DNA of 64,000 bases from Pseudomonas sp. GGS8 (GTDB taxonomy: Bacteria; Pseudomonadota; Gammaproteobacteria; Pseudomonadales; Pseudomonadaceae): positions 1,851,001-1,915,000 of the forward strand of contig NZ_JALJWF010000001.1 of the NCBI RefSeq assembly GCF_024168645.1, given 5' to 3'. Numbering within the stretch: the stretch's first letter is position 1; the number at the start of each line of letters is the position of its first letter. Under the pieces are notes generated by a model. The model was not told where the DNA came from and ran no database searches. It saw only the letters and a program-made list of their open reading frames with translations. Position numbers and translations under genes: made by a program. This document shows positions 1-64,000 of the stretch, one piece after another.

Positions 1-249
1 GCCGACCTGAATGCCATAGTTGATCACGCCCCACATACCCAATCCGAAAATGAAGCCGTAGGCGGCGACATAGCTGAACTTGATGGCGGGGCGTTTTATG
101 AAGAACACCAAGGGTATGGCGGCGAGGGCAAAGCGTATACCAGTTAACACAAAGGGATCGATCGAGCGTAAACCCAGCTTGGTGATTGGAAAGTTCACTC
201 CCCACACTAAGGTGACGAGTATCGCCAGAACCAAATGTTTTTTCTGCAT
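1..249 (-). CDS. EamA/DMT-family transporter, N-terminal part (runs off window)
   Basis: Reading leftward from an ATG at 249 the frame stays open to base 1 (83 codons). It encodes a hydrophobic protein starting MQKKHLVLAI, with the LVWGVNFPITKLGL-type first helix and the RF-ALAAIPLVF second helix typical of drug/metabolite (EamA) exporters of the inner membrane. Such proteins have about ten helices, so most of the gene lies outside the window. It is divergent from an AraC-type regulator, a common arrangement in which the regulator controls the exporter. The substrate cannot be told. Confidence 0.8.
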   Translation of the reverse strand, partial: MQKKHLVLAILVTLVWGVNFPITKLGLRSIDPFVLTGIRFALAAIPLVFFIKRPAIKFSYVAAYGFIFGLGMWGVINYGIQVG

Positions 250-407
250 ATCCCTAGCCTCACATTAAGCGGCACACCCCGGTATGCCGCATTCCCATCA
301 GTTCAATGCGAACCGTTTCTGCATCAGGTTTTTTTGGAGATGCGATTCTATGGTCCAAAATTTTGGCCTGCTTGCTATAGCAGGTCTATTTTTGTCAAAA
401 TCGGGCC
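250..407. promoter_or_regulatory. Divergent intergenic region between exporter and AraC-type gene
   Basis: This 158-base gap separates the two divergent start codons, so it must hold both promoters and probably the AraC-type operator. It is AT-richer around 325-400. I could not pick a convincing -35/-10 pair or operator repeat by eye. Confidence 0.4.
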
Positions 408-1205
408 ATGTCGATCAATCCAACACTGGATCCCTACGAGCATGGAAGCCCCGATGCTGTGGTGAGCCTGCGCAAGTATTCTTCGGGTACTGTTTTTGCC
501 CGGCATACGCACAGTCGTGGTCAGTTTGCGTACGCCTCGACGGGCGCGTTGAAGATGTTCACCGATCAGGGGAATTGGGTTGTCCCGCCTCAAAGAGCGC
601 TTTGGGTTCCCGCGTGCGTGTCGCATGAAATGCATATGCGCGGCGACGTGACCATGATCAATACTTATCTCAATGAGGCTGCCTCCATCCGCGCCGGTTT
701 GCCGGAGCATTGCCAGGTCTACAATGTTTCGCCGCTGCTCAGGCACCTGTTGGAAGCGGTGTTGGCCATTGATCCAGAGCAACCGCCCAATATCCGAAGC
801 CAATCCGTGCAGACGCTACTGGTGGATGAAATCGGCGCCATGTCGGAGCTTCCATTGAGCGCACCATTGCCTTCGGAACCTCGACTGGCCCTTTCGTGCC
901 ATCGATTCCTCGATGCCCCCACGCAGAATATTTCCATCAGTGAAATGGCCAGTTGGTCGAGCATGAGCCGGCGAACGTTCACGCGAAGTTTTCGGGACGC
1001 GACTGGCATGAGTTTTGTCTTCTGGAGACAGCAAGTCTGTCTACTCGAAGCCATGTCCAGACTGAGCAATGGCTCATCTATCACCGAAGTGGCAATTGAT
1101 CTGGGTTACAGCAGCCCAAGCGCATTTACCTCGGTATTTCGGCGTAACCTGGGGGATTCACCGGGGCGTTATCTGGCCAAGTCCAAAGGTGCATCGATGT
1201 TCTGA
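408..1205 (+). CDS. AraC-family transcriptional regulator with N-terminal cupin
   Basis: A 265-residue DNA-binding regulator. Residues about 20-100 resemble the AraC-type cupin sensor (RHTHSRGQFAYASTG, then VVPPQRALWVPACVSHE). Residues about 160-260 hold two helix-turn-helix motifs: ISEMASWSSMSRRTFTRSF and then ITEVAIDLGYSSPSAFTSVFRR, the classic AraC signature. It is divergent from an EamA exporter start 158 bases away and probably regulates it. The inducer is unknown. It ends shortly before a terminator shared with the convergent gyrB. Confidence 0.88.
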   Translation: MSINPTLDPYEHGSPDAVVSLRKYSSGTVFARHTHSRGQFAYASTGALKMFTDQGNWVVPPQRALWVPACVSHEMHMRGDVTMINTYLNEAASIRAGLPEHCQVYNVSPLLRHLLEAVLAIDPEQPPNIRSQSVQTLLVDEIGAMSELPLSAPLPSEPRLALSCHRFLDAPTQNISISEMASWSSMSRRTFTRSFRDATGMSFVFWRQQVCLLEAMSRLSNGSSITEVAIDLGYSSPSAFTSVFRRNLGDSPGRYLAKSKGASMF

Positions 1206-1274
1206 GCGATTGATCAAGAAGGGGAAACGATCGACCCCTGGGCAGTGTTTCCACCACGAAATGTACGTCGCAAT

Positions 1275-1307
1275 AAAAAAGGCCAACGCTATGCGTTGGC
1301 CTTTTTT
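1275..1307. terminator. Bidirectional Rho-independent terminator between AraC-type gene and gyrB
   Basis: A perfect nine-base stem (1281-1289 with 1293-1301, loop TAT) is flanked by six A on the left and six T on the right. It can therefore terminate both the rightward regulator and the leftward gyrB operon. Confidence 0.9.
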
Positions 1308-1327
1308 ACTCTAGCGGTCCTGCAGGA

Positions 1328-4854
<3,527 letters not shown>

Positions 4855-4874
4855 CTAGCTTCTGCTAAGCATGA

Positions 4875-5978
4875 TTACAGACGCATCGGCATGACAACGT
4901 AAGCCGAGTCGTCGTTGTCGGACTCTTGCACCAGCGCACTGCTGTTGGAGTCGGACAGGATCAGGCGAACCTGCTCGGTGGTCATCACGCCCAATACGTC
5001 GAGCAGATAGCTCACGTTGAAGCCGATTTCCAAAGAGCCGCCGTTGTACTCAACGCCCACTTCTTCTTCCGCTTCTTCCTGCTCCGGGTTATTCGCCTGG
5101 ATCTTCAGCTGACCGGTGGCCAGTTGCAGACGGATACCGCGGTACTTCTCGTTAGACAGAATCGCGGTACGGCTGAACGCTTCACGTAGGGCCTGGCGAT
5201 CGCCGAGTACCAGCTTGTCGCCGCCTTTAGGCAGAACGCGCTCGTAGTCAGGGAATTTACCGTCGACCAATTTCGAGGTGAAGGTGAACTCGCCGGTGGT
5301 GGCACGGATATGATGCTGGCCCAGGACGATGCTGACGTTGCCGTCCGGCTCGGTCAGCAGACGCGCCAGCTCCAGAATACCTTTGCGTGGCACGATGACC
5401 TGATGACGATCCGGCTGACCGATATCGGCCTGCATCGAGCACATGGCCAGACGGTGACCGTCGGTCGCCACGGCGCGGATGATCCCGGCCGAGACTTCCA
5501 GCAACATGCCGTTGAGGTAGTAACGCACGTCCTGCTGCGCCATGGCGAAGCTGGTGCGTTCGATCAGACGACGAAGTTTGCTTTGCTCAAGGCTGCAGGT
5601 CAGCGAACCCGGGCCTTCTTCCACTGTCGGGAAGTCATTGGCCGGCAGGGTCGACAGGGTGAAGCGGCTACGGCCGGCCTTCACCACGAGCTTCTGCTCG
5701 TCGACCTTGATATCGATCAGCGCATCGTTCGGCAAGCTCTTGCAGATGTCCATCAGCTTGCGCGCTGGCACAGTGATGGAACCCGGGTCCGCAGGCTCTT
5801 CGAGTTGCACACGACCGACCAGCTCGACTTCCAGGTCGGTACCGGTCAGCGACAGTTGCTGGCCTTCGACAACCAGCAGCACGTTGGAAAGCACCGGCAA
5901 GGTCTGTCGGCGCTCGACGACGCCTGCGACCAGTTGCAGGGGTTTCAACAGGGCTTCGCGTTGAATGGTGAAATGCAT
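4875..5978 (-). CDS. dnaN: DNA polymerase III beta sliding clamp
   Basis: A 367-residue clamp protein that dimerises around DNA and tethers polymerase III. It starts MHFTIQREALLKPLQLV and has the three-fold clamp organisation, with RRTLPVL-like and FPDYERVLP segments and the C-terminal YVVMPMRL that forms part of the partner-binding pocket. It is second in the dnaA operon, 39 bases after dnaA. Confidence 0.97.
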   Translation of the reverse strand: MHFTIQREALLKPLQLVAGVVERRQTLPVLSNVLLVVEGQQLSLTGTDLEVELVGRVQLEEPADPGSITVPARKLMDICKSLPNDALIDIKVDEQKLVVKAGRSRFTLSTLPANDFPTVEEGPGSLTCSLEQSKLRRLIERTSFAMAQQDVRYYLNGMLLEVSAGIIRAVATDGHRLAMCSMQADIGQPDRHQVIVPRKGILELARLLTEPDGNVSIVLGQHHIRATTGEFTFTSKLVDGKFPDYERVLPKGGDKLVLGDRQALREAFSRTAILSNEKYRGIRLQLATGQLKIQANNPEQEEAEEEVGVEYNGGSLEIGFNVSYLLDVLGVMTTEQVRLILSDSNSSALVQESDNDDSAYVVMPMRL

Positions 5979-6017
5979 GGTCTAGTCCCTTGCCTTAATA
6001 AGCTGCGCTGGTGTTCA

Positions 6018-7538
6018 TCAAGTGGTCAGTGTACGCAGCAGGTTCTTATAGTCCTCGCGGATGTCCGCGTCGGATTCCTTAAGCTCGTTGATCTTGCGGC
6101 AGGCGTGCAAAACAGTCGTGTGGTCGCGGCCGCCAAACACATCGCCGATTTCCGGCAGGCTGTGGTTGGTCAATTCCTTGGACAACGCCATGGCGACCTG
6201 ACGCGGACGTGCTACCGAGCGTGAACGACGCTTGGACAGCAAGTCGGAGATCTTGATCTTGTAATACTCGGCGACGGTGCGCTGAATGTTATCCACAGAG
6301 ACCAGTTTGTCTTGCAGCGCCAACAAGTCTTTCAGGGATTCGCGAATCAGCTCGATGGTGATGTCGCGGCCCATGAAGTGCGAGTGGGCGATCACGCGTT
6401 TAAGCGCGCCTTCCAGCTCACGGACGTTGGAGCGAATACGCTGGGCGATGAAGAATGCCGCGTCGTGTGGCAGATCGACTTTGGCCTGGTCGGCCTTTTT
6501 CATCAGGATCGCTACACGGGTTTCCAGCTCCGGCGGCTCGACGGCGACCGTCAGGCCCCAGCCAAAGCGGGATTTGAGGCGTTCTTCAAGGCCTTCGATT
6601 TCTTTCGGATAGCGGTCACTGGTGAGAATGACCTGCTGGCCACCTTCGAGCAGGGCGTTGAAGGTGTGGAAAAACTCTTCCTGCGAACGTTCCTTGCGAG
6701 CGAAGAACTGAATGTCATCGATCAGCAACGCATCCACCGACCGGTAGAAGCGCTTGAACTCGTTGATCGCGTTCAGCTGCAGCGCCTTGACCATGTCGGC
6801 CACGAAACGCTCCGAATGCAGGTACACGACCTTGGCATTCGGGTTCTTCTTTAATAGGTGGTTACCCACAGCGTGCATCAAGTGGGTTTTACCCAAACCG
6901 ACGCCGCCATAAAGGAAGAGCGGGTTGTAGCCGTGTTTGGGGTTGTCCGCCACCTGCCAGGCCGCAGCCCGCGCCAGTTGGTTGGACTTACCTTCGACGA
7001 AGTTCTCGAAGGTAAAGGTGCGGTTCAGGTAACTGGTGTGCTTGAGCGCACCTTCGACCTGCACCGTGCGCTGCTCGGAACGAACCGGGGCCTGTTGCGA
7101 ACTGGCGCCGGCCATCGGATCGAAGCTGTCGCGGGACGGCTCTTCACTGACCTCGGCAACTTTTTGCGTCGAACGCTTGGTCTGTGCCGCCGCTGGAGCA
7201 GGGGCTGGAGCGCTGACCGGTGCGGCAGCCGCCTGAGCCTGGGACGCCGCAGCGGCCAATGGGGCATTGGGTGCCGCACGCGGTGCTGAACTGCGTTTGC
7301 TGCCTATTAATAAGGAAAGCGCCGGCGCCATGCCATTGCCGTGCTCATCCAGCAGTTCAAGGACGCGGCCCAGGTACTTTTCGTTGACCCAGTCGAGAAC
7401 AAAGCGATTCGGCGCGTAGACACGCAACTCGTCGCCTTCGGCTTCGACCTGTAGCGGACGGATCCAAGTGTTGAATTGTTGGGCAGGCAGCTCATCGCGC
7501 AAAAGCTCCACGCACTGCTGCCAAAGTTCCACTGACAC
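6018..7538 (-). CDS. dnaA: Chromosomal replication initiator protein DnaA
   Basis: AAA+ initiator of 506 residues. Domain I starts [18 protein letters not shown] long Ala/Pro-rich linker (domain II) spans about residues 85-165. Domain III has Walker [16 protein letters not shown] and Walker B LLIDDIQF. Domain IV has the DnaA signature [18 protein letters not shown] that contacts the 9-mer box. A perfect DnaA box lies inside the gene at 6289-6297. It is transcribed away from oriC and heads the dnaN-recF-gyrB operon. DnaA boxes just upstream suggest autoregulation. Confidence 0.97.
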
Positions 7539-7559
7539 GGATATCCCCTAAGTTGAAAG

Positions 7560-8016
7560 CCGGTGAGGCAAAAACAAGCGGTCATTGTAGCGGCCAGACG
7601 CCCACTTATCCACATGCAGGTTGCGCACAGGGCATGAATTATCAATGCGTTAACCCTCGAAAAGAAGACCAACGGTATGTGCGTAAGCTCTGTGGATAAC
7701 CGCCCATGAGGGCACTGGACAAGTGGGGGCGAAACTCAGTGGATAAGCCGCCTGTGGATAACTAGCCTTTCCACACACAGCTTATCCGATAGCGCAGCAC
7801 AGGCTGACCACTGTTTTCCACCGTAGTTGTCATTCTCTGTACATCACGGTTTTTAAGGGCTTAAGGTAGTTATCCACAGATGATCGCTTCCCTAGCTTTT
7901 ACAAGCTTTACAGAAAAGCTTTAAATAATTCCCTTCTTTATTTCTATATCTAGCGAACGACCTGCGGATGAGCAAAACCTCTGGAGATCTATTTATAAGG
8001 AAACGTTGGTTGGAAA
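7560..8016. other. oriC: Chromosomal replication origin oriC (dnaA-rpmH intergenic)
   Basis: Four perfect DnaA boxes (TTATCCACA or its complement) lie at 7606-7614 (+), 7691-7699 (-), 7753-7761 (-) and 7870-7878 (+), with a one-mismatch box at 7738-7746 (-). An AT-rich tract at about 7905-7955, suited to unwinding, follows the last box. The position between dnaA and rpmH is that of the known Pseudomonas origin. Confidence 0.93.
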
Positions 8017-8045
8017 TTGACCTAGAGGCTTGCTTTCTCTAGAAT
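8017..8045 (+). promoter_or_regulatory. Probable sigma-70 promoter of rpmH-rnpA
   Basis: TTGACC (8017-8022) and TAGAAT (8040-8045) are separated by 17 bases, about 60 bases before the rpmH start. Confidence 0.65.
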
Positions 8046-8106
8046 CCCCGGTCTCTTAAAACGGGGGCCATTCCGGCCCGTTGTGGACGAACCAGGTAAC
8101 ACGACA

Positions 8107-8241
8107 ATGAAACGTACTTTCCAACCAAGCACTATCAAACGCGCTCGTACCCACGGTTTCCGTGCTCGCATGGCTACCAAGAACGGTCGTGCCGTCCTGT
8201 CGCGTCGTCGCGCCAAAGGTCGTGCGCGTCTGGCAGTTTGA
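8107..8241 (+). CDS. rpmH: 50S ribosomal protein L34
   Basis: A 44-residue, strongly basic protein starting [19 protein letters not shown] and ending [12 protein letters not shown], a full-length L34 of the large ribosomal subunit. It is first in the rpmH-rnpA-yidD-yidC cluster, directly beside oriC, and is followed after 16 bases by rnpA. Confidence 0.97.
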
Positions 8242-8257
8242 TAATCCGGCACTGGAG

Positions 8258-8659
8258 GTGAGTCAGGACTTCAGTCGGGATAAGCGTCTGCTTACTCCCC
8301 GGCATTTCAAGGCAGTCTTTGACTCCCCTACCGGCAAGGTTCCGGGGAAAAATCTCCTGCTCCTTGCGCGCAATAACGATCTTGATCACCCCCGTCTCGG
8401 GCTGGTTATCGGGAAAAAGAGCGTAAAGCTCTCCGTCGAGCGCAATCGCCTCAAACGTCTGATGCGTGAATCGTTTCGCCTGAACCAGGATTCACTGGTC
8501 GGTTGGGACATTGTTATCGTCGCGCGCAAAGGTTTGGGTGACGTAGAAAACCCCGAATTGATTCAGCATTTCGGCAAACTCTGGAAGCGTCTGGCACGCA
8601 ACAAGCCGGTACCAGCAGTCAAAGCCGAAACTGTAGGGGTAGACAGTCCCGATGCGTAA
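8258..8659 (+). CDS. rnpA: Ribonuclease P protein component
   Basis: Basic protein of 133 residues that binds RNase P RNA for 5' maturation of pre-tRNA. It has the family core [13 protein letters not shown] and the RNR motif in [16 protein letters not shown] chose the GTG at 8258 ([10 protein letters not shown]) because it begins at the conserved N-terminus. The upstream codons in frame overlap rpmH and look non-coding. GGAG abuts the start, so spacing is unusual and coupling to rpmH is likely. It overlaps yidD by eight bases. Confidence 0.95.
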
Positions 8660-8897
8660 ACTGGCACTCGTTCCGATCCAGTTTTATCGCTATGCCATTA
8701 GTCCCCTGATGGCCAATCACTGTCGTTTCTACCCCAGTTGTTCCTGCTACGCGTTAGAAGCCATAGAAAATCATGGCCTTCTGCGCGGTGGCTGGCTGAC
8801 CTTTCGTCGTTTAGGTCGCTGTCATCCGTGGAATCCCGGTGGTTATGACCCGGTTCCACCTATCCCTACCTCCCGTTCTTCTTCGATGGCCGAGTAA
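8652..8897 (+). CDS. yidD: Membrane protein insertion efficiency factor YidD
   Basis: An 81-residue protein with the conserved [21 protein letters not shown] and [18 protein letters not shown] segments, including three cysteines. It overlaps the rnpA end by eight bases and precedes yidC by two bases, fitting its proposed accessory role in YidC-dependent membrane insertion. Confidence 0.95.
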
Positions 8898-8899
8898 TC

Positions 8900-10585
8900 A
8901 TGGATATCAAACGCACGATCCTGATCGTCGCCCTGGCAATCGTGTCCTACGTTATGGTTCTTAAATGGAACCAGGACTATGGCCAGGCTGCCCTGCCGAC
9001 TCAGAATGTTGCTTCCAGTACTACCGCACCGGGCCTACCGGATACGGCGACTGGCAATAATGCTTCCGCCAGTGACGACATCCCGCGCGCCGCAAGCGAT
9101 ACCAGTGCAACTGCACCTGCTGAAACGCCAGTGGCTGCAAGCAAAGACCTCATCCAGATCAAAACGGATGTGCTCAACCTGGCTATCGATCCACAAGGTG
9201 GTGATGTTGCCCAGTTAACGCTGCCGCTGTATCCACGTCGTCAGGACCATCCGGAAATTCCATTCCAGCTGTTCGATAACGGCAACGAGCGGACTTATCT
9301 GGCTCAGAGCGGCCTGATCGGCACCAACGGTCCGGACGCGAGTCCTGCCGGTCGTCCGGTTTACTCCTCCGAGAAGAAGACTTATCAACTGGCCGACGGT
9401 CAGGACCAATTGGTCGTGGACCTTAAGTTCAGCAAGGACGGCGTCAACTACATCAAGCGTTTCACCCTGAAACGTGGCCTGTATGACGTAACCGTTTCCT
9501 ACCTGATCGACAACCAGAGCGCTCAACCCTGGTCCGGTGCAATGTTCGCGCAACTGAAGCGTGATGCCAGTTCCGATCCTTCTTCCAGCACTGCCACCGG
9601 CACCGCGACTTACCTGGGCGCCGCCCTGTGGACAAGTAACGAGCCGTACAAGAAAGTGTCGATGAAGGACATGGACAAGGCTCAGCTGAAAGAAACCGTC
9701 AGCGGTGGCTGGGTTGCCTGGTTGCAGCACTACTTCGTGACCGCGTGGATTCCGGCCAAGGGCGAAAACAACGTCGTCCAGACTCGTAAAGACAGCAAAG
9801 GCAACTACATCATTGGCTACACCGGTCCTTCTCTGACCGCTGCGCCAGGTGCCAAGGTTGAAACCAGCGCCGTTCTGTACGCGGGTCCAAAAAGCCAGGC
9901 CGTGCTGAAACAGTTGTCCCCAGGCCTGGAACTGACCGTCGACTACGGCATTCTGTGGTTCATTGCCCAGCCAATCTTCTGGTTGCTGCAACATATCCAC
10001 GCACTGGTTGGTAACTGGGGCTTCTCGATCATCTTCCTGACCATGCTGATCAAGGGGATTTTCTTCCCGCTGTCGGCCGCCAGCTACAAATCCATGGCAC
10101 GCATGCGTGCAGTGGCACCGAAACTGGCCGCGCTGAAAGAGCAACATGGCGAAGACCGGCAGAAAATGTCGCAAGCCATGATGGAGCTGTACAAGAAAGA
10201 GAAGATCAACCCACTGGGTGGCTGCTTGCCAATCCTGGTGCAGATGCCGGTTTTCCTTTCGCTGTACTGGGTTCTGCTGGAAAGCGTGGAAATGCGCCAG
10301 GCGCCATTCATGCTGTGGATTACTGACCTGTCGATCAAGGATCCGTTCTTCATTCTGCCGATCATCATGGGCGCAACCATGTTCATCCAGCAGCAGTTGA
10401 ACCCGACGCCTCCGGATCCGATGCAGGCCAAGGTGATGAAGCTGATGCCAATCATCTTCACCTTCTTCTTCCTGTGGTTCCCGGCCGGTCTGGTACTGTA
10501 CTGGGTAGTGAACAACTGCCTGTCGATCGCCCAACAGTGGTACATCACTCGTAAGATCGAAGCGGCTACCAAAGCAGCTGCCTGA
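8900..10585 (+). CDS. yidC: Membrane protein insertase YidC
   Basis: Inner-membrane insertase/chaperone of 561 residues. An N-terminal membrane anchor (about residues 5-24) is followed by a low-complexity Ala/Thr/Ser stretch and a large periplasmic beta domain (about 60-340). The conserved five-helix core (about 350-550) includes GWGFSIIFLTMLIK and GCLPILVQMPVFLSLYWVL. It works alone or with SecYEG on proteins such as the ATP synthase subunit c encoded at 18399-18656. It ends before a clear terminator. Confidence 0.97.
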   Translation: MDIKRTILIVALAIVSYVMVLKWNQDYGQAALPTQNVASSTTAPGLPDTATGNNASASDDIPRAASDTSATAPAETPVAASKDLIQIKTDVLNLAIDPQGGDVAQLTLPLYPRRQDHPEIPFQLFDNGNERTYLAQSGLIGTNGPDASPAGRPVYSSEKKTYQLADGQDQLVVDLKFSKDGVNYIKRFTLKRGLYDVTVSYLIDNQSAQPWSGAMFAQLKRDASSDPSSSTATGTATYLGAALWTSNEPYKKVSMKDMDKAQLKETVSGGWVAWLQHYFVTAWIPAKGENNVVQTRKDSKGNYIIGYTGPSLTAAPGAKVETSAVLYAGPKSQAVLKQLSPGLELTVDYGILWFIAQPIFWLLQHIHALVGNWGFSIIFLTMLIKGIFFPLSAASYKSMARMRAVAPKLAALKEQHGEDRQKMSQAMMELYKKEKINPLGGCLPILVQMPVFLSLYWVLLESVEMRQAPFMLWITDLSIKDPFFILPIIMGATMFIQQQLNPTPPDPMQAKVMKLMPIIFTFFFLWFPAGLVLYWVVNNCLSIAQQWYITRKIEAATKAAA

Positions 10586-10607
10586 TTTACACTGTGGATA
10601 ACCACTC

Positions 10608-10632
10608 AAAACGCCCCCTAGTGGGGCGTTTT
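10608..10632 (+). terminator. Terminator after yidC
   Basis: A ten-base perfect stem (10608-10617 with 10623-10632) has four A on one side and four T on the other. It lies between yidC and mnmE, so mnmE probably has its own promoter or relies on partial read-through. A perfect DnaA box (10593-10601) sits just before it. Confidence 0.85.
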
Positions 10633-10664
10633 GCTATCTGTCACTTTTGTTTGGATACCGGTTT

Positions 10665-12035
10665 ATGAGCGTTCCTCGTGAAACCATCGCTGCCGTTGCT
10701 ACCGCTCAAGGTCGCGGCGGTGTGGGCATCGTCCGTATTTCCGGGCCGCTGGCGAGTGTGGCGGCCAAAGCCATCAGCGGCCGCGAACTGAAACCGCGGT
10801 TCGCCCATTACGGCCCGTTCCTCAGTGAAAACGAAGAGGTGCTGGACGAAGGCATCGCGCTGTATTTCCCCGGACCGAATTCGTTCACCGGCGAAGATGT
10901 GCTGGAGCTGCAGGGCCACGGCGGACCAATCGTCCTGGATATGTTGCTCAAACGTTGCCTGGAATTGGGCTGCCGTCTGGCCCGACCGGGTGAATTCAGC
11001 GAACGCGCCTTCCTCAATGACAAGCTTGACCTGGCTCAGGCCGAAGCCATTGCCGACCTGATCGAGGCGAGTTCTGCACAGGCAGCACGAAATGCCCTGC
11101 GTTCGTTGCAAGGTGCGTTTTCCCAGCGTGTGCATAACCTGACCGAGCAACTGATAGGCCTGCGCATTTACGTCGAAGCGGCCATCGACTTCCCTGAAGA
11201 AGAAATCGACTTCCTCGCCGATGGCCACGTGCTGAGCATGCTGGATAAAGTGCGCGACGAATTATCCACAGTGCTTCGTGAAGCCGGGCAGGGCGCCTTG
11301 CTGCGTGATGGCATGACGGTGGTCATTGCCGGTCGGCCGAATGCCGGTAAGTCCAGCCTTCTGAATGCCTTGGCCGGACGCGAAGCCGCGATAGTGACGG
11401 AGATTGCCGGCACAACCCGGGACATTCTTCGCGAACATATCCACATCGATGGCATGCCGTTGCATGTGGTCGACACTGCCGGGCTGCGCAATACCGATGA
11501 TCAGGTGGAGAAAATCGGCGTCGAACGGGCATTGAAAGCCATCGGCGAAGCAGATCGGGTATTGCTGGTGGTCGATGCCACCGCTCCCGAGGCCCTTGAT
11601 CCATTTGCCTTATGGCCGGAGTTCCTCGAAACCCGCCCGGATCCGGCAAAAGTGACGCTGATTCGTAACAAGGCAGACCTTACGGGCGAAGCGATTGCCC
11701 TGGAAGTCAGTGACGACGGCCACGTCACGATCAGCCTCAGTGCCAGGTCCGCCGGCGAAGGCCTCGAGTTGCTGCGCGAGCATCTCAAGTCCTGCATGGG
11801 TTACGAGCAGACCTCTGAAAGCAGCTTCAGTGCTCGCAGGCGTCACCTGGAGGCACTGCGTCATGCGAGTGCGTCCCTCGAACACGGCCGCGCGCAGCTG
11901 ACGTTAGCGGGTGCTGGTGAACTGCTGGCCGAAGATTTGCGGCAAGCCCAGCAGTCTTTGGGCGAAATCACCGGCGCATTCAGCTCCGATGATCTGCTGG
12001 GCAGGATCTTTTCCAGCTTCTGTATCGGTAAATAG
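10665..12035 (+). CDS. mnmE: tRNA uridine-5-carboxymethylaminomethyl(34) synthesis GTPase MnmE
   Basis: A 456-residue GTPase that, with MnmG, installs cmnm5 at the wobble uridine of certain tRNAs. The N-terminal tetrahydrofolate-binding domain begins [21 protein letters not shown]. The G domain shows [20 protein letters not shown] and NKAD. The C-terminal CIGK carries the catalytic cysteine. I started at the ATG at 10665, which gives the standard N-terminus. A longer in-frame TTG start is possible but adds unconserved residues. A perfect DnaA box lies inside at 11262-11270. Confidence 0.97.
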
Positions 12036-12052
12036 TCCTTCTGCGTTACCCA

Positions 12053-12077
12053 CAGACAGGCCGTTCTGGCCTGTCTG
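12053..12077 (+). terminator. Probable terminator after mnmE
   Basis: A ten-base perfect stem (12053-12062 with 12068-12077, five-base loop) is followed by a pyrimidine-rich tract with scattered T rather than a pure T run. Confidence 0.6.
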
Positions 12078-12164
12078 CCCCTCTTCTTCTGAAATAGCCC
12101 TCCGCTCTCGAGCAGATTTTTCTGTTCGGGCGGATTTTCCGTGCCCGGGATTTGCTCGGTAAGC

Positions 12165-12470
12165 CGTTTTCTGTGGATTAAGCCCTGTGAATAACTGCCG
12201 CTAAGGGCAGTTGATAACAAGGCCTCAAAACTGAAGATAACCGCCTCTGTGGATAACCACCCCTTTCATCCACAGGCTTACACCGGTTATCCAAGGGCCT
12301 CCTCGGCACATGACCACAGGGTTTTGAATCTCTGTACACATTGAAAATAAAGGCCTGTATGAATCTATCCACAGAAAGGTGGGTCAGTAGAAATAAACAT
12401 AAAAACAAAGATTTAATAAATTTCTCTCTTTTTAATTTCTATAACCCCGACTTCTCCACAGCTGGTTAAA
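12165..12470. other. Second origin-like DnaA-box cluster (mnmE-mnmG intergenic)
   Basis: The 547-base gap between mnmE and mnmG holds one perfect DnaA box (12248-12256) and five with a single mismatch (12172-12180, 12186-12194, 12266-12274, 12365-12373, 12452-12460). An AT-rich tract lies at about 12380-12450. E. coli oriC also lies beside mnmG (gidA), and second autonomously replicating origin regions have been described in Pseudomonas. Whether this one fires in the cell cannot be seen from sequence. Confidence 0.7.
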
Positions 12471-12582
12471 TTTTGTGCAAAGGGTTCTTTAGGAAGGGCG
12501 AAGTCCCTATACTTGCCGACCAGGTCCAAGAACCTGAGCTCAAACTATTCCGGATTACCTGACTAAAGCAGGCACGAGGTGC

Positions 12583-14484
12583 GTGGTGGATTTCCCTTCC
12601 CGTTTTGAAGTGATCGTCATCGGCGGCGGTCATGCCGGTACCGAGGCAGCACTTGCATCAGCACGTATGGGGGCAAAAACCCTGTTGCTGACGCATAACG
12701 TGGAAACCCTCGGTGCCATGAGCTGCAACCCCGCCATTGGTGGGATCGGCAAAAGCCATCTGGTCAAGGAAATCGATGCCCTGGGCGGCGCGATGGCCAT
12801 GGCTACCGATAAAGGTGGTATTCAATTTCGCGTATTGAACAGCCGCAAAGGCCCAGCCGTGCGCGCCACTCGCGCCCAGGCAGATCGGGTTCTATACAAG
12901 GCAGCTGTCCGCGAAACTTTGGAAAACCAGCCGAACCTGTGGATATTTCAACAGGCAGCCGATGACCTGATCGTCGAACAGGAACAGGTGCGCGGTGTTG
13001 TCACCCAAATGGGCCTGCGGTTCTTCGCCGATTCCGTGGTGTTGACCACCGGGACCTTCCTCGGCGGACTTATCCACATTGGCATGCAGAATTATTCCGG
13101 CGGTCGCGCCGGTGATCCGCCGTCGATTGCCTTGGCACATCGTCTGCGTGAATTGCCATTGCGTGTCGGTCGCCTGAAAACCGGTACACCGCCGCGTATT
13201 GACGGTCGCTCTGTGGATTTCTCGGTCATGACCGAACAAGCAGGGGATACACCGATTCCGGTGATGTCGTTCATGGGCTCCAAAGAGCAGCATCCGAAAC
13301 AGGTCAGCTGCTGGATTACCCACACCAACGCCCGGACCCACGAAATCATTGCCGCCAACCTCGACCGTTCGCCAATGTATTCCGATGCTGGGTTGATTGA
13401 AGGCATTGGCCCACGTTATTGCCCATCGATCGAAGACAAGATCCACCGCTTTGCCGACAAGGAAAGCCACCAGGTCTTCATCGAACCGGAAGGGTTGACC
13501 ACTCACGAGCTGTACCCGAACGGGATATCCACATCCTTGCCGTTCGACGTGCAATTGCAGATTGTGCAATCGATCCGTGGCATGGAAAACGCGCACATCG
13601 TGCGTCCGGGCTACGCCATCGAGTACGACTATTTCGACCCGCGTGACCTGAAGTACAGCCTGGAAACCAAAGTGATCGGTGGTCTGTTCTTCGCCGGGCA
13701 AATCAACGGCACCACCGGTTACGAAGAAGCCGGCGCCCAGGGTTTGCTGGCCGGAGCCAACGCTGCACTGCGAGCCCAGGGCAAAGACGCCTGGTGCCCG
13801 CGTCGCGACGAAGCGTACATCGGCGTTTTGGTTGACGACCTGATTACTCTCGGTACCCAGGAACCGTATCGGATGTTCACATCCCGTGCCGAATACCGCT
13901 TGATTCTGCGCGAAGACAACGCCGACCTGCGCCTGACCGAAAAAGGTCGCGAACTGGGTCTGGTGGATGATGTGCGTTGGGCGGCCTTCTGCAAAAAACG
14001 CGAAAGCATCGATCTGGAAGAACAACGCCTGAAAAGTACCTGGGTTCGCCCGGGCACCGAGCAGGGCGATGCGATTGCCGAGAAGTTCGGCACGCCGCTG
14101 ACCCATGAATACAATTTGCTCAATCTGCTGAGCCGTCCGGAAATCGACTACGCTGGTCTGATCGCCATAACCGGTGGGGGGGCAGACGATCCTCAGGTCG
14201 CCGAGCAGGTCGAAATCAAGACCAAGTACGCCGGTTACATCGATCGTCAACAGGATGAAATCGCACGCCTGCGGGCCAGTGAAGACACCAAACTGCCTGT
14301 GGATATCGATTACACGAACATTTCAGGTCTCTCCAAAGAGATCCAGAGCAAGCTAGGTGCGACCCGTCCAGAGACTTTGGGCCATGCGTCGCGTATTCCG
14401 GGCGTTACCCCGGCAGCGATTTCGCTGTTGATGATTCATTTGAAAAAACGCGGCGCGGGCCGTCAGTTGGAGCAAAGCGCTTGA
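12583..14484 (+). CDS. mnmG: tRNA uridine-5-carboxymethylaminomethyl(34) synthesis enzyme MnmG
   Basis: FAD-dependent partner of MnmE, 633 residues. The Rossmann FAD site is [20 protein letters not shown] near the start. Family blocks [23 protein letters not shown] and the [13 protein letters not shown] motif are present. A C-terminal helical domain ends [13 protein letters not shown]. Two tandem GTG codons (12583, 12586) can start it; I took the first. It overlaps rsmG by four bases (TTGA). Confidence 0.97.
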
Positions 14485-15125
14485 GTTCGTTGGTTACCTC
14501 GCAACATGCAGAAGAGTTATCCACAGGTGCTCGCCAGCTCGGTGTCACACTGACGGAAGCCCAGCACGCTCAGCTGCTGGGTTATCTGGCCTTGTTGATC
14601 AAATGGAACAAGGCTTACAACCTGACCGCCGTGCGCGATCCGGACGAAATGGTCTCCCGTCACCTGCTCGATAGCTTGAGCGTGATGTCATTCGTCGAAA
14701 ATGGTCGCTGGCTGGACGTTGGCAGCGGCGGCGGCATGCCGGGTATTCCGTTGGCGATTCTTTTTCCAGAGTCCCTGGTGACCTGTCTGGATAGCAATGG
14801 CAAGAAAACCCGCTTCCTGACCCAGGTCAAACTCGAACTCAAACTGGATAACCTGCAAGTTATCCACAGTCGCGTCGAAGCCTTCCAACCTGAACTGCCA
14901 TTCAACGGGATCATTTCCCGGGCGTTCAGCAGCATGGAGAACTTCAGCAACTGGACTCGCCATTTGGGCGACGCCGATACACGCTGGCTGGCAATGAAGG
15001 GCGTTCATCCCGCCGATGAGCTGGTAGCATTGCCGGCAGACTTCCACCTCGATAGCGAACACGCCCTGGCCGTACCCGGTTGCCAAGGCCAACGCCATCT
15101 GCTGATACTGCGCCGCACGGCATGA
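14481..15125 (+). CDS. rsmG: 16S rRNA (guanine(527)-N(7))-methyltransferase RsmG
   Basis: SAM-dependent methyltransferase of 214 residues acting on G527 of 16S rRNA. It has the [21 protein letters not shown] region, the SAM site [17 protein letters not shown], and [11 protein letters not shown]. The start is a TTG overlapping the mnmG stop (TTGA), which suggests translational coupling. Two perfect DnaA boxes lie inside (14517-14525 and 14860-14868). Confidence 0.95.
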
Positions 15126-15143
15126 TTGGGAACACAAGCAAGA

Positions 15144-15941
15144 ATGGCTAAGGTATTCGCGATAGCGAACCAAAAGGGTGGTGTGGGCAAGACCACCACC
15201 TGCATCAACCTCGCAGCTTCCCTGGTCGCTACCAAGCGTCGGGTGCTGTTGATCGATCTTGATCCACAGGGCAACGCCACCATGGGTAGCGGTGTGGATA
15301 AACACGGCCTGGAAAACTCGGTCTACGATCTGCTGATCGGTGAATGCGATCTGGCCCAGGCCATGCACTATTCCGAACACGGTGGTTACCAGTTGTTGCC
15401 GGCCAACCGCGATCTGACCGCGGCCGAAGTCGTTCTGCTGGAAATGCAGATGAAGGAAAGCCGCCTGCGCAGTGCGTTGGCGCCGATCCGTGAAAACTAC
15501 GATTACATTTTGATCGACTGCCCGCCATCGCTGTCGATGCTCACGCTCAATGCGCTGGTTGCCGCTGACGGGGTCATTATCCCCATGCAGTGCGAGTACT
15601 TCGCACTCGAAGGGTTGAGCGACCTTGTGGATAACATCAAGCGCATTGCCGAACTGCTGAACCCGAACCTGAAAGTCGAAGGCCTGTTGCGGACTATGTA
15701 CGACCCGCGCCTGAGCCTGATGAACGACGTCTCGGCACAGCTCAAGGAACACTTCGGTGATCAGCTCTACGACACCGTGATTCCGCGCAACATCCGTCTG
15801 GCCGAAGCGCCAAGCTATGGCATGCCGGCGCTGGCGTACGATAAATCATCGCGCGGCGCGATTGCCTATCTGGCATTGGCCGGCGAGATGGTTCGCCGTC
15901 AACGCAAAAATTCACGCACCGCCGCTGCCCAGGCAACTTAA
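15144..15941 (+). CDS. parA: Chromosome partitioning ATPase ParA (Soj)
   Basis: Deviant-Walker ParA ATPase of 265 residues that drives segregation of the ParB-parS complex. It begins MAKVFAIANQKGGVGKTTTCINLAA with the signature lysine motif KGGVGKTT, followed by LLIDLDPQGNATMGSG and LIDCPPSLSMLTLNAL. It lacks an N-terminal DNA-binding extension, as usual for chromosomal ParA. I started at the ATG at 15144. Two perfect DnaA boxes lie within it (15293-15301, 15626-15634). parB follows after nine bases. Confidence 0.96.
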   Translation: MAKVFAIANQKGGVGKTTTCINLAASLVATKRRVLLIDLDPQGNATMGSGVDKHGLENSVYDLLIGECDLAQAMHYSEHGGYQLLPANRDLTAAEVVLLEMQMKESRLRSALAPIRENYDYILIDCPPSLSMLTLNALVAADGVIIPMQCEYFALEGLSDLVDNIKRIAELLNPNLKVEGLLRTMYDPRLSLMNDVSAQLKEHFGDQLYDTVIPRNIRLAEAPSYGMPALAYDKSSRGAIAYLALAGEMVRRQRKNSRTAAAQAT

Positions 15942-15950
15942 GGAATCCCC

Positions 15951-16823
15951 ATGGCCGTCAAGAAACGAGGTCTCGGACGTGGACTGGATGCACTGCTGAG
16001 TGGTCCGACTGTCAGCTCGCTGGAAGAACAAGCGGTGCAAGCCGACCAGCGTGAGCTGCAGCACCTGCCCCTGGACCTGATCCAGCGTGGCAAGTACCAG
16101 CCGCGTCGGGACATGGATCCTCAGGCGCTGGAAGAGCTGGCGCAGTCGATCAAGGCCCAGGGCGTGATGCAGCCGATCGTGGTTCGCCCGATCGGCAGTG
16201 GCCGTTTCGAAATTATCGCCGGCGAACGCCGCTGGCGCGCCAGCCAGCAGGCTGGCCAGGAAACCATCCCGGCGATGGTTCGCGATGTGCCGGATGAAAC
16301 CGCCATCGCCATGGCGCTGATCGAGAATATCCAGCGCGAAGACCTCAATCCGATCGAAGAAGCGGTGGCCTTGCAGCGTTTGCAGCAGGAATTCCAGCTG
16401 ACTCAGCAACAAGTGGCCGAGGCTGTGGGTAAGTCCCGCGTCACCGTGGCCAACCTGTTGCGCCTGATTTCGTTGCCGGAAGTCATCAAGACCATGCTGT
16501 CTCACGGCGACCTGGAAATGGGTCATGCCCGCGCCTTGCTGGGTTTACCGGAAAATCAACAGGTTGAAGGGGCGCGACATGTTGTCGCACGGGGGCTGAC
16601 TGTGCGCCAGACTGAAGCACTGGTTCGCCAGTGGTTGGGTGGCAAACCGGAGCCTGTGGAACCGGCAAAACCGGACCCGGATATCGCCCGGCTCGAGCAG
16701 CGCCTGGCCGAGCGCCTAGGCTCTGCGGTGCAGATCCGCCACGGAAAGAAGGGTAAGGGGCAGTTGGTGATCGGCTACAACTCTCTTGATGAACTTCAAG
16801 GTGTGCTCGCACACATCCGCTGA
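15951..16823 (+). CDS. parB: Chromosome partitioning protein ParB (Spo0J)
   Basis: CTP-dependent DNA clamp of 290 residues that binds parS. It has KKRGLGRGLDALLSG at the N-terminus (ParA-contact region), the CTPase/ParB domain with GERRWRASQQAG and IALIENIQREDLNPIEEA-like motifs, and a helix-turn-helix around TQQQVAEAVGKSRVTVANLLRL. A C-terminal dimer domain follows. Its likely targets in this window are the parS sites at 3788, 4418 and 63052. Confidence 0.96.
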   Translation: MAVKKRGLGRGLDALLSGPTVSSLEEQAVQADQRELQHLPLDLIQRGKYQPRRDMDPQALEELAQSIKAQGVMQPIVVRPIGSGRFEIIAGERRWRASQQAGQETIPAMVRDVPDETAIAMALIENIQREDLNPIEEAVALQRLQQEFQLTQQQVAEAVGKSRVTVANLLRLISLPEVIKTMLSHGDLEMGHARALLGLPENQQVEGARHVVARGLTVRQTEALVRQWLGGKPEPVEPAKPDPDIARLEQRLAERLGSAVQIRHGKKGKGQLVIGYNSLDELQGVLAHIR

Positions 16824-16868
16824 AACAATTCCTCTTGTAGCGTGAAGTCGGAAATCACTACCTGACAG

Positions 16869-16897
16869 TTGAATAGGGGCAGAACCGCCCCTATACT
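16869..16897 (+). promoter_or_regulatory. Probable promoter of the atp operon with palindrome in the spacer
   Basis: TTGAAT (16869-16874) and TATACT (16892-16897) are 17 bases apart, about 75 bases before atpI. The spacer is almost filled by an inverted repeat (AGGGGC at 16875-16880, GCCCCT at 16887-16892), which could be an operator or a hairpin. Confidence 0.6.
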
Positions 16898-16971
16898 CTG
16901 CGCGCATTTTGTCGGCACAAATTATGCCAAGTTATTGAACTATGGCAGCCGACCATTGGGGAGCAAAAGTG

Positions 16972-18265
<1,294 letters not shown>

Positions 18266-18383
18266 GACCCGTCTCGACTGGTCTGATGTCCCGCCCGGTC
18301 AAACGGGTGGGTGCCCTAAACGGGCTATGAAACGATTTGTTTTACCGCTTTAAAATCTAAAAAACCTAAACCATACGACGTAA

Positions 18384-18656
<273 letters not shown>

Positions 18657-18712
18657 TCACTCGAATCGTCGAGTGATTGGTGTGTTGTGCAACGAACGAG
18701 CGAGGTGTTGGC

Positions 18713-19183
18713 GTGAACATTAATGCAACCCTGATTGGCCAGTCCGTTGCGTTCTTAATTTTTGTACTTTTTTGCATGAAGTTCGTATGGCCTCCGGTCA
18801 TCGCGGCTTTGCACGAACGTCAGAAGAAGATCGCGGATGGACTGGACGCTGCCGCCCGAGCAGCTCGCGACCTGGAGTTGGCCCAAGATAAAGCGGGTCA
18901 ACAACTGCGCGAAGCGAAAGCTCAGGCAGCCGAAATCATTGAGCAAGCCAAGAAACGCGGTAACCAGATCGTTGAAGAGGCTGTTGAAAAAGCCCGTATC
19001 GACGCTGACCGTGTGAAGGTTCAGGCTCAGGCCGAGATCGAGCAGGAACTGAACAGTGTCAAAGACGCGCTGCGTGCCCAACTGGGTGCACTGGCTGTCG
19101 GCGGCGCCGAGAAGATCCTGGGTGCCACAATCGATCAAAACGCGCACGCGGAGCTGGTAAACAAACTGGCTGCTGAAATTTAA
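18713..19183 (+). CDS. atpF: F0F1 ATP synthase subunit b
   Basis: Peripheral stalk subunit of 156 residues. One N-terminal membrane helix ([23 protein letters not shown]) is followed by a long charged coiled coil. The start is a GTG at 18713 giving [10 protein letters not shown], preceded by GAGG. Upstream in-frame codons overlap the intergenic region and are not family-like. It ends 12 bases before atpH. Confidence 0.96.
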
Positions 19184-19195
19184 GCGAGGGCGATC

Positions 19196-19732
19196 ATGGC
19201 AGAATTGACCACGTTGGCCCGACCTTACGCTAAGGCAGCCTTCGAGCACGCCCAGGCCCACCAGCAACTGGCCTCTTGGTCAGCCATGCTCGGCCTGGCT
19301 GCAGCAGTGTCGCAAGACGACACCATGCAGCGCGTGCTCAAGGCCCCGCGACTGACGAGCGCAGACAAGGCCGCCACGTTTATTGACGTGTGCGGCGACA
19401 AGTTTGATGCCAAGGCACAGAACTTCATTAACGTCGTTGCCGAAAACGACCGTCTCCCGCTGTTGCCGGAGATCGCCGCTCTGTTCGACCTGTACAAGGC
19501 CGAACAAGAGAAGTCGGTAGACGTTGAAGTCACCAGTGCTTTTGCATTGAACCAAGAACAGCAAGACAAACTCGCCAAGGTTCTCAGTGCACGACTCGAC
19601 CGGGAAGTGCGCCTGCAAGTTGCGGAAGACAAATCCCTCATTGGGGGCATTGTCATTCGCGCCGGCGACCTGGTTATCGATGGCTCGGTTCGCGGGAAAC
19701 TCGCAAGCCTTGCCGAAGCATTGAAATCTTGA
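19196..19732 (+). CDS. atpH: F0F1 ATP synthase subunit delta
   Basis: A 178-residue soluble stalk protein that links the b subunits to the top of F1. It has the family N-terminus [17 protein letters not shown] and the C-terminal [25 protein letters not shown] block. It lies between atpF and atpA in the conserved order. Confidence 0.97.
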
Positions 19733-19753
19733 GTTTGAAGGGGCAGCAGAGCA

Positions 19754-21298
19754 ATGCAGCAACTCAATCCTTCCGAAATAAGTGAAATTATCAAGGGCCG
19801 CATCGACAAGCTCGATGTGACCTCCCAAGCCCGTAACGAAGGCACAGTCGTCAGCGTATCTGACGGTATCGTGCGGATTCACGGTCTGGCCGACGTTATG
19901 TACGGCGAGATGATCGAGTTTCCGGGCGGCGTCTTCGGTATGGCTCTCAACCTCGAGCAAGACTCTGTAGGTGCCGTTGTATTGGGCTCCTACCAGACTC
20001 TGGCCGAAGGCATGAGCGCCAAGTGCACCGGCCGCATCCTCGAAGTTCCGGTGGGTAAGGAACTGCTGGGTCGCGTTGTCGACGCACTGGGTAACCCAGT
20101 TGACGGCAAAGGTCCGCTGAACAACACCGAGACCGACGCGGTCGAGAAAGTTGCTCCTGGCGTGATCTGGCGTAAGTCGGTAGACCAGCCTGTACAGACT
20201 GGCTACAAGGCTGTCGATGCCATGATCCCTGTCGGCCGTGGCCAGCGTGAGCTGATCATCGGTGACCGTCAGATCGGTAAAACCGCTCTGGCGATCGACG
20301 CGATCATCAACCAGAAAGACAGCGGCATTTTCTGCGTCTACGTAGCGATCGGTCAGAAGCAATCGACCATCGCCAACGTGGTTCGCAAGCTGGAAGAAAA
20401 CGGCGCACTGGCTAACACCATCGTCGTGGCTGCGAGCGCTTCGGAATCTGCAGCACTGCAATTCCTGGCACCGTACTCCGGTTGCACCATGGGCGAATAC
20501 TTCCGCGACCGCGGTGAAGACGCGCTGATCGTTTATGACGATCTGTCCAAGCAAGCAGTGGCTTACCGCCAGATTTCCCTGCTGCTGCGCCGTCCACCGG
20601 GCCGTGAAGCTTACCCAGGCGACGTGTTCTATCTCCACTCCCGTCTGCTGGAGCGCGCATCCCGCGTTTCGGAAGAGTACGTAGAGAAGTTCACCAACGG
20701 CGCAGTGACTGGCAAAACCGGTTCCCTGACCGCACTGCCGATCATCGAAACCCAGGCTGGCGACGTTTCCGCGTTCGTTCCGACCAACGTGATTTCCATC
20801 ACCGACGGTCAGATCTTCCTGGAATCGGCCATGTTCAACTCCGGGATCCGTCCTGCTGTGAACGCCGGTGTTTCGGTATCCCGTGTGGGTGGTGCCGCTC
20901 AGACCAAGATCATCAAGAAGCTGTCCGGTGGTATCCGTACCGCTCTGGCTCAGTACCGTGAACTGGCGGCATTCGCCCAGTTCGCTTCTGACCTGGACGA
21001 AGCGACCCGTAAGCAACTTGAGCATGGTCAGCGCGTTACCGAGCTGATGAAGCAGAAGCAATACGCACCAATGTCGATCGCTGACATGGCGCTGTCGCTG
21101 TATGCCGCTGAGCGTGGGTTCCTGACTGACGTCGAAATCGCCAAGATCGGCAGCTTTGAACAAGCGCTGATTGCTTTCTTCAACCGCGATCACGCCGATT
21201 TGATGGCGAAGATCAACGTGAAGGGTGACTTCAATGACGAAATCGACGCTGGCATGAAAGCCGGTATCGAGAAGTTCAAGGCCACCCAAACCTGGTAA
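19754..21298 (+). CDS. atpA: F0F1 ATP synthase subunit alpha
   Basis: Non-catalytic nucleotide-binding subunit of F1, 514 residues. Walker A is [13 protein letters not shown] at about residue 170, and the signature [17 protein letters not shown] lies at about 370. It forms the hexamer with AtpD. Confidence 0.98.
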
Positions 21299-21348
21299 GC
21301 CGCAGCGGGAGCCGCAAGGCTCCCGCTTGCTAACCTGATAGGTGTTAC

Positions 21349-22209
21349 ATGGCAGGCGCAAAAGAGATTCGCAGTAAGATTGCGAGCATCAAAAGCACGC
21401 AAAAGATTACCAGCGCCATGGAAAAAGTGGCGGTCAGCAAAATGCGCAAGGCACAAATGCGCATGGCTGCTAGCCGTCCTTACGCGGAGCGCATCCGCCA
21501 GGTTATTGGCCATCTGGCCAACGCCAACCCGGAATATCGCCACCCGTTCATGATCGACCGTGAAGTAAAGCGCGTCGGTTACGTCGTGGTGAGCAGTGAC
21601 CGTGGTCTGTGTGGTGGCTTGAACACCAACCTGTTCAAGGCTCTGGTCAAGGACATGGCGGTAAACCGCGAAAACGGCGTCGAGATCGATCTGTGTGTCG
21701 TTGGTAGCAAGGGTGCGGCTTTCTTCCGCAACTTCGGCGGTAACGTCGTTGCAGCTATCAGCCACCTGGGTGAAGAGCCGTCGATCAATGACTTGATCGG
21801 CAGCGTCAAGGTGATGCTGGATGCCTACCTGGACGGCCGTATTGACCGCCTGTCCGTGGTGTCCAACAAGTTCATCAACACCATGACACAACAGCCTACC
21901 GTGGAGCAGTTGATTCCACTGGTGGCAACCCCGGATCAGGAACTCAAGCACCACTGGGATTATCTGTACGAACCGGACGCCAAAGAGCTGCTTGACGGCT
22001 TGATGGTCCGTTACGTGGAGTCGCAGGTCTACCAGGCGGTGGTCGAGAACAACGCGGCTGAACAAGCTGCGCGGATGATCGCGATGAAGAACGCTACCGA
22101 CAACGCCGGTGATTTGATCAGCGATTTGCAGCTGGTCTACAACAAGGCGCGTCAGGCTGCGATCACCCAAGAGATCTCGGAAATCGTCGGCGGCGCTGCC
22201 GCGGTTTAA
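21349..22209 (+). CDS. atpG: F0F1 ATP synthase subunit gamma
   Basis: Central rotor shaft of 286 residues. The N-terminal helix [20 protein letters not shown] and the C-terminal helix with [21 protein letters not shown] form the coiled coil inside the alpha-beta hexamer. DRGLCGGLN is the conserved middle block. Confidence 0.97.
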
Positions 22210-23616
<1,407 letters not shown>

Positions 23617-23661
23617 TCCCGGCGCCCGGCAACGGGCGCTAATTTAGGTTGAGGCAATCAG

Positions 23662-24087
23662 ATGGCTATGACAGTCCATTGCGATATCGTCAGCGCGGAA
23701 GGGGAAATCTTCTCCGGCCTGGTCGAGATGGTGGTTGCACACGGTGCTCTGGGTGATCTTGGTATCGCCCTGGGTCACGCGCCGCTGATCACCAATCTCA
23801 AGCCGGGCCCGATCCGCCTGATCAAGCAGGGCGGGGAAGAGGAGGTGTATTACATCTCCGGTGGTTTCCTCGAGGTTCAGCCGAACATGGTCAAGGTTCT
23901 CGCCGACACCGTGCAGCGCGCTGCCGACCTGGACGAAGCCGCAGCTTTGGAAGCCGTTAAGGCTGCCGAGAAAGCCTTGCATGAGCGAGGCGCGGAATTC
24001 GATTACGGTTCTGCTGCCGCACGTCTGGCCGAGGCTGCAGCTCAGCTGCGCACCGTCCAGCAGATCCGCAAGAAGTTCGGCCACTAA
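23662..24087 (+). CDS. atpC: F0F1 ATP synthase subunit epsilon
   Basis: A 141-residue subunit with an N-terminal beta-sandwich ([53 protein letters not shown]) and a C-terminal helical hairpin that can inhibit ATP hydrolysis. It is the last gene of the operon, followed by a terminator. Confidence 0.97.
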
Positions 24088-24115
24088 TCGGCCATCGACT
24101 TGTTGTGCGATTATT

Positions 24116-24145
24116 AAAAAGGGTAGCCTCGGCTACCCTTTTTTC
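24116..24145 (+). terminator. Terminator of the atp operon
   Basis: A perfect eight-base stem GGGTAGCC/GGCTACCC (24121-24128 with 24131-24138) is flanked by a run of A upstream and a T run downstream. Confidence 0.92.
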
Positions 24146-24203
24146 TTTTCCGATTTTCATCACCTGGTCGCAGTTGCTGACCACCCAGGATTGGTAGCCA
24201 GTC

Positions 24204-25571
24204 ATGTCCCTTGAAATTGTTATTCTCGCTGCCGGGCAAGGCACTCGCATGCGTTCGGCCTTGCCGAAAGTCCTCCATCCGATTGCCGGTAACTCAATGC
24301 TTGGCCATGTTATCCACAGCGCCCGGCAACTTGATCCACAGCGCATCCACGTGGTGATCGGCCATGGTGCCGAAGCGGTTCGCGAGCGTCTGGCCGCCGA
24401 TGACCTGAATTTCGTCCTGCAGGACCAACAACTGGGTACCGGTCATGCGGTAGCCCAGGCTGTGCCGTTCATCGAGTCCGACACCGTGCTGATTCTCTAC
24501 GGTGACGTACCGTTGATCGAAGTCGAAACCCTGCAACGTCTGCTCAAGCAAGCTGCACCAAAGCGATTGGGCCTGCTGACGGTCGAGCTGGATGACCCGA
24601 CTGGCTACGGCCGCATTGTCCGTGATGCCGCCGGTAACGTGACTGCCATCGTCGAGCAGAAAGATGCCAACGCGGCTGAGCGTGCGATCACCGAAGGCAA
24701 TACCGGCATTCTGGCGGTGCCTTCCCAGCGTTTGGGCGATTGGCTGAGCCGCCTTTCCAACAACAATGCCCAGGGCGAGTACTACCTGACAGACGTGATC
24801 GCCATGGCGGTCAGCGATGGTCTGGTAGTGGCCACCGAACAACCCCATGACGCCATGGAAGTGCAGGGCGCCAATGATCGCAAACAACTGGCCGAGCTGG
24901 AGCGTCACTATCAGCTGCGCGCCGCTCGTCGTTTGATGGCTCAGGGCGTGACCCTGCGCGACCCGGCCCGCTTCGATGTACGCGGCGAAGTCATCGTCGG
25001 CCGCGATGTGCTGATCGACATCAACGTGATCCTGGAAGGCAAAGTGGTCATCGAGGACGACGTGGTGATCGGTCCGAACTGCGTGATCAAGGACAGCACC
25101 CTGCGCAAAGGCGTGGTGATCAAGGCCAACAGCCATATCGAAGGCGCGATTCTCGGCGAAGGCAGCGATGCCGGCCCGTTCGCTCGTTTGCGTCCCGGCA
25201 CGGTGCTGGAAGCTCGCGCGCATGTGGGTAACTTCGTTGAACTGAAGAACGCTCATATGGGTGAAGGCGCCAAGGCCGGTCACTTGACGTATCTGGGTGA
25301 TGCGGAGGTCGGGGCGCGTACCAACATCGGCGCGGGTACCATCACCTGTAACTACGATGGTGCGAACAAGTGGAAAACCGTGCTGGGTGAAGATGTGTTT
25401 ATCGGCTCCAACAATTCGCTGGTGGCGCCTGTGGATATCTCATCGGGTGCGACCACGGCGGCCGGTTCGACCATTACTCAGAATGTGGATAACGCTCAGT
25501 TGGCCGTGGGCCGGGCTCGGCAGAAGAACATCGACGGCTGGAAGCGGCCGGAGAAGATCAAGAAGCGTTAA
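24204..25571 (+). CDS. glmU: Bifunctional UDP-GlcNAc pyrophosphorylase / glucosamine-1-phosphate N-acetyltransferase
   Basis: A 455-residue enzyme making UDP-GlcNAc from GlcN-1-P. The N-terminal uridyltransferase has [22 protein letters not shown] and LYGDVPLI. The C-terminal left-handed beta-helix (from about residue 250) has hexapeptide repeats and the acetyl-CoA region [17 protein letters not shown]. It works after GlmS (26554-28386) in the same pathway. Two perfect DnaA boxes lie inside (24310-24318 and 25484-25492). Confidence 0.97.
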
Positions 25572-25608
25572 GTTATCCACAGCCGCATGATGCGGCGTCT
25601 ATGAGATT

Positions 25609-25676
25609 GCTTTCGCGGGCAAGCCTCGCTCCTACGGACGGTGATATCCCGTAGGAGCGAGGCTTGTCCGCGAAGC
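25609..25676. repeat. REPIN-like inverted repeat
   Basis: Two near-identical 26-27-base arms (25609-25635 and 25651-25676) containing GGCTTG(C/T)CCGCGAAAGC-type and GTAGGAGCGAGG-type sequence face each other around a 15-base centre. This is the typical paired REP of Pseudomonas, mobilised by RAYT transposases. Perfect DnaA boxes flank it at 25573-25581 and 25679-25687. Confidence 0.82.
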
Positions 25677-25775
25677 TTTTATCCACAGATCTTTTTTTTC
25701 ATATCCCGCTTGACGAAGTTTCGCTGATAGGTTTTGATTGCTTACGTTATCTTTCGAATCGAAACTTACCAAGCC

Positions 25776-26552
25776 ATGTCGAAACGCAATACACCCCAAC
25801 GTCGCCACAACATTCTCGCCTTGCTCAATGAGCAGGGGGAAGTCAGTGTGGATGAATTGGCCAAGCGTTTCGAAACTTCGGAAGTTACGATTCGCAAGGA
25901 CCTGGCAGCGCTTGAAAGCAACGGTCTGTTGCTGCGTCGTTATGGCGGGGCGGTCACCATGCCTCAGGAGCTGGTTGCCGACATTGGCCAGCCGGTTTCC
26001 AAATACAAGCAGGCCATTGCCCGAGCCGCGGTCACGCGGATTCGCGAGCATGCGCGCATCATTATCGACAGCGGCAGTACCACCGCCGCGATGATCCCGG
26101 AACTCGGCCAGCAACCGGGCCTGGTGGTGATGACCAACTCCCTGCATGTCGCCAATGCCTTGAGCGAACTCGAGCATGAGCCGGTGCTGTTGATGACCGG
26201 TGGTACCTGGGACCCGCATTCCGAGTCTTTCCAGGGGCAGGTGGCAGAGCAGGTACTACGCTCATATGACTTCGATCAGTTATTTATCGGTGCCGATGGC
26301 ATCGATCTGGTGCGCGGGACCACCACTTTCAATGAATTGCTGGGCCTGAGCCGTGTCATGGCCGAGGTTGCCCGCGAAGTGATCGTGATGGTCGAGGCCG
26401 ACAAGATCGGCCGCAAGATTCCCAATCTGGAGCTGCCTTGGAGCAGCGTCCATACCCTTATTACCGATGATCGCCTGCCGCTTGAGGCCCGCGATCAGAT
26501 TCAGGCCCGCGGCATCAATGTGATTTGCGCCGCTGTCAGTCAGGAGAACTAG
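25776..26552 (+). CDS. DeoR-family transcriptional regulator (GlmR-like)
   Basis: A 258-residue regulator with an N-terminal DeoR helix-turn-helix ([39 protein letters not shown]) and a C-terminal sugar-phosphate isomerase-like sensor domain ([36 protein letters not shown]). The ATG at 25776 gives the family N-terminus. It ends one base before glmS, so the two are co-transcribed, and it probably senses an amino-sugar phosphate to tune glmS. The gene name is an inference from context. Confidence 0.88.
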
Positions 26553-26553
26553 C

Positions 26554-28386
26554 ATGTGTGGAATTGTTGGTGCAGTCGCAGAACGGAACATTACCGCCAT
26601 CCTGCTCGAAGGCCTCAAGCGTCTGGAATACCGTGGTTATGACAGCGCCGGCGTGGCGGTGTACACCAACGATGAAAAACTCTTGCGCCTGCGTCGTCCG
26701 GGCAAGGTCAGCGAACTGGAACAGGCGCTGATCGAAGAGCCTCTGGTCGGTCGCCTGGGTATTGCCCACACCCGCTGGGCGACCCATGGTGCGCCGTGCG
26801 AACGCAACGCTCACCCGCACTTTTCGGGCGATCTGGCGGTGGTGCACAACGGCATCATCGAGAACCATGAAGCCCTGCGCGAGCAACTCAAGGCCCTGGG
26901 CCACGTGTTCACCTCGGACACGGACACTGAAGTCATCGCCCATCTGCTCAACGAAAAACTCAAAGAGCAGCCCGACCTGACCCTGGCCCTGAAAGCGACC
27001 GTCAAAGAGCTGCACGGCGCTTACGGTCTGGCGGTGATCAGTGCTCGGCAACCGGATCGCTTGGTAGCAGCCCGCAGCGGCAGCCCATTGGTGATCGGTC
27101 TGGGCCTGGGTGAAAACTTTCTCGCCTCCGACCAACTCGCCCTGCGCCAGGTCACTGACCGCTTCATGTACCTGGAAGAAGGCGACATCGCCGAAATTCG
27201 CCGCGACAGCGTGCAGATCTGGGACATCAACGGCGCGCTCGTGGAGCGTGAAAGCGTCCAGTACCGTGACGGTGCTGAAGCCGCTGACAAAGGTGAATTC
27301 CGGCATTACATGCTCAAGGAAATTCATGAGCAACCGGCCGTGGTGCAACGCACCCTTGAAGGTCGCCTGAGTCAGAATCAGGTGCTGGTCCAGGCATTTG
27401 GTCCACAAGCGGCCGAGCTGTTCGCCAAGGTGCGAAATGTACAGATTGTCGCCTGTGGCACCAGCTATCACGCCGGTATGGTCGCCCGTTACTGGCTCGA
27501 AGAACTGGCCGGCATTCCGTGCCAGGTCGAAGTCGCCAGCGAATTCCGCTACCGCAAAGTAGTCGTGCAGCCGAACACCCTGTTCGTGAGCATCTCTCAG
27601 TCGGGTGAAACTGCTGACACCCTGGCCGCGCTGCGCAACGCCAAGGAACTGGGCTTCCTTTCCAGCCTGGCAATCTGCAACGTCGGCATCAGCTCTCTGG
27701 TGCGTGAATCGGACCTGACGCTGCTGACCCAGGCCGGTCGCGAAATCGGCGTGGCCTCGACCAAAGCCTTCACCACTCAATTGGTGGGCCTGCTGTTGCT
27801 GACCCTGGCCCTGGGTCAGGTTCGCGGTACGTTGGGCGCAGGGGTTGAAGCCACACTGGTCGAAGAACTGCGTCGCCTGCCGACCCGCCTGGGCGAAGCC
27901 CTGGCCATGGACAGCACCGTGGAAAAAATCGCCGAGTTGTTCGCCGAGAAGAACCACACACTGTTCCTCGGTCGCGGTGCGCAATTCCCGGTGGCGATGG
28001 AAGGGGCGCTCAAGCTCAAGGAAATCTCCTACATCCACGCCGAAGCCTACCCGGCGGGCGAGCTGAAACATGGCCCGCTGGCGCTTGTGGATAACGACAT
28101 GCCGGTGGTCACCGTGGCACCGAACAACGAGTTGCTGGAGAAGCTGAAGTCCAACCTCCAGGAAGTCCGCGCCCGCGGCGGTGAACTGATCGTCTTTGCC
28201 GACGAACAGGCCGGCATGACCAATGGCGAAGGCACTCATGTCGTGCAGATGCCACACATCCACGACATCCTGTCGCCGATTCTCTACACGATTCCGTTGC
28301 AGTTGTTGTCGTACTACGTGGCGGTGTTGAAAGGCACTGACGTTGATCAGCCGCGCAACCTGGCGAAGTCTGTGACGGTGGAATAA
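26554..28386 (+). CDS. glmS: Glutamine-fructose-6-phosphate aminotransferase (isomerizing)
   Basis: A 610-residue enzyme making glucosamine-6-phosphate. The N-terminal glutaminase starts MCGIVGAV with catalytic Cys2 after Met removal. Two SIS domains follow, with [17 protein letters not shown] and the C-terminal NLAKSVTVE. The last codons are the conserved binding site for TnsD-type targeting proteins, and a Tn7-like element sits just downstream. The coding sequence is intact, as expected for this targeting. Confidence 0.97.
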
Positions 28387-28410
28387 GTTATCCACAGGTG
28401 ATCGAAACAA
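28345..28410 (+). other. attTn7 attachment site (glmS 3' end and proximal junction)
   Basis: The 3' end of glmS and the 24 bases after its stop form the classic attTn7. Tn7 family members insert roughly 25 bases beyond the stop, which predicts a junction near 28405-28411. The five-base AACAA occurs here (28406-28410) and also at the distal junction (49102-49106), making it a candidate target duplication. The exact terminus is uncertain because no canonical TGT is visible on this side. Confidence 0.7.
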
Positions 28411-28417
28411 TTGGTTT

Positions 28418-28477
28418 TTTAAAATAAAGATTGACACAAAATAATAGAGATTGACACAAGCCAACATAGATTGACAC
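28418..28477. repeat. Proximal transposon end: 20-bp-phased TnsB-type binding repeats
   Basis: AGATTGACAC occurs at 28428-28437, 28448-28457 and 28468-28477, exactly 20 bases apart. A fourth ATTG at 28410-28413 is in the same phase and may be a degenerate outer site. Closely spaced, overlapping sites are the layout of the Tn7 right end, which is the end next to glmS. Confidence 0.85.
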
Positions 28478-28484
28478 GAGGTCT

Positions 28485-28509
28485 AAACCCCCGTATTTAC
28501 GGGGGTTTT
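28485..28509 (+). terminator. Strong hairpin just inside the proximal transposon end
   Basis: A perfect 11-base stem (AAACCCCCGTA at 28485-28495 with 28498-28508) has a TT loop and ends in TTTT. It would stop transcription entering from glmS before it reaches tnsA. Confidence 0.75.
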
Positions 28510-28667
28510 ACTTTTCTGGATCGATCCTTCGGTCTGGATTCATCGCTTCGATTTTCAGCTGTAGTAGCCTAGGAATGCCTTCGAGATGACTGCTAGGCCG
28601 AGCATCTTTTCCTACAACTATTTCCAGCGTGAAATGAAGCGGTTCGCACGAGCTGAGGAGGCGGGGG

Positions 28668-29522
28668 TTGCGAGGTCGCAGGTTTGCATCACAGCAGGAC
28701 ATTGAACGGCACATTGCAAATGGATTTGGCGCAGGCGCCGGAGCGAGCTACGTGCCTTGGCTAAGAGTGCAGGATGTTCCGTCAAGGGGGCGTTCGCACA
28801 AGATCCCAGGAGTGAAGGTTGATCGGATACATCACCTTCTGTCAGATCTTGAGAGGTCTTATCACCTTGTTTGCGAATTTTCTGAAGACGTTGTGGATAT
28901 TCGTGAGCAATATCCTTTGTTACCTCTAGAGCATGTGCAAACTATTGCCGCTTCGATAGGTGTCCGTTATCCGACGTACCCAGGCACCAAAGTGCCGTAT
29001 GTAATGACAACAGATTTTCTATTAACCGTTCGGGAGCCGGATGGAAGTTTTAAAACTGTTGCTAGAACGGTTAAGTATCAAAAGGATTTGGACGGTAAAG
29101 GGGCGAAGAGAACGCTTGAAAAACTTGAAGTTGAAAAGCGTTTTTGGCAAAAGCAAGGAGTTGATTGGAATATCGTTACTGAAGAGTTTTTCACTCGGGA
29201 TTTGATAAAGAATCTTGGTATGCTCAGAAAATATTCGAAGCTACCTAGGGACTTAATGAAGTCATCCTTGCATGCTAGATTCATCGAGCTCCTAGAGGAC
29301 AGCAGACCCTATCCGTGGAGTTTGGCTGAGTGTCTGCGAAAAATTGCCTCTCAGTTATCTATATCATATGCCGACGCCAGAGGAATGTTTTTTTATTTTG
29401 TCTGGAATAAAGTCGTCAAGATTGATTTGTTGAATGCCCCTCTCTTATTGACTGATGCTCTGCCAGAGTTTGAAGTTGTTCAAGCCGCCGGTCAGGTATC
29501 CTTGAAGGAGAATATGTCATGA
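28668..29522 (+). CDS. tnsA: Tn7-like transposase endonuclease subunit TnsA
   Basis: A 284-residue protein clearly homologous to Tn7 TnsA along its N-terminal two-thirds (YVPWLRVQDVPSRGRSHKI, HHLLSDLE, DIREQYPLLP, TLEKLEVEKRFWQKQ). In Tn7, TnsA cuts the 5' strands so that the element moves by cut-and-paste. The catalytic residues align to E62, D116 and K136; the glutamine two before the lysine in Tn7 is replaced by threonine. The start is a TTG at 28668 with GAGGAG seven bases upstream. It overlaps tnsB by four bases (ATGA). Confidence 0.93.
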   Translation: MRGRRFASQQDIERHIANGFGAGAGASYVPWLRVQDVPSRGRSHKIPGVKVDRIHHLLSDLERSYHLVCEFSEDVVDIREQYPLLPLEHVQTIAASIGVRYPTYPGTKVPYVMTTDFLLTVREPDGSFKTVARTVKYQKDLDGKGAKRTLEKLEVEKRFWQKQGVDWNIVTEEFFTRDLIKNLGMLRKYSKLPRDLMKSSLHARFIELLEDSRPYPWSLAECLRKIASQLSISYADARGMFFYFVWNKVVKIDLLNAPLLLTDALPEFEVVQAAGQVSLKENMS

Positions 29523-31687
29523 AAGTTGTCGTTAATGGCGTATTTGAACCGGTTACAGAGCTCTCCGTTATCACCGCCATGGTTAGGGCTATCCATCTCG
29601 ATGAAAAAAATGATGTGGTGTTTGTCATTGGGCTAACAGAACCTTTTCGGCAGCCCTATGCTGTTGGCCTAGAAGGTTTTCGCTGCTCGCTGAGTTCCGG
29701 TGATACCAAGCCAGTAACCATCACTACGCCAGAGTTCATGATGGTGCTTGAGGACGATCTGAGCGAGAAAGCGAAGCAAGCCAGAGATGAAAAATGGGAT
29801 GTCATAGCCCCGCTGATTGAGTCTAGTTATCCAGGACAACTATTTGTTCGTGGTGAACTGGGGAGATTGGTGTCGAACAGAGCTTCGGAGCTTGGAATTC
29901 AGCGCAAAACTATTTATCGACTGCTCTACCGGTATTGGGTTTATGGTCAGGTGAGAAACTCATTGCTGAATAACTATGCAGCAGTGGGGGTTCCCGAACG
30001 AAACTATGATCCTAGTAGGCCGCCGGGGAGGCGGCCGAGGTTTCAAGGAGTTCTCGTCCAACCTGCCAAGATTATTAACGCTGTTGACAAACGTTGTATC
30101 CGGCTGGGGTACTCTTTGTACGTTAATGATAAAAAACCCTCTATTGTCAGCGCTTATGACGAAATGCTGAAAAAGTTCTATTCAGTAAAGGACATATCTA
30201 AGAAAGAGGGTGAGGGTTGTCGTCTGTCACCTAGCTCAGAAATACCGAACTATCACCAGTTCTATAATTGGGGTAGGAAATTTTTCGATGAGGTGGAGAC
30301 TGAGCGTGGGCGTAAAGGATTAAAAAAATGGCTTAAGGACTGTCGTCCGCTGTCTGGTACTGTCCGCGATTGGCTTCGTGGCCCTTGTCATCAGTTCGAA
30401 ATCGATGCAACTATTGCCGATATTTATTTGGTAAATAGCTACTCTAGGCGAATGCTGATAGGTCGGCCGGTACTTTACATCGTAGTCGATAGTTTCTCCG
30501 GAATGATCGTTGGCCTTTATGTGGGACTGGAGGGCCCTAGCTGGAATGGCGCCAGGCAAGCGCTGTTCAATGCTTTTACCTCCAAGGTCGAGTTCTGTGC
30601 TCAGAATGATGTCGAGATCGACCCAGAGGACTGGGACTGCCACCACTTGCCGTACAACATCTACTCAGACAGAGGTGAGATGCTGTCGCTGGCATCAGAG
30701 GGACTTGCGACAGGTCTGGGCATCGAGATGGGGACTGCACCGCCTTTCCGACCAGATTGGAAGCCGATGGTGGAGAGCCGGTTCGGTATTTTGAATGACC
30801 TCACCGGGATCAGGTGGCTCCCCGGTGGAGTGGCTGCGCGCGAGCAAGAGAGGGGCGAACGAGATAACCGGCTCGACGCAACGCTGAACCTGAAAGAGTT
30901 CACTCAGATCATCATCAGGTGTGTCCTCCACTACAACCGGCATCATCGGCAGCCCGGTCGGCTCACCCAGGCGATGATGAATGATGGTGTTGAGCCTACT
31001 CCTATCGGGATATGGACCTGGGCTTCTGAAAACGAACTAATCGAGCCCAATAGTCGGCCAGACGAGCTGGTATATCTCCACCTGTTGCCTCGTGATCGGG
31101 CAACCGTTCAAAAAGGTGGGCTGATGTTCCGCGGAATGCACTATGTCTGTGAAATGGCTGTGGAGAAAAACTGGTTTGCCAAGGCCCGCAGTCGTGGGGT
31201 CTGGTCGGTAGAGTGTTGGTACGACCCGAATTCTTCTGATCATATCTGGATTCACAATGATAGTAAGCAGTTCATCCGTTGTGATCTTCGCCAGTCGGAT
31301 ACTAAGTACGCCGGTTATCGCTCGGACGAAATCTATGATTTGATCGAAGCCTATCGACAAAAACCACCTGCACACCGGCGCGCCGAGTTGGAAAGCCGTG
31401 TGGATCTATCCGACGTGGTCAGTAAGATCATCAACAATGCGCTTGCGGAGCAGAAGCAAGAACCGGCACCCGCCACAAAAGCGGAAGCCGTAGGAAACAT
31501 TCGCGAGAATCGGGCTGCGGAGCGATTTATGGAGCGCGAGAATGCTCCTGTTCCTGATGGGGTGCGGGCGCAGCCAACTGATCGGGAGACTGGATCAACT
31601 CCCAATACACATGAGTCGTATGCCGGCCCACGCAGTGCGGAGATCATCGATATGCTCAAGAGAATCCGCCCAGGACAGACCAAATGA
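29519..31687 (+). CDS. tnsB: Tn7-like DDE transposase TnsB
   Basis: A 722-residue rve-superfamily transposase that binds the end repeats and joins 3' ends to target DNA. The DDE triad is visible: D in FEIDATIADIYLV (about 296), D in YSDRGEMLSLA (about 384) and E in KPMVESRFGILNDL (about 419). An N-terminal helix-turn-helix region (RASELGIQRKTIYRLLYRYW) precedes it. The C-terminal tail is a polar, TnsC-contacting type. It overlaps tnsA and tnsC by four bases each. Confidence 0.94.
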   Translation: MKVVVNGVFEPVTELSVITAMVRAIHLDEKNDVVFVIGLTEPFRQPYAVGLEGFRCSLSSGDTKPVTITTPEFMMVLEDDLSEKAKQARDEKWDVIAPLIESSYPGQLFVRGELGRLVSNRASELGIQRKTIYRLLYRYWVYGQVRNSLLNNYAAVGVPERNYDPSRPPGRRPRFQGVLVQPAKIINAVDKRCIRLGYSLYVNDKKPSIVSAYDEMLKKFYSVKDISKKEGEGCRLSPSSEIPNYHQFYNWGRKFFDEVETERGRKGLKKWLKDCRPLSGTVRDWLRGPCHQFEIDATIADIYLVNSYSRRMLIGRPVLYIVVDSFSGMIVGLYVGLEGPSWNGARQALFNAFTSKVEFCAQNDVEIDPEDWDCHHLPYNIYSDRGEMLSLASEGLATGLGIEMGTAPPFRPDWKPMVESRFGILNDLTGIRWLPGGVAAREQERGERDNRLDATLNLKEFTQIIIRCVLHYNRHHRQPGRLTQAMMNDGVEPTPIGIWTWASENELIEPNSRPDELVYLHLLPRDRATVQKGGLMFRGMHYVCEMAVEKNWFAKARSRGVWSVECWYDPNSSDHIWIHNDSKQFIRCDLRQSDTKYAGYRSDEIYDLIEAYRQKPPAHRRAELESRVDLSDVVSKIINNALAEQKQEPAPATKAEAVGNIRENRAAERFMERENAPVPDGVRAQPTDRETGSTPNTHESYAGPRSAEIIDMLKRIRPGQTK

Positions 31688-33144
31688 AAGGCGCCCAGAT
31701 TTTTGCGAGCTACACCAAACAGCCCATCCCTGAATACGCTGGCAACCCGCTGATCGAAGCATTGCCTCCGATCCTTACGGATACAGAAGCTGCGGAGTTG
31801 ATCTCGAATTTTCCTCAGCCAGTGGATCCCGAAGAACTCACCCTGGATGGGGCCATCCGGATTCACTGCATAGATCGTTTGAGAACAGTGGTGCAGCCCT
31901 TTTTGCTTCACCTGGATTTAGAGTCCATGTTCTCACTGCTCATCCGCCGGGGGTACGTGGGTCGTAATCCCACGTCACCTGATACCGTTAGGCATTTGCA
32001 TTCCTTGTCGGGAGCTCAGCGTTACCATGACGCTTTCAAGTCGACCGCTGAGACCTTCAGCGTGGTGGGTCTAAGCGGCATTGGTAAGTCGACAGCTCTG
32101 CACGCCATCTTGAGCCTTTATCCACAAACGATTCGTCATGAGCGTTATGAGGGTAAGCAATTCGTCCACACCCAAATCACTTGGCTTAAGCTCGACTGCC
32201 CCCGAGATGGTTCCTTGTCGGGATTTTGCCAGCAGTTCTTTTATGCCGTTGGAAATGCCCTGGGGGACAAGGACTATCACAAGCGTCACCGGCATCGGAA
32301 CATCAATGATGCGCTGCAGCAGATGGAGCAGGTCGCCAGCACATTTTTCATAGGTGCGTTGTTAATCGACGAGCTTCAGAACCTCCACCTGGCTAAAACC
32401 GGTGGCAAGGAGAGCATGCTGAACTTCTTCCTCAACCTGGTTAACAACATCGGAATTCCTGTCGTCTTCATCGGTACAAACTCGATGATCAGCTTGTTTT
32501 CGGATGTCATGCGCAACGCCCGTCGTTGCTGCGGCGTGGGCATGCTGGAGTTCAAACGTTTCGAAAAAGAAGATGACGAATGGAAGACGCTGGTCGAGAA
32601 CCTTTGGAGTTATCAGTGGTGCAAGCAGACGGCTGAACTGACTGGTGAGATTTTCGATGTGTTGTATGAGCACACCCAAGGTGTCACAGATTTTCTGGTC
32701 AAGCTGTTGGTGTTGAGTCAGCGTTATGCGGTTCAAAGTGGTTTGGAGTGTTTGACTGCCGAGATAATTGCAAAGGTGAGCAACTCCAAGATGCAGATCC
32801 TGAAGCCAGCACTGTCAGCCCTGCGCAGCCGAGATCCAAAGCGGATGCGGCAGTTCGACGACCTACTGCCGATCGAAGAGCAACTGAACGACATGATGGC
32901 GTTCGATGGACTGGTTCGAGCAGACCGCCTCGCCCTGCTTCGGAGTGTCGTATCGCGTGAACATCCGATAAACCTGACTCCAGCAGTCTCCACGAATAAA
33001 CCCCAGGCACCTGCTGCTGTTGCTGTAGAGTTCTCTGAGGCTAAAGCGCTGAGCGAACACGATTCTCCACTTGAAGCGTTAAGGGCCGCAGGTTGGATAA
33101 ATAACGATCTGTTTGAGTTTTCACCGACGTATCGCAAAAAGTGA
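31684..33144 (+). CDS. tnsC: Tn7-like AAA+ regulator TnsC
   Basis: A 486-residue AAA+ ATPase that bridges target selectors and the TnsAB transposase. Walker A is GLSGIGKST (about residues 129-137) and Walker B is GALLIDELQNLHLAK, followed by sensor 1 VFIGTNSM. A perfect DnaA box happens to lie at 32118-32126. It overlaps tnsB by four bases and is followed by the first tniQ gene after 15 bases. Confidence 0.93.
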   Translation: MKGAQIFASYTKQPIPEYAGNPLIEALPPILTDTEAAELISNFPQPVDPEELTLDGAIRIHCIDRLRTVVQPFLLHLDLESMFSLLIRRGYVGRNPTSPDTVRHLHSLSGAQRYHDAFKSTAETFSVVGLSGIGKSTALHAILSLYPQTIRHERYEGKQFVHTQITWLKLDCPRDGSLSGFCQQFFYAVGNALGDKDYHKRHRHRNINDALQQMEQVASTFFIGALLIDELQNLHLAKTGGKESMLNFFLNLVNNIGIPVVFIGTNSMISLFSDVMRNARRCCGVGMLEFKRFEKEDDEWKTLVENLWSYQWCKQTAELTGEIFDVLYEHTQGVTDFLVKLLVLSQRYAVQSGLECLTAEIIAKVSNSKMQILKPALSALRSRDPKRMRQFDDLLPIEEQLNDMMAFDGLVRADRLALLRSVVSREHPINLTPAVSTNKPQAPAAVAVEFSEAKALSEHDSPLEALRAAGWINNDLFEFSPTYRKK

Positions 33145-33159
33145 GTCGGAGGTGGTGAA

Positions 33160-34827
33160 ATGGATCTCAAATTCCATTTCTTCCCCACAGCATTTCCCGA
33201 CGAGACACTACACAGCGTGCTTTCTCGTTATGCACGCCTTTGCGGTGTTCGCAGCTTCAAAGCAGCTTTCGCCGGAGTAAGATCCCCAGCGGCTTTTTCG
33301 CAGAGTGTGGCTTTCCCAAGTCACTTGGACGATTTAGTCGATGCCCTTCCTTGCGGTACGGGCTTGTCGGTGGCCGAGGTCATCAAGCGTCACACGCTGT
33401 TGCCCTACTACGCCCCCTTTGTCAGCCAGGATCAAGTAGATCAGGCCCAGGCTTTGATGGCCGGCGATGGAACAGGGCTTATGCTCAAATTGGGAGTCAA
33501 TGCGAGTCGTCTCGAGTTCGCTTGCAGAACGCGTTTTTGCCCAGAATGCGTAGCCCAGGATCAGGTTCGAGTCGGAGTCGCCTATTGGCATAGGGTTCAC
33601 ACGCTCCCTGGCGTTCTGGTATGCCCCCATCACGGCACCTTGCTCAACGTCGTGGATCATCGCTGGTTCAGTCGCAATTCTCGGCAACTCAATCTGCCTG
33701 GCGATGACAGTGTGCAAGCACACTCGATACCGCTTCATGTCCCATCGATCTGTCTGCCGGCGCTACACGAAATAGCGCTGCGCTCACTACAGGTGCTCGG
33801 ATCTGAGGTCCGTGCTCTGTCGATCTCCAAAGTACGCTCCACGCTTCTGCAGGGGGCCGCCGAACACGACCTTACTTCCAAGTCCCGTCGCTTGCATCTA
33901 CGGCGCCTTGCGCAGCATATGGCTACATTTTGCCTAACACTTCCGAATGCCTGGGAATATTCGGTACTCAGCGAGACTCGTGAGGGTATCCCCGCCACAT
34001 GGGTCACTAAGCTACTGCGCAAGCCAAGAGACTCCCACCATCCTCTCAAGTACATCCTGTTGGCCAGCGCACTGAGGGTAAATATGGAGAACGTGCTGGG
34101 TAAAGGGACATTATGTGAGCCACAGACAGCGCCTCCTCTTACGGCTGTCACTCAACTCCCAAAGTGCGCTCCACCGATGTTTGCCATCGAGGGGCTGGAC
34201 TGTATATCGACGGCGGTGTGGGAACATGCGCTCGCGGGAGCCGATGCGAGAAAGATCGCTTCCGTACTAGGGGTTTCCCTGGTCCACGTCTACCGGACCA
34301 TCCGCGGCGTGGAAGGTGGGTCAGACGCCTGGAAAGAGGCAAGGTTTATCAGCCAGCTCCGCGAAAGACGAATGGTCTTCGATGCTGAGTATCGCTTGCA
34401 GAAGGCACATGACTGCCGGGGGTACGCTTGGCTGTACCGTTGCGATCGGCCTTGGCTGACAGAATGCATTGCGAAACGAGCTGCCGACCATGCAAACAGA
34501 GCGGATAGCGCTGACATGTTCGCCGCTCTCGATGTGAGACTTGCCAAGCAAGTTGGGCAATGTGCCCGAGCTCTTCGCTCTTTGCCGGGAAAACCTGTCC
34601 GGATCTCACGTACTAGGATAGGCCGAGAGCTTCATGTGCTCTCCCGTTTTGAAAAACAAATCTCCAAACTGCCCCTCTGTGCAGCAGCACTCATCGAGGC
34701 TTGTGAGTCCCTAGAAGAGTTTCACAATCGACGGCTGCGGTGGGCGAGGCAAAAGCTTCGCTCACAGGGAAAGCCCGTCACCCACTCGTCTCTCTACAGG
34801 GCTGCGAGCATCAGGCTCAGGACATAG
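33160..34827 (+). CDS. TniQ/TnsD-family target-selection protein, copy 1
   Basis: A 555-residue protein with a TniQ N-terminal domain (FHFFPTAFPDETLHSVLSRYARLCG) and zinc ligands C122, C127xxC130 and the later CPHHGTLL. A long C-terminal region resembles TnsD. Such proteins bind the attachment site and recruit TnsC. Its length fits TnsD, and its position directly after tnsC makes it a good candidate for glmS recognition. Which of the two copies reads glmS cannot be told from sequence alone. Confidence 0.9.
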   Translation: MDLKFHFFPTAFPDETLHSVLSRYARLCGVRSFKAAFAGVRSPAAFSQSVAFPSHLDDLVDALPCGTGLSVAEVIKRHTLLPYYAPFVSQDQVDQAQALMAGDGTGLMLKLGVNASRLEFACRTRFCPECVAQDQVRVGVAYWHRVHTLPGVLVCPHHGTLLNVVDHRWFSRNSRQLNLPGDDSVQAHSIPLHVPSICLPALHEIALRSLQVLGSEVRALSISKVRSTLLQGAAEHDLTSKSRRLHLRRLAQHMATFCLTLPNAWEYSVLSETREGIPATWVTKLLRKPRDSHHPLKYILLASALRVNMENVLGKGTLCEPQTAPPLTAVTQLPKCAPPMFAIEGLDCISTAVWEHALAGADARKIASVLGVSLVHVYRTIRGVEGGSDAWKEARFISQLRERRMVFDAEYRLQKAHDCRGYAWLYRCDRPWLTECIAKRAADHANRADSADMFAALDVRLAKQVGQCARALRSLPGKPVRISRTRIGRELHVLSRFEKQISKLPLCAAALIEACESLEEFHNRRLRWARQKLRSQGKPVTHSSLYRAASIRLRT

Positions 34828-35284
34828 TCAGGTGATGATCGGGCGCATCGCATGGGTCGCGATAGCGACGCACCGGGAGAGGCTAGCGGCCATGGTTACC
34901 TAAACGCCGGCGTGCTTCATAGAAGGACATGGCTTCGATCGTTGCTTGCGTTCATAGGGGCCAACGAAGGTCTGCCAGCTGCCGAGTAGTACACTGAGCT
35001 CGATTCCACGGGCGTAAGAGATACACCCTTCGAAAAAGTGGAAAACCTTTTGTGTAAGTAGCTCACTCCAAGCCGGCATATTTTTATTTATACGTGTTCT
35101 GTATCTAACTCAGGTGCATCACGGTTACCGACAAGAAAGTGTAAAGAGCATTAGCTAATTTACATTGCATTTTTGAAAGTTATTAAGAAAATCCTTGCTC
35201 AGGTACAGGTTGGTGTGTGTTAAAAAGGGTGCTGATCCTGGGATGTGTGTCCTTTCCGAGCCCCACTTTGTAAGTCGGTAACTG
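34828..35284. other. Spacer between the two tniQ genes
   Basis: This 457-base gap separates the two tniQ genes although the preceding tns genes overlap or nearly abut, so copy 2 probably has its own promoter. I see no terminator or repeat. The only candidate gene is the small leftward reading frame at 34900-35079. Confidence 0.5.
34900..35079 (-). CDS. Possible small protein or coding remnant (59 aa)
   Basis: An ATG at 35079 opens a 59-residue frame (MPAWSELLTQKVFHFFEGC, ending PSMKHAGV) with a balanced, protein-like composition including aromatic residues. No clear ribosome binding site precedes it and I do not recognise it. It could be a small regulator between the tniQ genes, a remnant, or chance. 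Confidence 0.25.
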   Translation of the reverse strand: MPAWSELLTQKVFHFFEGCISYARGIELSVLLGSWQTFVGPYERKQRSKPCPSMKHAGV

Positions 35285-36970
35285 ATGTCTGATCTACTTT
35301 TTTTCCCTATGTCGATGCCGGACGAGATGTTGCATTCTCGTATCACCCGCTATCACTATCTGTCAGGTAACAGAACCGAAGCAGAAACCTTTCATGATCT
35401 GTTCGACTCGACTCCATTTGGCGTCGGAATGCTTCCTAAACAGATCGAGGTACTCGCAGCGAAGCTGCCGGGGGATAGAGAGCGCAATCTCGACGAGCTC
35501 ATCAGCATCAACACTACTTTTCCAGCCTATCGGCCTTTTTTGGGTATGCGCGACGATACGGAAAAAGGAGCTGACGGGAGCGTTGTTTCTGAAGTGGCGC
35601 GTGTACCGCGTCGAGAAGTAACGGTTCACGGAAAGGCCAGGATCTGTCTCAGCTGCGTACAGCAGGATCTCTTGGAGCTTGGCTATGCCTACTGGCATCG
35701 GTCACACCATATGCCTGGTGTCATGGCCTGCTGGCGTCATGGCGAGCGGCTTATTCATTCCTGCCCAAAGTGCTCTCACCCATTCTATCGGAGATACAAA
35801 TTACTCCCGAGCTTAACCGAACAATGTGTATGCGGTTGGAGTCCGTTAAACGCTGCAGAAGGGACGAAGGCATCGGACGTTGAGATGAAGTTTGCAATTT
35901 TTGCGTATGAAGTTCTCCAACATAATCTTCCACCGGTATGCAGTAAAGTTCTTTACTCCTGCTTTGTTCGGCAGACTAGAAAACGTGGCTTCACTCATGG
36001 CGAACTAATCAGTACTACAAAGTTGATTGATAGCATTAGAGCTAAATTTGGGGATGAGGTTCTGTCGCAGATGGACAGGGCTTTTGACCAAGGGAAGCTT
36101 CAGACCTGGATTAGATTTAGGGTTTATAAAGGCCAGATCGATATGCCGTTAGCCCGCCATTTGATTATCGCGTTTCATCTGTTCGGCAGTGTCGAAAAGT
36201 TTGAATTGTCCTTGAGAAAAGAGTCAATTCTTTTTAGCGCCGCTAATTCTGGGATACCTTCAAAAGTTAAGCAGGGGCGGCCTAGTAAGAAGGATCAGCA
36301 TCGACAGAAAATAGAAATGCTTATAGCGCTGCGCGCGGACATTAACTTAGAACATCTCTGGGCGAATGCTTATCAAGCTACTCGATGGATTACAGAACAT
36401 GATAACTCATGGCTTATGGCGAAACTCCGCGCAGTGAAACACGAGCCTATATCGGCAGAGGAGGCTAGCGACCCACGAGATCCGTCATATGCTGACATCA
36501 TTCAAGCAAGTGTCGATGATTTGTATCGAGTTACGAAAGATCAGAAGCGTGTAAACATCGGCAATCTCCTGAAATTGCTTCCAATCCGCATGAACCCTAT
36601 ACCAGCAATTCGTAAACAGAAATTTCCTTTAGTCACTCAGATGGTTGAGCGTCATCTTGAGTCTGTCTGGCATTTTCGATTAAGGCGCCTGGTGTGGGCT
36701 ATTGCTGAAATGAGAAGGCTAAACCTTCCTTTGAACACTGGAAGTCTCAAGTTAGTCTCAACGGTACCTGCTCAAGTTTTCCCATTACTTTTCAGCTTCT
36801 TTGAGTGGGATCTGGAGCATTTCGTCAAAAACGGCATTGAGCCAGAGGCCTTGCTCAAGTCGACCGGCGTATCGCGGGCCTGGGAAGGCCCTCCCGGCTA
36901 CGATGTGATTTTGGGTGGACATGCATATCGTCGGAGGGGGCCCGGCGTCGAGATCTCGGGGCCGATGTGA
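35285..36970 (+). CDS. TniQ/TnsD-family target-selection protein, copy 2
   Basis: A 561-residue protein with the TniQ N-terminus (LLFFPMSMPDEMLHSRITRYHYLSG). It has zinc motifs C121xxC124, then CWRHGERLIHSCPKC and a downstream CVCGW, so probably two zinc sites where copy 1 shows one clear site. It is diverged from copy 1 over most of its length and visibly AT-richer. It may direct insertion to a second target or to mobile DNA, as TnsE does in Tn7, but that is inference. Confidence 0.88.
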   Translation: MSDLLFFPMSMPDEMLHSRITRYHYLSGNRTEAETFHDLFDSTPFGVGMLPKQIEVLAAKLPGDRERNLDELISINTTFPAYRPFLGMRDDTEKGADGSVVSEVARVPRREVTVHGKARICLSCVQQDLLELGYAYWHRSHHMPGVMACWRHGERLIHSCPKCSHPFYRRYKLLPSLTEQCVCGWSPLNAAEGTKASDVEMKFAIFAYEVLQHNLPPVCSKVLYSCFVRQTRKRGFTHGELISTTKLIDSIRAKFGDEVLSQMDRAFDQGKLQTWIRFRVYKGQIDMPLARHLIIAFHLFGSVEKFELSLRKESILFSAANSGIPSKVKQGRPSKKDQHRQKIEMLIALRADINLEHLWANAYQATRWITEHDNSWLMAKLRAVKHEPISAEEASDPRDPSYADIIQASVDDLYRVTKDQKRVNIGNLLKLLPIRMNPIPAIRKQKFPLVTQMVERHLESVWHFRLRRLVWAIAEMRRLNLPLNTGSLKLVSTVPAQVFPLLFSFFEWDLEHFVKNGIEPEALLKSTGVSRAWEGPPGYDVILGGHAYRRRGPGVEISGPM

Positions 36971-37246
36971 GACCAGGATAGTGAGGAATGCGCCGTCTGG
37001 CAGCGTATCGAGATTGCACTGCGGCGAGGCCATGGCTGACTGAGTCGCCCCTAGTTTCGCAGACACCTCCAAGCCTTCAATCCGATTTTTTTGCAGGAAA
37101 AATAGAAGCCAGCAATCCTATGTTGACTGGCTTCCGCATCAAGATCTCAGCGTTCGCACGATATCCCCTCTCTCAAAACTTACAGAAACCGGCGAGCCGC
37201 GCGGGGATTGCGAACCACAGCCTAACGAGTCGGTGAAGATCCAAGC
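36971..37246. other. Boundary between transposition genes and cargo
   Basis: This is a convergent gap between copy 2 of tniQ and the leftward GTPase operon. It contains an eight-base-stem hairpin (GAAGCCAG at 37105-37112 with CTGGCTTC at 37127-37134) without a T run. Nothing else is recognised. Confidence 0.4.
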
Positions 37247-39271
37247 TTACTTTATATTAAAATCGATATATTCGGCTCTGGCTTTTAGCTTCCGCTCCTC
37301 AGTGAGCTTGAGCGCGTCGTAAACTCGTTTGAGATAGGCTTTGCCTTTCTTAGAGTGCGCGGCCTCATCAATCAAAGAAATCTCAAGAGGATTCTCATCG
37401 GTTAGTCGACCAAATATTTCTGGCTCGAGATTATGCTCGATGAACCGTTTCGCTACCGTCTCTCTCAGGCGCGAACAGCTGTCCCAGTCGAGCCATGAAC
37501 CGCGCCCTAGCCGCCAGTTCGCGAGTTTCTCCGTATCTCGTGAAAATAGTTGGTCTTGGAAGCCCTTGTATACCGTGGTATAGGAATACTGAAGCAACTC
37601 GGCTTGTGATCGAGATTTATAGCCCAAGGCTCGACTCAAGAAAAACGCAGCGAGAAAGTTTTCGTCTGATCGATTTATAGGACCTGAAGCGCTTCGCAAT
37701 GCGATCAGCCAAGGGTCTTCTCCGTAACTGTTAGGTACATCGTCAGGGGACGAGTGTCTGGCGATTGTGACAATCGTCGCCATGCGCCGCACCTCACCAG
37801 TGGCTAAGACTGTGGCAAGCATATTATGGTCTCGGCATAAAGCAGCTAGCCATGCCCGGACAGCTTCAGGATCAGCGTTTTCCGACTCGAGCGCGCGAAT
37901 TAGCTCTTTTGCATCTGCCTTATTGATTATAGTTATTGCTGGCCCGATTCTAGCTGCGCAGAGCATAGCTTTTGCTGCCTCACCTGCGTATTCAGGTGAA
38001 ACGAGTTCTGCCAATTCATCGTCAATACCAGGGTTCTTCCAAAAGGTTGGGAGCAACATGATATCTGGGCGCCGTTCCGCAATTTCTCTCACAACGCTGG
38101 GCTCGAGCCCTGAGATAATTTGCTCGGGTTTCATTTCTGCTAGAGCGTTGGAAGCAACACTAGATAACACGCCTTCTGATACGAGTGCAGAGTGGAAACG
38201 ATTCGGTGAGCGGCGCCAAAGCTCCATGCCAAGGTAGCTACCGATTTCCAGCTGTTCTTCAGCATCGTTGGACTGTTCCAACATTTCGAGAAGAAACTCG
38301 AATACGGCATCATCTACTCTGCCAGTAGTTCGCTTTATAGCTTGGTAGGCCACAAGTTTGCGAATGGACCGGGCCTGCTTTCTCCCGCCATTATCGATGG
38401 CCGACAACGCCGAAACAGCAGTCACCAGATCTGGCGGATGACGTTCCAACAGGCTTTCGTATAGCGAACATAACGGCAACATAGCGCGTCGTCCGCCATC
38501 AACGTCGCCCCCGATGCGTTTAAGGAACTCACGTAGGGTCGACGCAGATGGAGTCGCTAAATCAGCTAACAAAGGCATCACAGCCTCCGAGGCGGCAAGC
38601 TCATCCACCACGATAGCGTTCGGAAATTTCGACCGGAGCTGACGATCTGCCTCCGGCACGAACTGTAGGTCAAGAACGATTCCCTTGCCGGATCGATCCA
38701 TTCCTGAAAGCGTGCAGAAGCCAAACGAACGGCGCAGTCTTGGCCATTGCTGCATCCAGAGGTTTGTCACTACCTGTTCGTCTGCGACAGGGTCGGTGGC
38801 TTCTATGACCACCTGATGTGTCGGATTCGAATACAGAGCATGAAAAATTGATGCAATGCGCTCGGTTGGGTCGATTCCGATTGGTGTTGAACTTGCCGTA
38901 ACAGCAATCGGTTCCACAAAGCGAGACTTTAATTCTTTATCTATGGGACGTCTGAATGTTTCCAGTAGAGGCTTTACGGAAATCAGCCTAGCAAGGTCAG
39001 CATTTTCGATGATTAGCGAGTGAGTCCAGACGCAGCCAGGGCGAGGCATTTCTGGTGCTGACCACGTTCTCGCGAGAACGTATTTTCCGCTTTTTTCGAG
39101 AGGATACCCCGTCAGATAACCACCAGTGGGCGGCTTTAGGCCCGGCCCCGATAGGTCACTCATAACTAGCATAATGCGGGCATCCGACATATCTATCGGA
39201 AGTGAGCTGGAAATAAGTCTGTGACCGTCGCTATAGCCGTGCAGCGCTTGATGGACAAGAATTGTGGACAT
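37247..39271 (-). CDS. GTPase-associated protein 1 (GAP1-N1 type)
   Basis: A 674-residue protein whose first ~110 residues match the GAP1-N1 pattern: VHQALHGYSDGHRLI, LSDLSGPG, GYLTGYPL, YVLARTW, APEMPRPGCVWTHSL. The remainder is helical, corresponding to the middle and C-terminal GAP1 regions. The family is known only as a companion of TRAFAC GTPases in predicted conflict systems, with no biochemical role established to my knowledge. I used the ATG at 39271, which overlaps the upstream stop as TAATG; an ATG at 39286 would add five residues. It is last in the five-gene operon. Confidence 0.85.
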   Translation of the reverse strand: MSTILVHQALHGYSDGHRLISSSLPIDMSDARIMLVMSDLSGPGLKPPTGGYLTGYPLEKSGKYVLARTWSAPEMPRPGCVWTHSLIIENADLARLISVKPLLETFRRPIDKELKSRFVEPIAVTASSTPIGIDPTERIASIFHALYSNPTHQVVIEATDPVADEQVVTNLWMQQWPRLRRSFGFCTLSGMDRSGKGIVLDLQFVPEADRQLRSKFPNAIVVDELAASEAVMPLLADLATPSASTLREFLKRIGGDVDGGRRAMLPLCSLYESLLERHPPDLVTAVSALSAIDNGGRKQARSIRKLVAYQAIKRTTGRVDDAVFEFLLEMLEQSNDAEEQLEIGSYLGMELWRRSPNRFHSALVSEGVLSSVASNALAEMKPEQIISGLEPSVVREIAERRPDIMLLPTFWKNPGIDDELAELVSPEYAGEAAKAMLCAARIGPAITIINKADAKELIRALESENADPEAVRAWLAALCRDHNMLATVLATGEVRRMATIVTIARHSSPDDVPNSYGEDPWLIALRSASGPINRSDENFLAAFFLSRALGYKSRSQAELLQYSYTTVYKGFQDQLFSRDTEKLANWRLGRGSWLDWDSCSRLRETVAKRFIEHNLEPEIFGRLTDENPLEISLIDEAAHSKKGKAYLKRVYDALKLTEERKLKARAEYIDFNIK

Positions 39272-40134
39272 TATTTCATCAGCCATTCTAGTGGCTTAGT
39301 TATATCCGAAGTGACAGTGCTGTCGTCTACGACTTTAATCCGATCGGATGCTCGTTCCAAGTCTCGAAGCTTATCGGTTTCGGGGAAGTTATCATCCTTT
39401 TCCGGATCCTCATAAACACCTCCCTGCGCACTTAGCCCCCACACCTGCCAAATCCAAGGGTCGCGGCTGCTGCGTAAGTACTGGCTTAATAGAGGCAATT
39501 TACTATCAAGAATCTCAGCCGGCGTCAGTTCTTCTCCTTCGACCCTGTCCCATGCTGAGATGAGCAGGGCCAAACGTCTCTCGCCAATATCTAGTTCTCC
39601 AGACATCAGCATCTGCAGGAGATCCACGATCCGTACCTGAGTCGGCGCAAGATCTGCACTCCACTCCACTGGCTCCGTCTTATGGGCTGCGGCCCCCATC
39701 TGCTTCCGCAACGTATTCCACTCAGCGAGCCAAGCCGGCATCTTAATCGTATCGCCGTTGATGATAAGTACGAGCGCCGGTGCTCTAAGCGTTACCAGTG
39801 TCCCCTTGTCCAAATCCCGACGCTCCCACATCCGCGAGAAGTCTTCGCCTGGTAGGTCCGGAAATGACACCTCAACTTTCTGACCACCACCATTTTTCAG
39901 CTGCATTGATACATCCTTTGCACCGCTCAGTTGAGTCCGTTGCTGGATGTTTCCGGCTCGCCAACGCTTGGCTAGGTTGTTAAGGTGCTCGTAGTTGCCA
40001 TTGCTGAGACGATCGAAAGATAGTGCCGTTTTGGACCCGGCCTCACGGACCATGTGCCACAGAGCTGCAAGAAACGTCGTCTTGCCTGACCCGGGCAATC
40101 CCACGATAGAAATGTGAATTTCTCCGTCCATCAC
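39271..40134 (-). CDS. TRAFAC-type GTPase with SAWD motif (double-GTPase 2 type)
   Basis: A 287-residue P-loop GTPase: Walker A GLPGSGKTT at residues 12-20, the G3-like FPDLPGEDF, and SAWDRV in place of the usual NKxD base-recognition motif, then GLSAQGG as G5. Such proteins are usually encoded beside a second, different GTPase, as here. It overlaps the upstream GTPase gene by four bases and touches the downstream GAP1 gene, so a joint complex is likely. Nucleotide preference is inferred. Confidence 0.85.
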   Translation of the reverse strand: MMDGEIHISIVGLPGSGKTTFLAALWHMVREAGSKTALSFDRLSNGNYEHLNNLAKRWRAGNIQQRTQLSGAKDVSMQLKNGGGQKVEVSFPDLPGEDFSRMWERRDLDKGTLVTLRAPALVLIINGDTIKMPAWLAEWNTLRKQMGAAAHKTEPVEWSADLAPTQVRIVDLLQMLMSGELDIGERRLALLISAWDRVEGEELTPAEILDSKLPLLSQYLRSSRDPWIWQVWGLSAQGGVYEDPEKDDNFPETDKLRDLERASDRIKVVDDSTVTSDITKPLEWLMK

Positions 40135-41153
40135 TCATCCCCCGTATCGGTCAGGCGGTCAATCATACGTTCGAAGACTGGGCGTGAACCTTTGACTATC
40201 TCAACTATAGGTTTGTTCGGTTGCAACCAGTATGACAACAGGTCGGCGACTCCATCTCCCCGCTCGATTTGCGTGCAATCCCTTGGCGATGCAGCAACCG
40301 CGAATGAGTCCACTCCGCCCAGGTACGTGGCGTGATCATCTCTGATCGAGGCTACCAAACTTTCGAAATCTTTTAGCACCCGTGTTGGATCCCCAGACAC
40401 GACCACTGAATCCCTTTTGGTCAAAACGATCGCTAGCCGACATCCTTCACGAATCGCCCGCGCTTCGACCAAGGCGTCGACGATTTGGTGTGCGATGGCT
40501 TTCACTTCATGCCGTTGCTTGGGCTCAGCTAATTGAGCGCCATTCACTAGAAGAGTTATGCAATCCGCTCGCCTTATCTCGAAGAACTCATCGGCCTGAG
40601 AAATCTGGTCTGTGACCGACAGGTAGTCCTCACCTGAGCGGTCGCTTATGAACAAGGAAATCAGCCCTAAATCTCCTTGATGCAGATCAAGGTGAAAAAA
40701 CGTTGCATCTGCGCCGCGGATTGTTCGCTCTGTATGCGGAATGTCCCGTCGGGATACCACCCGAGCAAGGTGGCACACCTTCTCAAAGCCGATAAGGGTA
40801 GAGGAGCCTGCAAAAGCTGCTCCTGAGAGGGGGGCCGTCTGTAGGAGATCGAAGACGCCGGCGATTAAGCTAGTCTTCCCCGAGTCGGCGGGTCCTATGA
40901 GGCTGACCGACCTCGAAATGTAACGGCGCTGCAAGTCTGAAGCGTCTTCGCGACGGAGCGTTTCACCGGACGACAGCGCGATTGTTGACTCTGATGGTTT
41001 AGATGGGGCCTCTGTGTCGTCAGCTTCTGGGATATCATCAATGGATAAGATCCCGGCATGAGGGCACTCTCCGACCTCGTACCCTTCCACGCATTTTCCA
41101 TCAGACGCAAAATTACAATCGGCATTTTTACATGCAAGCTGCTGAGTCCCCAT
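40131..41153 (-). CDS. Zn-ribbon-fused TRAFAC-type GTPase (double-GTPase 1 type)
   Basis: A 340-residue protein. The N-terminus carries a cysteine cluster (C8, C13, C21, C30, H32) that looks like a small zinc-binding module, then an acidic linker. The GTPase domain follows with P-loop GPADSGKTSLIAG (about 87-99), G3-like SDRSGEDY and G4 TKRD. The zinc module may be a sensor or partner-docking element. It overlaps the next GTPase gene by four bases and follows the helical gene after four bases. Confidence 0.85.
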   Translation of the reverse strand: MGTQQLACKNADCNFASDGKCVEGYEVGECPHAGILSIDDIPEADDTEAPSKPSESTIALSSGETLRREDASDLQRRYISRSVSLIGPADSGKTSLIAGVFDLLQTAPLSGAAFAGSSTLIGFEKVCHLARVVSRRDIPHTERTIRGADATFFHLDLHQGDLGLISLFISDRSGEDYLSVTDQISQADEFFEIRRADCITLLVNGAQLAEPKQRHEVKAIAHQIVDALVEARAIREGCRLAIVLTKRDSVVVSGDPTRVLKDFESLVASIRDDHATYLGGVDSFAVAASPRDCTQIERGDGVADLLSYWLQPNKPIVEIVKGSRPVFERMIDRLTDTGDE

Positions 41154-41157
41154 TTGA

Positions 41158-42258
41158 TCAATCGCCTACGTGGAGGAAGAGATGCTCACGATAGAAAAGC
41201 TCAGCGAGCTTAGCAGCTGGCATTGAAGCCTCAGATGGCAATCCGGTCATGGTGGCCCACATCTGAAGCCACGCATCATCGAAGCCCATATCGACCCTTT
41301 TCTCTAGAGCGAAATGCAGAGGAGTTGTCACGGGAGAAATCCTCGCACACTTCGTGATCTCAGTGATCCAGTCAGCATCAGCGGCGTTCACTGCTTCAGA
41401 TACCTTGATGCTGGTGGCGGTGACTCCTGCTCGGGTCAGAAGCGATCTTACCGATGCGGGCCCAGGCGATATACTGGTCAATGCACCCAACTCGTTACCC
41501 AAGATCAACGGTTTGAGTGCGGCGTCGATGTCACTAAACGACTTGCCGAGCGTGCCGCTGTGGTCACCGATCAACCACCACAGCATCTGGAGCTCCTCTT
41601 CGCCTAGCCAGACTTGGCGTAAAAGACTGTTCGTTACATGGTTTGAGCCCTTGACGATTTCCCCCAAGGCGTCTTGGGCAGCATCTCGAAGCTGGTTAAG
41701 CTCGCTTTGCCAGAGTGTTGGCGACATCTCAGCTAGTGCCTCTTGCGAGACCTCGAATTTTACTGTTGCCGGTTTGATTTCGAAGTCCTCGGCAGTTGGG
41801 CGCTCGTGCTTTGTCCGGGACAGTTCGGCTAAGGCTCTTCGGGCACGTTCAACGAGGTCCATGGGCAAATCAGGGGTACGCGCTCCCTCGAAGGAAGCGT
41901 TGAGTACCGCGATCGCAGCGTCAGGCATTCTGTTAAGCAAAAGTGAAAGCACGGCGGCTGACAGGAGTTGCAACTCTCTTCGGCAGTCCTTCGGATCAAT
42001 GGTCGAGCCGTTTCCTGACAGAGAGGTAAGTAGGGCCTGATGCTGCTTGTTTAGGGCTTCGACTTTGCCGCCGCTCGCAGCCGCCACAGTCGCAAAAGCG
42101 TAACGGACTAGGACCTCTACGGTATCGACATCTGCGACCGTGGCGGTGTTGATCACGCCTTTCCACCTACGCCCGATGATTTCGCTGTCGTTCATAAACG
42201 CGTCCGCATACCAGCCCGCGAACTCAGCACTCACCTCAGGGACTTTTGTCATGCTCAA
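41158..42258 (-). CDS. GTPase-associated system helical (GASH-type) protein
   Basis: A 366-residue, largely alpha-helical protein with no catalytic motif I can see. The N-terminus (SAEFAGWYADAFMNDSE) and the second half (LWQSELNQLRDAAQDALGE, EEELQMLWWLIGDHS) resemble the GASH family found in GTPase-centred conflict operons; this assignment is from pattern memory and context. It probably serves as a scaffold or adaptor. It overlaps the phosphoesterase gene by four bases. Confidence 0.75.
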   Translation of the reverse strand: MSMTKVPEVSAEFAGWYADAFMNDSEIIGRRWKGVINTATVADVDTVEVLVRYAFATVAAASGGKVEALNKQHQALLTSLSGNGSTIDPKDCRRELQLLSAAVLSLLLNRMPDAAIAVLNASFEGARTPDLPMDLVERARRALAELSRTKHERPTAEDFEIKPATVKFEVSQEALAEMSPTLWQSELNQLRDAAQDALGEIVKGSNHVTNSLLRQVWLGEEELQMLWWLIGDHSGTLGKSFSDIDAALKPLILGNELGALTSISPGPASVRSLLTRAGVTATSIKVSEAVNAADADWITEITKCARISPVTTPLHFALEKRVDMGFDDAWLQMWATMTGLPSEASMPAAKLAELFYREHLFLHVGD

Positions 42259-43565
42259 TTCTCCAGTTTGGCGACTTCAGCCGCGATCTTGTCCATGATG
42301 TCCAACTGTGCTGCGCGGATCAGGGCTCGCCCATATCGCTCCGGCTCAGGGAGCTTCATCTCGCCCGGCTCAAGTAGGTTCAGTGAGACTGCAATTTGTC
42401 GCCGCTGACTACTTGAAAGGCTCCAGAATCGGTAGAGCAAGTCCCGGGTATCTTCCTCACCCATGGTCGCCTCCGCGTCTTGAATTGACTGTGATTCGGA
42501 CAAGTGATCCTGCAATTTAGTGGCTGGAGTCTCTGCCGTCACAGTGTCACAACTGGAACCGCGAAGATCGCCTTCTTCTGGGATCGATATAGAGGAAGCG
42601 AAGTAATCTTTACGCTGAGGACTCTGCATAGCGATGAACATTTCAGGAACATCTTGCAGCCGGCGCTGATAAACCCGAACATCAACGCGTCGCTCCTCTC
42701 CAGCGCCGGCAACCTTCAGCTGAATCAGATTGTATCCCGGGTTGTAAGGCTGCTCGCGACGGGACGGGTTCACCGCGGCTGCTGCGAGGCGTACATAGCT
42801 TGCATCCATATGCAGTCGTTGTTTGTGCTTATGGCCAAAGACTTGAAAGGCGGCGCGAGTATTTAACGCATCCTCGACAACCTCGCCATCCTCAAGCCAG
42901 TCAATAGGGTGGTGGCATAGAACCATGTTCAGTGTGTTTGGTGCAGGATTGAGCACGGTTTGTAGCGGGCTAAGGTAAAGCCCCCGTTCCTTGTCATCCT
43001 GCCCTTCACGACCGGACAGTAGTGTAGATGTCAGCCCATAGATCCTAAGGCTCACACCGGCGTCGAGAACGATGTCTTGATGCCAAAATGGTTTGGATGG
43101 CCATATTTGGCACATAAAACGAGCGGCAAAAGCGTTGTATGCGGCGTGAGCTTCGAGCAAGAGCTGACCGCTAGCGGCGTCGCCAAGTTGCTGTCTTAGT
43201 TTCCATTCGCGATCCTGAAGTGAAGCAGAGGAAATCGCATGCTGCACGTTCTGAATTGGGACGCTTGCCTTGATAACCGCTCGATCCACGTCGTGGTTGC
43301 CCGGTACTACAAAAATGCGCTCCTTAGGGCAGCCGGAGATGTCCGCTAACTGCTCTATCCAGACCTGAGCTGTCTGGTATTCAGCTGGGGCCGCCCGGTA
43401 GGCGATGTCACCCCCAATCAGAATCGCGCCCACTTTACCTAGCGTTTTAACTTGTTCCTGAAGATCACGCATCATACGTGTGCGTATCGAGTAGTCAGGA
43501 TCCATCTCTGGTTGGAGGCATTCTGGTGACTTGAAATGGATGTCAGATATGTGCAGCATCAACAT
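42255..43565 (-). CDS. Calcineurin-like phosphoesterase with C-terminal adaptor-like domain
   Basis: A 436-residue metallophosphatase. Metal ligands are visible in order: SDIHF (D8, H10), GGDIAYR, GNHD, CHHP and FGHKHKQ. After about residue 300 there is a linker, and the last ~60 residues (LLYRFWSLSSSQRRQIAVSL onward) form a small helical domain of the kind named GTPase-associated adaptor domain. It is first in the operon and could be the effector that cleaves a nucleotide or nucleic acid. I chose the ATG at 43565 (GAGGG nine bases upstream) over a GTG at 43604. Confidence 0.87.
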   Translation of the reverse strand: MLMLHISDIHFKSPECLQPEMDPDYSIRTRMMRDLQEQVKTLGKVGAILIGGDIAYRAAPAEYQTAQVWIEQLADISGCPKERIFVVPGNHDVDRAVIKASVPIQNVQHAISSASLQDREWKLRQQLGDAASGQLLLEAHAAYNAFAARFMCQIWPSKPFWHQDIVLDAGVSLRIYGLTSTLLSGREGQDDKERGLYLSPLQTVLNPAPNTLNMVLCHHPIDWLEDGEVVEDALNTRAAFQVFGHKHKQRLHMDASYVRLAAAAVNPSRREQPYNPGYNLIQLKVAGAGEERRVDVRVYQRRLQDVPEMFIAMQSPQRKDYFASSISIPEEGDLRGSSCDTVTAETPATKLQDHLSESQSIQDAEATMGEEDTRDLLYRFWSLSSSQRRQIAVSLNLLEPGEMKLPEPERYGRALIRAAQLDIMDKIAAEVAKLEN

Positions 43566-43604
43566 GAACGCTATCCCTCGCCGCGACTGGCTCGACCCGG
43601 CCAC

Positions 43605-43918
43605 GTGCCAATAAATTATGTGTGAAAGAGCCTAGGCGGGACTAACTACCTAGGCCTACCAGGCAGTCGCCTAGGGTGTGATGTTTCCAACTGCACAACT
43701 CTTCACAAACAGCCGTTGAATTCGCCTCATTCCTTTGTCTCACAGATGCAGATCCTAACTACTCCAAGCAGGCACCGAAACTGAGCCTGAGGGGGGAAGC
43801 AATTCTACACAATCCCTAACTGACGACTACGGTCGCATCTACATCAGCCGCTAAGGATGTTCAGGAATTGCATCAAAGGATGTGCAGCAACGCATTAGTT
43901 AAGCTCGCCGGTTAGGGG
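43605..43918. promoter_or_regulatory. Promoter region of the GTPase operon with three CCTAGG palindromes
   Basis: The 314-base gap upstream of the phosphoesterase gene contains CCTAGG at 43631-43636, 43649-43654 and 43670-43675. They lie 18 and 21 bases apart, about two DNA turns, a plausible operator array for the leftward operon. The rest of the gap (43676-43918) shows nothing I recognise, and no clear terminator for the upstream protease gene. Confidence 0.45.
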
Positions 43919-46198
43919 CTACAGACGGATTGGTACTCGTACTGGAAGTGGCGTGTTGATCCAGTTGCACTGGCTCAAAGCCCTTAGGCCTGCGGCCCGC
44001 ACTTGTGGATCTCCTTCGAGCGATCGCAAGGTCACGATGATGCTCACCGGCAAAGCTTCAGTAAGGTCTGGCTCGTACGCTCGAAGCCGAGCTTTTGCCT
44101 GCAACCCCCACTGTTTTCCGGCTGCTCCGTTTGTGAAGCTTTTGCGATGTACTTTTACTGGTGACCATTTGCTGCCAGAGGATATTTGGGCGATTTCATA
44201 TCCGCTTTGACCTTCCTCGCTGTCCATCGGAACCATGCCTTTGATGGTATCGCCGGTAATCACACCGAAGCTCAATTCGACGTTTGCGCGCACGTACTCA
44301 CTACCTGCGTTTGGGTCGAGAGGCGGTGCATAGGCCGCTGTTATGATGATCTCTCCTCGGAATTTTCCGTCCTGAATCAGCACATCAGGGATTGGGTAAG
44401 GCGTCTTTCGCCATCGCATGTTCCCTGGCACCAGGTTGGCCTGAAATACCAACGTGAAGCTGTCATCAGAATCGTAGAGCGCCTTTAGGACATCATCAGG
44501 TCGGCCGGCACCCAGGTAGCGCCGGTGGAAGGAGTCGTAGTCAGGCGAAGAGAGTTGCGCAGCATGAATCATCAGCGCCTTCACCAAGGATGGCGAAGGG
44601 TTGAGCGTCGGCCTACCAACGAGTGCCTGCCAGGCATGAGCTGCCATGCTCGATGCGAGTGGAGCAGCGTAGCTCGTACCAAATCCGTAATGCAGCCTAT
44701 CGTCAGGCCCAAGAACCTTGAGGCTGGCCAAGCCAGCATTCCAAGGAGCATGAACACCACCGCCCACGTGGGTAATATCCGGTTTGGGGGTGAATACCGG
44801 ACCTGGGCCACACCGCGAGTAGGGCGCAGGATGGCCAGCACCACTGAGAGCGTCAGCTGCATCGATGTGCGCGATCGATCCAACAGTCAGAGCACGTACA
44901 GACTCCCCAGGGCAGGAAATTCGGTCGTCAAGAGTCGACGGAGTCTGCCATTGCCGACGTGGTAGGTCGTTGTAGTTGCCGGCCGCTACTACGAATAGAA
45001 CTTGGTACTTGTCGCTCAGCTCATCCAGGGTCATGGCGAAATCGCTGAAGAGACTTTCGTCGCAGGACTCACCCCCTATAGAGATGTTCCATATCTTTAC
45101 ATCTGGGCGGCGCTGGACGGCAGCTCGAAGTCGTAGCTCCAGATCACTCATATGTGAGCCGGAGATCTCCAGCGCACAGACATCGTGGATCTGGGCAGGC
45201 GTTGTTGGCAGCCAAGCATGCTTGTCGTTGAAGTGAGCCCCGCCAGCGATGAGCGAGGCGACAGCTGTTCCGTGTTCGAAGTTCGTGTCAGGAGGCAGGA
45301 CATAGGTGTCCCGGGTTTTGACGTAGTGCTCGATAAGCTTTGCGTCTGTACTGACCCCAGTATCGAAGACCGCTACGGTCGGTAAGCCGATTGACTGTTC
45401 TGTCGGTTGGGCCTGGCTCGCAGAGGTCCCGCTTTGGGGTTTCAGTACTGTGTTTCGTGGACGGAATACCTGCTCTGCGTAGATCGACCGGATGCCGGGA
45501 AAGTCCAGAATCATGTCCAAGGAATCGCCTTGAATCTTGTCGAGATCCTGAATACCGATGATTGGAAGGCCACGACCTTGGGCGATTTCGACGAATGGCA
45601 ACGACAGTGATTTCAACGTGCGTAGCACTGTCTCGTAGTTGAAGGTGTTAAGACTGTCATGCTGATACTGGAATAGTCTCAGTACTGCTCGCCCATGATC
45701 GAGCAATTGCTTGCTCCCCGCGGGATTTCTCCGTTGACGATCCCACGGTTGGATTGCTTCGATTGCACTCAAATTACAACGGATCTTCTTGGTGTTGCGC
45801 TGAAGGATGACGCGACTCAATGCGCTCAGGCTGTGTGCTGATGCGCCGACAAGCATTTCATCGATTCGCGCGTGGCCGGCCGGCTCTAGGCTTGCTTCTT
45901 CCGCAAGCACAGTGGGTCTATGGCTTTTCGCAATCCCTTTTTCACGCAGTTTGAGTACGAGGTGAGTTAACGCTTGAGGATGCAGCACCTGCTCGTGGGC
46001 AAGTACCAAATGGGCGTCTGTGAGATTTTTGGAAAGCGCCTGCCGGTAGGCGGCATCGACTACTACGAGCTCTTTGCCACCTCCGCCAGGATTGCCTTCA
46101 ATAGAGGAAAGATCCTTAGGCTGAAACGGGATGTGTAAAAAAGGATTCTCAACCCTAGCATTCAATGGCTGCTGTGCGGGTGTGTTCTTGCGGGCCAC
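43919..46198 (-). CDS. S8 (subtilisin-type) serine protease
   Basis: A 759-residue protease without a signal peptide, hence probably cytoplasmic. The triad is D279 (VAVFDTGV), H309 (FEHGTAVASLIAGG) and S509 (GFGTSYAAPLASSMAA), with oxyanion N408 (AAGNYND). The N-terminal ~270 residues could be a propeptide or sensor region and the C-terminal ~200 a beta-rich domain. It overlaps the upstream AAA+ gene by 44 bases, so the two are one unit. Pairs of AAA+ ATPase and subtilase are recurrent in bacterial defence islands; the target is unknown. Confidence 0.88.
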   Translation of the reverse strand: MARKNTPAQQPLNARVENPFLHIPFQPKDLSSIEGNPGGGGKELVVVDAAYRQALSKNLTDAHLVLAHEQVLHPQALTHLVLKLREKGIAKSHRPTVLAEEASLEPAGHARIDEMLVGASAHSLSALSRVILQRNTKKIRCNLSAIEAIQPWDRQRRNPAGSKQLLDHGRAVLRLFQYQHDSLNTFNYETVLRTLKSLSLPFVEIAQGRGLPIIGIQDLDKIQGDSLDMILDFPGIRSIYAEQVFRPRNTVLKPQSGTSASQAQPTEQSIGLPTVAVFDTGVSTDAKLIEHYVKTRDTYVLPPDTNFEHGTAVASLIAGGAHFNDKHAWLPTTPAQIHDVCALEISGSHMSDLELRLRAAVQRRPDVKIWNISIGGESCDESLFSDFAMTLDELSDKYQVLFVVAAGNYNDLPRRQWQTPSTLDDRISCPGESVRALTVGSIAHIDAADALSGAGHPAPYSRCGPGPVFTPKPDITHVGGGVHAPWNAGLASLKVLGPDDRLHYGFGTSYAAPLASSMAAHAWQALVGRPTLNPSPSLVKALMIHAAQLSSPDYDSFHRRYLGAGRPDDVLKALYDSDDSFTLVFQANLVPGNMRWRKTPYPIPDVLIQDGKFRGEIIITAAYAPPLDPNAGSEYVRANVELSFGVITGDTIKGMVPMDSEEGQSGYEIAQISSGSKWSPVKVHRKSFTNGAAGKQWGLQAKARLRAYEPDLTEALPVSIIVTLRSLEGDPQVRAAGLRALSQCNWINTPLPVRVPIRL

Positions 46199-47327
46199 TA
46201 CCGATCTCCTCCTTGAGGATCTTTGTTATTTGCCTAGTCGATAGGTCGTACAGCCTCCCTAGGGTTCTCAGGGAGAAGTACCTTGGCGCCCATCCATTAA
46301 GCCACCTAATTTCTGACTCAACAGTAGATAGCACTCGGCCACTTGTCAGCGCAAGATTTAATCCCAGCCGGCGAAATAGCTGGTCCTCGTCGATCCCGGA
46401 CTTATTTGATAAAACTGCCGCTCGTTTTGTATCAAGGCATACCTGCTCAATGTTTGCGCCGGTTATCCCTACCGATAAGTGAGCGAGGTCGTCGAGATTC
46501 AAAGTCTCGCAGCTGAATGGTTCCAGATACTGTCTCCAGAGTAATTTGCGCAACGCCAGATCTGGTTCGGCCATCGGGATACGGAAACTGAAGCGACGCC
46601 ATATCGCGGGATCCAACAGCTGATCATGGTTGGTAGCGGCGACAAGAATCGTGCTTTCTGGCACTGCGTCGATGTTCTGCAGCAGGGCAATGACCACTCG
46701 CTGCAGCTCACCAACATCCCTCTCATTGCCGCGGGCGCCGGCCAATGCATCGAACTCATCTAGGAACAGTATGCAGGGCCTCTGCTGAGAGTATTCGAAC
46801 ACCCGTCGTAGGTTGCGGCTGGTCTGCCCCAGAAGGCTACTCACCAGGGTGTCGCAGCGTACAGTCAGCAGCGGCAGCTCGAGATTCGCGGCAATGTAGC
46901 GAGCGAGCCTGGTCTTCCCTGTGCCAGGAGGGCCGTAAGTCAGCAAACGGCTAGCCATGGCTGCGCCTACTCGAGCTAGCTCGTCGAACCTGCGGATGTT
47001 TGCCAAGAATTCCTGTACTCGACTCTCTACAGCGCTGGGCAGTAGGAGGGACTCTTTATCGATCGCCGGATTACTCACATCGACCGTGTGCAGATGACTT
47101 TCACCATCGGTGGGTAGGTTTGAGAAGCTGAAACCATGTGCTGCATCTTGAGCGCTGGCAAGCGCCGCCGGAGCCCTGGCAAGTCGCTCTCTGATCATGC
47201 GGGCCTGCTTTTTGTCGCCATCGCTCTCCAGCTTGTCTGCCAAAAGGCCCGCATAGTTCGAGGCCATGCTGGCATTAGCCTTGAGAGCTCCGTCTAGGAT
47301 CTTCAAGATTTCGGAGAGGTATTCCAC
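46155..47327 (-). CDS. AAA+ ATPase paired with S8 protease
   Basis: A 390-residue classic AAA ATPase. Walker A is GPPGTGKT (132-139), Walker B CILFLDEFDAL (about 186-193), and the second region of homology ATNHDQLLDPAIWRRF carries two arginine fingers. The N-terminal ~90 residues are helical and may bind substrate. It starts the two-gene leftward unit with the S8 protease and may deliver or unfold substrate for it, or gate its activation. Confidence 0.9.
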   Translation of the reverse strand: MEYLSEILKILDGALKANASMASNYAGLLADKLESDGDKKQARMIRERLARAPAALASAQDAAHGFSFSNLPTDGESHLHTVDVSNPAIDKESLLLPSAVESRVQEFLANIRRFDELARVGAAMASRLLTYGPPGTGKTRLARYIAANLELPLLTVRCDTLVSSLLGQTSRNLRRVFEYSQQRPCILFLDEFDALAGARGNERDVGELQRVVIALLQNIDAVPESTILVAATNHDQLLDPAIWRRFSFRIPMAEPDLALRKLLWRQYLEPFSCETLNLDDLAHLSVGITGANIEQVCLDTKRAAVLSNKSGIDEDQLFRRLGLNLALTSGRVLSTVESEIRWLNGWAPRYFSLRTLGRLYDLSTRQITKILKEEIGSGPQEHTRTAAIEC

Positions 47328-47591
47328 GGAATGATTCGCTCAAATGGTTAACTGTTTCGGATTTCGGCGTGAGTGTAGCGTATTAATCTGAAATCGTTTC
47401 GCTTTCATCGGCTCCTGATTCACTATGGCGTGTAGCCACCTCGGAAGTCCGTATGATGGAGACCGTATGGTGTGAGCTCGTGCGAACATTTTGGCGCTAC
47501 GTTGGTGTCGTGGTCTTTGAGTGCTGATCAACGAGGCCAGCCCAATTGCTGACTACGATAATCATCGGGTTACCAGTTTGATGGGGTGGGT
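47328..47591. promoter_or_regulatory. Divergent region between AAA+/protease pair and Abi gene
   Basis: The 264-base gap lies between divergent starts and must carry both promoters. I could not identify specific promoter boxes or repeats. Confidence 0.35.
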
Positions 47592-48851
47592 ATGGAGCAA
47601 AAAGAGCAAATTGAGCCGCTTTTGGCGACAGTGCATGCACTTCTGCGGGCTGACGGGGCTGACGATGCAGCTGATGTGGTACGTGACTATCCCGCCATGG
47701 CGGAGCTTTCGGGACAGGACAATTGGAATGGTGGAACTCAGTATTGGGACATCGTGTTCAGAGTGCCAACATTGGACTACGTCCGCCTAGGTGCAAAACG
47801 GAGCCTGCTAGAAGAGCAGATCACTGCTGGACTCAAGGCTGTCACCGAGCATGAGCCATTTGATTACTATTCTGCCGCGATCGTCCTCGACAAAGAATTT
47901 CGAGCGGATTGGCGATCTGGTACGTCGGAACTGCCGAAAAGGGTACGTCAAAACATCCTCGATGGCCTCCGGCTAGACGACGTGAAGTGGTATGGCCGGT
48001 TGAACGATGTTGAATTTTTGAGCCGACTTTATGAGCTTGAGAAGTTGCCAACCACAGACCACCGCTATAAGGACGCTGCAGGCGATATCTGGCAGCATCG
48101 ATTGAACAACGATGATTGGGAGAACGATTGGGTTTACAACGACAGTCGCTTTCAGCTTGTGGATGGCGGTGCAGAGCTGTTTCTGCGTTTCTTGTGTGAA
48201 ATGGTTCATCCTCTGGTGCGTCCCGACCGTGATGAAGCGCTTAACCTCGTGGTACAGCTCAACGACCAACTCAAGGGTGCCGGATGGGAGTTGTACGAAG
48301 AAGAGTTGATAGCTGGTCGTCCTCGCTTTGCTTTCCGAACGATTGAGAACAACTCTGCCCGGTCCGTTGTGCGAGCGAAGGCTGTTGCGGAAGCGCTGAA
48401 CGCTGGATGGATGGCAAAGCAGATCGAGCGTCTAGAGCACGCCATAGATAGCGACCCAGAATTGGCTATAGGTACAGCTAAGGAGTTGGTGGAGACCTGC
48501 TGCAAGTCCATTCTCACTAAATGTGAAATCACCTTCACCAAGTCAGACGACCTGGGCGACTTGACCAAGAAAGTCGCGAAGGCGCTTAAACTGGTGCCGG
48601 AGGGAGTTAGCGACGCAGCGAAGGGGGCTGAAAATATTCGGTTGATTCTGCGCAACCTAACCAGCATCACGAGTAACTTGGCACAGTTGAGAGGTCTGTA
48701 TGGCACTGGGCACGGAAAGGATGGCCAGCACCGCGGACTTCAGCCGAGGCACGCTCGTCTTGCAGTTGCCTCGGCGGTGGCCTTCATCGATTTTGTGTCC
48801 GAGACACATCGGTACAGAGAGGAATCGCAGAATTTCGAGCAGGCCGACTAG
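47592..48851 (+). CDS. Abortive infection protein, AbiJ-like
   Basis: A 419-residue protein. Residues about 130-215 (FLSRLYELEKLPTTDHRYKD, GDIWQHRLNNDDWENDWV, FLRFLCEMVHPLVR) resemble an AbiJ N-terminal domain. Residues about 275-405 resemble the Abi C-terminal HEPN-type domain, with the R-x6-H-like LRGLYGTGHGKDG that could be an RNase site. It likely acts in phage exclusion by halting the host cell. I chose the ATG at 47592 (MEQKEQIEP); a GTG two codons earlier is also possible. It transcribes toward the distal transposon end. Confidence 0.82.
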   Translation: MEQKEQIEPLLATVHALLRADGADDAADVVRDYPAMAELSGQDNWNGGTQYWDIVFRVPTLDYVRLGAKRSLLEEQITAGLKAVTEHEPFDYYSAAIVLDKEFRADWRSGTSELPKRVRQNILDGLRLDDVKWYGRLNDVEFLSRLYELEKLPTTDHRYKDAAGDIWQHRLNNDDWENDWVYNDSRFQLVDGGAELFLRFLCEMVHPLVRPDRDEALNLVVQLNDQLKGAGWELYEEELIAGRPRFAFRTIENNSARSVVRAKAVAEALNAGWMAKQIERLEHAIDSDPELAIGTAKELVETCCKSILTKCEITFTKSDDLGDLTKKVAKALKLVPEGVSDAAKGAENIRLILRNLTSITSNLAQLRGLYGTGHGKDGQHRGLQPRHARLAVASAVAFIDFVSETHRYREESQNFEQAD

Positions 48852-48953
48852 AACAAGAATCCTTCGGCTCACTTGGCTGAGAAAACACTCCTGGCCTCTG
48901 TTAGCCCTCGGTATCACTGCCGCTGGTCTGTCTGGTAGTCGCGCATGATGGTT

Positions 48954-49105
48954 GTGTCAAACTATGTTGTAAGAAGTTCAGTGCTTTATTCAAAAGCTCA
49001 GTGTGGCGGTGTCAATCTATGTTGTGATCCGGCTTTCGATTCGTTCCGGTTTCGCCCAATGTTTCTTGGGGTGCTTGTGTCAGACTATGTTGTAAGCACC
49101 CAACA
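48954..49105. repeat. Distal transposon end: three spaced TnsB-type binding repeats
   Basis: GTGTCA-(A/A/G)-(A/T/A)-CTATGTTGT occurs at 48954-48970, 49009-49025 and 49077-49093, inverted relative to the proximal repeats. They are spread over about 150 bases, the layout of the Tn7 left end. The end reads CCAACA at 49105, giving the canonical TGT terminus on the complementary strand. Confidence 0.88.
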
Positions 49106-49107
49106 AT

Positions 49108-49139
49108 AAAAATCGCAGCCTACGGTTGCGATTTTTTTT
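49108..49139 (+). terminator. Displaced glmS terminator
   Basis: A ten-base perfect stem AAAAATCGCA (49108-49117) with TGCGATTTTT (49127-49136) is extended inward by wobble pairs and followed by more T. It sits immediately outside the distal transposon end. In an empty site it would lie about 25-30 bases after glmS, so it was probably the terminator of glmS before insertion. Confidence 0.85.
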
Positions 49140-49161
49140 ACCTGAACGAAGGACATATCCG

Positions 49162-50064
49162 ATGGACCGATTCCAGGAAATGCAGGTCTTCGCCGCTGTC
49201 GCCCAGGACCAAGGTTTCTCGGCGGCGGCGCGGCGTTTGGGGATGTCGGCGGCCAGCGTTACCCGGGCAGTGGCGGCGCTTGAGCAGCGCATTGGCACTC
49301 AGTTGCTGACGCGCACTACCCGCAGCGTGCATTTGAGCGAGGCGGGTCAGCGTTACCTGGAGGATTGTCGGAGAATTCTCGCCGAGGTGCAGGAAGCCGA
49401 GGATTCGGCCGCCGGGAGCCATGCCCAACCCCGTGGGCAACTGACGATCACGGCGCCGGTGTTGTTCGGCGATTTGTTCGTCACGCCGCTCGTGGTCGGT
49501 TACCTGACTCAATTCCCTGAAGTCAGCATCAACGCGGTACTGGTCGACCGGGTGGTGAGCATGGTCGAGGAGGGCATTGATGTGGCTGTGCGCATCGGTG
49601 AGTTGCCTGACAGTAATCAGCATGCCATTCGAGTAGGCGAAGTGCGGCGGGTGATCTGCGCTTCCCCTGGTTTTCTGACTGACCATGGTCGGCCTCGGCA
49701 TCCTGCAGATTTGAGCCGTGCCCCGATCATCGCCACCTCGTCCATCGGGCAGCCCAGAAGCTGGCCGTTCCTTGAAGCGGGAGAACCGATCAGCGTTCGC
49801 CCGGAACCGCGTCTGGTGGTCTCCGCCAATCAAGCGGCTATCACAGCCGCCGCCATGGGGCTGGGGTTGACCCGAGTCCTGTCGTATCAAGTGGCGAGCA
49901 AGATCGCCACCGGTGAACTGGAAATCGTCCTGGCTGACTTCGAACTGCCGCCATTGCCCATTCATGTGGTCTACCAGGGCGGGCGCAAGGCCCCGGCGCG
50001 GGTTCGCAGTTTTGTGGACTTCGCGGTGAAGGTGCTGCGCGAACACCCGGCCCTGCACGGCTGA
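49162..50064 (+). CDS. LysR-family transcriptional regulator
   Basis: A 300-residue regulator with an N-terminal winged helix-turn-helix (MDRFQEMQVFAAVAQDQGFSAAARRLGMSAASVTRAVAALE) and a LysR substrate-binding domain (GQLTITAPVLFGDLFV and so on). I used the ATG at 49162. It lies just beyond the transposon and upstream of a co-oriented glutathione S-transferase gene that it may control. Confidence 0.93.
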   Translation: MDRFQEMQVFAAVAQDQGFSAAARRLGMSAASVTRAVAALEQRIGTQLLTRTTRSVHLSEAGQRYLEDCRRILAEVQEAEDSAAGSHAQPRGQLTITAPVLFGDLFVTPLVVGYLTQFPEVSINAVLVDRVVSMVEEGIDVAVRIGELPDSNQHAIRVGEVRRVICASPGFLTDHGRPRHPADLSRAPIIATSSIGQPRSWPFLEAGEPISVRPEPRLVVSANQAAITAAAMGLGLTRVLSYQVASKIATGELEIVLADFELPPLPIHVVYQGGRKAPARVRSFVDFAVKVLREHPALHG

Positions 50065-50195
50065 AGGGTTATTGCGCTGGCTGAAATAATGGATTGCATT
50101 TGCTGGTCATTCTGTTGTTTTGGCTGCGGGTGGAAGATGGGCCCCTATCGGCGCCGATCTTTCCTGAACGGCGCCACCACCCAGCGGAATCGACC

Positions 50196-50822
50196 ATGCA
50201 AGCCATCAAACTCTACAACTTCCCACGTTCCGGCCATGCTCACCGTGTCGAGCTGATGCTGTCTTTGTTGCAACTGCCGACCGAGCTGATCTTCGTCGAT
50301 TTGGCCAAGGGCGCGCACAAGCAAGCGGACTTTCTGGCGCTCAACCCGTTTGGCCAGGTTCCGGTGATTGAGGATCAAGGCCTGGTATTGGCCGACTCCA
50401 ACGCGATCCTGGTCTACCTTGCGCAGAAATACGGCAACGGTCGCTGGCTGCCAACCGATCCGGTTGGTGCGGCCAGGGTGCAGCGCTGGTTGTCGGTCGC
50501 CGCCGGGCCGATTGCCTTTGGCCCCGGCAGGGCAAGGCTGATCACTGTGTTTGGGGCGCCTTACAACGCTGAAGAGGTGATCGCTTATTCCCACACCTGG
50601 CTCAAAGTGATTGATCAGGAACTGGGCGCAACGGCCTATCTGGCCGGCAGCGAGCCGACCATCGCCGACATCGCCGCGTACAGCTACATCGCCCATGCCC
50701 CGGAGGGCAATGTGTCGCTGGATGACTACGCCAACATCCGCGTCTGGCTGGCGCGGATTGAAGCCTTGCCAGGGTTTGTCGGCATGCCGCGCACCGTTGC
50801 CGGTTTGCAAAAAACTGCCTGA
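50196..50822 (+). CDS. Glutathione S-transferase family protein
   Basis: A 208-residue protein. The thioredoxin-like N-terminus has [30 protein letters not shown] and [12 protein letters not shown], and the C-terminal helical domain has [18 protein letters not shown]. The ATG at 50196 gives the family start. It probably detoxifies electrophiles by glutathione conjugation; the substrate is unknown. It precedes the flavin oxidoreductase gene by 64 bases. Confidence 0.92.
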
Positions 50823-50886
50823 TGCTCACGGCCCGAGCTCAGCCGGGCTGTTCTTATTGCGCAATGAGCGCAGGGGAGAAGCCGTT

Positions 50887-52917
50887 ATGGAACATTCACC
50901 TTGGCACGCAGGCGAGAAACAATTGCAGGCTCACGTGGGCGTCGCCGAGCGAATGGACACATTGGGCCGTAGGGTGATTCGCCGCGAGATGCCGGATCAG
51001 CACCGCACGTTCTATCAGCAACTGCCGTTCATGCTGTACGGCGCGGTGGATGCTGACGGCAACCCTTGGGCCAGCATTCTTGAAGGGGCGCCGGGTTTTG
51101 CGAAGTCCCCCGAGCCCGGGCTGTTACAGTTTGCCAGCCTGCCCGGCCATGACGACCCCGCACAACTGCAAGACGGGGCGGCGATCGGGCTGCTCGGTAT
51201 CGAGCTGCACACTCGACGTCGCAACCGTCTCAATGGTCGAGTCGGTGCTGTAACGGCGAGCGGCTTCGAGGTGACGGTGGAGCAATCCTTCGGCAATTGC
51301 CCGCAATACATTCAATTGCGCCAGTTTCGCTCGGTGCCATTGGCGGATCCGGCGACCCGTATCACGCAGCATCTCAATGAGCTGGATGACACGGCCAAAG
51401 CCATGATCGCCGGCGCCGATACCTTCTTTGTCGCCAGCTATGTGGACGTTGATGGCCAACGCTCGGTGGACGTTTCTCATCGGGGTGGCCAGGCCGGTTT
51501 CGTCCAGGTAGAGGGCAATCGCCTGACCATCCCGGACTTCGCCGGCAACCTGTTCTTCAATACCTTGGGTAACCTGCTGATCAACCCTAGGGCCGGTTTG
51601 CTGTTCATCGATTTCGAGTCGGGCGACCTGCTGCACCTCAGCGGTCGCACGCAAGTCATCCTCGAAGGGCCGCAGATCGAAGCCTTTCAAGGGGCCGAGC
51701 GGCTGTGGACATTCGAGGTGGAGCACGTGGTGCGTCGGCCCGCGGCGTTGGCCTTGCGCTGGCGCTTTGACGGCGTGTCGCCCACCAGTTTGCTGACCGG
51801 CACCTGGGCACAGGCCAACGCACGCCTGCAAGCCCAAGCGTTGGGGGATCGCTGGCGGCCGCTGCGCGTGATGCGCATCGAGCAGGAAAGCCACAACATC
51901 CGTTCGATCTATCTGGAGCCTGCCGATGGCGCCGGATTGCCGGTGTTTCAGGCCGGGCAACATTTGCCCTTGCGGTTCAACATCGCAGGCGATGTGCATA
52001 TCCGCACGTACAGCCTGTCGAGCGCGCCATCCGATGACTTTTTCCGTATCAGCGTGAAGCGTGAAGGCCTGGTGTCCTCGCACCTGCATGAGCAGATTCG
52101 TGTCGGCGATGTGCTTGAAGCCCGCGCGCCTCAAGGGCATTTCACCGTGGCGCCGAGTGAGCGTCGGCCGCTGGTGCTATTGGCCGCCGGCGTGGGGATC
52201 ACGCCGCTGCTGTCGATGCTGCGAGAGGTGGTTTATCAAGGCCTGCGCACGCGGCGCATCCGCCCTGTGTGGTTGTTCCAGAGCTCGCGGACCTTGGCCG
52301 ATCAACCGTTTCGCCCTGAGCTGGATCGCCTGCTCGACGGCCTCGGTGATGAGGTGCGGGTGCTGCGTTTGCTCAGTCAGCCGGAGTCCGATGCCCGTGA
52401 GGGTGAAGATTACGACCTGACAGGGCGCATCGACGCCGACTGGCTCAAGACCACTCTTGAGGTGGAGGACTACGACCAAGTGGATTTTGTCCTGTGCGGT
52501 CCGGGAAGTTTTACCCAGGGGCTGTACGACGGCCTGCGGGATCTGGATGTCACAGATTCAAGGATTCATGCCGAAACCTTTGGCCCGTCGACGCTGCGTC
52601 GCCAGCCGGACCCGGACGCGGTGGTCATCGAGCAATTACCGGCCGCCACCGTTTCGGTGCCCGTGGTGTTCCAGCGCTCGGCCAAAGAAGCGCGTTGGCA
52701 GCCGGACGGCGGCAGTTTGCTGGAGTTGGCGGAGAGCCGTGGCCTGCGCCCGGAATTCAGTTGCCGCGGCGGTTCCTGCGGGACCTGCAAAACCCGGTTG
52801 ATCAGTGGAGACGTGAATTATCCACAGCCCCCGGCAGAGGTTCCCGATGCGGGAGAGGTGCTGATTTGTTGTGCGGTGCCGGCGCAGGGTTCGCAGCCGT
52901 TGGTGCTCGACCTTTAG
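50887..52917 (+). CDS. PNPOx-like / FAD / NAD(P) / 2Fe-2S fusion oxidoreductase
   Basis: A 676-residue multidomain protein. Residues about 40-300 form a pyridoxamine-phosphate-oxidase-like split barrel (PFMLYGAVDADGNPWASIL). Next comes a ferredoxin-reductase-type FAD domain (RTYSLSSAP) and an NAD(P) domain (LLAAGVGITPLLSMLR, VLCGPGSF). The C-terminus is a plant-type 2Fe-2S ferredoxin (CRGGSCGTC, then ICC). It can carry electrons from NAD(P)H through flavin and iron-sulfur to an unknown acceptor. The upstream in-frame extension to 50611 overlaps the transferase gene and is not coding. A perfect DnaA box lies at 52818-52826. Confidence 0.9.
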   Translation: MEHSPWHAGEKQLQAHVGVAERMDTLGRRVIRREMPDQHRTFYQQLPFMLYGAVDADGNPWASILEGAPGFAKSPEPGLLQFASLPGHDDPAQLQDGAAIGLLGIELHTRRRNRLNGRVGAVTASGFEVTVEQSFGNCPQYIQLRQFRSVPLADPATRITQHLNELDDTAKAMIAGADTFFVASYVDVDGQRSVDVSHRGGQAGFVQVEGNRLTIPDFAGNLFFNTLGNLLINPRAGLLFIDFESGDLLHLSGRTQVILEGPQIEAFQGAERLWTFEVEHVVRRPAALALRWRFDGVSPTSLLTGTWAQANARLQAQALGDRWRPLRVMRIEQESHNIRSIYLEPADGAGLPVFQAGQHLPLRFNIAGDVHIRTYSLSSAPSDDFFRISVKREGLVSSHLHEQIRVGDVLEARAPQGHFTVAPSERRPLVLLAAGVGITPLLSMLREVVYQGLRTRRIRPVWLFQSSRTLADQPFRPELDRLLDGLGDEVRVLRLLSQPESDAREGEDYDLTGRIDADWLKTTLEVEDYDQVDFVLCGPGSFTQGLYDGLRDLDVTDSRIHAETFGPSTLRRQPDPDAVVIEQLPAATVSVPVVFQRSAKEARWQPDGGSLLELAESRGLRPEFSCRGGSCGTCKTRLISGDVNYPQPPAEVPDAGEVLICCAVPAQGSQPLVLDL

Positions 52918-52918
52918 A

Positions 52919-52994
52919 AAAAGATCGCCGCCTTCGGCAGTTCCTACAGGGTGTAAACAAATCCTGCGTAGGCGCTGCCGAAGGCGGCGATCTT
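52919..52994. repeat. REPIN-like inverted repeat / possible terminator
   Basis: A 20-base arm AAGATCGCCGCCTTCGGCAG (52921-52940) is perfectly inverted at 52975-52994. This is another common Pseudomonas repeat type. It follows the oxidoreductase stop directly and could also end its transcript. Confidence 0.8.
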
Positions 52995-53196
52995 TTGATC
53001 TTCTGGCAGTCCTACAGACGATGATTTTGGGGGATGTTTCCGACAGGTTTTGACGGTTGTCGGGTGGGAAATGGAGTGGATAGGCTTTGGGGGTCGCTGC
53101 AAATTCAGTGATCGGGTTTGGTCGCCCAGGTTTAGAATGGCGCACTTTTGTGCTTGCTTCATGGCGAGCTGTGCGTGGGAGGGCTTAGGCCCTGCC

Positions 53197-53286
53197 GGGT
53201 TCCATTCCCTGGTCGACCAACCCGCGTACGGTTCGCCACCCTTCTGCTTGGTCGCAGTGTTGGCGAACTCCAGTTCTCGAATGGAG
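53197..53286 (+). promoter_or_regulatory. Structured 5' leader upstream of the DUF6124-type gene
   Basis: Three successive stems are visible: GGGTT/AACCC (53197-53201 with 53219-53223), GTTCGCCA/TGGCGAAC (53231-53238 with 53261-53268) and CTCCA/TGGAG (53268-53272 with 53282-53286). The last one pairs with the GGAG ribosome binding site of the gene starting at 53294, so translation could be controlled by the fold. The rest of the 376-base gap holds the REPIN above and no other gene I can support. Confidence 0.5.
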
Positions 53287-53293
53287 TGTCACC

Positions 53294-53671
53294 ATGTTCA
53301 AAGCAACACCAAATCCGCCCGAAGCGGACGACGTTTCCCCCTACGAATCCCTCGATTCAAAAAAACTCAACGAAGCCGCCGAGCGTGCGCTCGATCACTA
53401 CCTCAACCCCTCGGCCCTCAAAGCACCGGTCGCCCGCAAGCCGAGCACGATGTTTATGGTTGCGCCGGATATCAAAGACGAAGACCTGTTGGCCCACACC
53501 TGTGAGTCGTTGGCCCAGGCCAGTGTGATGGCGAGTGACTTTGCGGGGTATCTGGAAGGGCCGCACCGGCACACGGCGATGGCGATTCAACAGATCGTCA
53601 TGCTGGCGGAACTGGCGGTGAACCGGATGCTGGATAACGTCGCCATACCAAAACCTGCGCCACACAGCTGA
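53294..53671 (+). CDS. DUF6124-type Pseudomonas protein
   Basis: A 125-residue cytoplasmic protein starting MFKATPNPPEADDVSPYESLDSKKLNEAAERALDHYLNP, a pattern I associate with the Pseudomonas-specific DUF6124 family, which occurs in many copies per genome. No function is known. The helical C-terminal half (LLAHTCESLAQASVMASDFAG, MAIQQIVMLAELAVNRML) has no catalytic motif. A structured leader precedes it and a terminator follows. Confidence 0.8.
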   Translation: MFKATPNPPEADDVSPYESLDSKKLNEAAERALDHYLNPSALKAPVARKPSTMFMVAPDIKDEDLLAHTCESLAQASVMASDFAGYLEGPHRHTAMAIQQIVMLAELAVNRMLDNVAIPKPAPHS

Positions 53672-53753
53672 TTTGATGTGGGATCGGTAGTGGCGAAAAG
53701 TCAGGTGATCATTGCCCGCAAGCCGATAGCTGAGTAGGGTAGGGAGCAGAGCG

Positions 53754-53777
53754 AAAAGGGCCTTGGGAGGCCCTTTT
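53754..53777 (+). terminator. Terminator after the DUF6124-type gene
   Basis: A ten-base perfect stem AAAAGGGCCT (53754-53763) with AGGCCCTTTT (53768-53777) and loop TGGG. It stands just before the DUF3142 gene. Confidence 0.88.
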
Positions 53778-53799
53778 TGCATTTCAGGGATTGGTTTTC

Positions 53800-54993
53800 A
53801 TGGTCTTTTTCACACGCTTGATCGTTTTGCTGGCAGCCGTGTTGCTCAACGGTTGCGAGCAATCGGACGCGCCACCACTCGATCAACAACTCTACGTCTG
53901 GCAACGGCAATGGACGCCGGCCCATGACGCCGCGCTGCGTGACAGCCGCGCCGACTTCTCGACCTTGCGCGTGCTGGCCTTGCAGGCATTTCCACAGTCT
54001 GGCTGGAGCCGGGCGCGGATCGATCCGACGCTGCTCAAGCGTGATGGCCGACCGCTGATTGCGGTGGTTCGTCTGGATGGCCAGCTCAACGGGCTAGACC
54101 GGGACGAGGTCACGGCGCAGATCCAGCAAGTGCTCAGCGATTGGCAAGGGCAGGGGCTGACCCTGTCCGGCGTGGAAATCGACCACGATGCGGGCAACGC
54201 CCGGTTACCGGCCTACCGCGAATTCCTCACCCATTTGCGTGCCGTTCTGCCGGCGTCCTTGCCACTGAGCATCACCGCGCTGCCGGCCTGGCTCGACGGC
54301 CCTGAATTGCCGGCGCTCCTAACGACGGTCGACAGCAGCGTGTTGCAGGTGCACGCGGTGAGCGATCCACGGCGTGGGCTGTTCGACCCGGATCAGACAC
54401 GGCAGTGGGCCAGGGCCTGGAGTCGCAACACATCGAAACCGTTTTATCTGGCGCTGCCGGCTTATGGCGTGGCGCTGTTGCCGGCGGCCGGGGGCGCGCC
54501 GGTCGTGGAAAGCGAAGTGCCCATCGAGCGAGGCGGCGAACGTCGGGAGTTGCTGGCAGACCCGCAGCAACTGAGCAAGCTCGGCGCCGAGTTGCGCGCC
54601 GATCCACCGGCCCATCTGGCCGGGCTTATCTGGTTTCGCCTGCCCCTGGCCAATGATCGCAGGGCCTGGAGCCTGACGACGCTGGGCGCTGTGGCGCGCG
54701 GCGATACGCTCGACAGTCATGTGGGGCTGAAACTCTCGGCGCAGGACGGCCTCTACGACATCAGCCTCAGCAACCAAGGCAACCTCGACAGTGCCTGGCC
54801 CGAACGCCTGACGCTGGCGGTGCAGGGCTGTGAAGGCGCCGATGCGCTGGCCGGATATGCGTTGCAACAGCGCCCGGATCTGCTTACCTTCAGCCGCCTG
54901 CGCGACGGTCGAATACCGGCCGGCGGGCAACGCGCCATCGGTTGGGCACGCTGTGCACACATTGATCAAGGAGGTTCGAATGTTCACCCGTAA
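53800..54993 (+). CDS. DUF3142 lipoprotein
   Basis: A 397-residue exported protein. The N-terminus has a hydrophobic stretch ending VLLNGCEQS, a near-lipobox placing a lipidated cysteine at about residue 18. The body (YVWQRQWTPAHDAAL, GVEIDHDAGNARLPAY, AVSDPRRGLFDP) resembles DUF3142 proteins, related to glycoside-hydrolase-like barrels of unknown activity. I chose the ATG at 53800, which has a CAGGGA box. It overlaps the next gene by 14 bases, so they are likely made together. Confidence 0.82.
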   Translation: MVFFTRLIVLLAAVLLNGCEQSDAPPLDQQLYVWQRQWTPAHDAALRDSRADFSTLRVLALQAFPQSGWSRARIDPTLLKRDGRPLIAVVRLDGQLNGLDRDEVTAQIQQVLSDWQGQGLTLSGVEIDHDAGNARLPAYREFLTHLRAVLPASLPLSITALPAWLDGPELPALLTTVDSSVLQVHAVSDPRRGLFDPDQTRQWARAWSRNTSKPFYLALPAYGVALLPAAGGAPVVESEVPIERGGERRELLADPQQLSKLGAELRADPPAHLAGLIWFRLPLANDRRAWSLTTLGAVARGDTLDSHVGLKLSAQDGLYDISLSNQGNLDSAWPERLTLAVQGCEGADALAGYALQQRPDLLTFSRLRDGRIPAGGQRAIGWARCAHIDQGGSNVHP

Positions 54994-57112
54994 CTGGCCC
55001 CGCCATGTGCTTTGCCTGAGCCTCAGCCTGCCGTTGGGTTCGGCGCTGGCCTGCGGGCCGGACTTCCCCATGCGCCTGCTAGACAATCGTGGCCAGTCGC
55101 TGGCGGAACTGCCGGAAGGTAACTTCAACCTTGAGATCAACCGCCTCGGGCATGCCATCGCGGGACTGAACAATGTCACCGCCGCCACCAACGTTCCGGG
55201 GGACGGTTACGGCGACGCGCCCGATTACACCGATCAGCGCGATACCGCTGAACAGGCCGGTCTGACGCCTGAGCAACAAGCGCTGGTGAAACAACTGCGC
55301 AGCCTGACCGATGCCCGTCAGGTTGAAGAGCAAGGCGCGAACCTGCCGGCCGAACACAGGCTCTATCTGGCTGGCGCCGTGGCGTTCAACGCCGGTGACC
55401 ATGGCCTGGCCGCCGACTATTTCCAGAAAGTGCTGGCGCTGCCGGCCGATCAACGCCCGTTGCGCAGCACCTGGGCGGCGTACTCGTTGGGCCGGGCGCT
55501 GTTTGCCATGAGTTCAGAAGCAGGCGCCGGCCCGGACCTGTTGGCTCAGTCCCGCAAAGCCTTTGAGCAGACCCGTCAACTGAACATCGACGGCTTCAGC
55601 GACCCGTTGGAACTGGGTGTCGCCAGCCTCGGCGAAGAGGCGCGAGTGTCCCGCACCGCGGGCGACTGGGACAACGCCATCCAACTCTACGCCACGCAGA
55701 ACCTTCACGGCTCGGCGGTGGGCTACACCTCGCTGAAGCTGTTGATGGCCGATCTGGCGGCGATGCCCGATGATCAACTGGCCGAATTGCTCAAGGGCAA
55801 AACAGTGCAGCAACTGGTGACGGCATCGTTAATCAGTCGCCTGGGCTGGTCATTCGGTGATCAACCGCCGAACGAACAGAAACTGATCAAACTGCTGCAA
55901 AGCAGCACCCGTGGCAGTCTGGATAATGCCGATCGCCTGGCGGCGATGAATTATCAACAGGGCGATTACGCCAGCGCCAAAGCCTTCCTCGAACAGGCCG
56001 GTGACGGTGGCCTCGCGTGGTGGCTGCGGGCGAAACTGGCGGTGCGTGATGGCGATAAAAGCGCTGCCGCCGCGGCTTATGCCAAGGCGGCCCAGGCCTT
56101 CCCGCAGAACGAGTCCTGGGGCGAGCGGCGGACGCCCGACTGGGATTACGAAACGCTCCAGCCCAAATGCCGGGTCGAGGGTGAAAGCGCGATTCTGGCC
56201 CTGCAACGCGGGGATTATCTGCAGGCCTTCGATCAGCTCTATCGCAGTCAGAGCATCTACTGGTTCGATGCAGCCACCGTGGCCGAGCGGGTGCTGACCC
56301 TCGATGAACTCAAACAGTACGTCGATACCCAGGTGCCGGCACCGCCACCACTCAGCCAGCAGGATCGTGACAATTATGTGCCGTTGCCGGTCGCCGCGAG
56401 CCTGCGCAATCTGCTCGGGCGGCGTTTGTTACGTGAAGAACGTTACGATGAGGCTCCGGCTTACTTTGACAACGTCGATTTGCAGAACAAGGCCAAGGCG
56501 TATGGGCAATTGCGTCAGGAGGCGGACGCTGCCTGGTGGCCGACCAAGCGTGCTGCTGCCCTTTTTAACGCGGGTTGGCTGATGCGCGGGTGGGGAATGG
56601 AGATTCTCGGCTACGAAATGGCGCCGGATTACGCCTCATTGAGTGGTAATTACAGCCTTGAGAGCCGTGAGCTAAAGGTCGGTCCGTTAGTGGCTGAAGA
56701 TGAAGTCCTGCGTCAGCAAGCCAGCGCCGCTCAACCCGATGAGCGCTATCACTACCGTTATGTCGCAACGGCTTTGGCCAGTCGTGCTGCCGATAATCTG
56801 CCTCATACCAGCCAGGCTTTTGCGGCGGTGTTGTGTGCGGCGGCGGGGTGGAACACCAGCCTTGAAGAAGAAAGCGCCTTCTATCAACGCTATGTGAAGG
56901 AAGGGCCGTACGTGGATTGGGCGGTGAATTTCGGTCACCAATGCCCTTATCCGGATTTCCAGAACGCAGACAAACGTTACGTTACCCAGGTGCTGAGCCC
57001 GGTCCGCTCGGCATTGCGACCGTATAAAAAGTGGCTGCAGATGGGCAGCGTGGCGGGGTTTACCGCGATTGCGCTGGTGTTGATCAACCGACGCCGGCGC
57101 AATGCACGATAG
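54980..57112 (+). CDS. Exported TPR-like repeat protein, membrane-anchored at C-terminus
   Basis: A 710-residue protein. A signal peptide ends SALA before CGPDF. Large parts consist of helical TPR-like repeats (LAGAVAFNAGDHGLAADYFQKVLAL, YSLGRALFAM, RLAAMNYQQGDYASAKAFLEQAG). A single hydrophobic segment near the C-terminus (GSVAGFTAIALVLI) is followed by RRRRNAR. The ATG at 54980 has a strong AGGAGG box. It is coupled to the DUF3142 lipoprotein gene. Function is unknown; a cell-envelope assembly role is a guess. Confidence 0.78.
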   Translation: MFTRNWPRHVLCLSLSLPLGSALACGPDFPMRLLDNRGQSLAELPEGNFNLEINRLGHAIAGLNNVTAATNVPGDGYGDAPDYTDQRDTAEQAGLTPEQQALVKQLRSLTDARQVEEQGANLPAEHRLYLAGAVAFNAGDHGLAADYFQKVLALPADQRPLRSTWAAYSLGRALFAMSSEAGAGPDLLAQSRKAFEQTRQLNIDGFSDPLELGVASLGEEARVSRTAGDWDNAIQLYATQNLHGSAVGYTSLKLLMADLAAMPDDQLAELLKGKTVQQLVTASLISRLGWSFGDQPPNEQKLIKLLQSSTRGSLDNADRLAAMNYQQGDYASAKAFLEQAGDGGLAWWLRAKLAVRDGDKSAAAAAYAKAAQAFPQNESWGERRTPDWDYETLQPKCRVEGESAILALQRGDYLQAFDQLYRSQSIYWFDAATVAERVLTLDELKQYVDTQVPAPPPLSQQDRDNYVPLPVAASLRNLLGRRLLREERYDEAPAYFDNVDLQNKAKAYGQLRQEADAAWWPTKRAAALFNAGWLMRGWGMEILGYEMAPDYASLSGNYSLESRELKVGPLVAEDEVLRQQASAAQPDERYHYRYVATALASRAADNLPHTSQAFAAVLCAAAGWNTSLEEESAFYQRYVKEGPYVDWAVNFGHQCPYPDFQNADKRYVTQVLSPVRSALRPYKKWLQMGSVAGFTAIALVLINRRRRNAR

Positions 57113-57115
57113 TCA

Positions 57116-57745
57116 TCAGGCTTGTTGAACAAAGGTCAGCCGCACCGCAAAACCAATCAGCAGGCTGCCAAACAACCACTGCTGTACCCGCTGGGCCGAC
57201 GGACTGCGTTGCAGCCAACGGCCCAGCGCAGCGCCGACCAGCGCGTAGGCGCTGTCGAACAACAACCCGACACCCACCAGCATCACGCCCAGCGTTGCAA
57301 ATTGCGCGAGCACTGGCCCGGCGTGAGGTTCGATGAACTGCGGCAACAGCACCGAGCAGAACAGCAGCGCCTTGGGGTTGAGCAGGTTGGTCAGCAAGCC
57401 GCGTTGGATCGCCTCGCGCCAATGCGGTTTTTCGGTCGTTGCGTCTGTACCGTTCAAGCGCGGCAGCATTGTGGTGCGCAGGCACTGAATGCCGATCCAC
57501 AACAGATACGCCGCGCCGACCAGGCGCACCACGTCGAAGGTCCAGGGCGCAGTCTTGAACAGCGTCGCCAAACCCAACGCAGCCAATGCCACATGACAAC
57601 CACGCGCCACGCCCAGCCCCAACGCCGTGGCCAGCGCCGCGCCTTTGCCCTGACGCGCGCCGGTCTGCAACAACAGAATCATGTCCGGGCCGGGCAACAG
57701 GTACACCACTGTCAACGCCATGAAAAACAGCCAGAGTTCTGTCAT
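57116..57745 (-). CDS. LysE/RhtB-family amino-acid exporter
   Basis: A 209-residue membrane protein with about six helices. The family N-terminal signature LPGPDMILLLQTGARQGKGAALATALGLG is clear, as is GLLTNLLNPKALLFCSVLLPQF. It probably exports amino acids. It is divergent from an Lrp/AsnC regulator gene, a frequent arrangement in which the regulator senses the amino acid. Its end lies three bases from the convergent repeat-protein gene. Confidence 0.92.
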   Translation of the reverse strand: MTELWLFFMALTVVYLLPGPDMILLLQTGARQGKGAALATALGLGVARGCHVALAALGLATLFKTAPWTFDVVRLVGAAYLLWIGIQCLRTTMLPRLNGTDATTEKPHWREAIQRGLLTNLLNPKALLFCSVLLPQFIEPHAGPVLAQFATLGVMLVGVGLLFDSAYALVGAALGRWLQRSPSAQRVQQWLFGSLLIGFAVRLTFVQQA

Positions 57746-57889
57746 GTTGCCCCCATTCGTTGTCGATTCGGTGCGGTCAGTCTACGGCCGAGGGGCAGGG
57801 CAGGTGGTTGCGTAGTCAGCTTCTAAAGCTTGGATATTTGGCATAACCTGCCAGTTTGTGACGATCGAACCATCAGGATCTGCCAAACC
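57746..57889. promoter_or_regulatory. Divergent promoter region lysE-like / lrp-like
   Basis: A 144-base gap between divergent starts that must hold both promoters and probably Lrp-type operators. No specific box was assigned. Confidence 0.4.
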
Positions 57890-58363
57890 ATGAAACTGGA
57901 CGCCTACGACCGCAAAATCCTCGCGGCGCTGCAACGGGACGGACGCTTGAGCAACGTGCAACTGGCCGATGAGATCGGCTTGTCGGCCTCGCCCTGTTTG
58001 CGTCGGGTCCGGATGCTGGAAGAGGCGGGTGTGATTCGCGGTTATCAGGCCAATCTCGATCGAGATGAAGTGGGCCTTGGGCTGACGGTGTTTGTCGGGG
58101 TCAAGGTCGAACGGCATAACGATGAACAAGCCGAAGCGTTTCGCCTGGCCGTGACGGCATTGCCTGAGGTGATTTCGGCGTTTCTAGTGTCCGGAGAATC
58201 GGATTTTCTGTTGCAAGTTGTGGTACCGGACTTGCGCGCCTACGACCGTTTTCTCACCGGGCGATTGCTGAAATTGCCAGGTGTGAGTGATATTCGCAGC
58301 AACTTTGCAATTCACACGGTGAAGACGCCGGGGGCGTTGCCGTTGGGGCATTTGCCCAACTGA
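57890..58363 (+). CDS. Lrp/AsnC-family transcriptional regulator
   Basis: A 157-residue regulator with an N-terminal helix-turn-helix (DAYDRKILAALQRDGRLSNVQLADEIGLSASPCLRRVRMLEEAGVI) and a C-terminal RAM ligand-binding domain (VSGESDFLLQVVVPDLRAYDRFL). I used the ATG at 57890. The upstream in-frame extension is not conserved-looking. It probably regulates the divergent LysE-type exporter. Confidence 0.94.
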   Translation: MKLDAYDRKILAALQRDGRLSNVQLADEIGLSASPCLRRVRMLEEAGVIRGYQANLDRDEVGLGLTVFVGVKVERHNDEQAEAFRLAVTALPEVISAFLVSGESDFLLQVVVPDLRAYDRFLTGRLLKLPGVSDIRSNFAIHTVKTPGALPLGHLPN

Positions 58364-58364
58364 A

Positions 58365-58408
58365 AAGATCGCAGCCTGCATGGGAGCCGCCGCAGGCAGC
58401 GATCGTTT
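58365..58408. terminator. Convergent hairpin between lrp-like gene and lpd
   Basis: GATCGCAGCCTGC (58367-58379) is nearly inverted at GCAGGCAGCGATC (about 58392-58404), one mismatch, with A run before and TTT after. It serves as a shared terminator and resembles the REPIN at 52919. Confidence 0.6.
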
Positions 58409-58415
58409 GAACTTT

Positions 58416-59816
58416 CTAAATCTGCGTCGCCATTCCCTCCACATTCATCGCCGCCTGACGCAAGGCCTCGGAGCGGGTCGGGTGTGGATGGCAGGTCAAG
58501 GCGATGTCTTCGGCCGAGGCGCTGAACTCCATGGCCACGCAATATTCGCCAATCATTTCGCTGACGCTCGGGCCCACAAGGTGCACGCCGAGGACTTCGT
58601 CGGTGCGCTCATCGGCCAGTACCTTGGCGAAGCCTTCGGTTTCGTGGTTGATCTTCGCCCGGCTGTTGGCGGTGAAGGGAAATTTGCCGACCTTGTAGGC
58701 GCGACCTTCGGCCTTCAGCTGTTCTTCGGTCTTGCCGACGCTGGCCAGCTCCGGTTTGGTATAGATCACGTTGGGGATCAGGTCGTAATTGACCTCGCCA
58801 GCCTTGCCGACGATCTGCTCGATGCAGGCCATGGCTTCGTCTTCAGCCTTGTGGGCGAGCATCGGCCCTGAAGTGACGTCACCGATCACCCAGACCCCCG
58901 CGGCTTCGGTGCGGTGGCCCTTGTTGGCGAGCATGCCGCGTTTGTCGGTGGCGAGGCCGACGTTCTCCAGCCCCAGGCCTTGGGTGTAAGGACGACGGCC
59001 GATAGCCACCAGCACGTAGTCGGCTTCCAGTAGCTCGGCGGTGCCACCTGCGGCCGGTTCGACACTGAGTTGAACACCGCTCGCCGAGGAGGTGGCGCTG
59101 GTGACTTTCGAACTCAACTTGAAGCGGATGCCTTGCTTGCTCAATGAGCGCTGAAGGGTTTTACCGGCTTCAGCATCCACACCCGGGCAGATCCGGTCGA
59201 GAAATTCGACGACCGTCACCTGAGCACCCAGGCGCCGCCATACCGAACCCAGTTCCAGGCCGATCACTCCAGCGCCGATCACCACCAGGTGCTTCGGTAC
59301 TTCAGCCAGCGACAGCGCGCCCGTGGAGTCGAGGATACGTTGGTTGTCGATATCCACGCCCGGCAGGGGAGTGGGCTCGGAACCGGTGGCGATGATGATG
59401 TCTTTGGCGCTCAGCCGGGTCTTGCCACCCTGATTGTCGGTCACCGTGACGCTGCCCGGCCCGTCGATGTGGCCCCATCCTTTGATCCAGTCGACCTTGT
59501 TTTTGCGAAACAGAAATTCGATGCCCTTGGTCAACCCTGTGACGCTTTCATCCTTCTGCTTCATCATCTGAGCCAGGTTGAGTGCAGGTTTGACCTCGAT
59601 CCCGAGGTTGGCGAATTCCGCCCCCATGGCCGCGTCGTAGAGCTCGGAGGCATGCAGCAATGCCTTGGACGGCATGCAGCCGACGTTCAGGCAGGTCCCG
59701 CCGAGGGTGGCGCGGCCTTCCACGCACGCCGCTTTCAAGCCCAACTGCCCGGCGCGAATCGCTGCGTTATAACCGCCTGGGCCGGCGCCCAGAATCACGA
59801 CGTCATAGGTGCTCAT
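58416..59816 (-). CDS. lpdA: Dihydrolipoyl dehydrogenase
   Basis: Flavoprotein of 466 residues that reoxidises dihydrolipoamide in 2-oxo-acid dehydrogenase or glycine cleavage complexes. It has the FAD site LGAGPGGYNAAIRAGQLG, redox disulfide GGTCLNVGCMPSK, NAD site VVIGAGVIGLELGSVWRRLG and the catalytic HPHPTRSE near the C-terminus. I chose the ATG at 59816 (MSTYDVVILG). No E1/E2 genes are adjacent, so it is a stand-alone copy; Pseudomonas typically has several. Confidence 0.95.
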   Translation of the reverse strand: MSTYDVVILGAGPGGYNAAIRAGQLGLKAACVEGRATLGGTCLNVGCMPSKALLHASELYDAAMGAEFANLGIEVKPALNLAQMMKQKDESVTGLTKGIEFLFRKNKVDWIKGWGHIDGPGSVTVTDNQGGKTRLSAKDIIIATGSEPTPLPGVDIDNQRILDSTGALSLAEVPKHLVVIGAGVIGLELGSVWRRLGAQVTVVEFLDRICPGVDAEAGKTLQRSLSKQGIRFKLSSKVTSATSSASGVQLSVEPAAGGTAELLEADYVLVAIGRRPYTQGLGLENVGLATDKRGMLANKGHRTEAAGVWVIGDVTSGPMLAHKAEDEAMACIEQIVGKAGEVNYDLIPNVIYTKPELASVGKTEEQLKAEGRAYKVGKFPFTANSRAKINHETEGFAKVLADERTDEVLGVHLVGPSVSEMIGEYCVAMEFSASAEDIALTCHPHPTRSEALRQAAMNVEGMATQI

Positions 59817-60027
59817 GGTGCAACTCCTGGATAGAGAGGGACGGGATCGATAAAAAGTAGTCTTCAATAAAAAATTACGAACGTAATATGTGCGTTTCTC
59901 ACCATTTCGGTCAAGGCTTCAGCTTGGCGACAGGTTCAGCGCTTTTAGATAGAACGACTCAGGACGAAAATTTCACCATTTTCGTTATATCGTAACGAAT
60001 TGTGATGTGAGCAATGGCTGGGGTGGT

Positions 60028-61992
60028 ATGCAAGTCGATCTCGATGGCGATGGAGCACAGATAGCAGGGCTGCCGCGCTTTCAGCAGGCGGTCGTTCAAG
60101 GACGTCGATTGCGCCAATGGGCAATCGGATTGGGTGCCTTGGCGGCCGCAGGGCTGGTGCTGGCGTTTTTTGTCGGGCTGTTTGCACCGCAGTCGCTCTG
60201 GCCCGCCCTGCTGGTCAATCAGAGCGCCGGTTTGCTGGTGTTGGTCGCCGGCCTGCAATCGGCTTGGTGGGTAGCGCTGTGGCGTGCACGAGCGATGAAT
60301 CCGCCAGTGTTGGTGCCGGTGGCTATCACTGAAGAAGTCGTTGTCGCCGAAGGCTGGTACGAGCGGTTGCTGGACGGCATCAGTCAGCGTTGGCTGCGCT
60401 TGCTGGGGCAGATCGGTGCACCGACGCTCTGGCTTGGCGGCTGGGCGTTGTTGACGTTGTATAGCATCGAGCAGGTCTGGAACCTCGCCTTGCCGCCCGC
60501 CGCGTTAGGGTTGTCGGCCAGTGTCGGCGCGGCGTTGTCGTTGCTGCTGGCTTTCGGTTTGCTGGTGCTGGAGCGGCAACTGGCGCAGGAAAACGTCGCC
60601 CGATGGCCTGAAGCCGGGTCGTTGGCGCAGCTGACGCGGGTCGCGATTATTGGCCTGGTGCTCAGCGCCTTGTGTCTGTTGTTCGGCAGCGAAACGTCGG
60701 TCTGGCCGGTGCGTCTGGCGGTGTTGATCGGCTTGCTGCCGGGGCTGGTCGCCGTCGAGTTGTTGCTGCGCGCCGTGTTGTCGCTGTTCAGTCCCCGTCG
60801 TGAACAGCTTGAACCGACGTTGCTGGCGCGAAGCTTTGTCGCCGACATGTTGCGCTGGCCGCCGCAGCCCCTGCTCGCATTGCAGCACGAGTTGCACAAC
60901 CGCTTCGGTATCGACCTGCGACAAATCTGGGCCTTCACTTACATGCGCCGGGCATTTTTGCCGGTGCTGGCGGTGGTGGCGATCGTGGGTTGGTCGCTCA
61001 CTGGTATTCATGAAATACCCCTGCAAGGGCGGGGCATCTACGAGCGTTTCGGCAAACCGGTGGAAGTGTTCGGGCCTGGTTTGCACGCCGGTTTGCCGTG
61101 GCCGCTGGGTCGTGTGCTGAGCGTCGAGAACGGCGTAGTCCATGAGTTGGCCACCAGCGTGGGCGAAGCATCGGCCCCGGTCGCGGCCGAACCTGCCGAA
61201 GGCCCGGCACCAGCCATTGCCAATCGCTTGTGGGACGCCAGCCATGTGAATGACAAATCCCAGGTCATCGCCAGCAGCCGTGCCGACAAACAGAGCTTCC
61301 AGATCGTCAACATGGACGTGCGCTTCGTCTATCGCATCGGCCTGAGCGATCAGGCGGCGCTGGCCGCGACGTATAACAGCGCCGACGTGCCGACGCTGAT
61401 TCGCAGCACCGCCAGCCGGATTCTGGTTCATGACTTCGCCTCAAGAACCCTTGACGGTTTACTCGGTGAAGACAGGGTAGGGCTCGCCGAAGACATCGGC
61501 CGCGCCGTGCAGGCGGACCTGCAAAAACTCGACAGCGGCGTGGAAATTCTCGCCACGGTGGTCGAAGCCATTCATCCTCCGGCAGGGGCGGCTAACGCCT
61601 ATCACGGCGTGCAAGCGGCGCAGATTGGCGCCCAGGCATTGATCTCCCGCGAGCGCGGTGCAGCGGCGGAGGCGACCAACCAGGCGCAATTGCAGGCTAG
61701 CATCGCTCGCGATCAAGCCACGGCCAGTGCGCATGAAATCAACTCGAGCGCTCAGGCCGCCGACCTGAAATTTGCCGCCGAGCGAAAGGCGTACTCCAGC
61801 GCCGGCCAGGCTTTTGTACTGGAGCAATACCTCAGCCAACTGACCCAGGGTCTGGCTAACGCCAAGCTGCTGGTTCTCGATCATCGCCTGGGTGGCAGCA
61901 GCAATGCGCCGACCATCGACCTACGTACATTCACGCTGCCGGCTGACCCTGCGCCGCCGCGTAATACCGCTCAGCCAGGAGCCGCCCATTGA
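60028..61992 (+). CDS. SPFH/HflK-like membrane protein with multi-helix N-terminus
   Basis: A 654-residue protein. About the first 320 residues hold at least seven hydrophobic segments, far more than HflK itself. The last half is an SPFH/band-7 domain (HEIPLQGRGIYERFGKPVEVFGPGLHAGLPWPLGRV, then VRFVYRIG) and an Ala-rich coiled coil. It probably forms a membrane microdomain ring, perhaps modulating FtsH-type proteases. An ATG at 60028 was chosen; a GTG at 60007 is an alternative. It overlaps the next SPFH gene by four bases (TTGA). Confidence 0.82.
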   Translation: MQVDLDGDGAQIAGLPRFQQAVVQGRRLRQWAIGLGALAAAGLVLAFFVGLFAPQSLWPALLVNQSAGLLVLVAGLQSAWWVALWRARAMNPPVLVPVAITEEVVVAEGWYERLLDGISQRWLRLLGQIGAPTLWLGGWALLTLYSIEQVWNLALPPAALGLSASVGAALSLLLAFGLLVLERQLAQENVARWPEAGSLAQLTRVAIIGLVLSALCLLFGSETSVWPVRLAVLIGLLPGLVAVELLLRAVLSLFSPRREQLEPTLLARSFVADMLRWPPQPLLALQHELHNRFGIDLRQIWAFTYMRRAFLPVLAVVAIVGWSLTGIHEIPLQGRGIYERFGKPVEVFGPGLHAGLPWPLGRVLSVENGVVHELATSVGEASAPVAAEPAEGPAPAIANRLWDASHVNDKSQVIASSRADKQSFQIVNMDVRFVYRIGLSDQAALAATYNSADVPTLIRSTASRILVHDFASRTLDGLLGEDRVGLAEDIGRAVQADLQKLDSGVEILATVVEAIHPPAGAANAYHGVQAAQIGAQALISRERGAAAEATNQAQLQASIARDQATASAHEINSSAQAADLKFAAERKAYSSAGQAFVLEQYLSQLTQGLANAKLLVLDHRLGGSSNAPTIDLRTFTLPADPAPPRNTAQPGAAH

Positions 61993-63047
61993 GCCAGTCG
62001 ACGCCTACTCACGATCATCACGATCACGATCACGATGACCATACCGGCCACGATCACGGCCATGGCGGGCATCACCACGGTCATCACCATCACCACCATG
62101 GTGATCCGCACGAAGCTGGCCCTTTTCCGTGGCGGCGAATGGGCTGGGCGGCGCTGCTGGTGGCGTTTGCCATTGCGGCGGCGAGCCTGGTGCAAGTGCG
62201 CTCAGGGGAGGCCACGGTGATTACGCGCTTCGGCAATCCATCGCGGGTGTTGTTGGAACCGGGTCTTGGCTGGCGTTGGCCGGCGCCGTTCGAGGCGGCG
62301 ATCCCGGTAGATCTGCGGCTGCGTACCACCTCTAGCGGTTTGCAAGATGTGGGCACGCGCGACGGTTTACGCATCATCGTGCAAGCCTACGTGGCCTGGC
62401 AGGTCCAGGGTGATCCGGACAACGTGCAACGCTTTATGCGCGCCGTACAGAATCAACCCGATGAAGCTGCGCGGCAGATTCGTACCTTTGTCGGCTCGGC
62501 GCTGGAAACCACAGCCAGCAGTTTCGATCTGGCCAACCTGGTGAACACCGACGCCAACCAAGTGCACATCGCTGATTTTGAAGCACAGCTGCGTCAGCAG
62601 ATCGATCAGCAGTTACTCACCACCTATGGCGTGCGAGTGCTGCAAGTCGGTATCGAGCGTTTGACCCTGCCGTCGGTGACGCTCACCGCGACGGTCGATC
62701 GTATGCGCGCCGAGCGTGAAACAATCGCCACTGAACGCACAGCCATTGGCAAACGCGAAGCCGCACAAATCCGCTCCGCGGCCGAGCGTGATGCGCGAAT
62801 CGTGCAAGCCGATGCGACGGTGAAAGCCGCTGACATCGAAGCCCAATCCCGCGTCGAAGCCGCGCAGATTTACGGCCGGGCCTACGCCGGCTCACCGCAG
62901 CTCTACAATTTGCTGCGCTCGCTCGACACTTTGGGCACCATCGTCGCACCGGGTACCAAACTGATTTTGCGCACCGATGCGGCGCCGTTCCGGGTGTTGG
63001 TTGATGGTCCACCGACGCTCGATAACAAGTCCGGGTCGCAGCCATGA
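61989..63047 (+). CDS. SPFH/HflK-like protein with histidine-rich N-terminus
   Basis: A 352-residue protein. Residues about 8-41 are an extraordinary His/Asp/Gly tract (about 20 histidines) facing the cytoplasm, then one membrane helix (AALLVAFAIAAASLV) and a band-7 domain (GEATVITRFGNPSRVLLEPGLGWRWPAPFEA) with a C-terminal coiled coil. The histidine tract suggests metal binding. The start is TTG within the previous stop (TTGA). It overlaps the third SPFH gene by four bases (ATGA). Confidence 0.82.
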   Translation: MSQSTPTHDHHDHDHDDHTGHDHGHGGHHHGHHHHHHGDPHEAGPFPWRRMGWAALLVAFAIAAASLVQVRSGEATVITRFGNPSRVLLEPGLGWRWPAPFEAAIPVDLRLRTTSSGLQDVGTRDGLRIIVQAYVAWQVQGDPDNVQRFMRAVQNQPDEAARQIRTFVGSALETTASSFDLANLVNTDANQVHIADFEAQLRQQIDQQLLTTYGVRVLQVGIERLTLPSVTLTATVDRMRAERETIATERTAIGKREAAQIRSAAERDARIVQADATVKAADIEAQSRVEAAQIYGRAYAGSPQLYNLLRSLDTLGTIVAPGTKLILRTDAAPFRVLVDGPPTLDNKSGSQP

Positions 63048-64000
63048 CTTTGGTTCCACGTGGAACAAATGAGTTGAGCAGCCCCTGGATTCAGGCCGGG
63101 CGCTTGGCTTTTCTAGCGCTTTACGCTGTGACCGTACTGGCTGCTTTGGCATGGGCATTTTCCAATGTGCGGCAGATCGATCCGCAGAATCGTGCGGTGG
63201 TGTTGCATTTCGGCGCACTGGATCGCATTCAAAATGCCGGTTTGCTGTTGGCGTGGCCGCGACCGTTTGAGCAGGTGATCTTGTTGCCGGCAGCGGACCG
63301 GGTGATCGAGCGTCGAGTGGAAAATCTGCTGCGCACCGATGCCGCGTTGCAGGCCGACCGTGTGGCGAGCTTCGCCACGCCTATCAGCGATGCGCTCGCC
63401 GGCTCCGGTTATCTGCTGACCGGTGACGCGGGGGTGGTGCAGCTGGATGTGCGGGTGTTCTATAAAGTCACTGAGCCCTATGCCTTCGTTCTTCAGGGTG
63501 AGCATGTATTGCCAGCTCTGGATCGATTGGTGACGCGCAGTGCTGTGGCACTCACCGCGGCGCGAGATCTGGACACCATTCTGGTGGCTCGACCGGAACT
63601 GATCGGCGCCGACAATCAGGCTGCCGAACGTCGCGAACGTCTACGCGGCGATTTGGTGCGGGGCATCAATCAACGCTTGGCCGAACTGACGGCGACCGGG
63701 CAGGGCTTGGGGGTCGAAGTGGCGCGGGTCGATGTGCAGTCGAGTCTGCCTGGCCCGGCCGTGAGCGCGTTCAATGCCGTGTTAACCGCCAGCCAACAAG
63801 CTGACAAGGCTGTGGCCAACGCGCGCACTGACGCGGAGAAACTGACTCAGTCCGCTAATGAACAAGCCGACCGCACGCTGCAAGTGGCTCACGCCCGGGC
63901 CAGCGAGCGCTTGGCCAAAGCCTCCGCTGACACCGCCACGGTGCTGAGTTTGGCCAAGGCGCAACAGCAGGGCACCGACCCGCAAATGCTGCTGCGTATT
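63044..64000 (+). CDS. SPFH/HflC-like protein (runs off window)
   Basis: From an ATG at 63044 the frame is open for 319 codons to the window end. After a short lead there is one membrane helix (AFLALYAVTVLAALAWAF), then a band-7 domain (RQIDPQNRAVVLHFGALDRIQNAGLLLAWPRPFEQVILLP) and an Ala/Gln-rich coiled coil. It is the third member of an overlapping SPFH operon. A parS site lies in codons 4-8. Confidence 0.85.
   Translation, partial: MTLVPRGTNELSSPWIQAGRLAFLALYAVTVLAALAWAFSNVRQIDPQNRAVVLHFGALDRIQNAGLLLAWPRPFEQVILLPAADRVIERRVENLLRTDAALQADRVASFATPISDALAGSGYLLTGDAGVVQLDVRVFYKVTEPYAFVLQGEHVLPALDRLVTRSAVALTAARDLDTILVARPELIGADNQAAERRERLRGDLVRGINQRLAELTATGQGLGVEVARVDVQSSLPGPAVSAFNAVLTASQQADKAVANARTDAEKLTQSANEQADRTLQVAHARASERLAKASADTATVLSLAKAQQQGTDPQMLLRI
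63052..63067. other. parS centromere site (15 of 16 match)
   Basis: GGTTCCACGTGGAACA lies in the start of the third SPFH gene, coding VPRGT there. It is about 55 kb from oriC in this strain, though roughly 20 kb of that distance is the inserted transposon. Confidence 0.85.

Follow-up and report, generated by a model that had tools for sequence, protein, structure and literature searches.

Conflict systems built on a GAP1-N1 protein and GTPases were predicted by Kaur et al. 2020 (PMC7159879), and the available portion of that paper describes a set made up of GAP1-N1, GASH, two DO-GTPases (one bearing a zinc ribbon) and an effector of calcineurin type that carries GAAD. In the same portion the calcineurin-type phosphoesterase is the commonest effector, nucleotidyl phosphodiesterase activity is predicted for it, and variable effectors join the system as fusions with GAP1, EAD1 or GAAD. 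The operon of Pseudomonas sp. GGS8 reported here has this gene set, with its effector as a phosphoesterase-GAAD fusion, and nothing was found in the portion that would exclude it. The match means that the GGS8 operon belongs to the predicted kind and is not new as a prediction, and it agrees with the initial annotation, which had placed the genes in predicted GTP-dependent conflict families. That annotation knew of no experimental account of the gene set, and none was found in the open-access literature either (for later matches the judgement used titles and the opening of abstracts). Additional here are the Tn7-like carriage, the exchange of effectors at the GAAD boundary and a DENN-like reading of GAP1. 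The operon is best explained, with moderate confidence, as a double-GTPase conflict system of the GAP1-N1 type that travels as cargo of a Tn7-like element. Its most likely mode of action is GTP-gated abortive infection, with an exchangeable killing enzyme that is probably under the control of two molecular switches.

The operon and its recurrence

The window (the whole 64-kb stretch of GGS8 DNA that was analysed) holds five intact-looking open reading frames in a leftward operon at 37247-43604 on the - strand:

42255-43604, - strand: effector, calcineurin-like phosphoesterase with GAAD (449 aa, GTG start)
41158-42258, - strand: GASH all-helical protein (366 aa; PF19994 59.4 bits, cut-off 27; model pLDDT 94.4)
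40131-41153, - strand: DO-GTPase2 with Cys-rich, zinc-ribbon-like N-terminus (340 aa; PF19993 171.9 bits)
39271-40134, - strand: DO-GTPase1 with SAWD at the guanine-motif position (287 aa; PF19975 232.4 bits)
37247-39286, - strand: GAP1-N1 protein (679 aa; PF20012 108.3 bits, cut-off 27; model pLDDT 93.4)

Within the effector protein, Pfam places the phosphoesterase domain at residues 16-261 (Metallophos, 42.0 bits) and the C-terminal GAAD adaptor at residues 386-444 (59.1 bits). All named operon domains score above the Pfam curated cut-offs, which agrees with the family names first given to the five genes (metallophosphoesterase with adaptor-like tail, GASH-type, two GTPases, GAP1-N1). The phosphoesterase and GASH genes overlap by 4 nt, GASH and GTPase2 are separated by 4 nt, GTPase2 and GTPase1 overlap by 4 nt, and GTPase1 and GAP1 overlap by 16 nt, or by 1 nt with the second GAP1 ATG (39271) taken as the start. 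The spacing in the initial annotation, overlaps of 1-4 bases and a 4-base gap between five leftward genes, is therefore correct, its value of 1 fitting the GAP1 start at 39271. Its right-hand limit needs correction: the phosphoesterase gene is present as described, but 43565 is an internal ATG (residue 14) and the open reading frame starts with the GTG at 43604. A sigma-70 promoter scan found 4 sites against 6.5 expected, and 10 terminators were found against 8.4 expected, so that neither scan was informative.

The initial annotation had staked its reading on co-occurrence of the genes in other genomes, and they do co-occur. The order GTPase2-GTPase1-GAP1 on one strand was found in 68/68 further loci from several phyla (69/69 with GGS8), and GASH precedes it in 67 of the 68 (68/69 with GGS8). 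These loci were gathered via GTPase1 and the co-occurrence is therefore conditional on GTPase1, but the recurring gene order exceeds chance. Presence is patchy, with a GTPase1 match at E <= 0.001 in 9/398 genomes of the phylum (4 above the cut-off) and GASH in 3/148 genomes of the family, GGS8 being counted in both. In the GGS8 genome GAAD occurs once, inside the operon, and a search for EAD1 found none, its controls being silent too. Relatives of GTPase1 were found on 23 plasmid records, 16 of them predicted conjugative, and on a Leptospira phage record. Among viral contigs 600 stretches fitted a pattern and 0 were confirmed, and a PHROGs search gave weak matches only, for the phosphoesterase, GAAD and GASH. 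Flanking regions from 67 of the 68 further loci matched more defence-type families than a control did.

The Tn7-like element and its other cargo

The operon lies inside a Tn7-like element, beside two further defence-type loci:

26554-28386, + strand: glmS-like target gene lying outside the element (domains: SIS, glutamine amidotransferase)
28407-28411: left ACAAT target-site duplication (read by eye and checked)
28412-49102: Tn7-like element, 20,691 bp (ends, repeats, empty sites)
28421-28477, + strand: three TnsB-binding-site-like repeats, left end (pattern scan)
28668-29522, + strand: TnsA-like endonuclease (PF08722)
29519-31687, + strand: TnsB-like transposase (Mu-transpos_C domain and gene order)
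31684-33144, + strand: TnsC-like ATPase (AAA_22, TniB)
33160-34827, + strand: TnsD-like target selector (TnsD and TniQ domains)
35285-36970, + strand: second TniQ-family protein (PF06527)
43919-46198, - strand: IetS, S8 peptidase of the IetAS defence system (NF042956 1090.8 bits, cut-off 900)
46155-47327, - strand: IetA, AAA ATPase of the IetAS defence system (NF042959 564.1 bits, cut-off 510)
47586-48851, + strand: AbiJ-like protein, AbiJ_NTD3 and Abi_C (PF18860, PF14355)
48954-49093, - strand: three TnsB-binding-site-like repeats, right end (pattern scan)
49103-49107: right ACAAT target-site duplication (read by eye and checked)

The tnsABCD order, the insertion 3' of a glmS-like gene, the 5-bp duplication and the repeated ends are those of Tn7-like transposons at attTn7, from which the GGS8 element differs in its second TniQ-family gene and its defence cargo. 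Its first base lies 26 nt beyond the end of the glmS stop codon, and the end-repeat pattern, which was derived from these sites, occurs 6 times in the window against 0.37 expected. The empty site is seen as an uninterrupted glmS-lysR junction in 6/19 relatives' loci. In another genome (G533, locus L085) element ends of a similar kind lie on the lysR side of this insertion site; no Tns or glmS matches (E <= 1e-5) were found in the 40 kb taken upstream. The IetA and IetS genes are adjacent and both score above curated cut-offs. The initial annotation had mentioned neither the transposon nor the IetAS and AbiJ-like neighbours.

The gene set, its order and its mobile context are established from the DNA itself. 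Indirect support for a putative immune role comes from the Tn7-like, plasmid and phage carriage, the defence neighbours and a core that stays the same while the effectors change. Transport by a Tn7-like element, together with the plasmid and phage records of GTPase1 relatives, would also be expected if the operon used the same parts and switch mainly in competition with plasmids or other transposons and not against lytic phage. This is unlikely, however, as the IetAS and AbiJ-like genes on the same element are labelled anti-phage in the libraries, and the two roles are mutually compatible. As a candidate abortive infection system, the GGS8 copy lends itself well to testing, being compact, with five intact-looking genes on a bounded mobile element.

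Effectors and the GAAD tail

The effector slot holds a phosphoesterase in 55/69 loci, and in 11 others the effectors include patatin, alpha/beta-hydrolase, PNP and SEFIR/TIR enzymes. Enzymes of these types are host-damaging in other abortive systems. The effector of L076 is presumably caspase-like and those of a group of four loci (L042, L043, L044, L080) we take to be GNAT-like, in each case from a sequence motif or a weak match (Raptor_N, 0.079, in L076). A GNAT match (E 0.075) was found in L042 alone; L044 lacked one, and L043 and L080 were scanned to E 0.05. At least 7 effector changes are seen on the GTPase1 tree (63 labelled rows), and effectors turn over across loci with GAAD retained. 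Additionally, L029 (an alpha/beta-hydrolase system) and L028 share a 71% DNA match that runs from 8 codons before GAAD to near the GAP1 end. Judged from these alignments, the comparison shows GAAD to be a modular effector tail, with the enzyme exchanged at the GAAD boundary. The patatin effector is a further addition, as it falls outside the effector list in the available portion of PMC7159879.

The phosphoesterase residues D21, H23, D66, N103, H104, D105, H231 and H260 at the predicted metal site are kept in 55/55 sequences, GGS8 among them, and H258 in 53/55. By sequence, the closest solved structures are those of phosphohydrolases, matched weakly: 2dxl (E 0.0073), which we take to be GpdQ, and Rv0805 (E 0.055). 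These relatives, and the nucleotidyl phosphodiesterase activity predicted in the available portion of Kaur et al. (PMC7159879), would also suit an enzyme that makes or destroys a signal nucleotide controlling something else and is not a toxin. We regard this as improbable: the same slot also holds patatin, alpha/beta-hydrolase, SEFIR/TIR and PNP enzymes, for which direct damage is the better fit, and a separate signal receiver is not obvious in the operon. A stress or housekeeping regulator is very unlikely given the patchy presence, mobile carriage and effector turnover, even though the operon has no known defence phenotype, GTPases often serve as regulators and a DO-GTPase-family protein adjoining Psp genes is predicted, in the available part of PMC11237479, to act in membrane-related stress.

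GTPases, GAP1 and the proposed switch

Alignment of GTPase1 showed G17-K18 and D93..G96-E97 kept in 67/67 sequences, and that of GTPase2 showed G92-K93, E175, K246 and D248 kept in 68/68. Both DO-GTPases carry a conserved Walker B Glu (E97, 67/67; E175, 68/68), read DxxGE in place of the usual switch-II Gln and share an Arg-Thr pair in putative switch I. Four Cys precede the P-loop of GGS8 GTPase2 as a predicted zinc ribbon, and a Cys/His pattern of this predicted type is present in 53/68 GTPase2 sequences. The GTP-binding motifs of both GTPases and the predicted two-metal site of the phosphoesterase are intact.

The conserved GTPase motifs and the swap at the GAAD boundary fit the initial proposal that two unlike GTPases may release the phosphoesterase. 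A GTPase switch held by GASH/GAP1 was rejected as a demonstrated fact; it is something we infer. In such a scheme the two GTPases would form a GTP-dependent heterodimer that GAP1, with GASH, holds or reads, and the effector would be tethered through GAAD. A phage cue would alter the nucleotide state so that the phosphoesterase is freed or ordered; it may then attack nucleotides or nucleic acid, and the infected cell would be stopped. The front half of GAP1, if longin-DENN-like, may regulate the dimer, and its solenoid may provide the scaffold.

The structure model of GAP1 (pLDDT 93.4) predicts an N-terminal alpha/beta part that may resemble longin-DENN, followed by a helical solenoid. Eukaryotic longin-DENN GTPase regulators include DENND1A/B and FLCN-FNIP. 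The available part of a 2012 DENN survey (PMC3521125) discusses this GTPase-regulator architecture in eukaryotes. As a tentative possibility, GAP1 could be a bacterial longin-DENN-type regulator of the GTPase heterodimer, in which residues 1-264 form a two-lobed fold like that of eukaryotic Rab/Rag regulators, working on the double GTPases as a GAP or an exchange factor, and the armadillo/HEAT-like solenoid serves as the scaffold for GASH and for the killer enzyme with its GAAD tag. The 57 GAP1 N-terminal parts matched 9 Pfam families, DENN/longin models being absent among these, and a PDB profile search with GAP1 returned no DENN chain. The name itself was not taken as proof of a GTPase-activating protein, a reading that was rejected, as GAP1 stands for "GTPase-associated protein" in the available portion of Kaur et al. 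2020 (PMC7159879). If GAP1 is truly longin-DENN, it would be a bacterial, immunity-linked counterpart of the eukaryotic architecture, and a bacterial immune switch would be using the regulator architecture of eukaryotic Rab and Rag GTPases.

The SRP54/FtsY pair differs from the DO-GTPases, which stand in a conflict-system context and whose heterodimer would be a predicted one, and the operon Pfam scan named no SRP-specific domains apart from a weak match to the SRP54 GTPase domain. The likeness lies in the pairing of two related GTPases and in the GTPase1 profile, which weakly matches SRP54 (E 3.2e-5).

Anatomy and active sites of the operon

The five leftward genes described in the initial annotation are present as five reverse-strand ORFs, and an HMM search matched each protein to the Pfam domain of the family for which it had been named. 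In transcription order they are:

42255-43604, - strand, phosphoesterase with GAAD
41158-42258, - strand, GASH
40131-41153, - strand, DO-GTPase2 with a Cys-rich N-terminus
39271-40134, - strand, DO-GTPase1
37247-39286, - strand, GAP1-N1

Successive genes are separated by a 4-nt overlap, a 4-nt gap, a 4-nt overlap and a 16-nt overlap; the overlaps of 1-4 bases and the 4-base gap originally reported hold if the second GAP1 start is used, which shortens the GTPase1-GAP1 overlap from 16 nt to 1 nt. Kaur et al. 2020 (PMC7159879) treats the same gene set as GTPase-centric subsystem 1, with a calcineurin-type domain as its commonest effector. The anatomy of the system was already known; what is new here is the effector-exchange boundary, carriage by a Tn7-like element and a phage, and a possible likeness to DENN. 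No experimental account of the family was found in the literature searched.

Residues were numbered on the longest ORF of each gene and short ORFs were excluded from the alignments. In GTPase1 (n=67), G17-K18, D93, G96-E97, S193 and S235-A236 are present in all sequences, R66, T67 and D196 in 66 and W195 in 65. In GTPase2 (n=68), G92-K93, T144, G174-E175, K246 and D248 are invariant, with D171 in 67 and R143 in 63. The SAWD reading was borne out across the GTPase1 family, where S-A-W-D stands for the usual NKxD, and near-invariant S193, W195 and D196 make it a family trait; the guanine motif of GTPase2 is mostly T-K-x-D. Both GTPases have DxxGE without the usual Gln and an Arg-Thr pair in a putative switch I, which suggests partner-assisted hydrolysis. 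In the phosphoesterase (n=55), eight of the nine metal-site positions checked are identical throughout and the ninth, H258, is found in 53. The operon is a real, apparently intact and mobile member of a predicted immune-type family.

Distribution and effector exchange

When 84,980 species genomes, from which records of the own genome were possibly left out, were scanned with a profile, 96 stretches matched, and 68 of these encode a relative. By record title the 68 loci belong to alpha-, beta-, gamma- and deltaproteobacteria, Acidobacteria, Chloroflexi, Planctomycetes, Verrucomicrobia and Bacteroidetes, as well as a Lachnospiraceae bacterium and Nocardioides; no other genome of the same genus was among the matches. 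The system is patchy: with the own genome counted, a phylum-level sample of 398 genomes had 9 with a GTPase1 match at E <= 0.001 (4 above cut-off), and 148 genomes of the family had 3 with GASH.

Gene order was read with iterated profiles and then recounted in the 68 loci plus the window (n=69). The core genes co-occur in other genomes throughout: the order GTPase2-GTPase1-GAP1 on a single strand was found in 69/69 and GASH ahead of it in 68 (all but L045, a contig of 4.5 kb). These counts are conditional on GTPase1, through which the loci were picked, and therefore say that GTPase1 is not solitary rather than that a GTPase1 accompanies every GASH or GAP1. Two loci (L070, L080) have broken frames and two more (L049, L058) a split effector.

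The slot ahead of GASH holds a phosphoesterase in 55/69 loci, with no GAAD profile match in four of them (L064, L070, L079, L082). Nothing recognisable as an effector was found in three (L039, L045, L046), and 11 loci have another effector:

L016, patatin, with GAAD as a separate ORF
L029, alpha/beta-hydrolase
L051, PNP
L075, SEFIR/TIR
L076, presumably caspase-like, from a motif
L042, L043, L044, L080, weakly GNAT-like, the last three as look-alikes of L042
L054 (7273-7965) and L055 (437-1342), both from Chloroflexi, GAAD proteins with an N-terminal part that had no Pfam match at E 10 and E 0.05, respectively

The L042 type, a GAAD protein, recurs in Acidobacteria and Verrucomicrobia records, its N-terminal domain having no assigned family beyond the weak GNAT match in L042. 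At L016 5630-7877, the patatin-like gene lies directly 5' of the stand-alone GAAD ORF with an 8-nt overlap; either the effector is split here or the frame is broken.

A quick tree built from GTPase1 has 67 rows, of which 63 are labelled (L016 is not), and requires at least seven effector changes; some of its long branches are poorly placed, and L070 and L080 were omitted for their short GTPase1 ORFs. On this tree L083, L023 and L028 are close neighbours of L029. The L029 DNA matches all three at 70-71% from locus position 7666, which is codon 336 of the effector and 8 codons 5' of GAAD, to 12896-12905, shortly before GAP1 ends, and nothing else matched over threshold; the protein match starts at residue 318 or 325. 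Here the enzyme was swapped and the GAAD adaptor and core were retained, which supports the adaptor role assigned to GAAD by Kaur et al. 2020 (PMC7159879). The closest core relative of the window within the set is L016 (GTPase1 63%, GAP1 47%), which carries the patatin, whereas the window phosphoesterase is closest to those of L018 and L031. The own genome as a whole has a single GAAD, the one in the operon.

We settle on GTP-gated abortive infection as the likely way in which the system works. The GTPase pair, under control of GAP1 and GASH, would keep hold of the GAAD-tagged enzyme and would release or order it upon infection. A DENN-type step in this mechanism is a tentative and rather doubtful addition.

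Carriage by mobile elements

The operon is cargo of a Tn7-like element, together with IetA, IetS and an AbiJ-like gene:

28668-36970, tnsABCD-like genes with an additional TniQ gene, downstream of a glmS-like gene
43919-47327, - strand like the operon and upstream of it, IetA and IetS, both above NCBIfam cut-offs
47586-48851, AbiJ-like gene (AbiJ_NTD3 and Abi_C), right end of the cargo

IetAS lies 314 nt from the longest phosphoesterase ORF. The second TniQ-family gene (35285-36970) follows tnsABCD, is distinct from the TnsD-like gene and is possibly an additional target selector.

Three TnsB-site-like repeats are found at either element end, and their pattern (<=2 mismatches) has 6 matches in the window versus 0.37 expected by chance, a comparison flattered by deriving the pattern from those same sites. 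The outermost end segments are 26 nt each and both start with TGG, with ACAAT flanking on either side; their register was picked by eye and is backed by the right end in L085, a locus from a relative, which is also a 26-nt segment starting with TGG. The end segments and ACAAT flanks place the element at 28412-49102. Among 19 loci of relatives (L085-L103) fetched via the flanking lysR gene, glmS is followed directly by lysR without an element in six (L089, L090, L092-L095); the other 13, resolved in part, may include lysR paralogues. In L085 similar element ends occur at the same lysR-side site; the 40 kb upstream (L085, L104, L105) had no Tns or glmS match. Within the DNA taken for each locus, L050 alone among the 68 others has relatives of the element's TnsB, TnsC and TnsD, in a search that more distant Tns proteins would escape.

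At E <= 1e-10, 89 PADLOC families were matched by the nearest flanking ORFs (n=124, of 120-1199 aa and within 3 kb, from 67/68 loci). This number counts families rather than proteins and is an overstatement, as many rows, e.g. those of PtuA, are parallel models that may match one protein. The first 25 of the 89 include SoFic, PtuA, AbiEii, LmuB, HmaC and Dsr1. The control, 118 ORFs taken from 20 stretches picked by hand and unmatched to the flank set in phylum, length and number per genome, gave 12 families (mad2, mad3, mad8, three RtcR, two PDC-M37B models, DolB, QatD, AriA and IetA). Pfam, run on the flanks only, identified four phage integrases, three Fic proteins, one each of relaxase, TraG and Mob, and also housekeeping genes. 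The flank content hints weakly at defence or mobile islands.

GTPase1 relatives occur on 23 of 72,556 plasmid records, 16 of the 23 being predicted conjugative; pAOF1, the one inspected closely, encodes abhydrolase-GAAD, GASH, GTPase2, GTPase1 and GAP1. One of 50,697 phage records, Leptospira phage vb_LkmZ_Bejolso9-LE1 (L127), carries the system at 13374-19959 as GASH, GTPase2, GTPase1, GAP1 with an EAD1 tail and then a phosphorylase effector. In this phage the system adjoins an integrase gene.
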